In this document: piece by piece, positions 1-64,000 of the stretch
Position numbering within the stretch: position 1 is the stretch's first letter
How the letters are laid out: every line of letters starts with the position of its first letter
NCBI RefSeq assembly: GCF_013394775.1
Contig: NZ_JABXYT010000001.1
Span: 1,812,501-1,876,500 of the forward strand
Source: Oribacterium sp. oral taxon 102
GTDB lineage: Bacteria > Bacillota > Clostridia > Lachnospirales > Lachnospiraceae
Reading direction: 5' to 3'
Length of the DNA: 64,000 nucleotides
The notes under the pieces: generated by a model
Told to the model about the DNA's origin: nothing
Seen by the model: the letters and a program-made list of their open reading frames with translations, nothing else
The model's database searches: none
Translations under genes and position numbers: made by a program

Positions 1-285
1 AGCCTCGCCCGGGAGGCTTCGGCTAACCTCCCTTCAGGGTAGCAATCGCATGCGATTGCTTTAACCGCTCTAAACCGCGCGGCTCCCCCGATCTCCGATC
101 GGGGGGTGTTTTGGGAGGTACTTCTCTTCGAGAAGTAGTCATGTACGCTCCGGATTTGCCTGATGGCAAATCTCTTCGCTGGGTTCACCTCGGGCTCGAT
201 GCCCTCGGTGAATCCGCCTCTGCCGGACACAGACTTCGTCTGTGCCATGTCGCTACGAGATTTCCTTTATGGAAATCTCTTCGCT
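1..285. repeat. Array of short hairpins downstream of argH
   Basis: Almost every stretch of this region folds back on itself. The arms are 1-6/13-18, a perfect 20-bp palindrome at 41-60, 85-93/97-105 (9 bp), 119-126/130-137 (8 bp), 153-160/165-172 (8 bp), an interrupted stem across 181-215, 228-234/238-244 (7 bp) and 257-265/271-279 (9 bp). Loops are 3-5 bases, often TTC. Two units share the 13-mer AAATCTCTTCGCT (168-180 and 273-285). No T-run follows most stems, so this is not one simple terminator. The last stem overlaps the argH stop codon. It looks like a REP/MITE-type intergenic repeat; its family is unknown. Confidence 0.75.
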
Positions 286-1605
286 CCCCGGTGCACCTTT
301 TGTTTTTCGGTTTTTCACACAGGTTTCCAGAGAGATTGCAGCGTAGATATCCTCATTGATCTGCGGACAGACCGCACGGTATTCGGCGAGGCTCAGATCA
401 TCCAGCGTACAGTCCTTCCTTTCACAGAGCAGCACCAGCTCCCCTACGATACCGTGCGCCGTCCTAAACGGAATGCCCCTTCGCACCAGATAATCGGCGA
501 CATCCGTCGCATTGGTGAAGCCGTTTTTCGCGCTTGCCTCCATTCGCTCCTTATTCCAGCGGATCGTCCGAAGCATGCCGCTCATCAGCAGGACGGAGCG
601 CTTCATCGTATCCATCGCATCGAAGGAGAGCTCCTTGTCCTCCTGCATGTCCTTGTTGTAGGCGAGCGGAAGTCCCTTCATCGTCGTCAGAAGCGCCATC
701 AGCGCCCCATAGACCCGTCCAGTCTTACCGCGGATCAGCTCCGCAATATCCGGATTCTTCTTCTGCGGCATGATGCTGGAGCCGGTGGAGTAGGCATCGG
801 AGATCGTCACGAAGCGATACTCGTTGCTGTTCCAGAGGATGATCTCCTCGCTGAGCCGCGAAAGATGCATCGCGAGCGTCGACAGGTCGAAAAGATACTC
901 CATGAGATAGTCCCGATCGGAAACCGAATCCATGGAATTCTCCGTCGCCCGATCGAAATGCAGCAGCGCCGCCGTATAGTCCCGATCCAGCGGATAGGTC
1001 GTTCCCGCGAATGCACCGCTGCCGAGCGGACAGGCATTTAGGCGGACACGGCAGTCCGCGATGCGGGAGCTGTCGCGGCGGAACATCTCTCGATACGCCG
1101 CCATGTGATGCGCCAGCGTCGTCGGCTGCGCCTTCTGGAGATGCGTAAAGCCCGGCATATAGGTCTGCCGGTTCGCCTCGATGATCTCATCCAGCGTCGT
1201 GAGCAGACCGGAAAGCAGCTCCTGCATGGCGTCGATCTCATCCCGGACATAAAGCTTCATATCCAGTGCGACCTGATCGTTCCGGGAGCGCCCTGTATGA
1301 AGCCGCTTCCCCGCCTCTCCGATCCGTCTCGTCAGCTCCGTCTCCACGAAGCTGTGAATATCCTCGGCTTCCCCTTCCAGGCGCAGCCGCCCCGTCTCGA
1401 TATCCGCAAGGATCTCCGTAAGCCCCTCTACGATGCGCGTGCTGTCCTCCTGCGGGATAATGCCCTGCCTCCCCAGCATCCGCGCGTGCGCAATCGAGCC
1501 TGTAATATCCTGCCGGTACAGTCGCCTGTCAAATGGGAGCGACTGGTTGAAGGCAAAGGCGGCGTCATCCGTCTCTCCCGTGAATCTCCCTCCCCAAAGC
1601 TTCAT
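253..1605 (-). CDS. argH: Argininosuccinate lyase
   Basis: It cleaves argininosuccinate to arginine and fumarate, the last step of arginine synthesis, in the cytosol as a homotetramer. The N-terminus MKLWGGRFTG and the fumarase/aspartase signature GSSIMPQKKNPD (about residues 277-288, holding the catalytic serine loop) identify it. At 450 residues it is close to the usual 455-465. The ATG at 1605 is chosen because it overlaps the yfhO stop as ATGA and starts the conserved N-terminus; longer open frame upstream is only yfhO read in another frame. The last residues (GSEEISIKEIS) are encoded by the terminal hairpin of the adjacent repeat, so the tail is not conserved. argG is not in the window. 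Confidence 0.97.
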   Translation of the reverse strand: MKLWGGRFTGETDDAAFAFNQSLPFDRRLYRQDITGSIAHARMLGRQGIIPQEDSTRIVEGLTEILADIETGRLRLEGEAEDIHSFVETELTRRIGEAGKRLHTGRSRNDQVALDMKLYVRDEIDAMQELLSGLLTTLDEIIEANRQTYMPGFTHLQKAQPTTLAHHMAAYREMFRRDSSRIADCRVRLNACPLGSGAFAGTTYPLDRDYTAALLHFDRATENSMDSVSDRDYLMEYLFDLSTLAMHLSRLSEEIILWNSNEYRFVTISDAYSTGSSIMPQKKNPDIAELIRGKTGRVYGALMALLTTMKGLPLAYNKDMQEDKELSFDAMDTMKRSVLLMSGMLRTIRWNKERMEASAKNGFTNATDVADYLVRRGIPFRTAHGIVGELVLLCERKDCTLDDLSLAEYRAVCPQINEDIYAAISLETCVKNRKTKGAPGSEEISIKEIS

Positions 1606-4418
1606 TTCTCTTCCTCCTCGTCTCTCTCTGCTTTCTCCGTCTCCCCCGGATTGGTATCGGACGAATTGGGCGGCTGCGGGAATTTCACCACCTTTCTGAC
1701 GATCCCCTCCGCTGTCATCGTCCGGATATCCGGAACCTCGATTTCCTTTTCCTTCGATACCTCGGGGATCACGAAAGCCCTGTCCCACTCCTTGGCGGTT
1801 CTGCCCTGCATCCTGAGTGCCTTTTGCCGTCTCCGACGGCTTCTCCCGCGAACGCTGTCTCCCTCCTCCCCTCCGCGCTCTTTCCCGGCGGACTTCCTCC
1901 TGCCCGGCGCGGCTTTTCCATCCACAGGCATTTTCCGCCGCGGTCGCCCGGACTCGAATCCCCAATACAGACAGACCGAGAGCAGAAGGAGCAGAAGAGA
2001 AATCCCCGAGAGCACTGCCCCTATTTTCAGACCCTGCGGAAAATAGCGGAGTGTGATCTCATGCTCTCCGGCGCTGAGCTTGAGCCCGAGGAAGCCCTCC
2101 TTTTCTCTGTCCGGCTTGATTTTTTCACCGTCCACCGTCGCCGTCCATCCCGCGTCATAGGGTATCGTACAGAGCAGCACGCCGTCCTCCGGCAGGACAG
2201 CGCGTCCCGACAGTCTGCCGTCCCCGAAGCGCGCCGGCTCGAAGCCATAGGGACTCAGCCTCTCATAGACAGACCGCAGCACCTCCCTGTCGAAGCGATA
2301 CACGCTGCCGTCCATATCCTGTCCGCTCGTTTCGGAATGAAGGCGGATCTCCTCCCCGCTCCTGAGATAGCCAAGCTCCAGAAAATAGCCCCGATCCACA
2401 TTGTCAAAAAGCTTCTCGCCCTCTGTATAGTACGCCTTGACCTTCTTGATCTTCTGCCTGTTTACATAAACATAATAGAGCCCGGCCTCATCCGCCGTAA
2501 AGACATAGTCCTCCCCCTCGAAGCTCCCGAGCACAGGATGCAGCACCGATCCCGCTCCCAACGCCTCCGTGAAAGAATTCTGTACCAGTGCGGGATTCCC
2601 TGCCTCCAGATCCCAGTCTCGAAGCTGCTGCTCCGTCAGGAAATAACCGATCGGCAGCGTATACCGGTTCCGGTAAAGATAGGTCTTGCCGGAGGCGTTG
2701 ATATACTCCAGTCCCTGCTCCGAGGGATGCGCTGCCTCCTCCGAATAGAGCGCATACTTCACTGCGAAGAGCATATCCATCAGCGGTGTCGAGCCGGTAA
2801 TGGAATAGGCGTTGGTGGAAGCCTCCATGCCCGACTTTCTGAAAAAGTCCGAGCAGTCCTTGTATGCCGTCGAGGAGAAGAGGGAGACGCTGGGAAAATT
2901 CATCCATGCCCCGTCGTTCTTGGTCTTCCTCGTGACCTTCTCCAGGCGATAGAAACCCCTGTCCTCGCTGCGCACCGCCTCCGTCAGCTTCCGTACATCC
3001 GCGTTGTCCGCGATATAGGAGCTGCGGCTCGTCGTCGTGACCGAAGTCACTGCCATATTCACCGCCGTCTCCACCGTGAGAAGGAGCAGCGTCAAAAGGA
3101 GGAGCAGGTTTCCGCCCCGCTTCCGTCGTCTCTCCCAGTACATGCAGCCGAAGTAGAGCAGCACGAGCAGGAGCCCGACATAGAAGCTAGACCAGTGGAA
3201 CGCCTCCTCCGTAACCAGCTTTTGCAGGAGCAGGATCAGCATAAGCGCGATCCCCAGTGCCCGGCACAGCTCCCTAAGCCGGAATGCACGCCGCTCCAGG
3301 TAGGCATGGTAAGCCATGGTAAGCACCAGCAGGATGTAGAGGAAGCTCTGCCGACAGGGCAGACTGTTCGGATAATGAAAGCCGTGCCAGATGAAGTTCA
3401 GCGTATTGATCGAGAAGCTCAGATAGAAAAGGAGCAGCAAAACCCCATAGACAAGCTTCTCTCTAATCCGTATCCGCCGGTTCATGAAGTACAGCGGGAG
3501 AAGCAGGAATACCGCCGTGCCGCAATAGAGGTTCGGCCAATGATTGAGCCCCTGCTCTGTCTCCACATTCGGGAGATGCCGCGCGATCATATCCAGAATC
3601 GTGAAATACTGGGTCGCGGTGTCCGGGAAGCTCACATTCCCGGAGGCGGTCGTCTTCAGCGCATAGATCTCCGGCAGCAGCGTCACCGCCGCAAGTCCTC
3701 CCGAAAGCAATGAAAAGAGTGCGAAGCGGGACGCCCTTTTCCACCAGTCCTCCCGGAACCGCTCTCTCTCCAGCAGCTCGAATGCGAAGAAGTAGAGCAC
3801 GAGAAAGAGACAGATCATGATAGAAATATAGTAGTTCGAGAGAATCGAAAGCCCCAGTGCCACTGTATAGAGAATCGGACTTCCTCCCCGGAGCAGCCGC
3901 TCCATGCCGAGGAGGATCAGCGGAAAGAGCAGAATGCAGTCCAGCCACATGATATTCCAGGAATACGCCGCGAGGTAGCCGCTCATCGCATAGAGTATCC
4001 CGAAGAAGGCGCAGCCGAAGTTCCGACGTCCGAAGTGCCTGCGGAAATAGACCGCCGCCGTCAGGCCGCAGAGTCCGATCTTCACGATGACCAGATAGCT
4101 CATGAATTCCAGCACGAGCCCCCGAGGCACCAATATGAGCAGGAAATTCAGCGGACTTGCCAGATAGTAGCCGTAGAGCGCCGCGAAGTTCACGCCCATC
4201 CCGATGTCCCAGCTGTAGAGGAGAGACCCCCCATGCCGCAGCTTATACTGGAACTCCGAAAAAAAAGGCGCGTACTGGTGGTACAGATCCGTCCGGAGGA
4301 AGCTCTCCTCTCCGAACGGGAAGATCCCCCTTGCGATGAAGATCACCAGCATAATGATACACGGGAGCAGGAACGCAACCAGGTAGGCGTCTGCCGCCCG
4401 AAGCCACTTCTTATTCAT
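1602..4418 (-). CDS. YfhO-family multi-pass membrane protein
   Basis: A 938-residue polytopic protein of the YfhO family, a GT-C-like fold linked in Bacillus and Listeria to glycosylation of wall polymers. The family N-terminus is clear: a first TM segment, then FLRTDLYHQYAPFF and SWDIGMGVNFAALYGYYL. About a dozen hydrophobic segments fill the first 450 residues, followed by an extracellular beta-rich part, a last TM near 795-815 and an unusual 120-residue highly charged, Arg/Lys- then Glu-rich cytosolic tail. It starts 9 nt after gtrA, which often supplies a lipid-linked sugar flippase to such enzymes. It overlaps argH by 4 nt. The donor sugar and acceptor are unknown. Confidence 0.85.
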   Translation of the reverse strand: MNKKWLRAADAYLVAFLLPCIIMLVIFIARGIFPFGEESFLRTDLYHQYAPFFSEFQYKLRHGGSLLYSWDIGMGVNFAALYGYYLASPLNFLLILVPRGLVLEFMSYLVIVKIGLCGLTAAVYFRRHFGRRNFGCAFFGILYAMSGYLAAYSWNIMWLDCILLFPLILLGMERLLRGGSPILYTVALGLSILSNYYISIMICLFLVLYFFAFELLERERFREDWWKRASRFALFSLLSGGLAAVTLLPEIYALKTTASGNVSFPDTATQYFTILDMIARHLPNVETEQGLNHWPNLYCGTAVFLLLPLYFMNRRIRIREKLVYGVLLLLFYLSFSINTLNFIWHGFHYPNSLPCRQSFLYILLVLTMAYHAYLERRAFRLRELCRALGIALMLILLLQKLVTEEAFHWSSFYVGLLLVLLYFGCMYWERRRKRGGNLLLLLTLLLLTVETAVNMAVTSVTTTSRSSYIADNADVRKLTEAVRSEDRGFYRLEKVTRKTKNDGAWMNFPSVSLFSSTAYKDCSDFFRKSGMEASTNAYSITGSTPLMDMLFAVKYALYSEEAAHPSEQGLEYINASGKTYLYRNRYTLPIGYFLTEQQLRDWDLEAGNPALVQNSFTEALGAGSVLHPVLGSFEGEDYVFTADEAGLYYVYVNRQKIKKVKAYYTEGEKLFDNVDRGYFLELGYLRSGEEIRLHSETSGQDMDGSVYRFDREVLRSVYERLSPYGFEPARFGDGRLSGRAVLPEDGVLLCTIPYDAGWTATVDGEKIKPDREKEGFLGLKLSAGEHEITLRYFPQGLKIGAVLSGISLLLLLLSVCLYWGFESGRPRRKMPVDGKAAPGRRKSAGKERGGEEGDSVRGRSRRRRQKALRMQGRTAKEWDRAFVIPEVSKEKEIEVPDIRTMTAEGIVRKVVKFPQPPNSSDTNPGETEKAERDEEEEK

Positions 4419-4427
4419 ATCCTCGCC

Positions 4428-4856
4428 TCACTTCTTAAAGATCCAGAACTTGCTCGCCAGATAGTTGAATACCAGATTCACCGTCGTTGTGGACAGCCAC
4501 GCGAGGCTGTGCCCAAAATGCAGGAGCTCGATGAAGCCGACGAGCAGCACAAAGGTCAGAAGCCCAGATACGAGCCGCGCAGCAAAAAAACCGGAGAACT
4601 CCCGCAGAAGATAGAGCGGCTCCAGCCGGAAGTTCCGGAATACAAAAAACTTATTCGTCCAGTAGGCAAAGATTACCGCGGCGAAAAAGGCGGCGGCATA
4701 GGCAATCTGATAGCTCATACGCGCCGAAAGCCCGCTCCGGAAAAGTCCCAGATCCAGCCCGTGAAAGCATACGAAGTTTACCGCCGTCGTAAGGACACCT
4801 GCGACGAGATACAGCACAGCCTCGCTCCGCAGCAGCCTTTTCCAAAATAGCTTCAT
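4428..4856 (-). CDS. GtrA-like polyprenyl-sugar flippase family protein
   Basis: A 142-residue, four-TM protein of the GtrA/DPMS family, thought to help move undecaprenyl-linked sugars across the membrane. Family features are an early AGVLTTAVNF segment, the YWTNKFFVFRN motif between TM2 and TM3, and the C-terminal NYLASKFWIFKK. ATG 4856 is preferred over GTG 4868 because GTGAGGTC lies at normal Shine-Dalgarno spacing before it. It is first in a gtrA-yfhO-argH operon and probably works with YfhO. The substrate cannot be told from sequence. Confidence 0.85.
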   Translation of the reverse strand: MKLFWKRLLRSEAVLYLVAGVLTTAVNFVCFHGLDLGLFRSGLSARMSYQIAYAAAFFAAVIFAYWTNKFFVFRNFRLEPLYLLREFSGFFAARLVSGLLTFVLLVGFIELLHFGHSLAWLSTTTVNLVFNYLASKFWIFKK

Positions 4857-4991
4857 ATCCGACCTCACAGATTGTTACAGTATACTCCAGCAGCGCCGCA
4901 AGCCGCAAGCCTTCCGGGGACTTTCCGGGGAAAATGCCGCCGATTTCCGGAAAAGCACTGGAAAAATCAGATTTTTTATGATAAAATTTAT

Positions 4992-5020
4992 ATTATATAT
5001 TTCTATATTTTTATAGTCAA
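4992..5020 (-). promoter_or_regulatory. Sigma-A-type promoter of gtrA-yfhO-argH
   Basis: On the minus strand TTGACT (5015-5020) and TATAAT (4992-4997) are separated by 17 bp in an AT-rich stretch. This would give a leader of about 130 nt before gtrA. A second candidate, TTGCGG-18-TATACT, lies nearer the gene within 4878-4907. The divergent carD presumably has its own promoter in the same 260-bp gap, but no convincing one was found. Confidence 0.65.
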
Positions 5021-5129
5021 TCTTTATTATCGATTTCATCTATTCTATTATTCCAGTAACAGTATCTCAGGCATAAAGCTTCGCTTACCTGTACTGCTGT
5101 CTATTCTATGCAAAGGAGGTTGTGTTGTA

Positions 5130-5627
5130 ATGTTCCGAATCGGAGAATACGTCGTTTACGGCTGCAAGGGGATCCACCGGATTCTCGATACGACCCATCT
5201 CTCGCTGGATGGCGTCTCGAGGGATCGGCTCTACTATGTCATGCAGCCGCTGGGAACGGAGAACGGTGCCATCTATGCCCCGGTCGATGCCGAGAAGCTC
5301 AACATGCGGAGCGTAATGACGAAGGCGCAGGCGGAGCGCTTCCTCCTCTCCATTCCGTCCATCGCTCTTCTCGACAGCCAGAGCAACAAGCAGCGGGAGG
5401 ATGCCTACAAAAGCTGTATCCGCAGCTCCGACCCGAACAAGCTGATGCGTGTGATCAAGACCCTTCTCCGGCGGAAGACAGAGCGGAAGCGCAGCGGAAA
5501 ACGGCTGACCGTCTCCGACGTACATTGTCTGGAGCAGGCGGAGGACATCCTCTTTTCGGAGCTCTGTCTGGTGCTCGGACTGGAGCGCCCGGCACTTCTC
5601 GCGCTCGTGCAGGAATCCATAGGCTAA
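5130..5627 (+). CDS. CarD-family transcriptional regulator
   Basis: A 165-residue CarD/CdnL-type protein. The N-terminal Tudor-like RNA-polymerase-interacting domain begins MFRIGEYVVYGCKGI and covers about the first 60 residues. The helical C-terminal part (about 70-165) carries the basic DNA-binding surface. Family members bind the RNAP beta subunit and stabilise open promoter complexes. The start is fixed by a near-perfect AAAGGAGGT 9 nt upstream; a longer open frame reaches back to 4872 but has no ribosome site. It is the only gene in its transcript here and converges on rlmH with 4 nt between stop codons. Confidence 0.9.
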   Translation: MFRIGEYVVYGCKGIHRILDTTHLSLDGVSRDRLYYVMQPLGTENGAIYAPVDAEKLNMRSVMTKAQAERFLLSIPSIALLDSQSNKQREDAYKSCIRSSDPNKLMRVIKTLLRRKTERKRSGKRLTVSDVHCLEQAEDILFSELCLVLGLERPALLALVQESIG

Positions 5628-5631
5628 ACCC

Positions 5632-6111
5632 TTATTTATGATACGGTTCCCCTGCCCTGATTCGGAACGCGCGGTAGAGCTGCTCCAGTACCATGACCCG
5701 CATCAGCTGATGCGGGAAGGTCAGTCTCGAGAAGCTCAGCTTCCTGTCCGCCCGAGCAAGAACCTCCGGAGACAAGCCCAGCGACCCGCCGATTACCAGC
5801 GTGATATCGCTCATCCCGCGAAGCAGCTGCTCGGAGAGCGCCGCGGAAAGTGCCTCCGAGCTCAGCATCTCTCCCTCGATCGCGAGAACGACGACGAAGG
5901 AGCGCTCCGGGATTCTTGTAAGCAGACGCTTTCCCTCTGTTTCTTTGATTTTTCGTTCTGCTGCCGCCGGAGCATGCTCCGGCGTTTTTTCATCCGCGAC
6001 CTCAAGGATCTCCAGCGTGCAATACGAAGAGAGACGCTTCGCATATTCTGCGACAGCGTCCCTCCAGTATGCTTCCTTCATTCTGCCTACCGTGAGAAGT
6101 CTCAGCTTCAT
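5632..6111 (-). CDS. rlmH: 23S rRNA (pseudouridine-1915 N3) methyltransferase
   Basis: RlmH is a small SPOUT-fold, SAM-dependent methyltransferase acting on pseudouridine 1915 in helix 69 of 23S rRNA in the 70S ribosome. The 159-residue length from ATG 6111 matches the family exactly. Conserved blocks are the start MKLRLLTVG, the trefoil-knot SAM-binding FVIGGSLG-like segment (seen as LVIGGSLGLSPEV), TFPHQLMRVMVLEQLYRA and the C-terminal EPYHK. Thirteen in-frame codons upstream are not conserved. A GGAG/GGGA ribosome site precedes the start. The gene appears monocistronic. Confidence 0.96.
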   Translation of the reverse strand: MKLRLLTVGRMKEAYWRDAVAEYAKRLSSYCTLEILEVADEKTPEHAPAAAERKIKETEGKRLLTRIPERSFVVVLAIEGEMLSSEALSAALSEQLLRGMSDITLVIGGSLGLSPEVLARADRKLSFSRLTFPHQLMRVMVLEQLYRAFRIRAGEPYHK

Positions 6112-6140
6112 TTCCCGTCTCCGTTCCGCTCCCCGGCAGC

Positions 6141-6301
6141 CCCCGATCAAGAGTCGGGAACAGCACGCGCTTTATCACAGGCCTGTAATAAAGCGCCTGT
6201 GAGACTTTCCTACAGCTTGTAACAGCTCCGCCAATCCATTCGCTGAAACAGAAACGATTGCCATGAATTTGAAATGGAATTTCAGCGAATTCAGCGAATG
6301 G
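6141..6301. repeat. Stem-loop cluster between rlmH and valS
   Basis: Three inverted repeats lie in the 212-bp gap. GCGCTTTAT at 6168-6176 pairs with ATAAAGCGC at 6187-6195. CCATTCGCTGAA at 6236-6247 pairs with TTCAGCGAATGG at 6290-6301, with an extra partial copy TTCAGCGAA at 6281-6289. A short CCCGA/TCGGG stem sits near 6142-6157. The 12-bp stem may end the valS transcript, though no good T-run follows; the rest resembles a small intergenic repeat. Confidence 0.55.
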
Positions 6302-6323
6302 CTTATGAGGGCATCCGCCCCTT

Positions 6324-8960
6324 TTACAGCCCGGCGAGCCTTTCCTTGACCTGCCCGAGCATCTGCTGATATTTCTGCAGCTTCTCCCGCTCCTCCTGTA
6401 CCTTTTCCTCCGGTGCCTTAGAGAGGAAGCGATCATTACAGAGCATGCCGTTCGAGCGGGCGATCTCTCCCGTGAGCCGCTTCTGTTCCTTTCGGAGCCG
6501 TTCTTTCTCCTTCTCGATATCCACAAGCTCCGCAAACGGGATATAGAGGTTCGCATCCGGGATCACCACGGAAACGGCATCTGCGGAGATGCCCTCCCGA
6601 TCCGCCTGTACGATGACCTCGGAGGCATAGGCAAGTGTCGCGAAAAAGACACGGCTCCTCTCGAAGATGTCCGCTGTCGCCGCGTTCCCGCTCACGACAT
6701 AGACCTTCGCTCTGCGGGACGGCGCGACATTCATCTCGGTACGAATTGCCCGGACTCTTCGCACTGCCTCCTTGATGGTCTCAAGCTCTGTCTCCTCCCT
6801 TGCGAAGTCGAAGCGCGGCTCGAATACAGGCCATGTCTCCCGGATCAGCGGCGTCTCCGGATCCGTCAGTGTGTCGAAGATCTCCTCCGTGATGAACGGG
6901 CAGAACGGATGCAGGAGCTTCAGCCCCGTCGTCAGCACATGCTGCAGCGTCCAGAGCGCCGCGGACTTCGTCTCGTCTCCTTCACTGTAGAGCCGCGGCT
7001 TCACCATCTCGATGTACCAGTCGCAGAACTCCTCCCAGAGGAAGCTCTGTATCTTATCGAGGGCGATCCCCAGATCGAACGCTTCCATATTCCGCGTTAC
7101 CTCTGTGATTACGGCATTCAGCTTCGAGAGGATCCACTTGTCCGCGATCGTCAGCTCCTTCGGCACCTCCACCGGAAGCTCTGCCTTGTCGAGATTCATC
7201 ATAATGAAGCGGGACGCGTTCCAGACCTTGTTCATGAAGTTCCGGGACGCCTCCACCCGCGACCAGTAGAAGCGCATATCGTTGCCCGGCGCGTTGCCGG
7301 TAAGGAGCGTCATGCGGAGCGCATCCGCGCCGTACCTCTCAATCACCTCCAGCGGATCGATGCCGTTGCCGAGGGACTTGCTCATCTTGCGTCCCTGATC
7401 GTCCCGCACCAGTCCGTGGATCAGCACCTTCGAGAACGGAAGCTTCCCGGTCTGCTCGATGCCGGAAAATACCATGCGGACTACCCAGAAGAAAATAATG
7501 TCATAGCCGGTGACAAGCACATCTGTCGGATAGAAATACCGGTATGCCTCGGTGTCCTCCGGCCAGCCCAGCGTTTCAAACGGCCAGAGCGCGCTCGAGA
7601 ACCAGGTGTCGAGTGTATCCTCGTCCTGCCGGAAATGCTTCCCGCCGCAGTGTGGACAGGTCTCCGGCATCTCCTCTGCGACGGCCATCTCCCCGCAGTC
7701 CATGCAGTAATATGCAGGAATCCGATGTCCCCACCAGAGCTGCCTCGAAATACACCAGTCCTTGATGTTCTCCAGCCAATGCAGGTAGGTCTTGCTGTAA
7801 TTTTCCGGGACGAACTGCAGCGCTCCGCTCTTTACCGCCTCAATCGCCGGCTTTGCCATCTCCTCCATTCTTACAAACCACTGCGGCTTGATCATCGGCT
7901 CCACCGTCGTCCCGCAGCGGTCGTGCGTGCCGACATTATGAAGATGCGGAACCACCTTGACCAGGAGGCCGAGTGCCCGGAGATCCTCCACGACCGCCTC
8001 CCGCGCCGCGTAGCGATCCATGCCATCGTATTTCGATCCCGGACAGCAGATCGTAGCGTCATTGTTCAGAATATTGATCTCCGGAAGCTGATGGCGCCTG
8101 CCAACCTCGAAATCGTTCGGATCATGCGCCGGCGTGATCTTCACGCAGCCGGTTCCAAATTCCTTATCCACATACTCGTCCGCAATCACCGGAATCGTGC
8201 GGCCGGTCAACGGGAGCGAAAGCTCCTTCCCGATCAGGTCTCGGTATCTCTCGTCTTCCGGATTGACCGCCACCGCGGTATCACCGAGCAGTGTCTCCGG
8301 ACGAGTCGTCGCGATCTCGACGAATCTGCCCTCTTCTCCGACGATCGGATAGTTGATATGCCAGAAGCTCCCTTCCTGCTCCTCGTGAATAACCTCCGCG
8401 TCGGACAGCGAGGTCTGGCAGACCGGACACCAGTTGATGATCCGTGAACCCCTGTAGATATAGCCCTTCCGATACAGGTTCAGGAAGGTCGTCTGCACCG
8501 CATGGGAGCAGCCCTCATCCATCGTGAAGCGAAGTCTCTCCCAATCCGCGGAGGAGCCGATCTTATGGAGCTGGTTTACAATCCGGTCCTCGTACTCCTC
8601 CTTCCACTTCCATGCCTCGCGGAGGAAGCCCTCTCTGCCGAGCGTATGCTTGTCGATGCCCTGCTCCTTCAGCTTATTGGTGACCTTGACCTCCGTCGCG
8701 ATCGCGGCATGGTCGCAGCCCGGCTGCCAGAGCGCCTCGAAGCCCTGCATTCTCTTGAAACGGATCAGGGAATCCTGCAGCGTATTGTCCAGCGCGTGTC
8801 CCATGTGCAGCTGGCCGGTGACATTGGGCGGCGGCATCATGATCGTAAACGGCTTCCTGTCCGCATTAACCTCCGCATGGAAGCAGTTCCCCTTCATCCA
8901 CATCTCATAGATCCGATCCTCTACCTCCGACGGATCGTATGTCTTCGCAAGTTCCCTCAT
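6324..8960 (-). CDS. valS: Valyl-tRNA synthetase
   Basis: A class Ia aminoacyl-tRNA synthetase charging tRNA-Val, with an editing domain that removes mischarged threonine. Diagnostic motifs are the HIGH variant HMGH in PPPNVTGQLHMGHALDN near residue 45, the editing-domain segment TTRPETLLGDTAVAVNP, a CxxC zinc motif (CPHCGG), KMSKSLGNGIDP, and the C-terminal coiled coil. 878 residues is normal. ATG 8960 is chosen over longer in-frame starts because the family N-terminus begins there (MRELAKTYDP) with AGGAGA just upstream. It is the last gene of the operon starting at 13619, 23 nt after the TPR-like gene. Confidence 0.97.
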   Translation of the reverse strand: MRELAKTYDPSEVEDRIYEMWMKGNCFHAEVNADRKPFTIMMPPPNVTGQLHMGHALDNTLQDSLIRFKRMQGFEALWQPGCDHAAIATEVKVTNKLKEQGIDKHTLGREGFLREAWKWKEEYEDRIVNQLHKIGSSADWERLRFTMDEGCSHAVQTTFLNLYRKGYIYRGSRIINWCPVCQTSLSDAEVIHEEQEGSFWHINYPIVGEEGRFVEIATTRPETLLGDTAVAVNPEDERYRDLIGKELSLPLTGRTIPVIADEYVDKEFGTGCVKITPAHDPNDFEVGRRHQLPEINILNNDATICCPGSKYDGMDRYAAREAVVEDLRALGLLVKVVPHLHNVGTHDRCGTTVEPMIKPQWFVRMEEMAKPAIEAVKSGALQFVPENYSKTYLHWLENIKDWCISRQLWWGHRIPAYYCMDCGEMAVAEEMPETCPHCGGKHFRQDEDTLDTWFSSALWPFETLGWPEDTEAYRYFYPTDVLVTGYDIIFFWVVRMVFSGIEQTGKLPFSKVLIHGLVRDDQGRKMSKSLGNGIDPLEVIERYGADALRMTLLTGNAPGNDMRFYWSRVEASRNFMNKVWNASRFIMMNLDKAELPVEVPKELTIADKWILSKLNAVITEVTRNMEAFDLGIALDKIQSFLWEEFCDWYIEMVKPRLYSEGDETKSAALWTLQHVLTTGLKLLHPFCPFITEEIFDTLTDPETPLIRETWPVFEPRFDFAREETELETIKEAVRRVRAIRTEMNVAPSRRAKVYVVSGNAATADIFERSRVFFATLAYASEVIVQADREGISADAVSVVIPDANLYIPFAELVDIEKEKERLRKEQKRLTGEIARSNGMLCNDRFLSKAPEEKVQEEREKLQKYQQMLGQVKERLAGL

Positions 8961-8983
8961 TCTCCTCTTCCTCTCTCCTCTTC

Positions 8984-9766
8984 TCAGACCTTCTCCCGGT
9001 ACGCGCGCTTCCATTCCCGAAGCGTTCCGGCGGCATCTGCCCGGAATGCCGCCTCTCCGCGTGCATAGCTCCGGCGGATCTCCTCTGCCGGTTCCGAATG
9101 CCCGGCGGACTGCAGCGCCTCTTCATAGCACTTCTCCCAGTCAGAGAGCAGCTCCGCCGTGACTCTCTCCCGGTAAGGGGCGAATACCTTAAGCGCCGGC
9201 TCCAGCTTCTCCAGAAAATACAGCTTCCGGAGTGCCTCCGTCTCTCCGCTCTCGCGGTAAACATCCTCATAGAGCCCTGCCGCGCGCCGAAGCTGCATCA
9301 CCGTCACGAGACTGTCCGCCAGCTTCTCCCGCACCCTGCCGCCCCTCCGCTCCGAGACCGCACTGCGGTACGCCTCTACCGCCCTGCCGTATCTTCCCAT
9401 ACGGAAATAGGTATCCCCAAGCATTTCCTGCCGTGCGCCGTGCTCGATCTCCCGAAGACGCCGGAGCGACAATCCGAAGTCCTGAATCTCCCGCTCGGTA
9501 TAATAATTTCCCTCCCGAAGAATACGGAGAATCAGCCGATCCTGCTCCTCCCCCATCTGCAAAAACTGCAAAAGCCGCTCGGAAAGCCGCTGCAGCCCGA
9601 TCTGCGAGAGCCACTGGCAGAGCTTCGCGTCGACGAAGTCCTCCGGGATCACGACCGGATAACGGTATAATATGTAGCAGAGCTCCTGAATCGACCAGAG
9701 CTTCCGATCGAGCTTCTCGTAGTAAAAGGGCTGCTCCGCTCTCGGTGTGCATAACAGAAGTCCCAT
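8984..9766 (-). CDS. TPR-like protein of unknown function
   Basis: A 260-residue, all-helical, soluble protein with no signal peptide. A TPR-like unit is visible near residues 115-150 (EMLGDTYFRMGRYGRAVEAYRSAV), and the rest is charged helices rich in Arg, Glu and Leu. Its ATG overlaps the stop of the upstream ATPase-like gene by one base (TAATG), indicating translational coupling. Position suggests it serves with the two DUF-like proteins upstream. It is not a named family that I recognise. Confidence 0.7.
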   Translation of the reverse strand: MGLLLCTPRAEQPFYYEKLDRKLWSIQELCYILYRYPVVIPEDFVDAKLCQWLSQIGLQRLSERLLQFLQMGEEQDRLILRILREGNYYTEREIQDFGLSLRRLREIEHGARQEMLGDTYFRMGRYGRAVEAYRSAVSERRGGRVREKLADSLVTVMQLRRAAGLYEDVYRESGETEALRKLYFLEKLEPALKVFAPYRERVTAELLSDWEKCYEEALQSAGHSEPAEEIRRSYARGEAAFRADAAGTLREWKRAYREKV

Positions 9767-11160
9767 TACCCATCCCCCATTGTCCGCCGGAGGTCAATCT
9801 CCTCCGAAACCACGGCGCTGCTCGCCGGGAAAAGCTCCCCGAAGCCCAGATCCTTCACCGTGACGCGAAGACGTCCGGCATCCAGAAAATCTGCATTCAG
9901 CGAGATCCGCGTGGTTCGGTTCTCCCTCTCGGGGAAGCCCGTGAGAAGCATCCGAAGCTGCGCCGGACGCTGCCCGCCGAGCAGAGGGCTCAGCTGAAAG
10001 TCCACATAGTTCTGCCGATCCAGAATCATCTCGCACTCCATCGAACGATTCGCCCAGCAGTCTCCGGCATGGATGATCGGCAGCCTCTGCTCTCTCTCCT
10101 TCTGCACGACCCGGACAGAGACATCGCAGCTCGCGCGGGTATCGCAGAGGATGGTATATTCCTCCTTCTCTCCCTGCGATAAAAGACGGGCATAGCAGAG
10201 CGCACCGATCGCGAAGATCCGCGGCTCAATGCAGACACGCCGTCCCCGGCAGAGCCGGCGCATGAAGTCCGGCGCGAAATCTGTCGTCTCGAAGCCCCGT
10301 CCGCTCAGGAAGATGGAGCTGAAGGACTTCTTATGCAGGTTCCGATCCGCAAGTGCCGAGAGAATACGATCCGCGATCCGAATTCCGGAGGGTGTTTTCA
10401 GGATGTCCAGGCTGAACGCCTCCTCCTGCGCCTCCGAACCGGCCATTGCATAACGGCGGCTCCCGCGGGAAACCTGCATCTCATAGTAATAGAGACACTG
10501 GTTTGAAAGCTCGAACATCCCAACCAGACGGCTGTAGAGGTTCTTGTCCTGATGCAGGATATAATGTACATACGCTTCTGTGTGGCTAACGACGACGGCA
10601 TGCACCGCTTTACCGCAGATCCGCTCCAGTATCGTCCCGAGCTTACGGAAGAGCTCCTGCTCTGCCCTGCGGATCGAGAGAACGACGGCCTCGTTTCCTC
10701 CCTCTTCTCCCGCAGGCTCCTGCCCGCTCTCCGAGTTCGGCGCTTCCGCCGTCTCCGCTTCCTCCTCGGACAGGCTGCTGCCCGCCGGGAGGATCGTAAG
10801 GAAGCTGCGCTTCTCCGCCGAGGGCTCCGCAGGCTTTTCCGTCGCAGGCTCCGCCGATTCCTCCGCCGCTTTCCAATCCTCGGACAGAATTGTCCGGAGG
10901 AAACGCTCCATGAGCTCCTCTCCGCTGTAGCAGGTATGCTCTATCGTGGCAGTTCCATTCTTTCGGAGCAGGGACAGAAGCTTATCCACCAGCACGCCGG
11001 AGCCGTCCAGCGTCGCCTTGTACGCTGCCTCTCCGATAAGCCATGTATCACTGTTTTTCTTTTTGCAGAGCATGGTCGGGAGCGTACGCTCCTGACCCTC
11101 TGTCCCGATACAGAGCTCTGTAAAATCATCGTCCAGCGAGATTCCTATATTTCGACTCAC
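9766..11160 (-). CDS. Actin/Hsp70-fold (ASKHA) ATPase-like protein, DUF5716-like
   Basis: A 464-residue cytosolic protein resembling the family listed as DUF5716 in Clostridia. The N-terminus MSRNIGISLDDDFTELCIG looks like the phosphate-1 loop of the actin/Hsp70/sugar-kinase fold. A C-terminal IFLSGRGFE resembles the adenosine loop, and EPRIFAIGALCYA the last helix of Hsp70-like folds. Residues about 95-150 are an acidic, low-complexity Ala/Glu insertion. It overlaps the upstream 820-residue gene by 4 nt (ATGA) and the downstream one by 1 nt, so the three products are probably made in fixed ratio. The function is unknown; a chaperone- or scaffold-like ATPase is an inference. Confidence 0.65.
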   Translation of the reverse strand: MSRNIGISLDDDFTELCIGTEGQERTLPTMLCKKKNSDTWLIGEAAYKATLDGSGVLVDKLLSLLRKNGTATIEHTCYSGEELMERFLRTILSEDWKAAEESAEPATEKPAEPSAEKRSFLTILPAGSSLSEEEAETAEAPNSESGQEPAGEEGGNEAVVLSIRRAEQELFRKLGTILERICGKAVHAVVVSHTEAYVHYILHQDKNLYSRLVGMFELSNQCLYYYEMQVSRGSRRYAMAGSEAQEEAFSLDILKTPSGIRIADRILSALADRNLHKKSFSSIFLSGRGFETTDFAPDFMRRLCRGRRVCIEPRIFAIGALCYARLLSQGEKEEYTILCDTRASCDVSVRVVQKEREQRLPIIHAGDCWANRSMECEMILDRQNYVDFQLSPLLGGQRPAQLRMLLTGFPERENRTTRISLNADFLDAGRLRVTVKDLGFGELFPASSAVVSEEIDLRRTMGDG

Positions 11161-13619
11161 AGCTTTCCATCCCCCCTCGCGAAGAGCACCCGGATCATCG
11201 CTTCCTTTCTCGTATACTGCAGCATCCTATCCCGAAGCTCCCGGCAGTCTCCCGCCTCCAGAAGACCGGACAGCTCATTCAGCAGCGCATAGCTGTCTCC
11301 CTCCGTCCGGCTTACGGGCTCCGGCACGGACTTCACAGACCCCTGCTGTACCGGAAACTCCTCTCCGATCCGGCAGATCTTGTAGACAGCCTGCTCTCCC
11401 GCAAACAAAAGCAGCGGGCAGACATAGATATTCTGATATACCCGTTCGAGCTCCTCCTCCCGAAAGTCCGTCTCGTCCGGCAGAATCTTCACATAGAGCA
11501 CCGGCTTCTCGCCGGTATCGCTCCGGTACTCGATATAGCTTCGGTTCGTCACCGAAGCAGGCAGCGGAATGAACCGCCCAAGCCGTTCCGTATATGCGAA
11601 GATCAGGCGCTTCTCCGTCAGTACGTTCATCATTTCCTGCAGCTCCAGCTTCTCCTCGTCGGAAAGCCGTTCCTGCGCGGACATGTATTTGCTCATCGCA
11701 AGCAGGTAGATCAGTGGCAGCCGCTCCTTGATATTCTCCCTGTGGATCAGACCGTACAGAAGCGTAAAGAAGCTCCGCTCCGTTTCCCGCTCCCTGAGGA
11801 AGTACAGTGCCGCCTTCTTCGTAAGGAACGCCTTCTCCAAAAGCGGCTCTCCTCCGCCGCTCTCCTGATAGAGCCGATGTACCTCGTCAATCCCCTCCTC
11901 CATCCCGCTGAAGAGCATCTGTGCGAGCAGCCGCTCCGAGAGCCGATTCACCGCATCCCTCTCCTCCGCAGGCAGTGCGGAAAGGGCACAGCCGCCCCGG
12001 AGGGCGCAGAGCCGCTCCGCGCTCTTCGTCAGGAGCTCATACATGAGCCATGAGCTGCTGTTATAGTGCTCTAGCAGGAAAAGCAGCAGCTCCCGCCTCC
12101 GGCTTCCCTCCCGGAACGCCTGATACGTTGCGAGGCAGAGCCCATAGACCGCCTCTCTCCCGGCACGCTTACCGGACTGCTCTTCCGCTCCGCCGTCCTC
12201 GCAGAGCCGTGCAATCCGGAAGGAGAGCAGCTGCTCCAGGAGATCCCGCTCAAGATGCAGCGGCTGCCCCTCCCCGTAGAGCGCTGCCGCGCGTTCCAGC
12301 TCCTGAAGCCGGATCAAACTGCGAAGCAGCTCCGCATATTCCTCTCTTCCGAGGAGGGAGGGCGGCAGCTCCCGAAGGAAGACCCGATCCTGCTCCGAGA
12401 GCAGCTCCCGGTCGGAATGCTTCATCCGTGCATGGTAGCGCAGCACCGCCTCCGCGAGCTCTTGCCGGAAGGCATCCGAAATCTCCGCCTCCGAAAACAG
12501 CGCCTCGCACAGCCGAAGCTGTCCGAGCTTCTGTATGCCGCTTTGTACGATACGCCGTACCGGAGCGAGCCGATACTCCCCTGCCTCCTCCGGAAATGCG
12601 GCAAGACATGCAGCAATCTCCGGAAGCTCCAGCAGCCGTTCCCTCCGGTGCTGAATATCCCAGAGCTTCCCGTCGCAGTCCTCGAAACGAATCTCCGCAT
12701 CCGGAAAGAGCAGCGGCACACAGGCGGTTCCGTCCTTCAGCGGGAAGCGCCGCGGCTCCCGAAGCTCCGGGTAGCGCAGCACGACGGCGCGGAGTCCCTC
12801 TGCCCGTACCGAGATCCGGTAGCTGTGAAGCAGTCGCGGGAGCACCCGCGCCATACGGCGATCTACCATATCCGGGAAGAGCATCCGCGTATAGAGCAGC
12901 GCGTAGCGCTCGTCGATTCTGCCATGCAGCAGCGCCTCCACCGAGAACTCGCGGATCCGGCGCTCGAAGCGCTGGTAAATGTCGGACTCGGCAGGAAATG
13001 CCCGAAGGATATTGCAGTAGAGCGGAAGCGCGAGACTCTCCCGAAGCGCCTGCTCATAGTCGAAATAAAGATAGACCTCTCTCGGCAGAGGCTCCGCGTA
13101 GTTATACGGCATCGCCTCCACCAGATGCTCATAGAGATGCAGCGTCTCCGAGGCGCCCTCGAGCTCCTGCAGGTATCCCCTGAAGCGGCTGTCATTCTCT
13201 TCCTCCGGCTCCTCCGAAAGCATACGCGGGTACTCCCCGCTTTCCTCCGCCGCTGTCTCCGGCCGCTCTTCGGTATTTCCCTTTATCAAAAAAAGATAGG
13301 GAAGCTGCCACTCACCGGCATTGCTGACGATGATGAGCATCCCCTCTATCGTATCGCCGTCCTGCAGTCCCTCCGTGCTGCACTCGCAGCCGAGCCTCGA
13401 CCGAAGTCCTCCGAACGCATCCTTCTCCGGCCTCACTCTCGGATTCGTGGAATAAATCAGTCCCTTCAGCGGCACCTCATTGGAAGAGCGCAGTACCGTA
13501 TTAAATTGATGCCTTTCCCCCGGCGCATAGCTCCCCCGAAAGGAGCTGACGCTCATCTGAAGCTTCGGGATATCCGTATCCACGATCCCGCGCGCCAGCC
13601 TGCTTATTCTCTCTCTCAT
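11157..13619 (-). CDS. Large DUF5717-like protein
   Basis: An 820-residue soluble protein that matches the pattern of the clostridial DUF5717 family. The first 120 residues are beta-rich (VSSFRGSYAPGERHQFNTVL), like an immunoglobulin-type domain. The remainder is long amphipathic helices rich in Leu, Arg and Glu, like an alpha-solenoid. There is no signal peptide or TM segment. GGAG lies about 10 nt before ATG 13619, and a candidate promoter is 25 bp upstream. It leads the operon with the ATPase-like and TPR-like genes and valS. A scaffold role is plausible but unproven. Confidence 0.65.
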   Translation of the reverse strand: MRERISRLARGIVDTDIPKLQMSVSSFRGSYAPGERHQFNTVLRSSNEVPLKGLIYSTNPRVRPEKDAFGGLRSRLGCECSTEGLQDGDTIEGMLIIVSNAGEWQLPYLFLIKGNTEERPETAAEESGEYPRMLSEEPEEENDSRFRGYLQELEGASETLHLYEHLVEAMPYNYAEPLPREVYLYFDYEQALRESLALPLYCNILRAFPAESDIYQRFERRIREFSVEALLHGRIDERYALLYTRMLFPDMVDRRMARVLPRLLHSYRISVRAEGLRAVVLRYPELREPRRFPLKDGTACVPLLFPDAEIRFEDCDGKLWDIQHRRERLLELPEIAACLAAFPEEAGEYRLAPVRRIVQSGIQKLGQLRLCEALFSEAEISDAFRQELAEAVLRYHARMKHSDRELLSEQDRVFLRELPPSLLGREEYAELLRSLIRLQELERAAALYGEGQPLHLERDLLEQLLSFRIARLCEDGGAEEQSGKRAGREAVYGLCLATYQAFREGSRRRELLLFLLEHYNSSSWLMYELLTKSAERLCALRGGCALSALPAEERDAVNRLSERLLAQMLFSGMEEGIDEVHRLYQESGGGEPLLEKAFLTKKAALYFLRERETERSFFTLLYGLIHRENIKERLPLIYLLAMSKYMSAQERLSDEEKLELQEMMNVLTEKRLIFAYTERLGRFIPLPASVTNRSYIEYRSDTGEKPVLYVKILPDETDFREEELERVYQNIYVCPLLLFAGEQAVYKICRIGEEFPVQQGSVKSVPEPVSRTEGDSYALLNELSGLLEAGDCRELRDRMLQYTRKEAMIRVLFARGDGKL

Positions 13620-13643
13620 CTTTTTCTCACTCCGTAGAGAGAT

Positions 13644-13672
13644 ATTTTAGCACAGCTTCGTACGAGAATAAA
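13644..13672 (-). promoter_or_regulatory. Candidate promoter of the DUF5717-like/valS operon
   Basis: On the minus strand TTTATT (13667-13672) and TAAAAT (13644-13649) are spaced by 17 bp, about 25 bp before the start codon. The -35 element is weak. Confidence 0.4.
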
Positions 13673-13676
13673 GCCT

Positions 13677-13718
13677 AAAAATGCCCCGCCCCCTCCGACT
13701 TCCCGGAGAGGAGGGGCG
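13677..13718 (-). terminator. Terminator of the copA-csoR operon
   Basis: A GC-rich stem (13710-13718 with 13687-13696, one bulged base) lies 10 bp after the csoR stop. On the minus strand it is followed, after a short GC stretch, by a T-run (13677-13681). Confidence 0.6.
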
Positions 13719-13728
13719 ATATCCTGCC

Positions 13729-14046
13729 TCAGCGCATCGTTTTCTGTAGGAGCATAACCAGCTCCTCTACGGCATCTTCCCCGCCGTTTCGAATGTCATC
13801 CGCCACGCAGGAACGGATATGGCTGCCGAGCAGCTCCCGGCCGAAGGACTGCAGCGCGGATTGTACGGCGCTGACCTGTACCAGTACATCGACGCAGTAG
13901 CGGCCGTCCTCGATCATGCCGCGAATCCCCCGGATCTGTCCTTCGATGCGGTTCAGTCTCGTTACCAGCTCCTTCTGCTCCTTCTCTGACCGGGGAACCG
14001 CCTTCTTTCTCCCTGCGGCTCCCTCCGCCGTGCAGCATCCGGGCAT
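13729..14046 (-). CDS. csoR: CsoR-family copper-sensing repressor
   Basis: A 105-residue all-helical DUF156/CsoR repressor. It carries the Cu(I)-binding Cys-His-Cys triad: Cys in GRYCVDVL, then His and Cys in SHIRSCV, with the family LNRIEGQIRGIRGMIE stretch. Apo-CsoR binds GC-rich palindromes and is released by Cu(I). The start at 14046 rather than 14076 is set by AGGAGGT seven nt upstream. The N-terminus MPGCC adds two non-family cysteines. It follows copA by 22 nt and probably represses its own operon through the palindrome at 16712-16726. Confidence 0.92.
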   Translation of the reverse strand: MPGCCTAEGAAGRKKAVPRSEKEQKELVTRLNRIEGQIRGIRGMIEDGRYCVDVLVQVSAVQSALQSFGRELLGSHIRSCVADDIRNGGEDAVEELVMLLQKTMR

Positions 14047-14068
14047 ACGCTCACCTCCTGTACTTCTC

Positions 14069-14278
14069 TCAGACAATGCCGGTCACCTTGTAGTCCTGCG
14101 CCTCTACCGCCGTCTTCAGCAGCTCGTCCGAAACCTCCTCTGCAAGGCTCACTACAGCTTCGCCCCTCTCATGGCTTACCTCCGCTCTTTCTACGCCTGC
14201 CAGCGCCTCCAGCGCCTTCTTCACCCGCGCCTCGCAGTGTCCGCACATCATTCCTTCGATTTTGATTGTCTTCTTCAT
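14069..14278 (-). other. Possible internally initiated CopZ-like copper chaperone
   Basis: The last 69 codons of copA start with ATG 14278 and encode a complete HMA domain ([15 protein letters not shown] and onward), the size of a free CopZ. An AAGGAG sequence lies six nt before this ATG within the copA reading frame. Free chaperone could therefore be made from the same mRNA by internal initiation. The fusion itself is known in clostridial CopA proteins; separate translation is an inference. Confidence 0.5.
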
Positions 14279-16645
14279 TGTCTTCTCCTTTTCTTTTTCT
14301 GTTTTTCTGCCGTCTCCGGCAATGTATTGTTTTCTATCCTGCTGCCGTCTCCCGCGCCGAAGCTCCCTGTCTCCCGTGCTGTCATAGAGCCGGAAGAGAT
14401 TCAGCCGCAGCGCATTCATGCAGACGGTAAAGCTCGAGAGCGCCATCGCTGCCGCGCCGACCATCGGATTCATCTCCCAGCTCCAGCCGAAGAGGTAAGA
14501 ATAAAAGCCCGCCGCCAGCGGAATGCAGACCGCATTATAGAAAAACGCCCAGAACAGATTCTCATGAATATTGCGAATCGTCGCTCTGGAAAGCCGGATC
14601 GCTGCCGGCACGTCGGAGAGACGGCTCTTCATCAGGACAATGTCCGCCGCATCAACTGCGACATCTGCCCCCGCGCCGATTGCGATCCCGAGATCTGCCC
14701 TCGTGAGTGCCGGTGCATCATTGATGCCGTCTCCCACCATGGCGACCCGCCTTCCGCCCTGGCGGAGCTCCCGGATCACCGCCTCCTTGCCGTCCGGCAG
14801 CACCCCGGCAATCACGCGGTCCACCCCTGCGAGCCTTCCGATCGCCTCCGCAGTCCGCGCATTGTCTCCCGTCAGCATGACAATTTCGATGCCCTGTCTC
14901 CGGAGCTCACGGATCGCTTGCGGCGAGTCCTCCTTCAGCGTATCGGCAACGGCGATTACGCCGAGCAGCCGCTGTCCCGCTGCGAAGAAGAGCGGGGTCT
15001 TCCCCTCCTCCGAGAGGCGCTCCGCTTCTCTCTTCACCTCTGCCGGAACTGCGGTTCGCTCCGCAAGGAAACGGCCCGAGCCCGCCAGGTACTGCTCGCC
15101 GTTCCATATCGCGGAGAGCCCGTTCCCCGGAAGCGCCTGAAACGCTGTCACTTCCGCTCCGACGATCCCCTGCTCTGTGCAGTAGGCGCTGACCGCCCTT
15201 GCGAGCGGATGCTCGGAGCGGAGCTCCAGAGAAGCCGCAGCATGCAGCAGCTCCTCCCGGGAGACGCCCTCCGCAGGGAGCACCTCCGTCACCACCGGCG
15301 CACCACTCGTGATCGTCCCGGTTTTGTCCAGCGCGACGATCTCCAGCTGCCCCGCCGTCTCCAGCGAGACAGCAGTCTTGAAGAGGATACCGTTCTTTGC
15401 CCCCATACCGTTTCCGACCATGATCGCCACCGGTGTCGCAAGTCCCAGCGCGCAGGGACAGCTGATCACGAGAATCGCCACTGCCCGCGAGATCGCCTGG
15501 GAAAACGGATGTCCGGTCACGAGATAGAGCAGCATGGTCGCTGCCGCGATCCCGATCACCGCGGGCACAAATACCGCGGAAACCCGATCCGCGACCCGCG
15601 CGATCGGTGCCTTCGTCGCCGCCGCGTCGCTCACCATGCGGATGATCTGCGAAAGCGTCGTATCCTCTCCGACCCTCGTCGCTCGTGCCCGGATATAGCC
15701 GGACTGGTTCAGCGTCGCCGCAGAGACCCTGTCTCCGACCGTTTTATCTACCGGGATGGATTCTCCGGTCAGCGCTGCCTCGTTCACCGCGGCGCACCCC
15801 TCCTCGATAACGCCGTCCACCGGGATATTTTCTCCGGGACGCACCACGAAGAGATCGCCCGTCTGTACCTCCTCGATCGGAACCGTATGCTCCTTCCCGT
15901 CCCGGTACAGCACTGCCGTTTTCGGCGCGAGCCGCATCAGTCCCCGGAGTGCATCTGTCGTCCTGCCCTTCGAAGCCGCCTCCAGCAGCTTCCCCACTGT
16001 GATCAGTGTCGGGATCATCGCCGCCGTCTCAAAGTAGAGCTGATGCCCGCAGTGCCGCACCATATCGCTGTTCCCCTCTCCCATCGCGAGCAGGATCAGA
16101 TAAAGCTCCGCGAGCGAATAGACGAAGCTCGCTGTCGAGCCGAGCGCCACCAGCGTGTCCATATTCGGCGCGCCCGCGAGGAGCGTCTTCGTTCCCACCG
16201 TGAAGAACCTCCTGTTGAGATACATGACAATGATGGCAAGCAGCAGCTCCGTGGTTGCCAGCACTGCTGTGTTTTCGAAGGCGGCAGGAAGCGGCATCCC
16301 CAGCATCCCATGTCCCATCGAGAGGTACATGAGCAGCAGGAGGAAGCCCGCCGACCAGAGCAGCCTCCTTTTCAGCACCGGCGTCTCCCTGTCCCGGAGC
16401 GCTTCCTCCTCCGCGGCAATCCTGCTCCCTGCCTTCTTCGAGACGTCCCCCTTCACGGATGCGCCGTAGCCGGCGTTCTCAACCGCAGCGATGACCTCCT
16501 GCTCCGATACATCGCCGCTCACCCCCATTGAATTGGTCAGGAGGGAAACCGAGCAGCTCTCTACCCCAGGGAGCTTGCTTACCGCCTTCTCGACCCGCGT
16601 CTGGCAGGCAGCACAGCTCATCCCTGTGACGACATATTGTTTCAT
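14069..16645 (-). CDS. copA: Copper-exporting P1B-type ATPase with N- and C-terminal HMA domains
   Basis: An 858-residue membrane ATPase that pumps Cu(I) out of the cytosol. In order: an HMA domain with CAAC at 11-14, TM helices with the CPC metal site ([12 protein letters not shown]), the phosphorylation loop DKTGTIT, the nucleotide-binding [16 protein letters not shown], two last TMs, a charged linker of about 35 residues, and a second HMA domain with CGHC at 801-804. The linker is Lys/Glu/Arg-rich and looks like former non-coding DNA. The start is ATG 16645 with an AGGG ribosome site. A sigma-A promoter with a CsoR-type operator lies 60 bp upstream. Confidence 0.95.
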
Positions 16646-16707
16646 GTCTTTTCCCTTTCCGTTTATTGCTTTATATACTCCTTATGGGTATCTTGCTTGT
16701 AATGCAC

Positions 16708-16736
16708 AATATACCCCTGTGGGGTACTATTGTCAA
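16708..16736 (-). promoter_or_regulatory. copA-csoR promoter
   Basis: On the minus strand TTGACA (16731-16736) and TATATT (16708-16713) are separated by exactly 17 bp, giving a leader of about 55 nt before copA. The spacer contains the CsoR-type operator. Confidence 0.85.
16712..16726. promoter_or_regulatory. CsoR operator candidate
   Basis: The perfect 15-bp palindrome TACCCCTGTGGGGTA fills the -10/-35 spacer of the copA promoter. Known CsoR operators are GC-rich palindromes of this TACCCC/GGGGTA type. A weaker, imperfect relative (ATACTCC...GGGTAT) lies at about 16675-16692, just downstream of the transcription start. Binding here would block RNA polymerase until copper releases CsoR. Confidence 0.75.
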
Positions 16737-16866
16737 GCCTTTTTCAAATAGCGGGCACAAAAAAGGACACCGTGAATCTGCGATGCCCCCATACTTATGA
16801 AAACGCTGATTTATTCATGGCTCACGTTCGTTGGCACGCAGCTTCTCCGATTTCATCAGCGTTTCC

Positions 16867-18699
16867 TTATCTTTGCTTCCGCTGGGCATGCTCCTTCGAT
16901 GCCCTCTTCACAACATACATCGCAAGATCCGCCTTCTTCGCCAGCTCCTCCGTCCGCGTTCCCTCCTCCGGATACCAGCTGATGCCGCCGGAGATCCGGA
17001 CGAACTGCCGCCGCCCATCCGGAAGATCTATATAAGCAGAGTACAGCGCATCGCTCATCCGTGCGATGACAGACTCCACCCTCTTCCGATTCCCGTCCTG
17101 CCGGTAAATAAAGACATTGAATTCGTCACCAGAAACGCGGGAATAGAGCCCGTCATTTCCGATTCCGTCCCGGATTGCCTTGGAGGCGGCGCAGATATAA
17201 TGATCCCCGAACGCATGTCCATAGGTGTCATTGATCAGCTTCAGGTTATCGAGATCCATCATCATATATGCACCGATTCCGCCCTCCCGTGCCTTCTCCT
17301 CCAGCAGAATCTTCATTTCCCGGTCGAAGGCGCGGCGGTTATACAGGCCGGTCATGAAGTCATGATCCCGCTCATAGCGGATATTCTCCCGCTCCCTGAG
17401 CAGCCTCCGAGAAAGCTCCTCCAGCGTGTCCGTCATTTCATCCAGCTCCGCTATTCCGGTCTTTTCCAGACGGATGACCTGATCGATCCGCTGCTTCCGA
17501 AGCCCCCGTACAATGGTGAGAATCGGCTTCTGTATCCAGAAAGCAACGCCGACGCTCCCCAACGCGCCGAGCAGCAGCGACAGCAGCAGGGAAACCCCGC
17601 TCGAGTAGAGCAGCCGTCGGGAAAATGCATTGAGACTTCTCCACGGCAGCACCGCGCCGAGCCAGCATTGTCCGTCTCCGTAAATGGAGCTGTTGATGCG
17701 GATCGCCTGCTTATAGACATAGGCATCCGGGAGATTGAAGTAGCTTTTCCAGCCTGTCACCAGACGGCAGCCGCCGCTGTCCGAGACAACGGCAGTATCC
17801 AGCTCCGGCTTCAGGAGATCCGGCTGAAAGGAAAGAAAATACGCGCCGTCCCCATCCTGATCCAGTTCCTGATACGGGAGGTAATTCCCCAGCTGCTCCA
17901 GCAGGATATCGACTCCCAGCACGCCGTAGACCTCACCGCTCTCCAGCCGAAGCGGTACGGAATAGGCGATCGCGATGCGTTCCTCTCCCTCCAGACGATA
18001 GGGCTTACTCCAGTACGCCAGCTCCTGCCAATCCCGATCCCGGTTCTCCAGTGCCGCCTGCATCGGACGGTAGAAAAAATCATAGTAGGGAACCTGGTTG
18101 CTGCCGAACGCGAAGCAGCTGTCCCAGCCGCTGTCTGTGGACATGCTGTAATCCGATACCACGGCGGCCGGAGAGCGTTCCAGCAGAATGTCGTCGTTTC
18201 TGCCGGAGGCTCTGGCATTCGGGTCGAGATCCCGAAGATAGAGCCCCGGCTTATTCCAGTAGTTCCCACTTTCCATGGAGACAGAGAGATCCTCATGATT
18301 CAACACCAGAAAGGCGCCGGTCACGCGGTTTGCCCGCATCATCGTGATCAGATCCTCCGTAGCAGCGCTGAGATAGTCCCTCGCCGTCTCCGAGCTCTGA
18401 TCCAGCGTCATGAGATCGATGCTTCCCTCCGCGAGCATACGCTCCGTCCGCGCGTTGAGCTTCTGCATGGCGTGTCCGAGATTCATCCACTGCCCTGTCA
18501 TTCGGCTCTCCAGCCCGTTCCTGCGCGTCTGCACCCTGCTCTCCGTGATCTCCTCCGCGTTCCCGCGGAGCCGTTTCACGATTCCCTGCCGGTAGAAGCT
18601 CCCAATGAGAACTGCGCCCTCCAGCAAAAGGAGCAGAAAAAGCGGCACGATGATCAGCAGCAGTATCGGTTTTTTCTTGTAGCCCTTCGCTTCTCTCAT
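16867..18699 (-). CDS. Membrane diguanylate cyclase (dCache-like sensor plus GGDEF)
   Basis: A 610-residue protein with a TM near residues 12-35, a large extracellular sensor of the dCache type to about 340, a second TM (LLSLLLGALGSVGVAFW), a HAMP-like helix and a GGDEF domain. The domain shows FMTGLYNRRAFD and MMDLDNLKLINDTYGHAFGD. The active loop reads SGDEF (about residue 523) instead of GGDEF, a change tolerated in some active cyclases. No RxxD inhibitory site is seen upstream of it. The start at ATG 18699 has AAGGA six nt before it. It follows a solute-binding lipoprotein by 21 nt, so the pair may sense a bound ligand and make c-di-GMP. Confidence 0.88.
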   Translation of the reverse strand: MREAKGYKKKPILLLIIVPLFLLLLLEGAVLIGSFYRQGIVKRLRGNAEEITESRVQTRRNGLESRMTGQWMNLGHAMQKLNARTERMLAEGSIDLMTLDQSSETARDYLSAATEDLITMMRANRVTGAFLVLNHEDLSVSMESGNYWNKPGLYLRDLDPNARASGRNDDILLERSPAAVVSDYSMSTDSGWDSCFAFGSNQVPYYDFFYRPMQAALENRDRDWQELAYWSKPYRLEGEERIAIAYSVPLRLESGEVYGVLGVDILLEQLGNYLPYQELDQDGDGAYFLSFQPDLLKPELDTAVVSDSGGCRLVTGWKSYFNLPDAYVYKQAIRINSSIYGDGQCWLGAVLPWRSLNAFSRRLLYSSGVSLLLSLLLGALGSVGVAFWIQKPILTIVRGLRKQRIDQVIRLEKTGIAELDEMTDTLEELSRRLLRERENIRYERDHDFMTGLYNRRAFDREMKILLEEKAREGGIGAYMMMDLDNLKLINDTYGHAFGDHYICAASKAIRDGIGNDGLYSRVSGDEFNVFIYRQDGNRKRVESVIARMSDALYSAYIDLPDGRRQFVRISGGISWYPEEGTRTEELAKKADLAMYVVKRASKEHAQRKQR

Positions 18700-18720
18700 A
18701 TCCATTCCTTACACAGCGGC

Positions 18721-20154
18721 TCAATCCTCGGATGCCGCCAGTCCCTGCAGCTTCTCCGATACGGTATTGTACCAGCGTTCGAAGCTCTCCTCCCCGGTGA
18801 GTCCCGCCTCCGCAGCCTCCATGCTCTGTCCTGCAGCGAGCCGTTCTGAAAGGAGCCTGCGGTTCTCCTCCGCCTGCTCCGACAGAATCCTGCCGACGCC
18901 CTTTCGGATCCGTCCGGCATTCTGCACCGGCGGGGTGGTATACAGCTCGTTGTCCTGTACCGTCTCCAGACCGACCTGTATCGCGTCCGTGAGCCGGATC
19001 TCCGGCACTGCCGCGAGGATCTCTGCCTCGCTTGCCGCCGTCTTCTCCACCGGGAGATATCCGGCATTGACCGCAAAGCGGATATTCTGCGTCCCGCCGG
19101 AGAGCCATTTCAGGAACTCCACTGCCGCCGCTGCCTCCGCCTTGCTTCCCTTCAGCACTGCCATCCCCGCGCCCTGCTGGATCGCGAAATCCATCCCGCC
19201 GGCAAGCTTCGGCGCCGCCAAAACCCTGCATTGAATGGGGTAGCGCTCGGTATCGCTCAGGATGACACGCTTCGGGAAGTAGCTCGCCCCTGCCGAGGAG
19301 CTCACATAGCAAAGCACATTCCCCGTCTTGATATCATCGGAATGATAGCGCGCACCGGATGCGAAATACCCCTTGATATAGGGAATATAGTAGCTCTGCC
19401 AGAGCCGCTCTGCGAGCTGCCGCGGGAAGTTTATCGCGGCGTGATCCCCCTCTCCCGCCGACAGCACATCGATGCCCAGCTGTTTCCCGCTGATATAGAG
19501 GAAATTGGGAATATCATCTCTTCCGAAAAACGCCTTGCCGTCGTTCGGCTCCGGCGTCTTCTCATCCGTCCACCGGTAATACAGCTCCGAAAGCTCCGCG
19601 ATCCCCTCCATGGTCGAGAGCTTCCCGAGCTCCGCGCCCGTCTCTTCCGAGAAACGCTCCCAGTCAGTCTCATTGAGATAGAGTACCTCCGTCGACTTCG
19701 CAAGCGGCAGGATCTTGATGTCCTTCCGGCTGCCGGAGAGCATCCCCTCCGAGAGGTAGCTGTCTACGAAGCGCTCCAGCTCCGCGCCCGTGAAATAGGG
19801 CGCCAGATTCTCCAGCATCCCCCGTTTATCCAGCCGGTTCGCCAGCCCGCTGTAGCACATAATGATATTCGGCAGCTCCCCGCTGACCGGATGGTTCTCC
19901 ATGATCGCGCTGATATCATTCTCCAGATCGAAAAGAGAGCCGGAGCAGACCGCATCGACCTCGATGCCATGCTTCCGTCCTTCCCCCTCATTGTACTGCT
20001 TCAGGGCAGCGTCCAGACTTTTCTTCTGTTCTCCTTTATAATAATGCCAAAGCGTGATTTTTTCCACTGTTCCTGTTTCCCGCCTTCCCGCATGTCCGCA
20101 GGCGACGAGCGCCCCCGACAGCAAAAGAAGCGCGAGCACCCTGATTCTCCTCAT
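18721..20154 (-). CDS. Extracellular solute-binding lipoprotein
   Basis: A 477-residue family 1 (sugar-type) ABC solute-binding protein. The signal peptide ends in the lipobox LVAC with Cys19 as the lipidation site. The mature start ITLWHYYKGEQKKSLDAALKQYNE is typical of this fold. A GGGAGG ribosome site lies seven nt before ATG 20154. No permease or ATPase genes are adjacent; the next gene is a diguanylate cyclase. That suggests a periplasmic-type ligand sensor for the cyclase, not a transporter part. The ligand is unknown. Confidence 0.88.
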   Translation of the reverse strand: MRRIRVLALLLLSGALVACGHAGRRETGTVEKITLWHYYKGEQKKSLDAALKQYNEGEGRKHGIEVDAVCSGSLFDLENDISAIMENHPVSGELPNIIMCYSGLANRLDKRGMLENLAPYFTGAELERFVDSYLSEGMLSGSRKDIKILPLAKSTEVLYLNETDWERFSEETGAELGKLSTMEGIAELSELYYRWTDEKTPEPNDGKAFFGRDDIPNFLYISGKQLGIDVLSAGEGDHAAINFPRQLAERLWQSYYIPYIKGYFASGARYHSDDIKTGNVLCYVSSSAGASYFPKRVILSDTERYPIQCRVLAAPKLAGGMDFAIQQGAGMAVLKGSKAEAAAAVEFLKWLSGGTQNIRFAVNAGYLPVEKTAASEAEILAAVPEIRLTDAIQVGLETVQDNELYTTPPVQNAGRIRKGVGRILSEQAEENRRLLSERLAAGQSMEAAEAGLTGEESFERWYNTVSEKLQGLAASED

Positions 20155-20191
20155 TGCAGTCCTCCCGAAAGTCCTATCTATTCCCTACTCA

Positions 20192-20219
20192 TTATCGGCA
20201 GAAAATGCAGCGCGGATAA
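20192..20219 (-). promoter_or_regulatory. Sigma-D/sigma-28-like promoter of the solute-binding protein/cyclase pair
   Basis: On the minus strand TTAT (20216-20219) and GCCGATAA (20192-20199) are 16 bp apart. GCCGATAA equals the flagellar sigma-28 -10 consensus. The leader would be about 30 nt. Confidence 0.6.
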
Positions 20220-20269
20220 GCAAAGAGCAACTTCCCCGCCGAAAAACAGAGGGACAGGCAAAAAAGGGA

Positions 20270-20298
20270 TTGACAGCTATCCGGGCTTTTGCTATGAT
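20270..20298 (+). promoter_or_regulatory. tRNA-Leu promoter
   Basis: TTGACA (20270-20275) and TATGAT (20293-20298) with 17-bp spacing, ending 11 bp before the tRNA. Confidence 0.85.
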
Positions 20299-20309
20299 AC
20301 ATGCTGTTC

Positions 20310-20393
20310 GCGGGAATGCTGGAATTGGCAGACAGGCAAGACTAAGGATCTTGTGTCCGATAGGACGTGTGGGTTCAAGTCCCACTTCCCGCA
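20310..20393 (+). tRNA. tRNA-Leu, anticodon AAG
   Basis: An 84-nt class II tRNA. The acceptor GCGGGAA (20310-20316) pairs with TTCCCGC (20386-20392), with A73 at 20393. The anticodon stem CAAGA/TCTTG encloses the loop CTAAGGA, with anticodon AAG at 20344-20346. It has a long variable arm and a GTGGG-TTCAAGT-CCCAC T arm. CCA is not encoded. An A at position 34 is unusual for bacterial leucine tRNA; it may be converted to inosine. Confidence 0.92.
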
Positions 20394-20400
20394 GTATGAA

Positions 20401-20425
20401 GCCTCATCAGAAGATGGGGCTTTTT
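20401..20425 (+). terminator. tRNA-Leu terminator
   Basis: GCCTCATC pairs with GATGGGGC (one G-T pair) around an AGAA loop, followed by five T. Confidence 0.85.
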
Positions 20426-20513
20426 ACTGTATAAGTCCCCTGTCAGGCGGACGAACGCGAGGCAGGCTTGTTTGCACGAGCGTTCGGACATTTGACGGGA
20501 CAGCAGGCATATC

Positions 20514-20765
20514 TCAGGCAGCCTCGGCAGAGAGCGTTCTCTCCACGATAATATCCTCCATCCGGACATCGAAGAGACGGCTCAATGCGAAGAGATTGTC
20601 CAGGCTTGGCAGCGCCTTCCCCTGCTGCCACTTGTACACTGCCTGTGGTTCCTGAAAGCCCATCAGGACGGCAATCTCCCGCACCTTGAAGCCTCTCTTC
20701 TTTCGAAGCTCCTCTATCCTTTTTCCTGTCTTCTCCACATCGATCACAGGATACCGAAAACGCAT
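20514..20765 (-). CDS. Small XRE-family helix-turn-helix regulator
   Basis: An 83-residue protein that is almost only a lambda-repressor-like HTH domain: IEELRKKRGFKVREIAVLMG, then QAVYKWQQGKALPSLDNL, the recognition region, then LSRLFDVRMEDIIV. AAAGGA lies six nt before the start. A TTGCTT-17-TAAAAT promoter overlaps the terminator of the pilus operon, so it is probably transcribed alone. Its targets are unknown; the nearest candidates are the tRNA-Leu/cyclase side or the pilus operon. Confidence 0.88.
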   Translation of the reverse strand: MRFRYPVIDVEKTGKRIEELRKKRGFKVREIAVLMGFQEPQAVYKWQQGKALPSLDNLFALSRLFDVRMEDIIVERTLSAEAA

Positions 20766-20805
20766 AGTTCATCCTTTCCTCCGCCAAAAGCGGCGCTACA
20801 CTGGG

Positions 20806-20834
20806 ATTTTATGTGATTTTCTCCCGAAAAGCAA
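20806..20834 (-). promoter_or_regulatory. Candidate promoter of the XRE regulator
   Basis: On the minus strand TTGCTT (20829-20834) and TAAAAT (20806-20811) are 17 bp apart, about 40 bp before the start codon. Confidence 0.45.
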
Positions 20835-20863
20835 CCGGAATCGCCATTTCCGGCGAATCCGGT
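20834..20863 (-). terminator. Terminator of the pilus operon
   Basis: A 12-bp stem with one mismatch (20834-20845 with 20852-20863) and a 6-nt loop lies 30 bp after the stop of the giant pilin-like gene. A TTTT run follows on either strand. Confidence 0.65.
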
Positions 20864-20893
20864 CTTTTCATTTCCGCAGGGAATCTCCCTGCT

Positions 20894-23800
20894 CTACGGC
20901 GCGGGAAGGTACCAGTCCCCGGCATAATACAGCGGGATGCGCTGCCCCGTCTCATCCGTAAAGCCCGTCCAGATTTCATACGGGTATGCCTGTCCCGTCA
21001 GCATCCCATCCGCGGGATGGGTATTCTCCGAGGAAACGAGGCTCCGCTGTCCGTCCTGATTCAGATCGCCGAGGCGCGCGGCGTCGAGCGCAGGCAGCTG
21101 CCTCGGATCATTCACAGGCAGGCTGCCGATTCCGGCGAGATCAGGATTCAGCAGAGCGAGATAGCCCGTCCCGTCTGCTGTCACAAGCTGCGAAGCATCT
21201 GAGAGATTCCCGAGTATCCCGCCCTTTTTATAATCTCCCTGACTGCTCGCGGCATTGTCCGAAAGCTTTCCGGCAAAGTAGCAGCTCCGGATCGAGAGAC
21301 GGGTTCCGTCGACCTCTCCGACCAGCCCTCCGGAACGGGACCGGTATGCGGCTCTGTGGTTATAGATCGATGCCGTGCTGAAGCACTCCACGAGCTCCAG
21401 CTGCCCGCCGCTCACCGTTCCGAGCAGTCCGCCGACCTCCTTCCTGCCGATCTGCCCGTAATACTCCCCCTGCTGCTCCGCATCCGGCCCCTCGGGCACG
21501 GCAGTCTTCTCCCCATACTGTCCGTTTACCGTATGCCCTGAGACATAGGACTTCTCGATCTGCGGCGCGGCAGCGCTATCCCCCGCCCTGTGCGCATCCG
21601 CGTTCAGGCGGAGACTTCCGAAAAGCCCGCCGTTGGCTGATGCCCAGCTCCCTGCCGTATAGACCGCGGCGCCCGTGAAGCTGTCCGTCAGCAGAAGCTC
21701 TCGGATATTCGCTGCTGTCCCGACCAGTCCGCCGGCATTGCCCTGCGCCAGCGAAAGCACTCTGGCATCGGGGCTGTTCACTGCGCAGCCCTCGATCCGG
21801 AGGCTGCCGGACACGCTGCCCAGAAGTCCTCCGGCGCTGTCCTCGCTGTTTCCTGTACTCTCCTTTCGGATCCTAAGCCTCGGCGCGGAAAGCGCGCTGT
21901 TTTTCAGAACCGCGCTCTCCGTGATCTTTCCGGCAAGCCCGCCCACATTCTGTATCCCGCTGACCTGCACCTCTCTGTCCGCCGTTACGCGGGTATTCTC
22001 TATGGAAAGCAGACCGGATCTTCCGACCAGAGCCCCGGCAGAGAGGCTTTTGCTCGTGCGGATCGAGATGCGGTCTGCGTGCAATGCAGAATCCGTGATC
22101 TCCACTGTTCCCTCGCTGTACCCCACGAAGCCGCCGCAGTAGTTATCCGCTGCGAGCGTAAGCGCGCTTCCTCCGTTGTCAATGCTGACCTTTCGGATCG
22201 TAAGGCAGCTCCCTGCCTTTACCGTCGCAGCAAGCGCCGCAGCATTCGTCGTGCTGCCGACCGTTATATTCTGAATACGAAGATCGGAAAGCACAAAGTC
22301 CCTCTGTATACTGGCAAAAAGAGCGGTATTGCTGCCGGTATGACTGTATGCTGCAATCTCCAATCCGTAAATCGTATGTCCCTTCCCGTCATAGCGCGCG
22401 AGTCTTCCGTCGATCTCGAGCGGACAGAAAGCGCCCTTTTCCGTCACCGTAGTCCAGCTGTTCCAATGGATGCTGGAGGATTCCTTTTGCTGCTCCATCT
22501 CCTGCACATAGGGATCATACTTATTGTTCAGTCTCACCCTTTCCCCGGGACTTTTGTACCAATTCGGATCGCTCCAGATAATGTCGCAGTCCTGCTCCGC
22601 CTCCACTACCGTAAATTTAGCGAGATCCTCCGGCGGAATCCGGTTCAAAGAGGAGCCGCGTTCGTTCAGATTCTCCAGATGGCGGGAATTGCTGATAATT
22701 GCCTTGTAATGGTTCGGACTGCCGTCCTCCAGCTTTTCCACCCGTTCAAACAGACTGTTATACCTTTCCTCCGGGCTGTACGCAAGCTCCGTTACCTTGT
22801 CATTTTCACTCCCCTTTGCTACGGAAATGAAAATATTTTCTCCGGGATAGAATTTGCCGCCGGTCACTCCATGGAAATCTCCCGCTCTCCGCGAAAGATT
22901 ATCCAGAGAAATACGGAAGCGGTTCGGATCGTCCGCATCCTGCACCATGCTTGTATCCAGCTGCGAAGCCCATCCCACCCTTTCTCCCTTCTCATCCATC
23001 AACCAGCATTTTTTATACTGCGGATTCTTATCGATGTAGAGGTAATAGGTTCTTCCGCTCTGCTCTCCCCGGATCCGAATCGAGAATGCGCTTTCCCGAT
23101 CCTCGGCATTGTAATGCAGCATCAGCCGGTTCCCATTCTCGATCCGAAGCTGCTCCTCCCAATCCCCGTAAAAGGCAATTCTCGTCACCGCATCGGGTCT
23201 TAGGCTCTCGAGCCCTTCTAAATCTCCGCTCCCCCGCTCTTCCCTCGGAAGCTTCGTTCGGTTCCGAAGCGGATAATCCGTCCCGTTCTCATAGCGTCTG
23301 GTAAAACTGCTCAGGCTCTCCCCGGACTTTCCCCGAAGCTCCTGGAAGCCCGTCTTCCCGAACGCGCTCTGCGGAAGGGCTATGCCGCCGCCGACATAGC
23401 CGGCTTGATCGGTATAGCTGATCCCCGTGAGACAGAGGTTGTTCCGGGAAGCGCCGGACAGCGCGCTGTCCGCCCTGCCGAGGAATGCCCCGCGGAGCGC
23501 GGAGCCTGTCCCGAATATCCGTCCGATCACATAATTATCCCTTAGACGAAGCCCTGCCGAAAGCCCCAGACGTCCGACCGCACCGCCGCTGCTGCTCTCA
23601 CCTGTGCTCCCGCTGCTCTTCACGGAGCCCGCGGAAAAGCAGTCCGTCAGCTCCATACAGGCATCGCCGTCCGCCGTGCCGAGCAGTCCGCCGCTGCTGC
23701 GCCGCCCATAGACATTGTAGCCGCCCCTCTTCTCCACATAGATCTCCGAGGCGGAAAGCGCGGCAAGCTTCGGATTCCCTGCCTCTATGCTGCCGGAAAG

Positions 23801-26800
23801 CCCTACCGCTGCACTGTCCTGAAAGACATGCTCTCCGGTGTGCCCGCCGCTGTAACAGCGCAGCAGCGCGGAGGCATTGTCCTTTTTCTGATTTGCAGAG
23901 ACATGCAGCGCCCCGGCAAGCCCGCCGGCACTGCCGCCGTTCCGTGCATCGACATAGACGGATGCCGCTCCATCCTCGATCCGGATACGCACGCCGCTGC
24001 TGCCGTTCCTTCCCCCGACGAGAGATCCGACCAGCCCGCCGGCACTGTCCTCCCCGCCGCGTCCCAGCGTAAGAACAATCGCCTGCTCTCCATAGGCGAG
24101 ACAGCGCTGAAAATGCAGATCCGTCCCCCGGGACACGCCGAGGAAGCCCCCGGCACAGCCGGAAACACCCGCTGCACCGATGCCGTCGTCCGTTTCCGGC
24201 TCCGCGGAGCCTGTCCCTCCCAGTGAAACAACCAGCATTCTGCCCGTCTCAGCGTTTGCCGCCGCGCTTCTCGCCTCGTCGCTCCGGACAATGCAGTCCT
24301 CGAAGCGCAGACTGCTGTTAGAGCTCGAATAGGTATAGCCAACCATTCCGCCGGCATGTCCCTCCGCAAAAATCCTAGGATTTTCCACCAGCACATGGGA
24401 GAGCAGAAGCTGATTGCTGCTCTGATTAAGCCCTGCCAGCGCTCCGGCATGCCGCCCCCGCGCTTCCACATCAAGGAGCGCCAGATTACAGATCTCCAGC
24501 TTCGGCTGTGTGTCTCCCAGATAGCGGAAGAGCCCCATTGCCTCTGATTCCTCTGTCGGAAGTGCCGCCGCATCACCCGCCCCCTCCAGGGCTGCCGATT
24601 GCAGCCTGAGGTCGGAGATCGTGTGGCCGTTGCCGCTGTAGCAGTGCAGGCTCTCATTCCGGATGCCGAAAAAAGCGCCCGCTGCAGAGAGTGCCTTCCC
24701 GTCCCCCGCAGCATAGATCCTGAGTACTGTGCTCGCCGTCAGACCGCGCCGGTTCCTGATCTCGTCAAAGAACCCCGCCCTCCCGTCCTTTGAGACAGCA
24801 TAGAGTGCCTCGATCTGCTCTGCCCATGTTTTCTTCCCGTCCGGAAGCTCCGATACCCTGCCGTCCAGATTCTGCAAATGCCGGAGGCTCGCAATATAGG
24901 CGATTCTCTCCTCCTCCGGTCTGTCCTTCCGCTCATAGAGGGCAGTTCTGTCAACCCGCTCCGAGCAGGCAAAAAGGCTGTTCGTCTCATCCTTATGCAT
25001 ATATTTCCGCGTTCCGAAGAAGCGGCGCAGGTGCGCCGCACTCTCTGCCCCCGTTCCGCTGTCCGGGGCTTCACCGGCCAGCGCCTGATAGAGCGCCGCC
25101 CTTTCGAGCTCGTTCAGCTCTCTCTCATAGCGCTGTTCCCCCGCTTCCTTCTCTCCCGCATAGGCATAGCCGACGAGATCGCTGCCCGGTTCAATAGAGG
25201 AAATGTCCGCAAAATGCCCATCCCCTGTCGTGATATCGTCGAGGAAGACACTGAGCTTCAGGTATCTCTGCTTCTGCTCCCCCTCCCCTGTGATGAGGAC
25301 CTCCGCTCTACTCCGCGGCGCCGCCTTTCCGCTCTGCGCATGCACGGTGCTCTCGGGCTTTCCGCTCCCAAGCGCCTTTACCTCAATCGGATACCGCTCC
25401 TTCTCTGCCTCCTTCGTCCTATCAGACAGCACCAGCGTCAGCTTCTCCTCCTCTGTATCCTCCGAAATCGGTTGGAGAATGAGGGCGGTAAGGATCGCCG
25501 CGTTGTCGAAATAGAGAAGCGTATCCGTGCTCTCCCCATCGATCGCTTCCCAGTCCCCGACATGATGACGCAGGAAATAGGGGAGCGTCCCGCTCCCTGC
25601 GGCGCTTCCCGTCTCCGTATCCAGCAGCTCTGAGATCGTCCTGTAGCTGTATTTCGCACTGTAGCGCGTGCGGAGCCACGAATCATAGGGATAGGCGAGC
25701 CGATCCTCGTTGCCGCTTCTTCCGCTCCCCTGCGCTGTGCCCGAGCCTGCAATCCGTATGTCTCCTCTCGACAGCTCCTCGATGCCGCTCTGTCCCGGCG
25801 CTACCGGCGTTCCTCCCCTCGTATTCCCGAGGATGCCGTACGCCCTGTCAAACCGGAGGTCGCCGACCTGCGCGGCAAGGCTCCCGACATAGTTCCCGTC
25901 TCCCTCCCTCCTGCTTATGCTGATGCCCGCCGCGTAGGCATTCGTGACCGTCCCTCCCTGCGCAGGGTCTATATAGCCCAGCAGGCCGCCCGCATAACGC
26001 CCGCCATACAGTGAGCCTGTCGCATACACAATATGTAAGCGAAACGGAGCGACATCCCGCACCGCACCGAGCAGCCCGCCCGCAGCGCCGGAAAATCCGC
26101 CGCCCGTCTCGGAAGGGGCAATCACATTTACGCGCCCCTGCGCCTTCTCCGGCTCCGTACTTTCCCCCGGCAGCGTATCCCGATACGTCCCGTTCAGGCT
26201 GTGCCCTGCCGTATAGCTCCGCTCTATCGTGAGACTGCCGCCCGCAGCTGCACCGAGCAGTCCGCCCGCAGCGCCTCTCTCCGATCGGACATATACGCTC
26301 GCACTGCTGTTCTCGATACGCAGCGCGCCGCGGCTCTCCCCGAGCAGCCCGCCCGCCTGCCCGTCTGCCGCAGCGATCTCCCGCTGCTCCAGTGCTTCGA
26401 GCGTTTCCTTCCGCTTCCGCCTCGACGCCTCGTCAGTCCCGTCCGGAAGGGTCCCGCCATAGTCCGAGAGATCATAGCTCTTCACGAGCACTGAATCAAC
26501 GGACAGGCTTGCCCCTGTCTCCACGACCCCCGCAAGTGCTCCGGCGTCCGCGATATCCGCCGCCTTTACGGAGAAATTCTCGAGAAGCAGGCGGGAAATC
26601 TCGCAGTCGCTTCGAACTACGCCGAAGAGACCAGCATGCTTCTCCGCGCCCCGGCTCGTGCCCATGTCGATATTTACATCCGAAATCTTATAGAAGCGTC
26701 GCTCATAGCTTTTCTCTCCGCCGTCTCCCGAGCTGTTCCCGCTCTCTCCCGCTCCCCCGGAGAAGTCTGCGTCATAGCGAAGCCGATAGGATAGATTCAG

Positions 26801-28195
26801 CGGCAGGAAGCACCCCGGCTGCATATTGCCCCGCCTGCCGGCAGCAGTGTCGATGCCGAAAAGCTCTGCGTCCTCCGGCGCACTGCTGTCCCACTCCCGC
26901 CGGATCGCCGCATTTTCCGAGAGAAAGCGCGAGAAAGAGAGATCCGCCGTCTGTTGTACCGCTACGCAGGAGACGCCTCCCTCTTTTTTCATAAAATATG
27001 CCGGCAGGCTCTCCGGCGCGAAGCCGGAGATCGTCCCGTCCAGATTCTCGAGGTGGCGGATGTCGGAGACGGTAATGTCCCGCAGCGCCTCCGTTCCGTC
27101 CGCCGTCCGCGATATCCGCCGCGCACCGAAGAGGCTGTTTACCGTGAGGGTCTGACTCCGCGGCAGATTGCTGAGCTTCCCGGATGCGCTCACCTCCGTA
27201 TAGAGCTCGATATCCTCCCCGGGAATCAGCGGCGCACTGCTCTCAATGCCGGGCACGCCGCCGCGGAACAGACTTGCAAAATGAAGGTCTGTCCCGCTTC
27301 CTGTGCTGATATCATCCAGTACCACGAGATATCGGTTGTCAAGCGCCGCCTTGAATACGTTCCGCGCTCTCCGCCCGCCGTCTGCCGTAAGCTCGAGGAT
27401 CTGCTCCGCGCCGCTCTGTACGCCCCGGATGTGAAGCTTCGTCACCGCCGTCCTGCTCTCTCCCGCAGCAGGCGCATTGCTGTCCTCCACGACCGCGTAG
27501 AGCTTCGCGCCGTTTACGAGCCGCAGTCCCGCCGTTCGGAGAAGCTGCCGCTCGACGCCGTCCGCGCTGCCGCCGTAGTAGCCGAGCATCGCGCTGCCGT
27601 TTCCCCCGGGAAACGCCCTCCGCATTTTCCGTGCAGCATCGGAGGCGGGGCTGGCTTTCGCACTTTCCAGCTCCTGCGAAAGTGTGCCGGTGCCGCTAAG
27701 ATCCTGTCCTCCCGTGAAAGCATAGCCGAGCCGCGGCGCGCGGAGCAGGCTGTCTGCGTAGAAAACATCCGTCACTGTCGCCGTCGGGAGGCTGTAGCGG
27801 ATCAGATAGGAGCCGCCTGTCCGGACATAGTCGTCGATCGCGCCGAAGGGAAGCAGCAGCCCGAGGATATCCTCCGCGTTTCCGCTCGTCTCCTCCGTGC
27901 TCACAATCACCGTATATGTCCCGTCCGCTCCGGCATAGCCGAGCCGCGCACTGCCTGCATTTTCCCGGAGCCTGTCGAGGCTGCCGTCCAGCTCGGACAG
28001 TGTCAGGTGGTTCTGCGCCGCGAGGAAAAGCTCCTTCGCGCTCCGTTCCAGCTCCATGAATTTCAGCTCTTTCCGGTACTGCACCACCGCGGTGAAGGAG
28101 AGTCCGGCCAGAATCGACAGCAGCGCGGCCGCCGCCAGCAGCTCCACCAGTGTGAACGCCAGTGCGCTTTTCAGCTTCTTCTCTATCCTGCTCAC
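20894..28195 (-). CDS. Giant 2433-residue protein with a prepilin N-terminus and GLUG-type repeats
   Basis: The N-terminus is a type IV prepilin signal: a short basic leader, SALA, then FTLVELLAAAALLSILAG with Glu at +5. The residue before the cleavage point is Ala, not the usual Gly. After a pilin-like helix come more than 2000 residues rich in Gly, Ser and Ala with many GLUG-type motifs (AGGLVG, VGGLLGTVSGG, SGGLVGEVDG), which suggest a long beta-solenoid. Three anchors recur: LDDISTG-type near residues 293, 985 and 1763, each followed by an SLF and RHLxNL motif near 378, 1105 and 1837. This marks three modules of roughly 700-770 residues. The GTG start has GGGAG seven nt upstream. It is last in the pilus operon and probably a pilus-borne adhesin. 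Confidence 0.85.
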   Translation of the reverse strand: MSRIEKKLKSALAFTLVELLAAAALLSILAGLSFTAVVQYRKELKFMELERSAKELFLAAQNHLTLSELDGSLDRLRENAGSARLGYAGADGTYTVIVSTEETSGNAEDILGLLLPFGAIDDYVRTGGSYLIRYSLPTATVTDVFYADSLLRAPRLGYAFTGGQDLSGTGTLSQELESAKASPASDAARKMRRAFPGGNGSAMLGYYGGSADGVERQLLRTAGLRLVNGAKLYAVVEDSNAPAAGESRTAVTKLHIRGVQSGAEQILELTADGGRRARNVFKAALDNRYLVVLDDISTGSGTDLHFASLFRGGVPGIESSAPLIPGEDIELYTEVSASGKLSNLPRSQTLTVNSLFGARRISRTADGTEALRDITVSDIRHLENLDGTISGFAPESLPAYFMKKEGGVSCVAVQQTADLSFSRFLSENAAIRREWDSSAPEDAELFGIDTAAGRRGNMQPGCFLPLNLSYRLRYDADFSGGAGESGNSSGDGGEKSYERRFYKISDVNIDMGTSRGAEKHAGLFGVVRSDCEISRLLLENFSVKAADIADAGALAGVVETGASLSVDSVLVKSYDLSDYGGTLPDGTDEASRRKRKETLEALEQREIAAADGQAGGLLGESRGALRIENSSASVYVRSERGAAGGLLGAAAGGSLTIERSYTAGHSLNGTYRDTLPGESTEPEKAQGRVNVIAPSETGGGFSGAAGGLLGAVRDVAPFRLHIVYATGSLYGGRYAGGLLGYIDPAQGGTVTNAYAAGISISRREGDGNYVGSLAAQVGDLRFDRAYGILGNTRGGTPVAPGQSGIEELSRGDIRIAGSGTAQGSGRSGNEDRLAYPYDSWLRTRYSAKYSYRTISELLDTETGSAAGSGTLPYFLRHHVGDWEAIDGESTDTLLYFDNAAILTALILQPISEDTEEEKLTLVLSDRTKEAEKERYPIEVKALGSGKPESTVHAQSGKAAPRSRAEVLITGEGEQKQRYLKLSVFLDDITTGDGHFADISSIEPGSDLVGYAYAGEKEAGEQRYERELNELERAALYQALAGEAPDSGTGAESAAHLRRFFGTRKYMHKDETNSLFACSERVDRTALYERKDRPEEERIAYIASLRHLQNLDGRVSELPDGKKTWAEQIEALYAVSKDGRAGFFDEIRNRRGLTASTVLRIYAAGDGKALSAAGAFFGIRNESLHCYSGNGHTISDLRLQSAALEGAGDAAALPTEESEAMGLFRYLGDTQPKLEICNLALLDVEARGRHAGALAGLNQSSNQLLLSHVLVENPRIFAEGHAGGMVGYTYSSSNSSLRFEDCIVRSDEARSAAANAETGRMLVVSLGGTGSAEPETDDGIGAAGVSGCAGGFLGVSRGTDLHFQRCLAYGEQAIVLTLGRGGEDSAGGLVGSLVGGRNGSSGVRIRIEDGAASVYVDARNGGSAGGLAGALHVSANQKKDNASALLRCYSGGHTGEHVFQDSAAVGLSGSIEAGNPKLAALSASEIYVEKRGGYNVYGRRSSGGLLGTADGDACMELTDCFSAGSVKSSGSTGESSSGGAVGRLGLSAGLRLRDNYVIGRIFGTGSALRGAFLGRADSALSGASRNNLCLTGISYTDQAGYVGGGIALPQSAFGKTGFQELRGKSGESLSSFTRRYENGTDYPLRNRTKLPREERGSGDLEGLESLRPDAVTRIAFYGDWEEQLRIENGNRLMLHYNAEDRESAFSIRIRGEQSGRTYYLYIDKNPQYKKCWLMDEKGERVGWASQLDTSMVQDADDPNRFRISLDNLSRRAGDFHGVTGGKFYPGENIFISVAKGSENDKVTELAYSPEERYNSLFERVEKLEDGSPNHYKAIISNSRHLENLNERGSSLNRIPPEDLAKFTVVEAEQDCDIIWSDPNWYKSPGERVRLNNKYDPYVQEMEQQKESSSIHWNSWTTVTEKGAFCPLEIDGRLARYDGKGHTIYGLEIAAYSHTGSNTALFASIQRDFVLSDLRIQNITVGSTTNAAALAATVKAGSCLTIRKVSIDNGGSALTLAADNYCGGFVGYSEGTVEITDSALHADRISIRTSKSLSAGALVGRSGLLSIENTRVTADREVQVSGIQNVGGLAGKITESAVLKNSALSAPRLRIRKESTGNSEDSAGGLLGSVSGSLRIEGCAVNSPDARVLSLAQGNAGGLVGTAANIRELLLTDSFTGAAVYTAGSWASANGGLFGSLRLNADAHRAGDSAAAPQIEKSYVSGHTVNGQYGEKTAVPEGPDAEQQGEYYGQIGRKEVGGLLGTVSGGQLELVECFSTASIYNHRAAYRSRSGGLVGEVDGTRLSIRSCYFAGKLSDNAASSQGDYKKGGILGNLSDASQLVTADGTGYLALLNPDLAGIGSLPVNDPRQLPALDAARLGDLNQDGQRSLVSSENTHPADGMLTGQAYPYEIWTGFTDETGQRIPLYYAGDWYLPAP

Positions 28196-28227
28196 CTGTT
28201 TTCTCCCTCTCTCCCAAGCGGGGTATC

Positions 28228-28848
28228 TCAGCCTTCCGTCAAAAAAGCACTCCGGTTCACCGGACTGATCTTCACATCCCGAAGCTCCGAGAGCGGCTCT
28301 CCATTCCCGTCATTCCGCCGGTAAACCGTGATCTGTCCGATCGTGAAGCAATTCGCAGACCGCTCGTAGGATACCCCCTCCGTGCCGCTCCCGAGCACCG
28401 CATAAAGCTCCTCCGTCCGGGCGCTCTGTCCTACAAGCAGCAGCTCCCGTTCCCCGAGAATACGGTTTCCCTCCGTCCCTGCCATTCCCAAAGGCGGCGC
28501 GGCAGCCGAATAGCGGAGCGCTATCCCCTTCTGCCCCGGCGCATTTTCGAAACGGCGCTCTCCGCCGTCACTCCCGCTCCGATACCCCAGCAGCACGCCG
28601 TCAGAATCGACTCTCACGTCCTCCGCATAGCGGAGCTCATCCTTCATCCATTCCACCGTCATCGAGAGCAGCAGCTCGCTGTTCGCCTGCAGGCTGATGC
28701 GCTCCAGCGAACGCTGTACAACCGCTGCACCGCCCGCCACCGCAGCCGACATCATCGACACGAGGAGCACCGTCGCGAGCAGCTCCGTCAGCGTGAAACC
28801 ATGCGTATCGCTACAGCGCTTCTGTATTTTCCGAAAGCTCTCTCTCAC
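28228..28848 (-). CDS. Minor pilin-like protein with prepilin cleavage motif
   Basis: A 206-residue protein with the canonical prepilin site THG|FTLTELLATVLLVSMMSAAVAG (shown in pieces: THG, then FTLTELL) and Glu at +5. The mature part has a long N-terminal helix, then a beta-rich C-terminal half with VDSDGVLLGYRSG, like PilW/GspJ-type minor pilins. The GTG start at 28848 has GGGAGG five nt before it. It lies 32 nt before the giant pilin-like gene, and may prime or cap the same fibre. Confidence 0.82.
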   Translation of the reverse strand: MRESFRKIQKRCSDTHGFTLTELLATVLLVSMMSAAVAGGAAVVQRSLERISLQANSELLLSMTVEWMKDELRYAEDVRVDSDGVLLGYRSGSDGGERRFENAPGQKGIALRYSAAAPPLGMAGTEGNRILGERELLLVGQSARTEELYAVLGSGTEGVSYERSANCFTIGQITVYRRNDGNGEPLSELRDVKISPVNRSAFLTEG

Positions 28849-28867
28849 CGAAGCCTCCCTCCTGCCC

Positions 28868-29227
28868 CTACCTGTACGTCTTTACCGTCGGAACGGGGAT
28901 TCCGTCTCCCGCTGTCTGATTCGTATCGACCGTCACACTCCGCTCGAACTGCGCGGGACTGCCCTTCTCCGAAATGACAGGGCGCAGGCTCCCGTCGCTG
29001 TCCCGCCTGCTCACGCGGATCGTGTAGCTTTCCTTCCTCCCGCTGCCCTGCTCCAGCGTCTGCGCGCTGTTATAATATGCCGCGAGCTGCCGCCGGCTCC
29101 TCGTCAGCATCCGCTGCGCCGCCAAGACAGCGGTCACGAAGAGCAGCGCCCCCAGTGCGACGACCAACGTCGAAAGGAGCGCCTCTGCGATGCTCTCTCC
29201 GCTCTGCTCCTGCAGTTTCCTCCTCAT
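28868..29227 (-). CDS. Small pilin-like (PilV/GspI-type) protein
   Basis: A 119-residue protein with a prepilin-like start: QSG then ESIAEALLSTLVVALG, giving Gly at -1 and Glu at +5 with Glu, not Phe, at +1. The remainder is a short beta-rich domain. Its ATG lies 3 nt after the stop of the previous gene, so it is made in the same operon. The size and position fit a PilV/GspI-like minor pilin. Confidence 0.75.
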   Translation of the reverse strand: MRRKLQEQSGESIAEALLSTLVVALGALLFVTAVLAAQRMLTRSRRQLAAYYNSAQTLEQGSGRKESYTIRVSRRDSDGSLRPVISEKGSPAQFERSVTVDTNQTAGDGIPVPTVKTYR

Positions 29228-29230
29228 AGC

Positions 29231-30175
29231 CTAGTCTGCCCTTCCTTTCCGGATCCTTCCCACGCCCCAGAGAAGGGATGTCAGCTTTTCCTCCACCGTC
29301 GTGGTCGTCGTGACGCGTACACCGGTTCCGTCCTCCTTCATTCCGCTCAGGTCATCCTCCGTGCGTTCGCTGACAATCCGTCTCTCCACGCGCTTCTCCG
29401 CGGGAATGGAGAGCTGCATGGTATAAGCATTCCTGCTTTTCACGAGCCCGCCGCCCGCATCCGGCTCCGTATTGCAGAGCTCCGTGACGGTAATGCCGCC
29501 GTCCCGCTCGAAGCGAAGCTTCGCCGCAGAAGAGAGCGCGGCATCCGCCGTGCCCGCGGCGCTCTCCCGAAGCAGGAGCAGAAGCTCCGTTTCCCCGCTG
29601 CGAAGACGCGCTGTCCCAAGCTCCGCTGCCCAGAGCCGTTCCGCCGCATCCTCCGAAAGATCCGGAAGATCCGTAAGCTCCGGCACTGCCTCATAGACAA
29701 GCGCTTCCTCCGCCTGTCCTCGCTGCACCATGCCGAGCTCCTTCCGATAGAGTGTGAGCGCCGCGTCCCCGAGGAAGCCCTCCTGCAGGCTCTCTGCGGT
29801 ACTTCCTATGACGCGTTCCGGCGCGGTATAACTGTAGTGCAGTATGCTCTCCTCTGTCTCCGCTGTCTCCCCGGATGCATTCTGCCGGACGGCAGTGCGG
29901 ATTGTCCGCACGGTGGTTCGCGTCTCCCGAAACAGAAGCTCCGTCTCCGAGAAGCATTCATTCAGATAGCGTGCGGCACTCCGCACGCTGTAGCAGCTCT
30001 GGTCGCTCGTCGAGATGCGCCGGATACGTCCTGCCGCAGTGCTCGCCGCCGTCAGTATCACAGAGGCACAGACCGCGCAAAGCACGAAAAACAGCAGCGC
30101 GATCGAGAGCGATGCTCCTGCCTCCGATATGCACTTTTCCCCGATTCGGGACAGCCCCCGCCGTATCTTCCTCAT
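29231..30175 (-). CDS. PilX-like membrane-anchored pilus protein
   Basis: A 314-residue protein with an N-terminal hydrophobic helix (ASLSIALLFFVLCAVCASVIL) after SEAG, then a long soluble domain. The pattern resembles PilX/GspK or TadE-type proteins, but the Glu at +5 is missing, as in GspK-type tip pseudopilins. Its ATG directly abuts the pilO stop, so translation is coupled. An assembly or tip role is an inference from position and architecture. Confidence 0.7.
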   Translation of the reverse strand: MRKIRRGLSRIGEKCISEAGASLSIALLFFVLCAVCASVILTAASTAAGRIRRISTSDQSCYSVRSAARYLNECFSETELLFRETRTTVRTIRTAVRQNASGETAETEESILHYSYTAPERVIGSTAESLQEGFLGDAALTLYRKELGMVQRGQAEEALVYEAVPELTDLPDLSEDAAERLWAAELGTARLRSGETELLLLLRESAAGTADAALSSAAKLRFERDGGITVTELCNTEPDAGGGLVKSRNAYTMQLSIPAEKRVERRIVSERTEDDLSGMKEDGTGVRVTTTTTVEEKLTSLLWGVGRIRKGRAD

Positions 30176-30946
30176 TTACCTGCTCTCCGCCGCATAGCTT
30201 TCCGCATAAGGATTCCTGCCCGTGCCGTTCTGCCCGTAGAGTACGCCGCTCGCCCAGGACTCCGCTGCGGTTTCCAGATCCGACCTCACGATCCCGGAGA
30301 CGTCCGCGTTCGCGAGTCCGCCGCGCTTACCCGGCGCCGTGCCCTCCGCATAGGCAAGCCCCTCCTCCGTATCCGCGTCATAGAGCGTCTCATAGAAAAT
30401 GACGTTCAGGCTGCATCGCACCGCCGCATTTTCCAAAGAGAGCTCTCCCTCCGGAAGCGAAGTATCGTAGCGCCGCCCGCGATCCGCGGAGAGCTCCACA
30501 TTCTGTATCAGACAGCGATATCCCAGATCGTGAATCTGCTGCAGTATCTGCCGCGCGAGCCGATAATCCGCCGCCGTGAAGCTGATTCCGATCTCCCTTC
30601 GCACGACATCCTCGGTCGCCACCGGCTGCCGGAAGCTGAACTGAAAGCTCTCCGCCGCCTGAATGATCTCATTCAGCGCGTTTGCCTCCGCATTGAAATT
30701 GTTGTAGGTCGAAACATAGCCGCTGCCGCCGTCCCTGTTCGCAGCCATCTCCGCCCGCATCGCACGGATACGCTCCGCCCGGCTCTCCTCCGTCCCGATC
30801 TGCTGCTCCAGCTCCGTCGTATCTGCGGCGGCGATCCGCCTCTCCACCGGCTTTTTCACAAACTGATTGTAAAAAAGACAGAGCAGCACGACTGCCAGAA
30901 GCAGCATCAGCAGCTTTTCTCTCTTCGTAAAGGCTCTGCTCAGCAT
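30176..30946 (-). CDS. pilO: PilO-like type IV pilus assembly protein
   Basis: A 256-residue single-pass protein: a short cytosolic start, a TM (LLMLLLAVVLLCLFYNQFV), a coiled-coil segment (about 35-75) and a ferredoxin-like extracellular domain. This order is that of PilO, which pairs with PilN on the outer face of the membrane and links to PilM inside. AGGAGG stands directly before ATG 30946. It follows pilN by 12 nt. The C-terminal 60 residues lie beyond the usual PilO domain and are Gly/Ala/Ser-rich. Confidence 0.82.
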   Translation of the reverse strand: MLSRAFTKREKLLMLLLAVVLLCLFYNQFVKKPVERRIAAADTTELEQQIGTEESRAERIRAMRAEMAANRDGGSGYVSTYNNFNAEANALNEIIQAAESFQFSFRQPVATEDVVRREIGISFTAADYRLARQILQQIHDLGYRCLIQNVELSADRGRRYDTSLPEGELSLENAAVRCSLNVIFYETLYDADTEEGLAYAEGTAPGKRGGLANADVSGIVRSDLETAAESWASGVLYGQNGTGRNPYAESYAAESR

Positions 30947-30958
30947 CTTACCTCCTGC

Positions 30959-31900
30959 TTATCTCGGATTATAGCCATTGTTCAGACTCGTGATCTCCGT
31001 GCTCTCCTCCGACGGGGTCTGTACATTCGCAGATTTCGTCGGGATCGGCGTCTGCGTCGGCTTCAGTGCAGCCTCTGCCGTGCGCTCTCCGCCGCGCTGT
31101 CCCTCCGGGGAGGCTGCCGCTGTCTCCGGTACGCGTACAGCCTGGTGCATAGCGGTGCTGTCCGTACCCGCCGTACTGCCTGCATTGTCCGCATGACGCT
31201 CCGCCTCCGACGGCACAGCAGCTGCGCGGCTCTCCCGCAGCACCGGCACATAGGCATTCTCTCCGTTCGCCCGCAGCGCCGCATCCAGTACGGCGTCATA
31301 GGAGGGCGTCCCCGCCGCCACCGCGTTCCTCACCTCCTCCTCTGTCCGGAAGCAGACGGTGATCTCCGCGGTGACATAACTGCCTCTGTCCTGCCGCACG
31401 CTCTCTGTCCCGAAGCGATCCTGCTCCACCGTTGCGGCGGTAGAGGCGGTCACATAGCTCACATACTCTGATTCCTCCAGACGTCCGAGGATCTCCGGCA
31501 GGCGCTCCCCGTCCGAGAGCCGCATCGTAATGCTAACGACATTGTCCGTAATGGAGATGCGCTGCACATCACCGCCACCGCCGATACGGGCGTCGATAAC
31601 GTTCAGCATCGTGATGCGATCCTGCCGTGCTCTCTCCGTCTCGTTCAGGTAGCCGTTGCCGTAGTGGCTGTATTCCGCACGAACCTGCGCATAAACGCTG
31701 TTATCCTCCTGCAGCCTCTCCAGCTCCTGCTCTTTCGCATGGTACACTGCCTCCGCCTGATCCGCTCTCCGGAGCGGCTCTGCCACGAAATGCCGGCTGA
31801 AGAAGAAGAGGAAGCCCATAAAAAGCACGAAGACCAGAAGCGTGAACAGTGTCTCTCCCGTATGCCGGTTCTGATACAGAAGATTGATGCCCCGCTTCAT
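30959..31900 (-). CDS. pilN: PilN-like type IV pilus assembly protein
   Basis: A 313-residue protein that begins MKRGINLLYQ, matching the short cytosolic INLLP-type peptide that PilN inserts into PilM. A TM (FTLLVFVLFMGFLFFFS), a coiled coil (about 45-95) and a ferredoxin-like domain follow, then a Pro/Ser/Thr-rich tail of about 90 residues. ATG 31900 is chosen for this conserved start. A TTG at 31954, 6 nt after pilM, is an in-frame alternative that adds 18 basic residues. It lies between pilM and pilO, in the conserved order. Confidence 0.82.
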   Translation of the reverse strand: MKRGINLLYQNRHTGETLFTLLVFVLFMGFLFFFSRHFVAEPLRRADQAEAVYHAKEQELERLQEDNSVYAQVRAEYSHYGNGYLNETERARQDRITMLNVIDARIGGGGDVQRISITDNVVSITMRLSDGERLPEILGRLEESEYVSYVTASTAATVEQDRFGTESVRQDRGSYVTAEITVCFRTEEEVRNAVAAGTPSYDAVLDAALRANGENAYVPVLRESRAAAVPSEAERHADNAGSTAGTDSTAMHQAVRVPETAAASPEGQRGGERTAEAALKPTQTPIPTKSANVQTPSEESTEITSLNNGYNPR

Positions 31901-31960
31901 CGGATATTTCTCTCTGCGCCTGATTCTTCTTTTATAACCCTTTGCTGCTGCCAAGTCCTC

Positions 31961-32998
31961 TTACCCCTCTTCCACCGGTATTTCCGCCGGGATGTCCCCG
32001 CTGTGATCCAACGGAAGGGTCACGCCATATGCCTGTGGCCCCTCCGCTGCCGCCCGCCGATACGGCTCCGGAACAGTTCCCATGAGCTCGGTCAGGAGAC
32101 GCACCGGCAGGCTGATCTGCTCTGTCAGGGCGTGCAGCATCGGTTCGGCATTGACGCCTCCGCCGCAGCAGTAGAGCGCGTCGATCGTATTTTTCGGATT
32201 ATTAAAGCTGTAGAAGTTCAGCACACGCATAAGCTGCACCGCATCTGCTTCGTACAGCTGCCGGAGCTCGTCCGAGCCGAGTATCCCGTCCTGATCCGCC
32301 TCGATGCGGAGCCGTACGATGTGGCTGTCCGAGCCGCTCCGCTCCGAGACCCTCTCCACTACATTCCGCCCGCCGGTTTCCAGCGTGCGGGTCGTCTCAT
32401 ACCAGCCCTCGCTGAAAAAGTGAATCCGCAGCGCCTGCTCTCCCATATCCAGCACCGCATAGTCCTGATCCATCGAAACGGCATTCGCTTCATTATAATG
32501 GCGGAGCAGCCGCTGATAGGCGAGCGGTTCCGGAATCAGTCCCAGCAGATTCAGCTTCGCGAACCTCTGCAGCTCCCTGTATCTGTCAATCAGCTGCTTC
32601 GACATCGCCGCCGCCTGTATGACGAGCGTGCGCTCCGTCCGCTGCAGCACCGAATAATCGTAATAATATTCGCCTGCCTCCTCCGCGATATAGTCGTGAA
32701 ACTCATAGGGAAGATTCGTCCTAAGCTGATCGACCGTCATCAGCGGAAGCTCCAGCTTCCGGAGATAACAGACACTCAGCGGCACCGAAAAAACCGCGTT
32801 TCTGCACCGTATCCCATGCTTCTTCAGAATTTCCCGAAGGAATTCTCCCAGCGCTGCCCATGCCTGTATCACGCCGTTTTGCACGATATTCTCCGGCAGC
32901 GGCTCTAAGAAAAAATCCTGTACCGTGCCGCGGTTCACATAGCAGATCTTCACGCGGTAGTTCCCGATATCAATTCCGAGGCATTGGGATGGCTTCAT
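31961..32998 (-). CDS. pilM: PilM, actin-like type IV pilus assembly ATPase
   Basis: A 345-residue cytosolic protein of the PilM/FtsA actin-like fold. The N-terminal phosphate loop reads CLGIDIGNYRVKICYV, and a second glycine-rich nucleotide loop (ALYCCGGGVNAEPM) lies near residue 275. PilM binds the PilN N-terminus and couples the inner-membrane platform to the pilus motors. AGAGGA lies six nt before ATG 32998. It starts the pilM-N-O-pilin cluster, with a repeat-bearing gap of 281 bp after pilD. Confidence 0.9.
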   Translation of the reverse strand: MKPSQCLGIDIGNYRVKICYVNRGTVQDFFLEPLPENIVQNGVIQAWAALGEFLREILKKHGIRCRNAVFSVPLSVCYLRKLELPLMTVDQLRTNLPYEFHDYIAEEAGEYYYDYSVLQRTERTLVIQAAAMSKQLIDRYRELQRFAKLNLLGLIPEPLAYQRLLRHYNEANAVSMDQDYAVLDMGEQALRIHFFSEGWYETTRTLETGGRNVVERVSERSGSDSHIVRLRIEADQDGILGSDELRQLYEADAVQLMRVLNFYSFNNPKNTIDALYCCGGGVNAEPMLHALTEQISLPVRLLTELMGTVPEPYRRAAAEGPQAYGVTLPLDHSGDIPAEIPVEEG

Positions 32999-33034
32999 AT
33001 CGTTTCCTCTACTTTTCTAATTGAAAATGCAAAA

Positions 33035-33104
33035 GCTCCATGCGGGGCGTGTCTTAAAGTCCTCCCCGCTCCGGGATGCAAGCATCCCGTGGGGGCTGAC
33101 TTTT
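33035..33104. repeat. 70-bp direct repeat, copy 1
   Basis: Identical to 33199-33268 except for one base (33070). Each copy folds into one nested hairpin: AAAGTC with GACTTT outside, CCCC with GGGG, and GGGATGC with GCATCCC around an AA loop. The 94 bp between copies holds further small palindromes (TCGCTTCGCGA; GATTGC with GCAATC). Confidence 0.85.
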
Positions 33105-33198
33105 CGCATTCTGCTTATGATTCAGATTGCTTCATCGCTTCGCGATTCCCGCAATCCCCCTCATTCCGCGCTCCCATGCCGCTACCGCGTCACTTCGC

Positions 33199-33268
33199 GC
33201 TCCATGCGGGGCGTGTCTTAAAGTCCTCCCCGCACCGGGATGCAAGCATCCCGTGGGGGCTGACTTTT
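33199..33268. repeat. 70-bp direct repeat, copy 2
   Basis: This is the second, 69/70 identical copy, ending 11 bp before the pilD stop codon. On the minus strand its hairpin could end or attenuate the pilD message before pilM, but it lacks a clear T-run in that direction. Confidence 0.85.
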
Positions 33269-33279
33269 GACACTGTGAA

Positions 33280-34071
33280 TCATAATCCCCGCAGGTACCA
33301 GCCGACGAACTCCTGTCCGAAGAGAAGGGAGAGGACGAAGGCGAGAGAAATCGCAGGACCGAACGGGATTCGCCGCATCCTGAGGAGTCCTGCCATGGCG
33401 AGCCCCAGAAGACAGCTCAGAATCAGCGCAAAAAGCCCGGCTGCAGGCTTCAGGTACAGTCCCAGCAGAAAAAAAAGCTTCAGGTCTCCGCCGCCCAAGC
33501 TTTCTCTGCCGGACAGATGATCGAAGAGCAGCGAAAGCAGGAGCAGAGAGAGGAAGAGCCCGAAGCCGCCGAGCAGAGAGTACAGCAGCTCTTCCGGGAG
33601 CGTGGGGCAGATCCCCGGCGCGCCGGATGTGAATGGCAGAGTACAGAACCAGATCGCGAGCCCTGTCAGAATCGCCGCATCCGGAATCGTATAGCTTTTC
33701 AGGTCGATGAGGGACAGCTCCAGCAGTACAGCGCAGAGCGCCATATAGCGGAGGGTCAGGACGCTCTGCCCGAAGCGGAGATACAGAAGCAGATAAACCA
33801 CGCCCAGCGCAAGCTCGCAATACAGGCTCTCCGCAGAGATCCGCTTTCCGCAATGCCGGCATCTCCCGCGAAGAAATAGATAGGACAGCACCGGTACGAG
33901 CTCCGGCGCGCCGAGAACATGTCCGCAGCAGCCGCAGCGTGAGCGTCCCCAAAGAACAGTCTCGCCCCTCACAGCGCGTACCGCCATGCAGTCCAGAAAG
34001 CTCCCGAATGCCGCACCGAGAAAAAAAGCGAGAGTGGAAAGATACAGAGTATACGCCGCTTCTATCGTCAT
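33280..34071 (-). CDS. pilD: Prepilin peptidase (A24 family)
   Basis: A 263-residue polytopic aspartic protease that cleaves prepilin leaders and N-methylates the new N-terminus. The two catalytic Asp motifs are visible: DLKSYTIPD after TM3 and GGGDLKLFF. The N-terminal domain keeps FGSFLDCMAVR and the four-Cys zinc site (CGCC and CRHC), as in bifunctional enzymes. ATG 34071 is chosen because GGAGGA lies at normal spacing; 35 upstream in-frame codons are unlikely. It is first in the pilus locus and should process the pilins downstream. Confidence 0.94.
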   Translation of the reverse strand: MTIEAAYTLYLSTLAFFLGAAFGSFLDCMAVRAVRGETVLWGRSRCGCCGHVLGAPELVPVLSYLFLRGRCRHCGKRISAESLYCELALGVVYLLLYLRFGQSVLTLRYMALCAVLLELSLIDLKSYTIPDAAILTGLAIWFCTLPFTSGAPGICPTLPEELLYSLLGGFGLFLSLLLLSLLFDHLSGRESLGGGDLKLFFLLGLYLKPAAGLFALILSCLLGLAMAGLLRMRRIPFGPAISLAFVLSLLFGQEFVGWYLRGL

Positions 34072-34143
34072 TTCCATTCTCCTCCGCGCAATGTCCATAT
34101 TAAAACACGGCGGATATTCCGCCGCCTGACAGGAACTTATACA

Positions 34144-34172
34144 AGTATATAACACCCATGCGGGAATTTCCA
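34144..34172 (-). promoter_or_regulatory. Candidate promoter of the pilus locus
   Basis: On the minus strand TGGAAA (34167-34172) and TATACT (34144-34149) are 17 bp apart. A GGCGGA/TCCGCC hairpin (about 34109-34123) lies in the leader of about 65 nt before pilD. Confidence 0.5.
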
Positions 34173-34241
34173 GCACTGCGACATGCGGTCGTCCTTCCGG
34201 AAAAGGCCCGCTTCCCGTGCAGGGAAACGAGCCTTGGTTCC

Positions 34242-36320
34242 TCAGGCGAACTTGTACGGTGCTACCATCTCCCGAAGCTTCTCCGCCTCGTTGGAAAGCT
34301 CGGAGGAAGCCGCCGCGCTCTGCTCGGAGGTAGAGGAATTGGTTTGCACGACGGAGGAAATCTGCGTCAGGCCGATATTGATCTGGTCGATCGCATCTGC
34401 CTGCTTCCCGGAGGCTGTTGAAATGCTGCTGATCATCTCACGCGTCTTGTCCGCATACTCCGCAACCCGGAGCAGCGCCTCCGCGGTCTCTGCCGCGATG
34501 CCTCTGCCCTTCTCCACCGCCTCTACCGAGGTCGTAATCAACGTTCCGGTGCTCTGCGCCGCCTCCGCCGACTTCTGCGCGAGATTCCGCACCTCGTCCG
34601 CCACGACGGCGAAGCCTTTTCCTGCCTCTCCGGCGCGCGCAGCCTCGATCGCCGCATTCAGCGCCAGAATATTGGTCTGGAACGCAATATTATCGATCAT
34701 ACCGATAACCGTCTGGATCTGCATGGAGGAATCGGCGATTTCGTCCATCGCATCCTTCAGGCTCAGCATCTCCCGATTGCTTGCCTCAATCGCACTTCTG
34801 GCATTTCCGGCGAAGGCGCTTGCCTCCTCCGCGGACTTCGCATTGTTCCGCACATCATCGTTAATCGCGTTCACCATTGAGGTCAGCTCCTCCAGAGAGG
34901 ATGCCTGCTCCGAAGCGCCCTGCGCGAGTGCCTGTGCTGCATCGGCAATCTGTGAGGAGGAACCGGCAATCTGCTCTGTCGAGGTCTTCACCACCGAGAG
35001 CGACACGCCGAGACGATCCCGTATCTTCCGCATCGACAGGAGGAGATGCTGCAGCGAGCCGACATAATGCTTACGATTCTCGCTCTTTATCGCAAAGTTC
35101 CCGTCTGCCAGCGCATCCAGAAGATAATCGATATCCCGTATGATGAGCACCAGATGCTCCGCCATCTCCGTGAAGCGTGCTGCCATTTCTCCGATCTCAT
35201 TGTTCGGATACTTAACCTCCGTGTCGATCTGATCCAGCTGAAAATTCTTGATGCTGTCCGCCAGCTTGGACAGAGGCTTCAGCGGTGCCATGCTCCTGCG
35301 GAGGAAGCGCACGCAGAGCACACCCATCAGCGCGATGCCGAACAGGCCGAAGACAATCACGAAAAGGATCGCACGAATCAGCGGCTTCTGCACCTCCGCA
35401 TAGCTCACAACGAAGCCGGAATACCACTCCATGTCCGTTCCCTCGACGGTGACCGGAGTATAGCAGTACGCTGCCTCCTCCCCGAGCACCGGATCGTAGG
35501 AACGATCGATCACCTGGCTTTCTCCGTTTTTAATGCGGGAAATCTGCGCCTCTGCACCGCTGGGCTGCCCGGCGAGCTCCGGCTTCAGGCTGTTCATAAC
35601 CGTCAGGTTCTTGGCATCCACAAAACTCTGATACCGCTTCTGAAAGCCGTTGCACTCATAGCAGAGACTGTTCAGGGAATCTGCCAGAATGTCACAGTTC
35701 GCCACACCGACGAACTCCCCGTTGACATAAATCGGCGCGCTCAGCGTGATCATCCAGATATTCGACCCGTCCGGCATCGTGTACTGATATGGCTCCGTGA
35801 CATGAATCTTCTGCGTTTCCCTGGTGATCTGATAATACTCTCCAGACGAATAGCTATCGTAATCATTCGCCGTAGTCACCTCTGTCCCGCCGCCGAGATT
35901 GTAGGCGTAATAGGACAGTCCCCTCGGCGTGCTCGTGAAAAATGCATTCGGCTCAAAGGCGGCATAAGCGGAGTAGACCCTGCCCGAGTTCACCACGCTC
36001 ATCAGCGTGCCGCGAATCATCGCACCGCCCTGCGCCTCTCCCATTATTCTGAAATTCGCGAAGGAATCCGCCATGGTTTCAGCGTAGACCTGCATCTCTC
36101 CGATGTATTTCTCCAGCGTCAGCGCGTTCGCCTCCGCCCCGGATGAAACCTGTTTTTTCAGCGTCGTCTTGATATTGGCATTAAAAAGCAGCGCAAAAAC
36201 CACGCAAAGCACCGTTACCGCAAAGGCAGACAGGGCAACGATCGACACGGAGAGATCTGTGACAATGCTATGATACTTTTTCTTCGCGGTATCCCTCCCG
36301 CTTTTTTCTTTCCTCTTCAT
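34242..36320 (-). CDS. Methyl-accepting chemotaxis protein (dCache type)
   Basis: A 692-residue receptor: TM1 at about 23-45, a double-Cache extracellular domain (about 50-320, with YYAYNLGG and [18 protein letters not shown]), TM2 near 330-350, a HAMP domain and a long signalling coiled coil. The conserved tip reads [28 protein letters not shown] 36320 is chosen for GGAGG at nine nt; upstream in-frame codons overlap a hairpin. It is 182 bp downstream of a second, larger receptor. The ligand is unknown. Confidence 0.94.
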
Positions 36321-36377
36321 TTTCTGTTTCCTCCATGAAATGTACAGAAGTGCTGCATTTCTCTGTATTCTCAGACT

Positions 36378-36410
36378 GATCTGCCGGTGAGCACAGCCCA
36401 TCGGCAGATC
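36378..36410. other. Hairpin in the leader of the 692-residue receptor
   Basis: A perfect 9-bp inverted repeat, GATCTGCCG (36378-36386) with CGGCAGATC (36402-36410), with a 15-nt loop, sits between the two receptor genes. There is no T-run. It may adjust expression of the second gene; no riboswitch class is recognised. Confidence 0.5.
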
Positions 36411-36502
36411 CCTCTCCTCCTGAAATCAGCGATTCCTTATATTCTTTTGTCAGCAAAGCAGCATCGATACTCCGGCTTTCGCTTTGCCTCACTGCAAAAA
36501 GC

Positions 36503-39154
36503 TTAATACTTCGACTCGTCAAAATGGAAGTCCTTCATCAGCTCCGCCGTCTCCGGTCTCCTGATGGGAGACTCCGCCGCCCTCTCCTCCGGATGCGGCA
36601 CAGAGGGCGGATTGACGCGGGGCTCTGATTTCTTTGCTGCCTTCTCCGCATGCCTCGGCTCCTCAGGAGATTGCGCAGGCACTTGCCGAGCAGGACTGAC
36701 CTTCTCCGTGTGTCTCAGTTCCCCCTGCTTTGGCTCTGCACTCTGCGAAGCTGTCCTCTCAGCAGGATTCGGAGACTGCATGGACATCCGCGGGGCAGGA
36801 GTAGCCTTCTTCGCGCAATTCGACTCCTCCTGCTCTGACGCCGCACTCTGCGAAGCTGTCATCCCGGCAGACTTCTCCGAGGACACAGGCTCTGTCTCGC
36901 TTCGGGCAGGCTCCGCTGTCGGAGGCACAAGGGCAGTTTCCGGAAGCGGTTCCGGAGCCTGCACCGAAAGACTCTCCGAAATCGCAGCATTCGTCTCTCC
37001 TCGGAGCTTAAAGAACGCCACGAGCTCATTCAGCTGACGCGCCTGTCTCGCCATTTCCTCGCTCGCTGCCGCACTCTCCTCCGAGGTCGCCGAATTTGTC
37101 TGCACGACGGAGGAGATCTGATCCAGTCCTGCCGTAAACTGTGCGATTCCCTTCGCCTCTTCATTGGAGGCATCCGAAATATTCCGGATCAGCCCATTGA
37201 CATGCATGGCGCCGCCGGATACCGTGCGGAGCGCTTCCGCTGTTTTCTCCGTAATCTCTGCGCCGCGGCTGATCGCCTCCAGCGCTTCTCCGATCAGGTC
37301 GCTGGTATTCTGCGCCGCCTTTGCCGACTTCTGCGCGAGGTTGCCGACCTCGTCCGCTACGACAGCGAAGCCCTTGCCTGCCGCGCCCGCTCTCGCCGCC
37401 TCGATTGCCGCATTGAGAGAAAGGATATTGGTCTGGAAGGCAATGTCATCGATGGTCTTGATGATCTTGCCGATCTCATGGGACTTCTCGGTGATATCCT
37501 GCATAGCTCTGGAAAGCTCCTCCATCTTGCTGTTGCTGATATCCACCGCGTCTCTCGCCTGCGCGCTCAGCGCTGACGCCTGCTGCGCCGTTTTCGCCGT
37601 TTCCTGTACCTTTCCGGAGATCGTGTTCATTGATGCCGAAAGCTCCTCTATGGAAGACGCCTGCTGCATCGCGCCCTGCGAGAGCGCCTGCGCGCCGGAG
37701 CTGACCTGCCCCGCCCCGTCGTTCACCTTCTTCGCCGCGTCCCGGATATTCGAGATCATCCGGCTCAGCTGCTCTGAAATCGAATTCAGTGAGGCGAGCA
37801 GAGGCTGGTAGGCTCCAATATAGAGCTCCCCATCGCCCGGATGATCGATCGCGAAGTTTCCGCCGGACAGCTTGCCGAGCTTCTCGCCCAGATTTTCGAT
37901 AATCTCCCGTACCCGGCGCTGCATCGCGTTGATGCTCCGCACCAGATCCCCGATATCATCATGGTACGGATAGTCCAGCTCGGCATCCAGCTCACCGCGC
38001 GACATCCTGTCTGCCGTGGAGGAAATCATCGTGAGCGGGCGAAGCGACTTCCGCACCACTGCCATCGTCAGAAGCAGGATCTCCAGAAGGATAACGAGCT
38101 CTGCCGCGGACAGCGTCCAGAAAAGCCGCATCTTGTCCGCATTGAACTCAGCAGCTTCAATCGATGCCTGCATCCACCATGTCTCGCTGCCCATCTGCAC
38201 GGGCGTCAGACAGCGAACGTGATCGCCCATCAGCAGTTCGAACTGGCTGCCCTTCGACATCCCTTCCCTGACCTCCCTGCTGCTCTTCGCGGACATAAGA
38301 TCCTCGATCCGCTTCAGCTCCGCGCTATCCGTCGTTGAGGAAACGATGGTGCCGCTCGAGCTGATGACATCGAAGAAAAGAGTCCGGTACTTCTCATTCT
38401 GCATGGCAGACAGACTGCCGAAGCTTCTGGGATCCAGATCGATGATCACAGCGCCGACAAACTGCTCCCAGTAGAAGATCGGATACACTGCGGTGACGAT
38501 AGTCTGCCCGCTCAGCTTGCCGGTATAGGGGTCGGTATAGAACGGCTGCCGGGTTTCCTGCACCTTCCTGAAGTATCCGTCCTCCTCCCCGTAAATCGCG
38601 TAGTCGATGTTCCGGACGATTCCGTTCTTCGCATCATCCCTCGAGATATACGGCGCGTAATTCTCCAGATTCGACTGGAAGGCATTTTTCTCGAAGAAAA
38701 CACCGCCACCGACGATATTCTCATTGCCCTCTATAGCGGAACGCAGTGTATTCAGGATGAGCTGCTCCTCCTGAAAGCGGATATCCGTGATCCGATGCGT
38801 ATTGTCGACGAGGCTGTACGGGTTCGAGATGAAGATCTCGCTGTAGTCCTTTTTCCCATACATGATCTTCAGGCTGTTCTCAAGATTCCGCGTGATGCTC
38901 TCGTTCACCAGCGTGGTCTGCGCCAGCTTCTCCGCATTCGCATCCGAAATGCTGCAAAGCCCGTGGATCTTCTCTCTGCTGAACGCTCTTCCCGCAACAA
39001 ATACGATCATCAGATTCAGGACAATGAATAGCGCCAGCGTCACAATGCCGAGAATGCCGGACAGCTTCGTGCTCAGGCTCCAGCTCCGATTCGTTCTGGG
39101 CTTCCTCTGCCTGATCCCTCTGTCAGATTTTCTGCTTCTGCTGTTTTGTCTCAT
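36503..39154 (-). CDS. Methyl-accepting chemotaxis protein with a long Pro/Glu-rich tail
   Basis: An 883-residue dCache receptor. The N-terminus is very basic (Arg/Lys), followed by TM1, an extracellular dCache domain (about 50-340), TM2, HAMP and the signalling domain with the tip [20 protein letters not shown]. Beyond residue 720 is a 160-residue tail rich in Pro, Ser, Glu and Lys with loose repeats ([32 protein letters not shown]). It ends in FDESKY, which does not match the CheR-tethering pentapeptide pattern. ATG 39154 is used because GGAGG lies nine nt before it. A sigma-D-like promoter lies upstream. Confidence 0.92.
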
Positions 39155-39185
39155 CCTTATGGTCCTCCACATTAGACTATTATAC

Positions 39186-39212
39186 TAATCGGCTTCTTTA
39201 TCATTTTTATAA
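39186..39212 (-). promoter_or_regulatory. Sigma-D/sigma-28-like promoter of the 883-residue receptor
   Basis: On the minus strand TTAT (39209-39212) and GCCGATTA (39186-39193) are 15 bp apart, 31 bp before the start codon. The remaining 39213-39445 of this 306-bp gap holds only small palindromes and no gene that I can support. Confidence 0.5.
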
Positions 39213-39460
39213 GTATATTTTTCAAGCAATAATTCAACGCTTCGCGCCTGCCACTGTGAACAGATATTCCTATCTGCCATGACAGCTTCCGAAGAACTTC
39301 GCCGCTCTGCCGCCATCTGCCGTGAAGCAATGCGAACACCGCGGGAGGGCTTGCCTTTTTCCGGCGGGAATGCTATGCTTCTCAGTATAGATTCTCGATG
39401 CTTATGGCAAAGAGGGATTCTCCATCCCTTATAGTATATAATAATAAGGTAGGAAATACT

Positions 39461-39841
39461 ATGTCCGCACTCTACGGCAACGGCGTGAATCTCACAGAAA
39501 AGGTGCTCGACCTCCTCTGGACACGCCAGAATCTGACGGTAAATAACATTGCCAATGTCGATACGCCCGGCTTCAAGTCCCGCTTTCTGAGCTTCGAAAA
39601 CGAGCTGCTCAACCGACTCGGCGCATCACGGCAGGATCAGCGAAGCATCGGCAGGATCATCGACTCTCAGCACGCGTCGCTTCACACGACCGCCAACGAA
39701 TCCAGCCGTCTGGACGGCAACAATGTCGATATGGATCAGGAGCAGGTCGAGCTGGTCAAGACCGCATATGAATACCAGTATATGGTGAATTCTATTCACA
39801 ATGATTTCAAGAGACTCCTCGCCGCAACGAAATCCTTTTGA
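39461..39841 (+). CDS. flgB: Flagellar basal-body rod protein FlgB
   Basis: A 126-residue proximal-rod protein. The family motif NLTVNNIANVDTPGFKSRFLSFE is visible in parts (NNIANVDTPGFKS at about 27-39), and the C-terminal heptad-rich helix VDMDQEQVELVKTAYEYQYM is typical of rod subunits. ATG 39461 has AGG seven nt before it; codons from 39398 are not conserved. FlgB is normally followed by flgC and fliE. Here it stands alone, with its own terminator and then cheA. Confidence 0.9.
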   Translation: MSALYGNGVNLTEKVLDLLWTRQNLTVNNIANVDTPGFKSRFLSFENELLNRLGASRQDQRSIGRIIDSQHASLHTTANESSRLDGNNVDMDQEQVELVKTAYEYQYMVNSIHNDFKRLLAATKSF

Positions 39842-39854
39842 GGCTTCCGTCCGG

Positions 39855-39890
39855 GAGACAGCAGGCAGATGACCGGCTGTCTCTCTTTTT
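39855..39890 (+). terminator. flgB terminator
   Basis: GAGACAGC (39855-39862) pairs with GCTGTCTC (39876-39883), followed by a run of five T at 39886-39890. Confidence 0.75.
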
Positions 39891-39976
39891 ATTTCAGGAA
39901 GCGACCGAATGCCGTTCCGCATTGTATGCCGCATAAGCGCGGCACCTCGCCGCTTTGCATCTCTCGTACCTGTTGT

Positions 39977-40040
39977 CCCCGTCATGCGGGCAAATGCTCC
40001 CTGCAGGCAATCCTATATCGCATTTTCCCGCATGACGGGG
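39977..40040. repeat. Long inverted repeat between flgB and cheA
   Basis: CCCCGTCATGCGGG (39977-39990) is the perfect complement of 40027-40040. After one mismatch the stem continues for 6 bp (AAATGC with GCATTT), for about 21 paired positions around a 22-nt loop. A smaller GCCGC/GCGGC hairpin lies just upstream, near 39930. There is no T-run, so it is more like an intergenic repeat element than a terminator. Confidence 0.75.
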
Positions 40041-40067
40041 GCTTATGCAGTATTTATCGGAATATAC

Positions 40068-40095
40068 TTATGTTTTGCCGTCTTTATGCCGATAT
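40068..40095 (+). promoter_or_regulatory. Sigma-D/sigma-28-like promoter of cheA
   Basis: TTATGTTT (40068-40075) and GCCGATAT (40088-40095) are 12 bp apart (16 bp counted from TTAT). This closely fits the flagellar/chemotaxis sigma consensus. The leader before cheA would be about 45 nt. Confidence 0.65.
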
Positions 40096-40149
40096 TGCTT
40101 TTAGACGTTCGGTAGCAGAATGCAAATTTATAAAAAGGGTGGTAAAACC

Positions 40150-42258
40150 ATGGATAGTAATATGGAAGGTATGCTGGATACCTACTTGCTGGAGACAGAT
40201 TCCCTGCTGGACAAGCTGGACGAAATGCTGATCGCCGACGAGAAGGTCGGGGATTTTTCTACGGATGATGTCAATGAGATCTTCCGGATCATGCACACGA
40301 TCAAGGGTTCCTCCGCAATGATGGAATTCGAATCGATCTCCACCATCGCGCACCACATCGAGGATCTGTTCTTCGTCATACGGGACAAGGGCATCGACTT
40401 CCTGACACCGGCGCAGAAGGCGGATCTCTTTGATCTTATGTTTAAATCCGAGGACTATCTCCGCGGCGAGATCGAGAAGGTAAAGAGCGGCACGCCTCTG
40501 AACCCGGACATTGCGGACTTCGCAGCAACGATCAACGCCTTCCTCGCTCGGCTGAACGGCGAGGAAGAGCTGTCAGCAGAGTCTGCCGGAGCAGCTTCTC
40601 CCGCGTCCGTGCCCGTATCCGATATGCTGAGCGGTGCAAGCCCCGCCCTGCCGGAGGATCCGACGGCGAGGAAATTCTTCCATATCTTCCTCGAGGAGGG
40701 GATCGGCATGGAGAATCTGCGCGCCTATATGATCCTCAACGCCGTCCGGGAATGCGGTATCGATTTCCGCTGCTATCCGGCAGATCTCGACAAGAATCCG
40801 AATACCGCACAATATGTCATCGACAACGGCTTCTTCCTCGCTTTCGATACAGAGGAGGCTGCACACAATGCGGAGAAGATTATCCAGAATCAGGGACACA
40901 TCCGTTCCTATGAGCTGATCGACGTGAAGAGGGAGGATGCGCCGTCCCCGGCGACGAATGCCGAGACTGCGCAGGACAGCTCCTCTTCTTCCCAGAAGCC
41001 CGCGCCCTCCGTGAAGGCAGCCGCACCGGCACAGCCCGCCCAGAAGAGCTCGGCTCCGATCAAGCAAAGCCTGATCAGCGTGAACCTTCAGAAGCTGGAC
41101 AGCCTGAACGATCTGGTCGGAGAAATCGTTATTACCGAGTCCATGGTGACCTCCAGCCCTGTCCTCCAGCTGCTCCCGCAGGAGAGTCTGGATAACTTCA
41201 TGAAGTCCGCACGCCAGCTCCGCAAACTCACGGATGACCTGCAGGATATTACGATGTCCCTCCGGATGGTTTCCATCTCCGGCGTATTCCAGAAGATGAA
41301 CCGTATCGTCCGCGATATGAAGCAGAAGCTCGGCAAGGATGTCCGTCTGACCATCATCGGTGAGGACACCGAGGTCGACAAGACCATCGTGGACAGCATT
41401 CAGGATCCGATCATGCATATCGTGCGGAACAGCATGGATCACGGCATCGAGGAGAGCAGCGCGGAGCGTGTCGCAGCCGGCAAGGATCCGCAGGGCGAGC
41501 TGATCCTCTCCGCCGAGCATACCAGCAGCGAGGTCGTGATCACCATTTCCGACGACGGCTACGGCATGGATCCGGAGAAGCTTCTGGACAAGGCGGAGGA
41601 TAAGGGTCTTCTGACGAAGCCCCGTTCCGAATACAGCCGGAAAGAGGCGCTCCAGCTCATCATGCTCCCCGGCTTCTCCACCAATAAGGCGGTGACGGAG
41701 TTCTCCGGACGCGGTGTCGGGATGGACGTCGTCAAGAAGAATCTCGAGGCGGTCGGCGGCTCTCTCAGCATTTCCAGTGAGCAGGGCGCAGGAAGCACCT
41801 TCACCATGAAGATCCCTCTGACCCTCGCGATCATGGACGGTATGAAGGTTCTCGTCGGAGACACCATCTTCACTATTCCGATCGCCAATATCCGCCAGTC
41901 CTTCAAGGTCGATAATGCGGAGATCATCCGGGACGAAAATGGCAGCGAAATGATAGAGAGGCTGGATTCCTTCTATCCGATCGTCCGTCTGAACGACTTC
42001 TATCATATCGAGGGAAAGTATACCGACCTGCAGGACGGCGTCCTGATCTGGGTCGAGGCGGCGGATCGCTCCTACTGCCTCTTCGTGGATGATCTGATCG
42101 GCGAGCAGCAGGTCGTCGTGAAGCCGCTCCCGCCATATTTCAATTCCTTCAATCTGAAGGACTGCGGCATCAACGGCTGCTCAATACTGGGCGACGGAAA
42201 CATTTGCATCATCCTCGATGTTCTGGGACTCTACTCTCAGGCGATCGAAACCATCTGA
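40150..42258 (+). CDS. cheA: Chemotaxis histidine kinase CheA
   Basis: A 702-residue kinase of chemoreceptor arrays that phosphorylates CheY/CheB. Domains in order: P1 HPt with His49 in HTIKGSS; a P2-like domain near 170-270; an Ala/Pro/Ser linker; P3 dimerisation (VNLQKLDSLNDLVGEIVITE); P4 ATPase with HIVRNSMDHGIEE, DDGYGMD and GRGVGMDVV; and a CheW-like P5. ATG 40150 has AAGGGTGG seven nt before it. It leads cheA-cheW-cheR. No cheY is in the window. Confidence 0.97.
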   Translation: MDSNMEGMLDTYLLETDSLLDKLDEMLIADEKVGDFSTDDVNEIFRIMHTIKGSSAMMEFESISTIAHHIEDLFFVIRDKGIDFLTPAQKADLFDLMFKSEDYLRGEIEKVKSGTPLNPDIADFAATINAFLARLNGEEELSAESAGAASPASVPVSDMLSGASPALPEDPTARKFFHIFLEEGIGMENLRAYMILNAVRECGIDFRCYPADLDKNPNTAQYVIDNGFFLAFDTEEAAHNAEKIIQNQGHIRSYELIDVKREDAPSPATNAETAQDSSSSSQKPAPSVKAAAPAQPAQKSSAPIKQSLISVNLQKLDSLNDLVGEIVITESMVTSSPVLQLLPQESLDNFMKSARQLRKLTDDLQDITMSLRMVSISGVFQKMNRIVRDMKQKLGKDVRLTIIGEDTEVDKTIVDSIQDPIMHIVRNSMDHGIEESSAERVAAGKDPQGELILSAEHTSSEVVITISDDGYGMDPEKLLDKAEDKGLLTKPRSEYSRKEALQLIMLPGFSTNKAVTEFSGRGVGMDVVKKNLEAVGGSLSISSEQGAGSTFTMKIPLTLAIMDGMKVLVGDTIFTIPIANIRQSFKVDNAEIIRDENGSEMIERLDSFYPIVRLNDFYHIEGKYTDLQDGVLIWVEAADRSYCLFVDDLIGEQQVVVKPLPPYFNSFNLKDCGINGCSILGDGNICIILDVLGLYSQAIETI

Positions 42259-42280
42259 CGAGGGGACTACGGAGGAAAAT

Positions 42281-42769
42281 ATGGCAGAGAATTATATAGA
42301 GCAGACAGAAACACTTGCCAAGGACAGACCGCAGGAGGACAGCAGCTCGATCGAGCGCTGTCTGACCTTCGAGTCCGGCGGGCTGGTTATGTATATGAGC
42401 ACCGACTATGTCATTGAGATCATCAACGGGCATTCCATCACGACGCTCCCGATGGTTCCCGGCTATGTCAAGGGCATCATCAATCTGAGAGGCTCCATCC
42501 TCCCCGTGATCGACATCCGCCTCCTCATGGGAAAGGAGGCGGCGGACTACACCAGCAAAACCTGCATTATCGTGGTTTCCATCCACTCGATCACACTCGG
42601 AATCGTCGTGGACAAGGTACGACAGGTGATCGATATCGACCTCTCCGAGGTACAGCCGATCCCGCTCCGGAACCGCCAGAAGCTGACCAACGGAATGCTG
42701 ACGCTGGACAGCGGCGAGGTCGCTATGTCCTTCGACGCGGCGGCGCTCGTCGAATCCCCATTGGAGTGA
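42281..42769 (+). CDS. cheW: Chemotaxis coupling protein CheW
   Basis: A 162-residue adaptor linking receptors to CheA. After a 40-residue acidic N-terminal extension comes the two-lobed SH3-like CheW fold, with VPGYVKGIINLRGSILPVIDI and VDKVRQVIDI. GGAGG stands before ATG 42281, 22 nt after cheA. The extension is longer than in typical CheW proteins of about 140-150 residues. Confidence 0.95.
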   Translation: MAENYIEQTETLAKDRPQEDSSSIERCLTFESGGLVMYMSTDYVIEIINGHSITTLPMVPGYVKGIINLRGSILPVIDIRLLMGKEAADYTSKTCIIVVSIHSITLGIVVDKVRQVIDIDLSEVQPIPLRNRQKLTNGMLTLDSGEVAMSFDAAALVESPLE

Positions 42770-42770
42770 T

Positions 42771-43592
42771 ATGCAGGAATTAACGAACGAGGATTTCGAG
42801 CGGCTTTACCGCTATGTGCAGGAACGCTTCGGCATCGATCTGCACAAAAAAAAGCAATTGATCGCGAGCCGCCTGCATTCAACGCTTCAGGCAGAGGGCT
42901 ATGAGAGCTTCCATCATTATGTAGAGGACATCCTTTCCGGCAAGCGGCGGGAGCTGATCGAGCCGATGCTGAATAAGCTCACCACGAACTATACCTACTT
43001 CATGCGGGAGGAGCAGCACTTTCAGTTTTTTCAGGATACGGTGATCCCGGAGCTCGTACAGCGGCACAGGAAGGATCATGTCCTCTCGATCTGGAGCGCG
43101 GGCTGCTCCTCCGGTGAAGAGCCCTACACGGTTTCGATGTATCTCCTGGAATATTTCCGGAAGCTCGGCGGGCGCTGGGACACCCGGATCCTCGCGACGG
43201 ATATCTCACAGCGCGCCCTGATGGCGGCGATGAACCCCAGCTATCCTGCCGAGAGCCTCCAGCGGCTCCCTGAGGACTGGAAAAAACGCTACTTCTCACG
43301 GAAGCCGGACGGAAGCTACACCGTCTCGGAGGAGCTGAAGAAAAATGTGATCTTCCGTCCCTTCAACCTGATGGAGCCGATCCGCTTCAAGCTGTCCTTC
43401 GACCTGATCTTCTGCCGGAATGTCATGATCTATTTCGATCAGCCGACAAAGGACGCGCTGATCCGGCGTTTCTATCAGGCGAGCAATCCCGGCGCATATC
43501 TGCTGATCGGTCACTCCGAGGGGATCAACAAGGCAGCCAGCTCCTACCGCTGTCTGCGTCCCTCGGTCTACCAGAAGCCGATCGCCGAATAA
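42771..43592 (+). CDS. cheR: Chemoreceptor methyltransferase CheR
   Basis: A 273-residue SAM-dependent methyltransferase that methylates receptor glutamates. It has the helical N-terminal domain (about 1-75), NYTYFMRE, the SAM loop WSAGCSSGEEPYT, TDISQRAL, and FDLIFCRNVMIYFD near residue 215. The start lies one nt after the cheW stop, with GGAG overlapping the end of cheW. A strong inverted repeat follows the stop. Confidence 0.96.
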   Translation: MQELTNEDFERLYRYVQERFGIDLHKKKQLIASRLHSTLQAEGYESFHHYVEDILSGKRRELIEPMLNKLTTNYTYFMREEQHFQFFQDTVIPELVQRHRKDHVLSIWSAGCSSGEEPYTVSMYLLEYFRKLGGRWDTRILATDISQRALMAAMNPSYPAESLQRLPEDWKKRYFSRKPDGSYTVSEELKKNVIFRPFNLMEPIRFKLSFDLIFCRNVMIYFDQPTKDALIRRFYQASNPGAYLLIGHSEGINKAASSYRCLRPSVYQKPIAE

Positions 43593-43608
43593 TCTCCTTC
43601 CCATTCAT

Positions 43609-43667
43609 AACTGTTCTTAGTCGATAATTTGTGTTATTCTATCGAGTAAGAACAGTTAAGCTTTTTT
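43609..43667 (+). terminator. Inverted repeat with T-run between cheR and cheB
   Basis: AACTGTTCTTAGTCGATA (43609-43626) pairs with 43640-43657 with one mismatch over 18 bp, around a 13-nt loop, and TTTTTT follows at 43662-43667. It is AT-rich for a terminator but fits one; it would separate cheA-W-R from cheB. Confidence 0.65.
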
Positions 43668-43701
43668 CGCATCCATCAATAAGAAGGGAGGAAGCTGCGA
43701 T

Positions 43702-44322
43702 ATGCATGAATACAGGATTTCCCCCTCTCCCCCGCACGGCGAGCCGCTGATCGCTATCGGCGCTTCCACGGGAGGTACCGAGGCAATCCTCGCCGTAGTG
43801 CAGAATCTGCCCGCCGACATGCCGGGCATCGTCGTGACCCAGCATATGCCCGCAGGCTTCACGGAAATGTATGCCGAACGGCTGAACCGACTCTGTCAGA
43901 TGGAGGTCAGAGAGGCGAAGAACGGCGACCGGCTGCATCGAGGGCTGATCCTGATCGCTCCGGGCGATTACCAGATGCGGGTCGTGAATATCGGCGGGGA
44001 ATACTCCGTCAGCTGCCGGAAGGAGGCAAAGGTCAGCGGTCACTGTCCCTCTGTCAACGTGCTCTTCGACTCCGTTGCATCCTCTGTAGGACGAAGCGCC
44101 ATCGGCGTGCTGCTGACCGGAATGGGTGCCGACGGTGCGGCAGGACTGCTCCGGATGCGGCAGAGCGGCGCCTACACGATCGGCCAGGATGAAGCCTCCT
44201 CCGTGGTCTACGGAATGCCGATGGAGGCTTACAAACTCGGCGCGGTGCAGCAGCAGGCAGCTCTCCGGGATATCCCGGATATCCTGCTGCACCATGTCGC
44301 GCCATATCGTGCGGCACGATGA
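43702..44322 (+). CDS. cheB: Receiver-less CheB methylesterase
   Basis: A 206-residue protein that is only the CheB catalytic domain, which removes methyl groups from, or deamidates, receptor side chains. The triad is visible: Ser22 in GASTGG, His48 in TQHMPAG and Asp144 in GMGADG. The usual N-terminal CheY-like domain is absent, so CheA phosphorylation cannot control it directly. GGAGG precedes ATG 43702. It overlaps the following secreted protein gene by 4 nt. Confidence 0.94.
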   Translation: MHEYRISPSPPHGEPLIAIGASTGGTEAILAVVQNLPADMPGIVVTQHMPAGFTEMYAERLNRLCQMEVREAKNGDRLHRGLILIAPGDYQMRVVNIGGEYSVSCRKEAKVSGHCPSVNVLFDSVASSVGRSAIGVLLTGMGADGAAGLLRMRQSGAYTIGQDEASSVVYGMPMEAYKLGAVQQQAALRDIPDILLHHVAPYRAAR

Positions 44323-45425
44323 AACAGACAAGCTTCCCGTATGTCACAGGGGAAGTCCCGTATCAGCCCCGCACGGGGATTTTGAAAGATACCATGAGTG
44401 ATAAAGCGCTTCTTTTCGGCGCTGCCGCGGCACTGAGCTCTCTCGTGCTGTGCAGCTCCGCTCTTGCATACAGACATTTTGAATACCGGAACCTGCTGGA
44501 AAGCCGCGCGGCGGCTGCACAGACCTCCGCCGCTTCCCCGGAGGCTCCGGCAGTGCTGTCTCTTCCCGACACAGTACCGATCCCGGCAGACGGGAGCGAA
44601 GGCGGCGGAAAAGCGGCAGAGGCAGCCTCAAAGGAGGACACTGTAAGCACGGAGACAGAAAGCGACGAAGCCATCCCGGAGACGGAAATTACAGAGAACG
44701 AGACAAGTCCGCAGGATGAAGCGGTCACTTCCCCCGCGACGGAGACCTCTCCCGATGCCTCCTTCCCCGAAGGCAGCAGAGAAGAGAGGAATACAGTGGG
44801 AAGCGAGGCTTCCGCCGAAACGCTGCCTCCTCTCCCGGAGATCCAATATGCCTCCTTCTCCTACAACGACTACAATGTCCTGCTGGATACCTCAATCGGT
44901 ACAATGATGTACTACAATCAGCATGACAGCCACTGGGGGAGCTATCTCTACGGCGGAAAAGACCCGATGACCTCCTACGGCTGCGGCCCCACGACCGCCG
45001 CCATGCTCGTCAATGCCTTCGGCAATGTCAGGGGCGTCATTACTCCCGTCGAGATGGCGGACTGGTCCGCAAACTACGGCTACTACGCCCCGCACAGCGG
45101 CTCCTATCACGATTATATTCCCGCCGTGCTCTCCGCCTTCGACCTGATGGTCGATTCAGTGCAGGATCGAAGCGTGGAAAATGTCTCCTCTCTCCTCTCG
45201 AGCGGACATGTCCTCGTCGCTCTGATGGGAAGGGGCGCACTCACAAATGGAGGTCACTTCATCATCATCACAAAACGGAATCCGAACGGAACGGTTCGGA
45301 TCGCGGATCCCAACAGCTTCGAGAATTCCTCGAAGGAATGGTCCCTCGGGCAGCTGATGAATGAGCTCAAGAAGAACTATGACGCAGGCGGCCCGCTCTG
45401 GTCTGTCCGTCCGCTCAGCCCCTGA
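44319..45425 (+). CDS. Secreted C39-like cysteine peptidase family protein
   Basis: A 368-residue exported protein. A hydrophobic signal or anchor (about 29-50) is followed by a 120-residue Glu/Ser/Pro/Ala-rich spacer and a C39-like domain (about 178-368). Cys222 in YGCGPTTAAM, His313 in GGHFIII and Asp330 in RIADPNS form the expected triad. ATG 44319 overlaps cheB as ATGA, implying coupling. An alternative ATG at 44394 would begin directly at the signal sequence and may be the real start. Its substrate is unknown. Confidence 0.82.
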   Translation: MKQTSFPYVTGEVPYQPRTGILKDTMSDKALLFGAAAALSSLVLCSSALAYRHFEYRNLLESRAAAAQTSAASPEAPAVLSLPDTVPIPADGSEGGGKAAEAASKEDTVSTETESDEAIPETEITENETSPQDEAVTSPATETSPDASFPEGSREERNTVGSEASAETLPPLPEIQYASFSYNDYNVLLDTSIGTMMYYNQHDSHWGSYLYGGKDPMTSYGCGPTTAAMLVNAFGNVRGVITPVEMADWSANYGYYAPHSGSYHDYIPAVLSAFDLMVDSVQDRSVENVSSLLSSGHVLVALMGRGALTNGGHFIIITKRNPNGTVRIADPNSFENSSKEWSLGQLMNELKKNYDAGGPLWSVRPLSP

Positions 45426-45483
45426 GCCACGAACGTAACACTGCTCAAATCGGAGGAGACTGCACGCCCACATCACAGGAGTT

Positions 45484-45523
45484 AAAAAAGCATTCCCCCC
45501 CGTCCGGATGGGAATGCTTTTTT
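45484..45523. terminator. Bidirectional terminator
   Basis: A perfect 14-bp stem (AAAAAAGCATTCCC with GGGAATGCTTTTTT) and a 12-nt loop lie between the converging C39-like and soluble receptor genes. It has T-runs on both strands. Confidence 0.93.
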
Positions 45524-45577
45524 CCTATCGCCTACATATCTATACTACCGGTGGTGCCGAGGCTTTCGGCATGGGAA

Positions 45578-46285
45578 TTACTTCTGTGCTCCCTCGACGC
45601 TGAGCCCGCCGGCGACCTCCGCGATCCGCTTCACCACAGAGCTGATCTTCTCATTCACCGCGTTGCTGTTGTCCGAGAGGCGTCCTACCTCGTCCGCAAC
45701 CACGCCGAAGCCCTTGCCATGCTCTCCGGCTCTCGCCGCCTCGATATTGGCATTCAGCGCCAGAATCTTCTGCCGGCTCTGTATGCTCTTCAAGTCGTTG
45801 GTGCTCTTGCGGATCTCCTTCACCAGCGCCTGCGTCTCCGCGATTCCGGAGGACAGCCGTTCTACCACGCTCTGGTAGTTTTTCGCGGTATAGATCCCCT
45901 GCAGGAGTCCGTTCAGTGCGTCGGACAGAAAGGTCTTCGCCCTCGCAAAGCGCTCCTCAGAGCAAAGCTCCGACTGCCGCAGCGCCTCTCCGAAGCCGTA
46001 TTCCTCCGCGCCGGCATTCCTCGCCGCCTGTAAAAGCTCGCTCTCCCAGCCGTGCTCTCTTCTCCCGACCGCAGCTGTGCCGAGCTTCTGCCCACCTACA
46101 AGGATATCGAAGCTATTGCCCACGGCATTCTCCAGAAAAGCCTGCGCATTGACATTCTCCGCGGCATATACCACTCTCTCATCCGTACCCAGCACCACTG
46201 CCTGAAAGCCGGTCACGAGCTCCCAGCCGCGCACCAGCTCCTCGATCTGCCCTTTCTCCACCAAATCCTGCATTTTCAGCGCCAT
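45578..46285 (-). CDS. Short soluble chemoreceptor-like protein
   Basis: A 235-residue protein with no TM segment. Residues 1-75 look like a small ligand-binding domain (QIEELVRGWELVTGFQAVVL), loosely like PocR-type sensors. Residues about 130-235 are a short chemoreceptor signalling hairpin with [20 protein letters not shown] and VVADEVGRL. The signalling helices are much shorter than in the membrane receptors. AAGG lies about nine nt before the start. A sigma-D-like promoter overlaps the end of the next gene upstream. Confidence 0.82.
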   Translation of the reverse strand: MALKMQDLVEKGQIEELVRGWELVTGFQAVVLGTDERVVYAAENVNAQAFLENAVGNSFDILVGGQKLGTAAVGRREHGWESELLQAARNAGAEEYGFGEALRQSELCSEERFARAKTFLSDALNGLLQGIYTAKNYQSVVERLSSGIAETQALVKEIRKSTNDLKSIQSRQKILALNANIEAARAGEHGKGFGVVADEVGRLSDNSNAVNEKISSVVKRIAEVAGGLSVEGAQK

Positions 46286-46368
46286 ATATCCTGCCCTTCC
46301 TATTCTTTAAAACTGCGGTCTGTTCCTCGGAGCCCGCAAGTCACATAGACTCCTGCTGCCATATTATT

Positions 46369-46396
46369 CTATCGACCGCTTCCCGGCAGATTATAA
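46369..46396 (-). promoter_or_regulatory. Sigma-D/sigma-28-like promoter of the soluble receptor
   Basis: On the minus strand TTAT (46393-46396) and GTCGATAG (46369-46376) are 16 bp apart. It begins inside the last codons of the upstream ABC gene, and the leader would be about 80 nt. Confidence 0.45.
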
Positions 46397-48130
46397 TAGT
46401 CTGTCCCCCTCTTCCCGAAAAACATTATGTGTTGCGGCAGGTGAGCTGTCCGGAGGCTCCGGACTCGGACTCTCCCTTCGTTCCAGCCTTCCGTCCTCCA
46501 TCTCACAAATCGCATCGGCAATCCGGATCGTAGATGGTCTGTGCGACACCAGAACCACCGTTCTTTCCCTTTCCTCTCGGACAGCGCGGAGGATCACCGC
46601 CTCGTTCAGACTGTCGATATTGCTGGTGGGCTCATCCAGCAGCAGCAGCGGCGACGCATGCAGAAATGCTCTCGCCAGACCGATTCGCTGCTTTTCTCCC
46701 TCCGAGAGCCGACTTCCCAGCTCGCCGACATTGGTGGCATAGCCCTCCGGCAATCCGAGGATAAACGCATGGATCGATGCCTTTTCCGCCGCTGCCTCTA
46801 CCTCCTCGCGGCTCGCTTCCGGTCTGGCGATGCGAATGTTGTTTTCAATGCTGTCGTGAAACAGCATTGTCTCCTGCGTAAGATACGACTCCATCCCGCG
46901 AAGCCAAGCTGTATTGATCTCCCTGATATCTGTCTCCGAGATCTCCAGCCTTCCGCTGTCCCTGTCCCAGAAGCGCATCAGGAGCTTCAGCAGCGTGGAT
47001 TTTCCGCAGCCGGATTTTCCAACGATTCCCAGAATCTCCCCCTGCTTTATGTCGAGATCCACCTGCCGAAGCACAGGGGCGTCTCCATAGGAAAAGCAGA
47101 GATCCCTGAGCTCTGCGCCCGTAAAATCCGGATACCCCCCTGCCGTCTGCTCCCTGACCACCGGTTCCTCCTCAAGAAGCTTCAGCACCCGTCTTCCCGA
47201 GGCGATAGTTCTGCTAAGCCCTGTTCCGAGCCGGGAAACCGCCGTCACCGCACCAAAGGAGGAAAACAGCGTCACAAAGCCGAGCAGCAGTCCCGCGAAG
47301 CCGATCCTTCCCGCCTTCAGAAGATGCAGTCCATACAGGAGCTGCAGCAGCGTAAAGCCGTAAATCAGGCTTCCGTTCACTGCACTCCCGCGTCCCTCCT
47401 GTACCGCCAGCTTCTCCTCATTTTTCCCCATGGAGCACCGCAGCTCCCGGAAACGCCTGAGCCGCCGTTCCCCGTCCCCGTACTGGATACTCTGCCGGAT
47501 GCCCCGGAGAGATTCCAGAAAGAAGGAATTGATTTCCGCGAATTTTTCATTGAAGCCATCCCCCTCTCTCTCTGCCCGGGCGGAGAGCAGCCTCGGCAGG
47601 AGGACGCCCACCGAAAGATAGGCAAGCGCCGCGAGCATACCGAAGCCCGGCGCGATCTGCGCCTGAAAGAGCGTCAGCGCAAGGCTGAGAATTATCGCAA
47701 TGCAGACCGGCGAGATGGTGTGCGCATAGAAGACCTCCAGAAGCTCAATATCTCTCGTAATCAGTGTCAGGATATCCCCCCTATCCCTCCCCTCCAGTCT
47801 GGCAGGTCCCAGCCTCCGAAGCGCAAGAAAGATCCGATCTCTGAGGATCGCCAGAATCCGAAACGCGATATAATGATTCGTCTCCTGCTCGACATAACGG
47901 AAAATCCCACGGCTCACCGCGCAGAAGAGGATTCCGGCGTAAACCCATCGCAGCTCCGCCCGCATGAGCTGAAGCTGCGTAAGCAGCGCACAGGTTCCCA
48001 GCACCGGGATCAGCAGCGCCGCCAGCTGTCCCAGCACTCCCATAAAAACCGCCAGAAGCATGAAGAGAAGCAGAGGCTTCACCAAAACGATCAGCCTGCA
48101 CATCACATGCACCGCAGAATACCTCTTCAT
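46391..48130 (-). CDS. ABC transporter half-unit (membrane plus ATPase), second of pair
   Basis: A 579-residue exporter-type ABC protein: six TM helices to about residue 300, then an ATPase domain with Walker A GKSGCGKST, Walker B LLLLDEPTS and H-loop VLVSHRPST. Its signature is LSEGEKQR instead of LSGGQ, so one composite ATP site may be weak. It overlaps its partner by 4 nt (ATGA) and likely forms a heterodimer like CydDC or IrtAB. It is last in the heme operon. Whether it moves heme, a porphyrin or another compound is not shown by the sequence. Confidence 0.88.
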   Translation of the reverse strand: MKRYSAVHVMCRLIVLVKPLLLFMLLAVFMGVLGQLAALLIPVLGTCALLTQLQLMRAELRWVYAGILFCAVSRGIFRYVEQETNHYIAFRILAILRDRIFLALRRLGPARLEGRDRGDILTLITRDIELLEVFYAHTISPVCIAIILSLALTLFQAQIAPGFGMLAALAYLSVGVLLPRLLSARAEREGDGFNEKFAEINSFFLESLRGIRQSIQYGDGERRLRRFRELRCSMGKNEEKLAVQEGRGSAVNGSLIYGFTLLQLLYGLHLLKAGRIGFAGLLLGFVTLFSSFGAVTAVSRLGTGLSRTIASGRRVLKLLEEEPVVREQTAGGYPDFTGAELRDLCFSYGDAPVLRQVDLDIKQGEILGIVGKSGCGKSTLLKLLMRFWDRDSGRLEISETDIREINTAWLRGMESYLTQETMLFHDSIENNIRIARPEASREEVEAAAEKASIHAFILGLPEGYATNVGELGSRLSEGEKQRIGLARAFLHASPLLLLDEPTSNIDSLNEAVILRAVREERERTVVLVSHRPSTIRIADAICEMEDGRLERRESPSPEPPDSSPAATHNVFREEGDRLL

Positions 48131-49845
48131 TGTCCGCTCCTCCTGTAGCTTTCCAGCTCCGCCTGCTTTTCCCAGAGCCCGGCATATATCCCGCCTGCCC
48201 GAAGCAGCGCCTCGTGTGTTCCCTCCTCCATGAGCCGCCCCTCCTCCATGACGAAGATTCGATCCGCCTCTGCCACATTGGCGAGACGGTGAGAAATGAG
48301 CAGGACGGTTTTTTCTCCCGCAAGCTCGTGAAGCACAGACAGCACCGCCTCCTCGCTCTCCACGTCGACGTTGCTGGTCGCCTCGTCAAAAATATAGATC
48401 TCCGATTCATGGAGCAGAGCTCTTGCCAGCGCTATCCGCTGTCTCTGCCCTCCGGAGAGGTTCGAGCCGCCCTCTGCGAGCACCCAGTCCAGCCGCTCCG
48501 CAAACTCCGGGAGCCGCACCCGCTTCAATACCCGCTTCATCTCCTCCGAAGAGGCATCCTGCTTCCCTATTTTCAGATTTTCCCCAATCGTTCCCTTGAA
48601 GATATAATTTTGCATGCCGAGAAGCGTGATTTTCTCTCTGACGAAACGCCGATCCAGCGTCCGGAGCTCTGTCCTGCCGAGGCAGAGTGTCCCCTGATAC
48701 CCCGGCTCATGTCCCGCGAGGAGCGCCGCCGCTGTGGATTTTCCACAGCCGCTCCTGCCCACCAGCGCGGCGAAGCTCCCCTTAGGGATTTCCAATGTCA
48801 GATCACGAACCGCTTCCTTCCCGTCCGGATAAGAAAAGCTGAGCCCCCGCGCCGATATATCAAAGCTTTCACATCGAAGCCCGGAATCCGCAGGCACCGC
48901 CTCCTCCAGCAGCCGGAAAATCCGCTCGCTGGCGGCGATCCCGTTCATCGCGACATGGAAATAGCTGCCCAGCATCCGAAGCGGGAGAAAAAACTCTGCG
49001 CTGAGCAGCAGGATCATCGCCGCGCCGGAGAAGCCAATCTCTCCGGCGGCATAGCTCCGCACCGCCAGAATTGTCCCGATGCCTGCGCCGCCATAGGCGA
49101 TCAGATCCATGACCGCAATGGAATTCAGCTGCATCATCAGCATTCTCATCGTCGCTTTCCGGAAGCGCTCCGCCTCCAGATTCATCTGTCTGTGCCGTTC
49201 CTCATCCGCCTGATAGATCTTCAGCGTCGTGAAGCCCTGCAGATTCTCCAGGAATCGGTCGGAGAGCCGCAGATACTGCCCCCAGTATCCCTTTACGATT
49301 CGTCCGGCAAGCTTCTGAACCGCGATGATAGAGAGCGGAATCAACGGGACACAGAGCAGGAGGAGCAGCGCCACCCTCGGCTGTATCCTGAAAACCACGA
49401 AAAACAGGGTCAATGCGGACAGCATGGCGTAGAACAGCTGCGGCAGGTAGGCGGAAAAATAGCTCTCCAGCTGCTCTACGCCGTCTATGGCATTCTGCAA
49501 AAGCTCTGCAGAGCTCGTCTCCCCGCCGGCGCGTTCGCCGATCTCGAGAAGCTTCCTGTAAATACGGTCACGGAGCAGATTCTTGATTTCCCGAGAAGCA
49601 AGGAAGCCCTCCCGGGCAGCCCCTTCCGCACAGCAGTGCCGCAGGCAGCCTGCTCCCAGCGAAAGCAGGAGAAATAACACAAGCTCCCTCTTCCCCGCCC
49701 TTTGCTCCCGCAGCATACACAGAAAGGAAGTGAGATTCCACAGGAAGAGAATGCCCGCCGCAAGGGATATCCACTGAAAAAGAACTTTCTTCCCTACATG
49801 CTTCATGGAGCCCGGCGCCATGCGGATCAGCCTTAGCTTAATCAT
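48127..49845 (-). CDS. ABC transporter half-unit (membrane plus ATPase), first of pair
   Basis: A 572-residue exporter-type ABC protein with six TM helices and an ATPase domain carrying Walker A GRSGCGKST, the canonical signature LSGGQRQR and Walker B YIFDEATSN. The start is 12 nt after the importer ATPase gene, with GGAGG upstream. It pairs with the next gene, which has the degenerate signature. Comparable pairs follow the heme importer genes in the streptococcal sia/hts operon. Confidence 0.88.
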   Translation of the reverse strand: MIKLRLIRMAPGSMKHVGKKVLFQWISLAAGILFLWNLTSFLCMLREQRAGKRELVLFLLLSLGAGCLRHCCAEGAAREGFLASREIKNLLRDRIYRKLLEIGERAGGETSSAELLQNAIDGVEQLESYFSAYLPQLFYAMLSALTLFFVVFRIQPRVALLLLLCVPLIPLSIIAVQKLAGRIVKGYWGQYLRLSDRFLENLQGFTTLKIYQADEERHRQMNLEAERFRKATMRMLMMQLNSIAVMDLIAYGGAGIGTILAVRSYAAGEIGFSGAAMILLLSAEFFLPLRMLGSYFHVAMNGIAASERIFRLLEEAVPADSGLRCESFDISARGLSFSYPDGKEAVRDLTLEIPKGSFAALVGRSGCGKSTAAALLAGHEPGYQGTLCLGRTELRTLDRRFVREKITLLGMQNYIFKGTIGENLKIGKQDASSEEMKRVLKRVRLPEFAERLDWVLAEGGSNLSGGQRQRIALARALLHESEIYIFDEATSNVDVESEEAVLSVLHELAGEKTVLLISHRLANVAEADRIFVMEEGRLMEEGTHEALLRAGGIYAGLWEKQAELESYRRSGQ

Positions 49846-49857
49846 CGTTTCCTCCGT

Positions 49858-50676
49858 CTATACTGTCAGGACGAAGGCTCCCTCCTCCGTCCTGCACAGC
49901 TTCAGTTTGACCCCGTAGATCCGCTGAATCAGCGTCTCGTCCATGACACTGTCCGCGGCGCCTCCGGCGAGCAGCGTTCCGCGGGGAGACATGGCGATGA
50001 TTTCATCACTGTAGCGCATCGCCTGATTGATATCATGCAGCACCATGACAATGGTGATCCCGAAGGCTCTGTTGATGCGCCGGATCAGGCGGAGGATTTC
50101 CAGCTGATAGCGGATATCCAGATAGGTCGTAGGCTCGTCCAGCAGCAGGATGTCCGTATCCTGTGCCAGCGCCATCGAGAGAAATGCCCGCTGCTTCTGC
50201 CCGCCGGACAGCCTCTCTACAGGGCGATCTCTGAGCGGATATACGCCCGTGATTTTCATGGCGTTCGCCACCCGCCTCTCCTCCTCTTCTCTCCCCGCAT
50301 GCCCCCGCAGCATATCCCGGTACGGTGTCCTCCCGTATCTTACCAGCTGGTGCACGGTCATATCCGGCGGGGCGGCATTGTGCTGATGCACAATTGCTAC
50401 ATTCCTCGCGAAGTCCCGAAGCGGGATCTCCTCGAGGTTCCTGCCCTTACAGTAAATATTCCCCAGAACCGGCTTCAGATTTTTCGTCAGCAGATGAAAA
50501 AGCGTGGACTTGCCGCAGCCGTTCGCCCCCATCAGCGTCGTAATCTTTCCCCTCTTGATCCGGAAGCAAAGATCCCGAAGCACCGTAGCGGAACTGTCAT
50601 ATGCAAAGGACAGATGCTCTGCCACGAAGGCATCGCCCCTTTCCTCGACTTTTCTCTTTTCTCTCCTACTTTCCAC
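49858..50676 (-). CDS. Heme/iron ABC importer ATPase (FepC-like)
   Basis: A 272-residue cytosolic ATPase for a type II ABC importer. It shows Walker A GANGCGKST, Q-loop VHQHNAAPPDMTV, signature RLSGGQKQRAF, Walker B ILLLDEPTTYLD and H-loop VMVLHDINQA, all typical of FecE/FepC/HtsC enzymes. It overlaps the permease gene by 11 nt. With the permease and IsdE-like protein it should form a heme importer. Confidence 0.92.
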   Translation of the reverse strand: MESRREKRKVEERGDAFVAEHLSFAYDSSATVLRDLCFRIKRGKITTLMGANGCGKSTLFHLLTKNLKPVLGNIYCKGRNLEEIPLRDFARNVAIVHQHNAAPPDMTVHQLVRYGRTPYRDMLRGHAGREEEERRVANAMKITGVYPLRDRPVERLSGGQKQRAFLSMALAQDTDILLLDEPTTYLDIRYQLEILRLIRRINRAFGITIVMVLHDINQAMRYSDEIIAMSPRGTLLAGGAADSVMDETLIQRIYGVKLKLCRTEEGAFVLTV

Positions 50677-51673
50677 GCAGCGCCTCGCTTCTTCTCAACA
50701 ATAGAATGAAGACCGGTCCTCCCGCCAGAGACATTATTACCGCCGGACTGACCTCATAGGGATAGGCGATCATCCGTCCGGCAGTATCGGCGAAGAGGAA
50801 GAGGAATGCGCCCAGCAGTATCGTGAAGGGGATCAGGACTCTGTGCCCGTTTCCCACGAACAGTCTCCCGATATGCGGCACCAGCAGCCCCAGAAAACCG
50901 ATGACTCCGACAACCGCGCTGACGCTCGCCGCCAGCAGTACCGCAATCAGACTGATCAGGAAGCGCAGCAGATTCACCTCGATGCCGAGGCTGCGCACGG
51001 TTTTGTCCTGAAACGCCAGCAGATCGCAGTAAGGAGAGGCGAGCAGCGCGAGCAGCAGTCCCGGAAGCAGGTAGCAGAGGAGACAATTTACATCCGTCCA
51101 TGTCTTCATGCTGATGTTCCCGCTTATAATGGCTGCCGCGCCGCTCTGCGCCGCTCCCGTCATGGTATTCAGGCACTGGGAAAGCGCCGTGAACACAGCC
51201 TGCACCGCAATCCCCACCAGAAGGATTCGGAGCGGGGAAAGTCCATGCTTCCAGGAAAGGCTGTACACCAGAAAGAAGCATAGCTCCCCGGCGAGCAGGC
51301 AAAACAGCGGAATGTAGGAAAACAGCATCGGAAAGAAGTGGAGCACTGCCGATGCCGTGAACGCCGCCGCGCTGGAAATCCCGATCAGACCCGGATCCGC
51401 CAGCGGATTTTTCAGCACCGCCTGAAACAGTACGCCGGATACCGCCATCGCTGCGCCTGCCAGAAGCGCCACCAGAATCCGCGGGAAGCGCAGATCCCAG
51501 ATCATATTAAACTGCTCGTTCTTCGTCGAAAACAGCCCCCGCAGCAGCGTTCCCACATCGATGGAAATGCTCCCTGTCCGAATAGAGAGGAGCAGCATGA
51601 AAAACAGTCCCGCCGACACCGCGAGGAACGCCAGTATTATCCTCATATGCTTCCTATGATTCTCATTTTTCAT
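50666..51673 (-). CDS. Heme/iron ABC importer permease (FecCD family)
   Basis: A 335-residue polytopic permease of about ten TM helices. Family motifs are RFPRILVALLAGAAMAVSGVLFQ, NPLADPGLIG and GLLVPHIGR near the coupling helix. It moves the heme delivered by the IsdE-like lipoprotein. It starts 35 nt after that gene, with a poor ribosome site (GAGG 14 nt upstream), and overlaps the ATPase gene. Confidence 0.93.
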   Translation of the reverse strand: MKNENHRKHMRIILAFLAVSAGLFFMLLLSIRTGSISIDVGTLLRGLFSTKNEQFNMIWDLRFPRILVALLAGAAMAVSGVLFQAVLKNPLADPGLIGISSAAAFTASAVLHFFPMLFSYIPLFCLLAGELCFFLVYSLSWKHGLSPLRILLVGIAVQAVFTALSQCLNTMTGAAQSGAAAIISGNISMKTWTDVNCLLCYLLPGLLLALLASPYCDLLAFQDKTVRSLGIEVNLLRFLISLIAVLLAASVSAVVGVIGFLGLLVPHIGRLFVGNGHRVLIPFTILLGAFLFLFADTAGRMIAYPYEVSPAVIMSLAGGPVFILLLRRSEALRGK

Positions 51674-51708
51674 ATGATACGTTTCTCATCCTCTGCGCCC
51701 GATCTCCC

Positions 51709-52656
51709 TCATTCTCCGCCGTAAAATATCGTATCAAGATACGCTTCCGCCTCCTGATAATTGAATTTCGCACTCATGCCGAAGCATTCGCTCGGCAGAT
51801 CATACACCCGGTTTTCCTTCACCGCGCGGAAATGCCGCCAGATATCGTTTTCCCGGAATTCCTGATCAAACATCTGCATCACCTCCTCCGGCATGGCGTG
51901 CGCCGTCCTGAGAATCACGTCGGGGTCCCGCTTCAGCATATCCTCGGTATTCCCATTCAGAAAGTCCTTGTCCGTGCCACTGTAGACGTTTCTCCCTCCT
52001 GCAAGCTCCACCAGACTGCCGCAGTAGGAATTCTCCGTGGCGATCACATAGGCGCCGGGAAGCCCCATCAGAATCAAAACGCTGGGCCCCTCCTTCCCGA
52101 TATGACTCTGCCGGAATCTCTGATAAAACTGACGGAACTCCGTGAGAAGCTGCTCCGCCTCCTGCTCTCTGTGAAAAAGCGTCCCCATCTCCTCTACCGA
52201 TTTATACATGGAGGGGACGCTTTTCAGATTTAGGAAGAGGTATTTTACGCCTATTTTTTCATACTTCTCCTGCAAATCCTGCCGGAGCGTCAGTGGACTC
52301 AGCACATAGTCCGGCGCGAGATCCGCGAGAATCTCCGGATCCGGAGACATAGGCGCTCCCACTCTCCTAAGTCCCTGATACCGCTCCGGCAGTGTGAACT
52401 GATTGCTCTCCGGCACCCCGACGAGAGGCAGATCCAGCTTATCGCAGATCTCCACGATCGACATGCTGGTGGCTGCCAGCCTCGGTTCTCCCCCGTCCAC
52501 TCCCGCAGAAGCAGCCGTGCCGTCTCCGGGAGCCGGCGCCGCGGAGCGCCGTGCCCCGCAGGAAAGGAGCAGAAACCCCAGAAAAAGAGCGGCAGCCCCT
52601 GCACAGAAGCGCCGCGCCGCCCTCTCTCCCTTCCGTTCTCTCACCCTGCTCCGCAT
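51709..52656 (-). CDS. isdE: IsdE-like heme-binding lipoprotein
   Basis: A 315-residue type III substrate-binding lipoprotein, lipidated at Cys33 in LLLSCG. It follows the IsdE pattern closely: RLAATSMSIVEICDKLDLPLVGVPES, then VGAPMSPD and ILRTAHAMPEEV. Met103 and His253 lie at the positions of the known IsdE axial heme ligands (Met/His). Together with NDIWRHFRAVKENRVYDLP, this makes heme the likely substrate. It overlaps the Shp-like gene by 16 nt, with GGAG before ATG 52656. Confidence 0.93.
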   Translation of the reverse strand: MRSRVRERKGERAARRFCAGAAALFLGFLLLSCGARRSAAPAPGDGTAASAGVDGGEPRLAATSMSIVEICDKLDLPLVGVPESNQFTLPERYQGLRRVGAPMSPDPEILADLAPDYVLSPLTLRQDLQEKYEKIGVKYLFLNLKSVPSMYKSVEEMGTLFHREQEAEQLLTEFRQFYQRFRQSHIGKEGPSVLILMGLPGAYVIATENSYCGSLVELAGGRNVYSGTDKDFLNGNTEDMLKRDPDVILRTAHAMPEEVMQMFDQEFRENDIWRHFRAVKENRVYDLPSECFGMSAKFNYQEAEAYLDTIFYGGE

Positions 52657-53867
52657 GCTCTCCGCTCCTTTTTCCCTCTCTGCTTCCCTGTCTCTGCAGA
52701 ATGCTCCGTCCTCGCTTCCGGCAGAGGCGCCTCCTCATTCGAAAGCAGCTCTATCTCGTCCTCCGGCCAGAAATCCTCCTTAGATGCCGCCTCCGAATCC
52801 GCATCCTCTGCTTGTTCCGGATCCGCCTTGAAGTCATAGTCGTCTGTAAAGGCTTCCAGAAGCTCCGGATCCTCCGCATCCAGAGCCTCTACGTCCAGAT
52901 CCAGAATGGAGCTTCTTTTCAGGCCTTCCGCCATCCTTCCTCTCCTCTCCTTTCTGCTGTCATAGAGGAAACGAAGTGAGAAATAAAATGCGATCAGAAG
53001 GATACCGGAGAGAAGATTCGCCGCCAGAACAAATAAAAAAATGGTTCCCGCAAAATCCTCCTCCAGAGAGAGACGGGCTTCTCCTGCCGCGCCGCCCTCC
53101 TGCTGCTCCGCAGAAGACGCGCCGTAAGCCCTCGTTGTCTCAGGCCCTGCGACGATTCCTTCCGCCGTTTCGAGCAGCTCATCCGCAGTCAGCGGAAGGG
53201 AGGGCATCGCTTCGGGATTTTCACCGTTCTCCGCGGCGGAAGCCTCCGCATAGCCGTCTTCCGGCATAGCCGCCTCCGAGACGTTCTCTGCTGCGGGCAG
53301 AGGAACGGCTTCCGCCCCGCCTGCGGCGGTCTCCTCCGCGTGACTGATCAGAGAGGGAAAGGAGGTGGCATTTCCCGGGACAAAATCGGTTCCATAGATA
53401 TAAAATACCACATTTCTGCCCATGGGCTCCACAAAGAGCCGCGCTCGGAGCACAGTCTCCTTGGAAACTGTCCGGATCCGATAGTCTGCCACATTGTCGC
53501 CATCAAAGAATCGCTCGCTGCTCGTCTCCGCGAAGCCATTTCCCGTATCCACATCGAAGCGGAAGCTGCTGATGCTGTCGCTCATACCAAACGCGACGCT
53601 TAAAAAGCGTTCCTCCCCCACCTCCTCATAGTACGCCTTATCTCCCATGATCCTCTGCACCATGGACTGGCCCAGCGCCTCGCTTGCCTCTCCGCCGGCA
53701 TCCTCGATCACACCGGTGAGAGGATGCCGGTAGCTCCCGTGTATGTTCATCGTAAAGTCTGCGGCAAAGGAAGGAAGCCCGAAGGCTGCACCGAAAATGC
53801 AGAGCAGCAGTAAAACGATGATTCCCCTGTTTTTTCTCCGCAGCGCTTCCCTCAGCAGTTCCCTCAT
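52641..53867 (-). CDS. Shp-like membrane-anchored heme-binding protein
   Basis: A 408-residue protein: signal peptide (IIVLLLLCIFGAAFGLPSFA), a heme-binding Shp domain starting NIHGSYRHPLTGVIEDAGG and continuing ALGQSMVQRIM, an acidic Ala/Glu linker, a C-terminal TM (TIFLFVLAANLLSGILLIAFYF) and an unusually long acidic cytosolic tail of about 100 residues. Shp in streptococci passes heme to the binding lipoprotein HtsA. ATG 53867 is chosen because AAGGA lies just before it; a GTG at 53939 is the longer option. Confidence 0.85.
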   Translation of the reverse strand: MRELLREALRRKNRGIIVLLLLCIFGAAFGLPSFAADFTMNIHGSYRHPLTGVIEDAGGEASEALGQSMVQRIMGDKAYYEEVGEERFLSVAFGMSDSISSFRFDVDTGNGFAETSSERFFDGDNVADYRIRTVSKETVLRARLFVEPMGRNVVFYIYGTDFVPGNATSFPSLISHAEETAAGGAEAVPLPAAENVSEAAMPEDGYAEASAAENGENPEAMPSLPLTADELLETAEGIVAGPETTRAYGASSAEQQEGGAAGEARLSLEEDFAGTIFLFVLAANLLSGILLIAFYFSLRFLYDSRKERRGRMAEGLKRSSILDLDVEALDAEDPELLEAFTDDYDFKADPEQAEDADSEAASKEDFWPEDEIELLSNEEAPLPEARTEHSAETGKQRGKKERRACGAG

Positions 53868-53961
53868 TTCATCCTTCCTCTGCTTCCGGCTTCTGCAGAA
53901 TCTCCGCTGTGCCTGCTGCGCCTCCGCAAAAATTTCCACCGCCGTATCTTCTTCCTTTCCA

Positions 53962-56097
53962 TCACAGAAATTTCCTTTTCAGACCATAACCCACGCCGGA
54001 GCTGATGAAGAGGAGGCTTATGCTGATCAGCCTTTTCAGCAGCGCCCTTTCTCTCTGCAATTCGGGGAGGTGTAGCCCCTCCCTCCCGGAAGCGTTCCCC
54101 GCTTCCTTCCGCTCCTCCGCAGGACTTCTGTATGCACGAAGCTTCTCCGGCCCTGCGGTGGCTCCGCTCTCCGAGGCATTCGCGGCAGACAGAGCTTGCG
54201 CCGCCTGCTTCATCACAGGCTTACCGGCTGAAAAACGCCGGACTTCCGGACGCACAACACCCGCGCTCGCAGCTGCCGGAATCGCGCTGCCTCCGCCCTC
54301 CGAGGCATTCGCACGGTCGATGCCTGCTACTCTCGCGGAATTTTTCGTGCTTCCGCCCTTCAGGTTCTCCAGAAATACGGAGACCGTCATTTCCCTGTCC
54401 TGTCCCGCCTTCACCTGCATTCGCAGACGCAGCTTCCCGGATCTTGACGCATTCACTGCCTCGCCGGGCAGCTCCGCCTGCATTTTCCCGCTTTTATAGT
54501 CTCCTGTCTCCGGGATATTTCCCTCCGTTTTCTGATATTTCCGGATCAGCGACGAATCGGAGGTATCGATAGAAGCCTCGTATTCCTGTCCCTCGTAGAG
54601 GAAGTATGCTTCGGAAAAGGCGGTGCCCTCCTCGGAAAAGGCAGGCACCGGATCGATGAAGTACAGTGTCAGCGAGACGCTGTCTCCATCCGGCAGAATA
54701 TCCGCCTTATGAGAGAACAGCGCATGAAGCGCGCTTTTCTTTTTTTTGTTTTTCCCCTCCGCAAGGGTAAGATCAGAAATATACGCCTTATCTTCCAGCA
54801 CAATAGAGCTGGTTTTTTTCGTCTCCGACTTTCCCTTTTCAATGTCATCCAGCACCACACGAAATTTCTGCGTAGACTTCATCACCGCATTGACATATGC
54901 CTCGCACTGCAGGTCTCCGTTGACAGAATCCCGGATCGCCGCATTGGGGAGCGTTACCGTCACGACGCTGGTCTCATAATCCCCCTCCGCATCAATGAAG
55001 CCGTCCGCCTGTGAGAAATGCTTAATAAGCTTCCTTCCGCCTCCTACCTTTGCCTTGTAGCTCTTTCCATTATAAAGAAAACGAACGTTCTTGAGCGGCG
55101 TCCCGTATTCCGGATAGCTGGGAACCGGATCGATGATATACATCGTAAGCTTCGTATTCTCCTCCCCCACATCCAGATCCGCTTTTTCGAAGAAAAGCGG
55201 CTCGCACATGCTCTTCTCCTCGAAATCATCATTCCTTCTCAGGGACATTCTGGCATAATATTTCCCGGTCTCCTCCAGCTTCTCTCCCTTTTGCCCCGGC
55301 TTCTTTTCCGGCTTCTGCGGATCCTTTTTGTCGGGTTTCCCCGTGCCGGGGTCCTCCCCTGTTTTTCCTCCCTCCTTCGGGACATATTCTATTTCAAACA
55401 GGATCGTTCCCATGTACTCGCCTGCCTTGGCTTTCCGTACATCCTCTCTCCGGATCAGCAGGCTGGAATCTATCACAACTCTGGAATCCAGCTCAGTACT
55501 TCTCAGCTTTTTCGTCCCAAAACGATTCTCGAAGGGAATGCCGCAGGCGCTGTCCTCTTCATGATACAGCACGCCCTCCCGCGCGGAGCTGATTCGCAGA
55601 TAGCCCTCCTCTCCATCCGTCATTTCTGCCGATATGGAATAGCGAAGCTCCGTATCCAGATCCGTGCGCAGTGTACCGGCGACAATTTCCGAGGGAATGA
55701 TCACCGTAAAGTCCGCTTCGTTTCCCGTCGGAATCGTCGCAGAGATATCCATGGGCTCCTGCACCGCTTCCTCCTCCGGCATCCTCCCGGCGGCATCCAT
55801 GCTCTCCCGCAAAACAGAGCTGCTCGCTACAGCATTTTTCTCCTCGCCGTCCTTTGCGGCTTCATTTCCTTCCGGGAGCCCGCCGTTGCCGGCCCCCTCA
55901 TCCTTCGCAGGCTGCTCCCTCTCTCCGGTTTTCCCATCCTCTGCAGGCTGCTCTCCCTCCACGTCCTTATTTTCCTGTACAGCGGCACAGTCATTCTGCG
56001 ATACAGCTTCTTCCGCCAGCGCAATCGCCGGCACCGCGGAGAAACAGATCTGCATGGCTGCGGTCAGTATGGCAATCGTGCGAAATCCTCTTTTCAT
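53962..56097 (-). CDS. Cell-surface protein with two NEAT-like domains
   Basis: A 711-residue exported protein. In order: signal peptide to about 28; an acidic linker; a beta-sandwich domain (about 117-240, TIPTGNEADFTVIIPSEI); a Lys/Pro-rich linker; NEAT-like domain A (about 278-420, GKYYARMSLRR and KSMCEPLFFEKAD); NEAT-like domain B (about 430-590, more diverged); an Ala/Ser-rich spacer; and a C-terminal TM with basic end. No LPxTG is seen. Domain A has Met297 and Met406 where heme ligands are expected, and no YxxxY. It should capture heme and pass it to the Shp-like protein. Confidence 0.78.
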   Translation of the reverse strand: MKRGFRTIAILTAAMQICFSAVPAIALAEEAVSQNDCAAVQENKDVEGEQPAEDGKTGEREQPAKDEGAGNGGLPEGNEAAKDGEEKNAVASSSVLRESMDAAGRMPEEEAVQEPMDISATIPTGNEADFTVIIPSEIVAGTLRTDLDTELRYSISAEMTDGEEGYLRISSAREGVLYHEEDSACGIPFENRFGTKKLRSTELDSRVVIDSSLLIRREDVRKAKAGEYMGTILFEIEYVPKEGGKTGEDPGTGKPDKKDPQKPEKKPGQKGEKLEETGKYYARMSLRRNDDFEEKSMCEPLFFEKADLDVGEENTKLTMYIIDPVPSYPEYGTPLKNVRFLYNGKSYKAKVGGGRKLIKHFSQADGFIDAEGDYETSVVTVTLPNAAIRDSVNGDLQCEAYVNAVMKSTQKFRVVLDDIEKGKSETKKTSSIVLEDKAYISDLTLAEGKNKKKKSALHALFSHKADILPDGDSVSLTLYFIDPVPAFSEEGTAFSEAYFLYEGQEYEASIDTSDSSLIRKYQKTEGNIPETGDYKSGKMQAELPGEAVNASRSGKLRLRMQVKAGQDREMTVSVFLENLKGGSTKNSARVAGIDRANASEGGGSAIPAAASAGVVRPEVRRFSAGKPVMKQAAQALSAANASESGATAGPEKLRAYRSPAEERKEAGNASGREGLHLPELQRERALLKRLISISLLFISSGVGYGLKRKFL

Positions 56098-56120
56098 TTT
56101 CTCTCTCCCATGCTCCCGCC

Positions 56121-56177
56121 GAAGCCTGTCCGCGGATCTGAAGCAGGCTTCACCGCCCCGATTCTGAGACGGGGCGG
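56121..56177 (-). other. Two stem-loops inside the heme operon
   Basis: Between the two NEAT genes, CCGCCCCG (56153-56160) pairs with 56170-56177, and GAAGCCTG (56121-56128) pairs with 56144-56151, each 8 bp. Neither has a T-run. They could stabilise the upstream message or reduce read-through. Confidence 0.6.
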
Positions 56178-56220
56178 CACGAAAGACAGATACCGTGTGA
56201 TGTGCTTTATCACTTGAAGT

Positions 56221-57171
56221 TTATTTCGTGAGATACTCGATATGGAATACGGTGGTTCCGGTATAGTCTCCCGGCTTCTTATTCTTCAGCTCCTTCGCCA
56301 AAACGGAAAGGGTCGCAGATTCCGTCCCGGACTGCCGGAATTCTCTGGTTCCGAAGCTATTGGTAAAGGCGATGCTGCTGCCGCCTGCCTTCAGGTCGCC
56401 CTTCTCCGCCGCGCTGATCTTCACATAGCCGTCATCATTTCCCGCCTCGATATCGACCTTCACATCGTAGTTCTTCTCATTGTCCTGCTTCAGATCCAGC
56501 TCTCCCATGGAGATCGCTTCCGGAATGGTGACGGTATAGGCAGACGGTGTCGCCGCCACTGTTGCCCTCACCGTGAGGCTTCTGTTGTTTTTATCCTCCG
56601 TCTGTCCGCTCTCTCCGCCGCTTCCCTCTGCAGCCTTGACCAGCGTCAGATCCTCCAGCTTCATATCAAAGCTCACGTTGGAATGCATCACTACACCGAC
56701 GTAGGCCGATACCGGAAGCACTGTTTCCTCCAGCGCCGCCTTCGGAACGGTAAAGCTCACGATCTCCGTCGAAATCTCCTCCCCCTCTGTCGTCCCAAAC
56801 ATCGACACGGTTTTCTTCATGGGCTTCAGGGGTTTCGTCTCCAGATCCAGCTCCGCCTCATAGCTCTGCCCCTGATAGCTCAGCTTCACGTCCTTTACCG
56901 TCCCGTCCGCCCCGTCTGTCGGAAATCCCGGAACCGGAAATGCCACATAGCTGCGGATCACCGCGTCATTTCCGGATATGGTCACATCCGCCTTCTCCAC
57001 AAACAAAGGGTCGCACATACTGGGACTTGTCTTCCCCTTTTGAAGCATGGTGAGCTTCGCCGTATACGCTCCGTCCACGCGGCCCACCTGCTCCGCGAAG
57101 GACGGGATCGTCATATTTCCTGCCAGCAGCGCCGCTGCCACTACCGTTGCCAAGATCTTCTTCAGCTTCAT
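56221..57171 (-). CDS. Secreted NEAT-like hemophore candidate
   Basis: A 316-residue exported protein: signal peptide to about 27, one NEAT-like domain (about 32-175, DGAYTAKLTMLQ, SPSMCDPLFVEKADVTI), a short linker, then a beta-sandwich domain (about 200-316, SAYTVTIPEAISMGELDL) also found in the larger neighbour. There is no TM or sorting signal, so it may be released or held by protein contact. Met52 and Met162 are candidate heme ligands in place of the usual YxxxY tyrosine. AGGAGG stands before ATG 57171, nine nt after the small upstream gene. Confidence 0.78.
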   Translation of the reverse strand: MKLKKILATVVAAALLAGNMTIPSFAEQVGRVDGAYTAKLTMLQKGKTSPSMCDPLFVEKADVTISGNDAVIRSYVAFPVPGFPTDGADGTVKDVKLSYQGQSYEAELDLETKPLKPMKKTVSMFGTTEGEEISTEIVSFTVPKAALEETVLPVSAYVGVVMHSNVSFDMKLEDLTLVKAAEGSGGESGQTEDKNNRSLTVRATVAATPSAYTVTIPEAISMGELDLKQDNEKNYDVKVDIEAGNDDGYVKISAAEKGDLKAGGSSIAFTNSFGTREFRQSGTESATLSVLAKELKNKKPGDYTGTTVFHIEYLTK

Positions 57172-57180
57172 TTCAACCTC

Positions 57181-57702
57181 CTATGCCGCTCTCAATATAC
57201 AGTTCAGTTTCGCACCGTTTTTACCGCTGTAGCTCCCATCCATGGAAAGCGTTTCGTACTCCAGCAGCAGTCTGTAATCTCCTGCCTCCAGCGCCCTGTT
57301 CAGCTCGATCTCATAGAGATGCTGTCCAGGCTTCAGCAGCTTGGATGCATAGATTTCCTCCCCGGTATCGCTGAGTGTGAGCTTCACCTTGAAGTACACC
57401 TCATTCTCCTCCGGATTATACAGATCCACCGACACATTCTTTGTTCCTGCCGGAACCATAATGACAGAGTAGCCCGGAATCCGGATCCCCCTGTCCGCGT
57501 CACCCTCGGAGGATACCTTCGTCTGCTCCTCTTCAAACTGCGGAGCCGTTGTTTCCGCTTCCGCTGACCAGCTCCTCCTGCTTCCGGACATACTGTAGGC
57601 GCCGGTAGCCAGCAGTGCCAGAAGGAGCAGCAGGATGATCCCATTCTGCAAGGATGGCTTCTTATGGAAACCGTCTGGTGTTTTTCTGTTTGAGTCTGCC
57701 AT
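57181..57702 (-). CDS. Small membrane-anchored beta-sandwich protein of unknown function
   Basis: A 173-residue protein with a cytosolic N-terminus, one TM (GIILLLLLALLATGAYSM) and an extracellular immunoglobulin-like domain (about 70-173: RIPGYSVIMVPAGTKNVSVDLYNPEENEVYFKV shown in part). I recognise this as a domain type common beside clostridial surface proteins, but not its function. It is first in the heme operon, which suggests a role in display or assembly of the NEAT proteins. The ribosome site is weak. Confidence 0.65.
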   Translation of the reverse strand: MADSNRKTPDGFHKKPSLQNGIILLLLLALLATGAYSMSGSRRSWSAEAETTAPQFEEEQTKVSSEGDADRGIRIPGYSVIMVPAGTKNVSVDLYNPEENEVYFKVKLTLSDTGEEIYASKLLKPGQHLYEIELNRALEAGDYRLLLEYETLSMDGSYSGKNGAKLNCILRAA

Positions 57703-57722
57703 AAGCTTCTCGCTTTCTTTTG

Positions 57723-57749
57723 GTTAGAAGAAACTAACTAAGCAGTTAG
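57723..57749. promoter_or_regulatory. Candidate DtxR-type operators of the heme operon
   Basis: GTTAG-N6-CTAAC (57723-57738) continues as CTAAC-N6-GTTAG (57734-57749), so three half-sites recur every 11 bp. They lie directly downstream of the -10 element, over the likely transcription start. The same GTTAG-N6-CTAAC plan is found before the regulator gene. Confidence 0.6.
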
Positions 57750-57750
57750 A

Positions 57751-57780
57751 ATTATAGGAGCTCCCCGCTCCCTGCGTCAA
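57751..57780 (-). promoter_or_regulatory. Heme operon promoter
   Basis: On the minus strand TTGACG (57775-57780) and a perfect TATAAT (57751-57756) are 18 bp apart, with a leader of about 40 nt. Confidence 0.8.
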
Positions 57781-58027
57781 TCAGACAGTTGTTGCGCTTC
57801 CGCAACCATTGTCATAGGCTTTTCTCTATTTTTATCCAAATTTTACAATTTATGGCTGAATAAAGCATGTTTTATATTTCACATGCAGTCTTTTCCTGTT
57901 TTGCACACCCGCAACAGCGATGCACATACTTCGTAATATTCGTATTGCAAATGCCGCGCTGCGCTTCACTCCGGCGGTGCGGCAGGGCAGCACACAGTGC
58001 CGATGACACTGAAAATCCGGCAGAGCC
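57781..58027. other. Non-coding region between regulator and heme operon
   Basis: This 247-bp stretch, part of a 325-bp gap, holds a GTTGCG-CTTC-CGCAAC hairpin (57791-57806), an AT-rich segment (57815-57900) and a GC-rich palindromic stretch near 57955-58000 that may end the regulator transcript. No gene was found. Confidence 0.5.
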
Positions 58028-58849
58028 TTACAGGATCAGCAGAAGAGACACTCTGCTCTCCGGCATGTGCATTTCCGCCACAGTACTCCTGATGCAGAGC
58101 TCCGCTACAGCATGGCAGCTACAATCTGAAATGCTGATTATATGAAATATTTCAAAGGGAATGAAAAACTCATTTCCCGTCCTGACAGCGTCATAGGAAA
58201 GCTCCTCCTTCACATAGCGAAGGCTCCTTGCCTCTCCTGCCATATAGCTTCCCGTCTCCCGGCTCCTGCACTGGATGGACAGCGCGCTCAGCACTACGGT
58301 TCCGTCGCTCCCGTGAACCTTCAGCCGGAGGGGATGCACGAAGCCCTCATTTGCCATGGAAACATGGAAGCCGGGCTGCTCCCCATATTTATAAAATACA
58401 AAGTCCAGCTGATATTCTCCGTCCGGCAGCGCCCTGCAGAGCTGATAGCTGCTGGGAAAGGGCGTTTTGTGCATCTGCCGACTGGCGCTGTAAAGCAAGG
58501 TCTGTGCGGACAGCTTTTCCAGCAGCTCCTCCGAGCAGCCCAGATAAAGCGCCTCCGCGTCCTCCTCCGCATTCTGTGCGGAAACGGCATATAGCCTGCA
58601 CCATTCGTCTGCGATTTTCTTTCCCCGCGCGAGCCGCGTCGCTATCTGCCTTCCATGCTCTGTAAGATACATCCGCTTTTCACGATCCTTGCGCAGCAGC
58701 CCCTGCTCCTCGCACCAATCCGCGGCTCTGCTGATCGTGGACTTCGCCACATTGTGCTGTGCTGCCATATAGCTTATGCTCCGGCAGTGTTCATCAATTT
58801 CTATCAGGCTCATCAGCAGCCTTGCCTTCACAGGCGTCAATTTCTCCAT
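58028..58849 (-). CDS. DtxR/MntR-like regulator with extra C-terminal domain
   Basis: A 273-residue regulator. Residues 1-75 form a winged helix (ISYMAAQHNVAKSTISRAADWCEEQGLL, then MYLTEHGRQIATRL). Residues 76-125 resemble the metal-dimerisation helices of DtxR (AEEDAEALYLGCSEELLEKL). A beta-rich C-terminal domain of about 140 residues follows that I do not recognise. ATG 58849 has GGAG just upstream. It stands just upstream of the heme operon on the same strand, and both have GTTAG-type palindromes, so it is the likely iron- or heme-responsive repressor of both. Confidence 0.75.
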   Translation of the reverse strand: MEKLTPVKARLLMSLIEIDEHCRSISYMAAQHNVAKSTISRAADWCEEQGLLRKDREKRMYLTEHGRQIATRLARGKKIADEWCRLYAVSAQNAEEDAEALYLGCSEELLEKLSAQTLLYSASRQMHKTPFPSSYQLCRALPDGEYQLDFVFYKYGEQPGFHVSMANEGFVHPLRLKVHGSDGTVVLSALSIQCRSRETGSYMAGEARSLRYVKEELSYDAVRTGNEFFIPFEIFHIISISDCSCHAVAELCIRSTVAEMHMPESRVSLLLIL

Positions 58850-58886
58850 TTTTCTCCACATCCTAACAGATTTTTAACAGTTCTTA

Positions 58887-58902
58887 ATTAGTTTATACTA
58901 AC
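58887..58902. promoter_or_regulatory. Candidate operator of the DtxR-like gene
   Basis: ATTAG-TTTATA-CTAAC, an imperfect 5-6-5 palindrome matching those of the heme operon, overlaps a TATAAA -10-like element on the minus strand, with TTGAAA 15 bp upstream of it. Autoregulation is likely. Confidence 0.5.
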
Positions 58903-58978
58903 TTTCGCTTTCTTTCAAGCCATGAACCGCAGGATGCGGAGAAGAAGCGCCAAATATCCACTCACATAAACTGCACAC

Positions 58979-59005
58979 AAAAAGCTCCGGAAATCCGGAG
59001 CTTTT
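58979..59005 (-). terminator. tRNA-Lys terminator
   Basis: AAAAGCTCCGG pairs with CCGGAGCTTTT in an 11-bp stem directly after the tRNA. A T-run follows on the minus strand. Confidence 0.92.
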
Positions 59006-59007
59006 CG

Positions 59008-59080
59008 TGCGCCCTCAGGGACTCGAACCCTGGACAAATAGATTAAGAGTCTACTGCTCTACCAGCTGAGCTAAGGGCGC
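59008..59080 (-). tRNA. tRNA-Lys, anticodon CTT
   Basis: A 73-nt cloverleaf: acceptor GCGCCCT with AGGGCGC plus discriminator A, D arm GCTCAGCTGGTAGAGC, anticodon loop with CTT, and T arm CAGGG-TTCGAGT-CCCTG. CCA is not encoded. A terminator follows directly. Confidence 0.97.
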
Positions 59081-59110
59081 ATTTCTGCGGCCGCTTACGA
59101 CGACCGTAGT

Positions 59111-59139
59111 ATCATATCAAATCATACAGACAATGTCAA
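59111..59139 (-). promoter_or_regulatory. tRNA-Lys promoter
   Basis: On the minus strand TTGACA (59134-59139) and TATGAT (59111-59116) have ideal 17-bp spacing. The promoter lies directly after the rpoA stop, so the tRNA is transcribed independently. Confidence 0.88.
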
Positions 59140-59162
59140 TACATTTTTCAGCTATCCTGCCC

Positions 59163-60107
59163 TTATTCCGTCTTCGTTGCGAGGGAAAGCCCCATGCTTT
59201 CCAGCTTGCCCAGAATCTCATCCAGTGATTTCCGCCCCATATTGCGAACCTTCATCAGGTCATCCATGGTCTTGTCACAGAGATCCTCTACAGTATTGAT
59301 ATTGGCGCGCTTCAGACAATTGTAGGAGCGGACGCTGAGCTCCAGCTCATCGATGCTCTTATTCATTTCATCATAGCTGTCCTCAGAGCCGCCGCTGCTC
59401 TGCACCGCATTCTCCCGCGAAGCCTCATCCATGCTCATAAAAAGCTGGAGGTGCGTCTGCATGATACGCGCCGCCAGAGAAACCGCCTCCTCCGGAGCCA
59501 TCGTCCCGTTGGAATAGACATCTAGCACGAGCTTCTCCCTGCCCGGGCCAAGCTCCTCAATGGCAGTATTCACCCTCTTGACCGGCGCATAGATCGCATC
59601 CACGGCGATCACGCCGATCGGAAGCTCGCTGTGATCTCTGGTATTGGCACCGTCATAGCCTCTTCCCTTCGTGATCTTCAGCTCCATGTAGATCTTCGCA
59701 TCCTTGCCGGACAGTGTCGCGATCTCCTGCTCTTTATTGATAATCTCTACCTCGGAGCTGACCTTGATATCCGCCGCGGTCACGACGCCCTCTCCCGCAA
59801 AGTCAATATACGCAGTGATCGGCTCGTCGCTTATGGAATCGTCGCGGATCGCGAGCTTCTTCAGATTCATAATAATCTCGGAGACATCCTCCTTCACCCC
59901 GGAAACCGAGGAGAACTCATGATATACGCTGTCGACCTTGACCTCGCTGACCGCCGCGCCCGGCATAGAGGAAAGGAGAATCCGGCGAAGGGAATTGCCC
60001 AGAACGACCGCCTCTCCGCTGGCGAGAGGGCCGCATTCAAATCGTCCGTACTTCTGATCGTCCGAAAGCTCCACAACCTCTAACTCTGGTTTCAACATAT
60101 TTTCCAT
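59163..60107 (-). CDS. rpoA: RNA polymerase alpha subunit
   Basis: A complete 314-residue alpha subunit. The assembly domain has FECGPLASGEAVVLGNSLRRILLSS (seen in part), and PGAAVSEVKVDSV. The C-terminal DNA-binding domain shows LELSVRSYNCLKRANI and VRNMGRKSLDEI. GAGGAG lies seven nt before ATG 60107. The usual partners (rpsK, rpsD, rplQ) are absent: tRNA-Lys follows and gltX precedes. It has its own promoter. It is either a relocated sole copy or a second alpha gene. Confidence 0.97.
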   Translation of the reverse strand: MENMLKPELEVVELSDDQKYGRFECGPLASGEAVVLGNSLRRILLSSMPGAAVSEVKVDSVYHEFSSVSGVKEDVSEIIMNLKKLAIRDDSISDEPITAYIDFAGEGVVTAADIKVSSEVEIINKEQEIATLSGKDAKIYMELKITKGRGYDGANTRDHSELPIGVIAVDAIYAPVKRVNTAIEELGPGREKLVLDVYSNGTMAPEEAVSLAARIMQTHLQLFMSMDEASRENAVQSSGGSEDSYDEMNKSIDELELSVRSYNCLKRANINTVEDLCDKTMDDLMKVRNMGRKSLDEILGKLESMGLSLATKTE

Positions 60108-60183
60108 CTATAAACTCCTCTTATCCGCAGGGAAACGCCAGGGCTGAAAAGCGCAGACTCCCCCCTTATCCATTAACTTAGTA

Positions 60184-60211
60184 ATTATACATTTTTTTTT
60201 TGACTTTGCAA
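60184..60211 (-). promoter_or_regulatory. rpoA promoter
   Basis: On the minus strand TTGCAA (60206-60211) and TATAAT (60184-60189) are 16 bp apart, with a run of ten A in the spacer. The leader is about 75 nt. Confidence 0.7.
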
Positions 60212-60294
60212 ATACTTTCTATCGATTCGGGTTCGTAACAATTCAGATAAGACATTCGCAATTAAATCAAACAGAAGCAACTGCTAGGTAAAGC

Positions 60295-60329
60295 GCAGGC
60301 GGGAGATCCCTTCCGGACTTCCCGCCTGC
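60295..60329 (-). terminator. Candidate gltX terminator
   Basis: A 10-bp GC-rich stem (GCAGGCGGGA with TCCCGCCTGC) and a 15-nt loop lie about 125 bp after gltX in the 348-bp gap. Only a short T stretch follows. The rest of the gap holds the rpoA promoter and AT-rich sequence, with no gene. Confidence 0.55.
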
Positions 60330-60455
60330 CTTGATCTTATCCGTATCCTCAGCCTGCTTCCCATGACTGTTTACTCATAATGCACTCTTTTTCATAATGA
60401 AGCAGAATATTTTCCATTCCTTATATTTCATATCATAGCGCATTTACAGCCAAAA

Positions 60456-61913
60456 TCAAGCCTGCTTCACTTTTAACTTTTCGATTCCCGCTTCGATTCT
60501 CCTTAAAGACTCCTCCCTGCCGAGCAGTTCCATGATCTCCGTGGCGCCCGCCGGCGTCATCTGCTTCCCGGACAGCGCGATGCGGATCGGCCACATCATG
60601 AAGCCCGTCTTGTAGCCCTTCTCCTTTCCGAAGGCAGAGAGCAGCTCGAAGAGCGCGTCATTGGAGAAATCCTCCTGTGCACGGAGCAGCGGCAGTACCT
60701 CCATGAGAAGCTGCAGGGAATTGGCGGGATCCGTCTTCGACTTCTTGTTCACAAAGAGCGCTGCATTATAATCAGGAACCGCCTCGAGGAAATCGATCTG
60801 CGCCGGGATATCGGGGAAAACCTCGATCCGGGTTTTTAGCAGCTCCGCGATATGGCGGAAATCCAGCTCTCTGTGAAGACTCTCCCGGATATACGGGAGA
60901 GCCCGCGCATAGAAAGCATCAAAATCCATCGTCTTGATATACTCCCCGTTCATCCAGCGCAGCTTCCCCATGTCGAAAACCGCCGGGGACTTCGAGATCC
61001 TGTGGTAATCGAAGCTCTCGATCAGCTCCGGGAGACTCATGATCTCCGTATTCCCCTCCGGACTCCAGCCAAGCAGCGCCACGAAGTTCACGACGGCCTC
61101 CGCCACGAAGCCCTGCTCGAGCAGATCCTCGAAGGAGGAATGTCCGGAACGCTTGCTGAGCTTCCTGTGGTTCTCGTCTGTAATCAGCGGACAGTGAATG
61201 TACTTCGGGATCTCCCAGCCGAACGCCGTATAGAGGCGGTTGTATTTCGGGCTGGAGGAGAGGTACTCATTGCCGCGAACGACATGAGTGATCCCCATCA
61301 GATGATCGTCCACCACATTGGCGAAGTTATAGGTCGGGAAGCCGTCCGACTTCATCAGCACCATGTCGTCCAGCTCGGAATTCTCTACCGTTACCTCGCC
61401 GTAAAGCTCATCCTGAAAGCTCGTCGTCCCCTCAGCCGGATTGTTCTGCCGGATAACATAGGGCACGCCCGCATCGAGCTTCTCCCGAATCTCTTCCGGA
61501 GAAAGTGCGAGACAATGTTTATCATAATGCAGGATCTCTTCACCGTTCACCGTCGTCTTCAGGCTGTCAAGGCGTTCCTTCGTGCAGAAGCAGTAATATG
61601 CCTGTCCTCTCCGGACGAGCTCCTCCGCATATTTGCGGTAGATCCCCGCCTGTACCCGCGCGGACTGTACATAGGGTCCGCAGCTCCCCGGCTTCTCCGG
61701 GCTCTCGTCCGGAACCAGTCCCGTGTCCGCGAGCGTCTCATTGATAAGCTCTACGGCACCCTCCACGAGCCTTCCCTGATCGGTATCCTCGATGCGAAGC
61801 AGGAAGTCCCCGCCCTCATGCTTCGCAATCAGATAAGCATACAGCGCCGTTCTCAGGTTCCCGACATGCATCCGCCCTGTCGGGGAGGGCGCGTAACGTG
61901 TTCTGATCTTCAT
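60456..61913 (-). CDS. gltX: Glutamyl-tRNA synthetase
   Basis: A 485-residue class Ib synthetase charging tRNA-Glu (and perhaps tRNA-Gln, if GatCAB is used). The HIGH motif appears as HVGN (16-19) in PSPTGRMHVGNL, and the KMSKS motif as KLSKRSG. The anticodon-binding helical domain completes the protein. ATG 61913 is set by AGGAG five nt upstream and the family start MKIRTRYAPS; a 41-codon extension is not conserved. Confidence 0.97.
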   Translation of the reverse strand: MKIRTRYAPSPTGRMHVGNLRTALYAYLIAKHEGGDFLLRIEDTDQGRLVEGAVELINETLADTGLVPDESPEKPGSCGPYVQSARVQAGIYRKYAEELVRRGQAYYCFCTKERLDSLKTTVNGEEILHYDKHCLALSPEEIREKLDAGVPYVIRQNNPAEGTTSFQDELYGEVTVENSELDDMVLMKSDGFPTYNFANVVDDHLMGITHVVRGNEYLSSSPKYNRLYTAFGWEIPKYIHCPLITDENHRKLSKRSGHSSFEDLLEQGFVAEAVVNFVALLGWSPEGNTEIMSLPELIESFDYHRISKSPAVFDMGKLRWMNGEYIKTMDFDAFYARALPYIRESLHRELDFRHIAELLKTRIEVFPDIPAQIDFLEAVPDYNAALFVNKKSKTDPANSLQLLMEVLPLLRAQEDFSNDALFELLSAFGKEKGYKTGFMMWPIRIALSGKQMTPAGATEIMELLGREESLRRIEAGIEKLKVKQA

Positions 61914-62072
61914 CCTCTCTCCTCTTTTCTCCATTTCCAGAAAAATCCGTATGCCGAAGTCTTCGGTATCCCATAGTATATGCGCAGCTCCGCTTCTTCG
62001 GAACCCTCGCAGTGTCGGCAGGTTTTCGGCAGTCAAATCTCTGTCCGTACGGAATGCTCCTCCGGAGGCAGG

Positions 62073-62102
62073 AAAAGGACTCCGGCGCAGCGCGCTGGAG
62101 CC
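62073..62102 (-). terminator. pnp terminator
   Basis: An imperfect GC-rich stem (62077-62088 with 62092-62102, one bulge) with a 3-nt loop, followed by TTTT on the minus strand. Confidence 0.6.
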
Positions 62103-62124
62103 CTCCTCTTCCCCTCCCGCAGAT

Positions 62125-64000
62125 TTATGCGAGATCCTGCGGCCGCATCGTCAGATTGATCCTGCCCATCTTGTCGATCTCCTGCACCTTGACCGTAACC
62201 TGATCGCCGATATGCACCACATCCTCGACCTCATTGACGCGTCCGTCGGCAAGCTTCGAGATGTGTACCATGCCGTCCTTGTTCGGGCTGAGCTGCACGA
62301 ATGCGCCGAAGTTCATAATGCGGACGACCGTACCCCTCAGGATCTGTCCCGGCTCAATCTCCATCACGATGGACTCTACGATCTCCTTCGCCCTCTGCAG
62401 CGCGTTCATATCGATGCCGGAGATAGAAACCATACCCGTATCGTCGATATCAATCTTTGCACCGGTCTCTTCGACGATTCCGTTGATGACCTTGCCCTGC
62501 TTGCCGATAACATCGCCGATCTTCTCCGGGTTGATCTGGATCGTGATGATCTTCGGCGCGTACTCGGAGAGCTCCTTCCGCGGCTCCGCGATCGCGGCAC
62601 GCATGACTCCGTCCATAATGAAGTTTCTCGCCTCATGCGCACGGCGAATTGCCTCCTCGACGATCGGACGGGTCAGACCGTGGATCTTGATATCCATCTG
62701 GATTGCTGTAATGCCGCTGTGCGTACCGGTTACCTTGAAATCCATGTCTCCGAAGAAATCCTCGAGCCCCTGGATGTCAGTCAGGACAATGTAGTCCTCA
62801 TCCGTCTCTCCCGTCACCAGACCGCAGGAGATCCCTGCCACCATTTCCCTGATCGGGACGCCTGCCGCCATCAAAGACATGCAGGAGGCACAGGTCGATG
62901 CCATGGAGGTGGAGCCGTTCGACTCCATCGTCTCCGAAACCGCACGAATCGCATACGGGAAGTCCTCCACACTCGGCAGCACAGGAAGCAGTGCCTTCTC
63001 CGCGAGCGCGCCATGGCCGATCTCTCTTCTTCCCGGCCCTCTGGATGCCTTTGCCTCTCCTACAGAGTAGCCCGGGAAATTGTACTGATGCAGATAGCGC
63101 TTCTCTGTCTCATACTCATTAAGACCCTCCACCTTCTGCACCTCAGAAAGCGGCGCCAGTGTCGTGATATTCATGATCTGAGTCTGTCCGCGCTTGAACA
63201 TGGCGCTGCCATGTACTCTCGGCAGCAAATCCACCTCTGCCTCCAGCGGACGGATCTCGTCGATCCTTCTGCCGTCCGGACGCTTCCTGTCCTTCAGGAT
63301 CATCTTGCGTACGGTCTTCTTCTCATACTGATAGATCGCGTCCGGCAGAATCGCAAGCGCCTCCGCATCCTCCGCGAAGGCAGCCGTGAGCTTCTCGGTG
63401 ACTGCCGCGACATTGGCGTCTCTCTGCTGCTTGTCGTCGGTAAATACCGCTTCCTCCATCTCCTCCGGAGAAACGACCGCCTTCATCCGGTCGAAGAGCT
63501 CCTGCGGTACCGCATAGGAGGTATAGGCATGCTTCTCTCTGCCGCACTCCGCGATGATGGAATCGAAGAAGCCGATGATCTGCTGGTTCACATCGTGTGC
63601 CAGATAGATCGCCTCGATCATCTTCTCGTCCGAGATCTCATTCGCGCCCGCCTCGATCATGATGACCTTGTCTCTGGTGGAGGCTACGGTGAGGAGCAGG
63701 TCGGAAACCGCCTTCTCCGCATTGCCGGGATTCAGGATGAACTCACCGTTAATCATGCCTACCTGCGTGGAAGCGCAGGGGCCGTCGAAGGGAACATCGG
63801 AAAGGCAGGTCGCAAGCGAGGAGCCCAGCATCGCCAAAAGCTCCGGCGAGCAGTCCTGATCTACGGAAAGCACCACATTGTCCAGCAGCACATCATTCCG
63901 GTAATCCTTCGGGAACAATGGGCGCATCGGTCTGTCGATCACGCGGGAGGTCAGGATCGCATTGTCGCTGGCACGCCCCTCTCTCTTCTTGAAACCGCCC
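62125..64000 (-). CDS. pnp: Polyribonucleotide nucleotidyltransferase, 5' end outside window
   Basis: PNPase degrades RNA 3' to 5' with phosphate as a trimer. The visible 625 residues begin within the first RNase PH domain (GGFKKREGRASD, RVIDRPMRPLFP). The second RNase PH domain, a KH domain (GKQGKVINGIVEETGA) and an S1 domain ending NLTMRPQDLA follow. Roughly 70-80 N-terminal residues are missing at the window edge. There is no acidic C-terminal tail. Confidence 0.97.
   Translation of the reverse strand, partial: GGFKKREGRASDNAILTSRVIDRPMRPLFPKDYRNDVLLDNVVLSVDQDCSPELLAMLGSSLATCLSDVPFDGPCASTQVGMINGEFILNPGNAEKAVSDLLLTVASTRDKVIMIEAGANEISDEKMIEAIYLAHDVNQQIIGFFDSIIAECGREKHAYTSYAVPQELFDRMKAVVSPEEMEEAVFTDDKQQRDANVAAVTEKLTAAFAEDAEALAILPDAIYQYEKKTVRKMILKDRKRPDGRRIDEIRPLEAEVDLLPRVHGSAMFKRGQTQIMNITTLAPLSEVQKVEGLNEYETEKRYLHQYNFPGYSVGEAKASRGPGRREIGHGALAEKALLPVLPSVEDFPYAIRAVSETMESNGSTSMASTCASCMSLMAAGVPIREMVAGISCGLVTGETDEDYIVLTDIQGLEDFFGDMDFKVTGTHSGITAIQMDIKIHGLTRPIVEEAIRRAHEARNFIMDGVMRAAIAEPRKELSEYAPKIITIQINPEKIGDVIGKQGKVINGIVEETGAKIDIDDTGMVSISGIDMNALQRAKEIVESIVMEIEPGQILRGTVVRIMNFGAFVQLSPNKDGMVHISKLADGRVNEVEDVVHIGDQVTVKVQEIDKMGRINLTMRPQDLA

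Follow-up and report, generated by a model that had tools for sequence, protein, structure and literature searches.

A giant modular prepilin with three tandem modules in a pil gene run of Oribacterium, a candidate adhesin of the pilus tip

The window, that is, the whole stretch of 64,000 nucleotides from Oribacterium sp. oral taxon 102 that was analysed, carries a run of pilus genes on its minus strand (pilD-M-N-O-K-V-J-giant). The last gene of this run encodes a modular prepilin, which probably acts as a minor pilin displayed at the pilus tip, where its rods would bind a surface or a partner cell. Several observations lead to this reading. The protein has a prepilin start, pilD lies in the same run, and the minor prepilins K, V and J are encoded nearby in 45 of 52 related loci; PilB-, PilT- and PilC-like genes and a major-pilin-like gene are present elsewhere in the genome. 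Solenoid models and a sequence profile point to structures of IgA1 proteases, the triple form of the protein is kept, modular pilins are established in S. sanguinis, and pilin, module and partner protein are fused in one relative.

Results

The giant frame and its prepilin start

The frame runs from 28195 to 20894 on the minus strand (the strand was absent from the earlier note, as were the minor-pilin quartet, the family with its one to five modules and the secreted partner of relatives), and with 2,433 residues it is more than ten times larger than a usual pilin, which confirms the size described there as exceptional (table 1). A spurious frame was considered and rejected, as the match to the family profile extends over the whole minus-strand frame; on the opposite strand, frame 1 is broken by many stops and the other frames reach 456 aa. 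The N-terminus reads MSRIEKKLKSALA before and FTLVELLAAAALL after the predicted cut (in short form, MSRIEKKLKSALA and FTLVE) and has the elements of a class III signal, namely a charged leader, Ala at -1, Phe at +1, a hydrophobic stretch and Glu at +5. This Glu is found in all 52 related loci. The residue at -1 is Gly in 50 of them and Ala in two, and the Ala of the giant is thus rare in the family; according to passages in PMC10191384 and PMC3244431, prepilin peptidases accept cleavage after Gly or Ala, and PilD would cut the giant after Ala13. With this class III-type start and with pilD in the same gene run, the prepilin N-terminus proposed earlier is upheld.

The Pfam family N_methyl scored 16.0 bits with the whole giant as query, below its cut-off of 21.2, and 22.7 bits, above the cut-off, on the giant in the genome search, where it matched three places, namely J, the giant itself and, about 23 kb past the window end, a major-pilin-like gene of 150 aa. 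Solved pilins (e.g. 9egp, E 1.5e-9) match the first-module sequence profile just over the helix start, at positions ~9-46. The AlphaFold2 model of residues 1-890 contains the helix and short strands in the head; no pilin is among the 50 Foldseek matches listed for these residues, and therefore the head fold has no independent confirmation.

Table 1. Features of the pil gene run in the window; positions are those of the window.
Feature	Position	Strand	Description and basis
pilD, prepilin peptidase	33280..34176	minus	298 aa; A24_N_bact 86.9, Peptidase_A24 45.8 bits
pilM	31961..32998	minus	345 aa; PilM_2 67.5 bits
PilN-like	30959..31954	minus	331 aa; no meaningful family match; named by place, between pilM and PilO-like
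PilO-like	30176..30946	minus	256 aa; T2SSM 24.7 bits, below cut-off 27.8; named mainly by place
K-like minor prepilin	29231..30175	minus	314 aa, without Glu+5; alignment; no family match
V (I-like) minor prepilin	28868..29227	minus	119 aa, Glu+5; alignment; no family above cut-off; named by motif and place
J-like minor prepilin	28228..28848	minus	206 aa, Glu+5; IV_pilin_GFxxxE 20.2 bits, above cut-off 16.3; N_methyl 19.2, below cut-off 21.2; alignment
Giant modular prepilin	20894..28195	minus	2,433 aa, GTG start, no internal stop; family profile
Leader	28157..28195	minus	13 residues, charged; Ala at -1; predicted prepilin peptidase cut before Phe14; Glu18 is +5
Pilin domain	27545..28195	minus	residues 1-217 (helix 16-70 and head); profile 151 bits; AlphaFold2 model
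Module 1	25532..27547	minus	residues 217-888 (672 aa): beta-sandwich 217-385, solenoid 386-888; profile, model
Module 2	23159..25531	minus	residues 889-1679 (791 aa): sandwich 897-1110, solenoid 1111-1601; profile
Module 3	20897..23158	minus	residues 1680-2433 (754 aa): sandwich 1680-1843, solenoid 1844-2402; profile, model

The pil gene run and pilus machinery

In the alignment of K-like prepilins, G20 and A21 are invariant and a hydrophobic residue, not Glu, occupies +5 in all ten rows; V and J have Glu+5 in all nine rows of each alignment. In 45 related loci none of the three genes K, V and J is more than 3 kb away from the giant; they lie upstream in 39 of these loci and downstream in six. 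Of the remaining seven loci, L052, L071 and L072 have K, V and J or J alone ~8-9 kb away. Two adjacent T2SSE ATPases (PilB- and PilT-like) followed by a PilC-like gene are located at C1:1253895-1255895 of the genome, the PilT-like and PilC-like genes being named by eye and place. A third T2SSE-type ATPase above the cut-off lies apart from this pair (C1:142346-143173). A homologue of PilY1 was not matched in the genome by a search that also matched none of the 14 control genomes.

Some further elements were noted in and around the run. An Rfam Clostridiales-1 RNA (33118-33282, minus strand, 88.8 bits) is situated between pilD and pilM, and ~68 bases of it recur as a direct repeat at about 33104-33037. 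This RNA was rejected as an element of the pil run, given no match at the gathering score in seven relatives. The run is flanked by genes for a GGDEF protein and a solute-binding protein (16867-20154) and, on its other side, by those for two chemoreceptors (34242-39172), all on the minus strand. A tRNA-Leu (aag) is found on the plus strand at 20310-20393, between the giant and the solute-binding gene.

Internal triplication

The earlier note had proposed that the protein is internally triplicated, and comparison of its pieces agrees with this, the scores of both Smith-Waterman alignment and an independent module profile being far above those of shuffled sequences. Modules 1 and 3 align with a Smith-Waterman score of 234 (shuffled mean 50, sd 6.5, maximum 76 in 100 shuffles), modules 2 and 3 with 233 (shuffled mean 53, sd 9.5) and modules 1 and 2 with 160 (shuffled mean 62, sd 9.7). 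The profile, built from 22 single-module relatives with the giant left out, gives 279.6, 138.9 and 211.9 bits for modules 1, 2 and 3, the best of 150 shuffles (92 of which got any score) reaching 1.7. Pairwise identity between the modules is 26-29% over 410-431 columns. When BLASTP is run with the whole giant against itself, the full-length match alone is listed; the repeat emerges on comparing cut pieces.

The series of three anchors on which the proposal had been based recurs for the most part. NSLF is located at residues 353, 1072 and 1813, and RHLxNL at residues 380, 1105 and 1838, that is, in all three modules; a pattern search recovers the LDDISTG-type anchor in only two copies (294 and 986), the third being degenerate (LDNLSRRAG). 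The modules also have GG..G turns and a GH(S/T) stretch in common, in the same order. The three modules are diverged, ancient copies of one module.

Predicted fold of the modules

Each module consists of an FN3-like beta-sandwich and a GLUG-type beta-solenoid, as predicted by AlphaFold2 models that cover residues 1-890 and module 3, and by sequence profile for module 2. The beta-solenoid body that had been suspected is thus supported by models in two of the three modules. The model of residues 1-890 (48 relatives aligned; mean pLDDT 82.1, pTM 0.77) shows helix 16-70, the head, a beta-rich domain at 223-376 and a solenoid from ~403, and that of module 3, from residue 1681 (44 module rows), reaches pLDDT 87.4 and pTM 0.92. 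Foldseek against the PDB gave two matches at E < 0.001 for residues 1-890, 3n6z (4.9e-7) and 7uvk (4e-4), and two for module 3, 7uvl (2.6e-4) and 7uvk (4.3e-4), with 3n6z at 0.05. Of these structures 7uvk and 7uvl are IgA1 proteases and 3n6z a putative one. The first-module sequence profile matches 7uvl (E 1.2e-9) and 3n6z (8e-8), both in the solenoid, and FN3 domains match weakly in Foldseek (e.g. 5j7c, E 0.23). The Foldseek TM-scores are low (0.22-0.25 by query), so the likeness to IgA1 proteases is limited to the solenoid part and does not extend to whole proteins.

Pfam GLUG matches module 3 alone with 30.9 bits (cut-off 20.5), where no single stretch passes by itself, and 20 of 45 module rows; it had no match across the genome, nor on the whole giant. 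IPR011493, named in a PNAS paper, is taken to be the GLUG entry; if so, the architecture of prepilin and GLUG is already listed there, as an M26 peptidase. The GG..G turns of module 3 are spaced 32-37 residues apart. It is estimated that ~495 solenoid residues form roughly 15 turns per module, some 7 nm at the usual rise, and that three modules with their sandwiches would give an arm of some 30 nm.

Family and module number

Among the 61 genomes searched, the own genome included, 15 match, ten of these being among the 16 other members of the genus. The profile search matches 14 of the 17 genus genomes, three of them by a generic pilin start alone. Three of the 16 other genus genomes are thus without any match, three have the generic pilin start only (two 73-77% complete), and in the member G005 nothing larger than a pilin-sized frame (311 aa) is present; it follows that the genus does not depend on the giant. 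At E 1e-12, matches are found in 15 of 299 Lachnospiraceae genomes and in 12 of 295 genomes of the order, with the window's genome counted. An earlier scan with the full giant as query confirmed none of 26 stretches. A pattern scan of named genomes, based on one peptide pattern and a family alignment, confirmed 52 of 201 stretches, which constitute the 52 related loci; these are not independent, since several genomes are common with the 61-genome search and near copies occur (L081/L083, L087-L091). The loci are labelled, among others, Lachnospiraceae, Oscillospiraceae, Erysipelotrichaceae, Anaerovoracaceae and two Actinomycetota.

Complete frames were obtained for 45 of the 52 loci: 22 have 700-915 aa, eight 1366-1625 and 12 2024-2543, and three are short or broken (93, 454 and 635 aa). 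Three sandwich copies are detected by profile in the window and in six relatives (L068, L069, L077, L078, L080, L082); in a number of the remaining long members the profile detects the later copies weakly or not at all, and the module number is taken from their length. One frame (L060), when completed, has 4,537 aa and five YGDW-type module ends. By profile and length, the family spans one to five modules per pilin.

In a tree of 35 modules, for which ten of the 22 single ones were used, module 2 of the window groups with Oribacterium module 2 (100/95) and module 3 with Oribacterium module 3 (100/98), plus a module of C. fessum. This grouping indicates that the triple form has been kept. In L069 the last two modules were duplicated separately (100/99). 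The tree program flags the window's modules for their long branches and unusual composition, which makes their finer placing unsure.

A secreted partner in relatives

In ten of the 21 single-module loci with a readable flank (22 are complete), the pilin is followed by a second, separate frame of 1,976 aa or more, which starts -22 to +254 nt from the pilin end (L047, L049, L053, L055, L056, L062, L066, L073, L076, L084). Most partner frames are cut by the locus end; the three complete ones have 4,945, 4,965 and 5,099 aa, and LPxTG is absent in all three. SpaA was found in both partners scanned, and DUF7601, and Listeria-Bacteroides repeats or a weak beta-helix, in one each. The partners look secreted, their signal peptides having been judged by eye. 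In L058 (read in L097), the pilin, the module and a partner-type protein form one frame of 5,725 aa, which resembles the partners from residue ~811 on and is matched by all ten of them; it comes from a single metagenome assembly, in which an assembly fault is not wholly excluded. A next-door partner is found beside none of the 19 larger pilins with a readable flank, on the basis of the lengths of the following frames in a hand-made list, with frames of 1,037-1,349 aa near L052, L061 and L071 outside the comparison. Within Oribacterium, NK2B42 (L073) has one module and a partner, and five relatives have three modules and no partner.

Two side observations concern the neighbours of these pilins. 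In L101, tandem genes with near-identical starts (2957-17854 and from 18606 on) lie downstream of a single-module pilin, the first being a partner-type giant and the second entering masked sequence. The 1,349-aa frame of L052 begins 6 nt past the giant with a hydrophobic start, and its ending resembles that of the giant.

Discussion

The partners raise the question whether the modules form a docking stalk that holds a separate secreted protein, as TcpB and CofB hold TcpF and CofJ, the client having been lost or being encoded elsewhere in the case of the window. The likeness, a minor pilin together with a secreted protein, applies to the relatives of the giant only, and the known pairs are Gram-negative, type IVb and trimeric (PMC9565799). 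The kinship of all ten partners with the fused protein, their confinement to single-module loci and the missing LPxTG are consistent with docking. Against this, no partner gene is present beside the window's giant, BLASTP of the giant against the partners gave no match, and a search of the genome with residues 1-3,000 of one partner gave a single match of 185 residues (E 1e-7, C1:209027-209515). Moreover, 11 of the 21 single-module loci have no next-door partner, and the association between partner and module size (Fisher p 5e-4) ignores kinship, the partner label changing six times on the pilin tree, which means few independent cases. For the giant of the window docking is therefore considered unlikely, and display of binding rods at the tip is preferred.

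Fold and gene content bring three further readings into consideration. By analogy with ComZ of Thermus thermophilus, a DNA-binding beta-solenoid pilin for which a place at the tip beside another minor pilin has been argued (PMC6561018), the giant might be a DNA receptor for natural transformation, and a ComEC-type Competence family is present in the genome. This family also matches ten of the 14 control genomes and so carries little weight. In addition, the modules are net acidic (-16, -19 and -20), like the seven relatives for which the charge of the whole protein was computed, and they are appended after residue 217 and triplicated, whereas ComZ (554 aa) has one ~380-residue solenoid inside the pilin sheet; such a receptor function is quite improbable. 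A pseudopilus-like piston that drives out other proteins in the fashion of type II secretion could be suggested by the HIJK minor pilins, which are common to that system (PMC10191384), but the genome encodes a PilT-like ATPase, its major-pilin-like gene is a separate one and no client was identified, which leaves a piston with very little probability. Least credible of all is an M26-family IgA1 surface protease presented on the pilus. The nearest solved folds are indeed IgA1 proteases, with which the giant shares the beta-helix fold and GLUG-type repeats (PMC7695701), and Peptidase_M26_N matches weakly in three of the 45 module rows; however, the giant lacks the HExxH zinc motif and LPxTG, and the Pfam scan of the whole giant listed no peptidase domain.

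The pilus to which the giant would belong is probably a retractile Gram-positive type IV pilus, with the giant as a member of a tip-forming quartet of minor pilins. The K subunit, which lacks Glu+5, would cap the tip in a starting complex completed by V, J and the giant, below which PilB/PilC and PilM-N-O would insert the major pilin; PilT would retract the fibre. The pilin head of the giant would carry its three rod-like modules in series, each a sandwich with a ~15-turn solenoid, and the resulting ~30-nm arm may project past the pilus and bind a surface or a partner cell. This arrangement resembles the HIJK tip complex of type IVa pili and type II secretion, as described in PMC10191384, in having a K-like subunit without Glu+5, I- and J-like subunits with Glu+5 and a fourth pilin; here the fourth subunit would be the giant, which may take the H place, as judged from its position in the run. 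Of the two roles suggested in the earlier note, an adhesin at the pilus is plausible, and a fibre of its own is unsupported, given that the giant sits with minor pilins and that separate major-pilin-like and PilB/PilT/PilC-like genes exist.

In S. sanguinis, pilins that bear a grafted adhesive module are established (PMC8179133, PMC10191384). PilB and PilC of that species are likewise Gram-positive minor pilins in which a short pilin part bears a grafted module that is not specific to pili, whereas the family described here has an FN3-like sandwich and a GLUG-type solenoid, in up to five copies and 700-4,537 aa; it far exceeds the 860 residues of the most extreme multi-domain modular pilin named in the survey of Raynaud et al. 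2021 (PMC8179133, passages used). The modular pilin is thus a known kind, of which the giant family, by its size, tandem copy number and partner, would be a variant. In our literature search, no description was found of such large tandem-module pilins with a partner, nor of modular pilins together with Lachnospiraceae. The matches for type IV pili, pilin and Lachnospiraceae contained no GLUG, and 'GLUG motif' was also absent among the pilin matches listed; 'giant proteins' were absent among the matches listed for type IV pili or prepilin in Clostridia, and nothing relevant was among those listed for Oribacterium with pili.

To our knowledge, the tips of pili of Gram-positive gut bacteria have been little studied. 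Pili of such bacteria have been linked to substrate adhesion, as with cellulose in Ruminococcus (PMC3672088). More tentatively, and with the balance tilted somewhat against it, the family might represent a distinct Gram-positive tip-display system in which the fourth pilin beside K, V and J sets the length of the arm by its one to five modules, and in which lineages either lengthen the arm or hold, with one module, an unanchored secreted protein of ~5,000 residues, once fused to it. Two aspects are highlighted that are directly testable: since the rod occurs in one to five copies per pilin, the family offers a length series made by nature, and the fusion in one relative suggests a secreted giant as the pilin's client. 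Other giant prepilins of 3,192 and 2,835 aa occur in the same bacterial family (L039, 928-10506; L038, 8060-16567); the NSLF anchor is absent from them and GG..G turns are present, and they are located near pilin-like or pilus genes.
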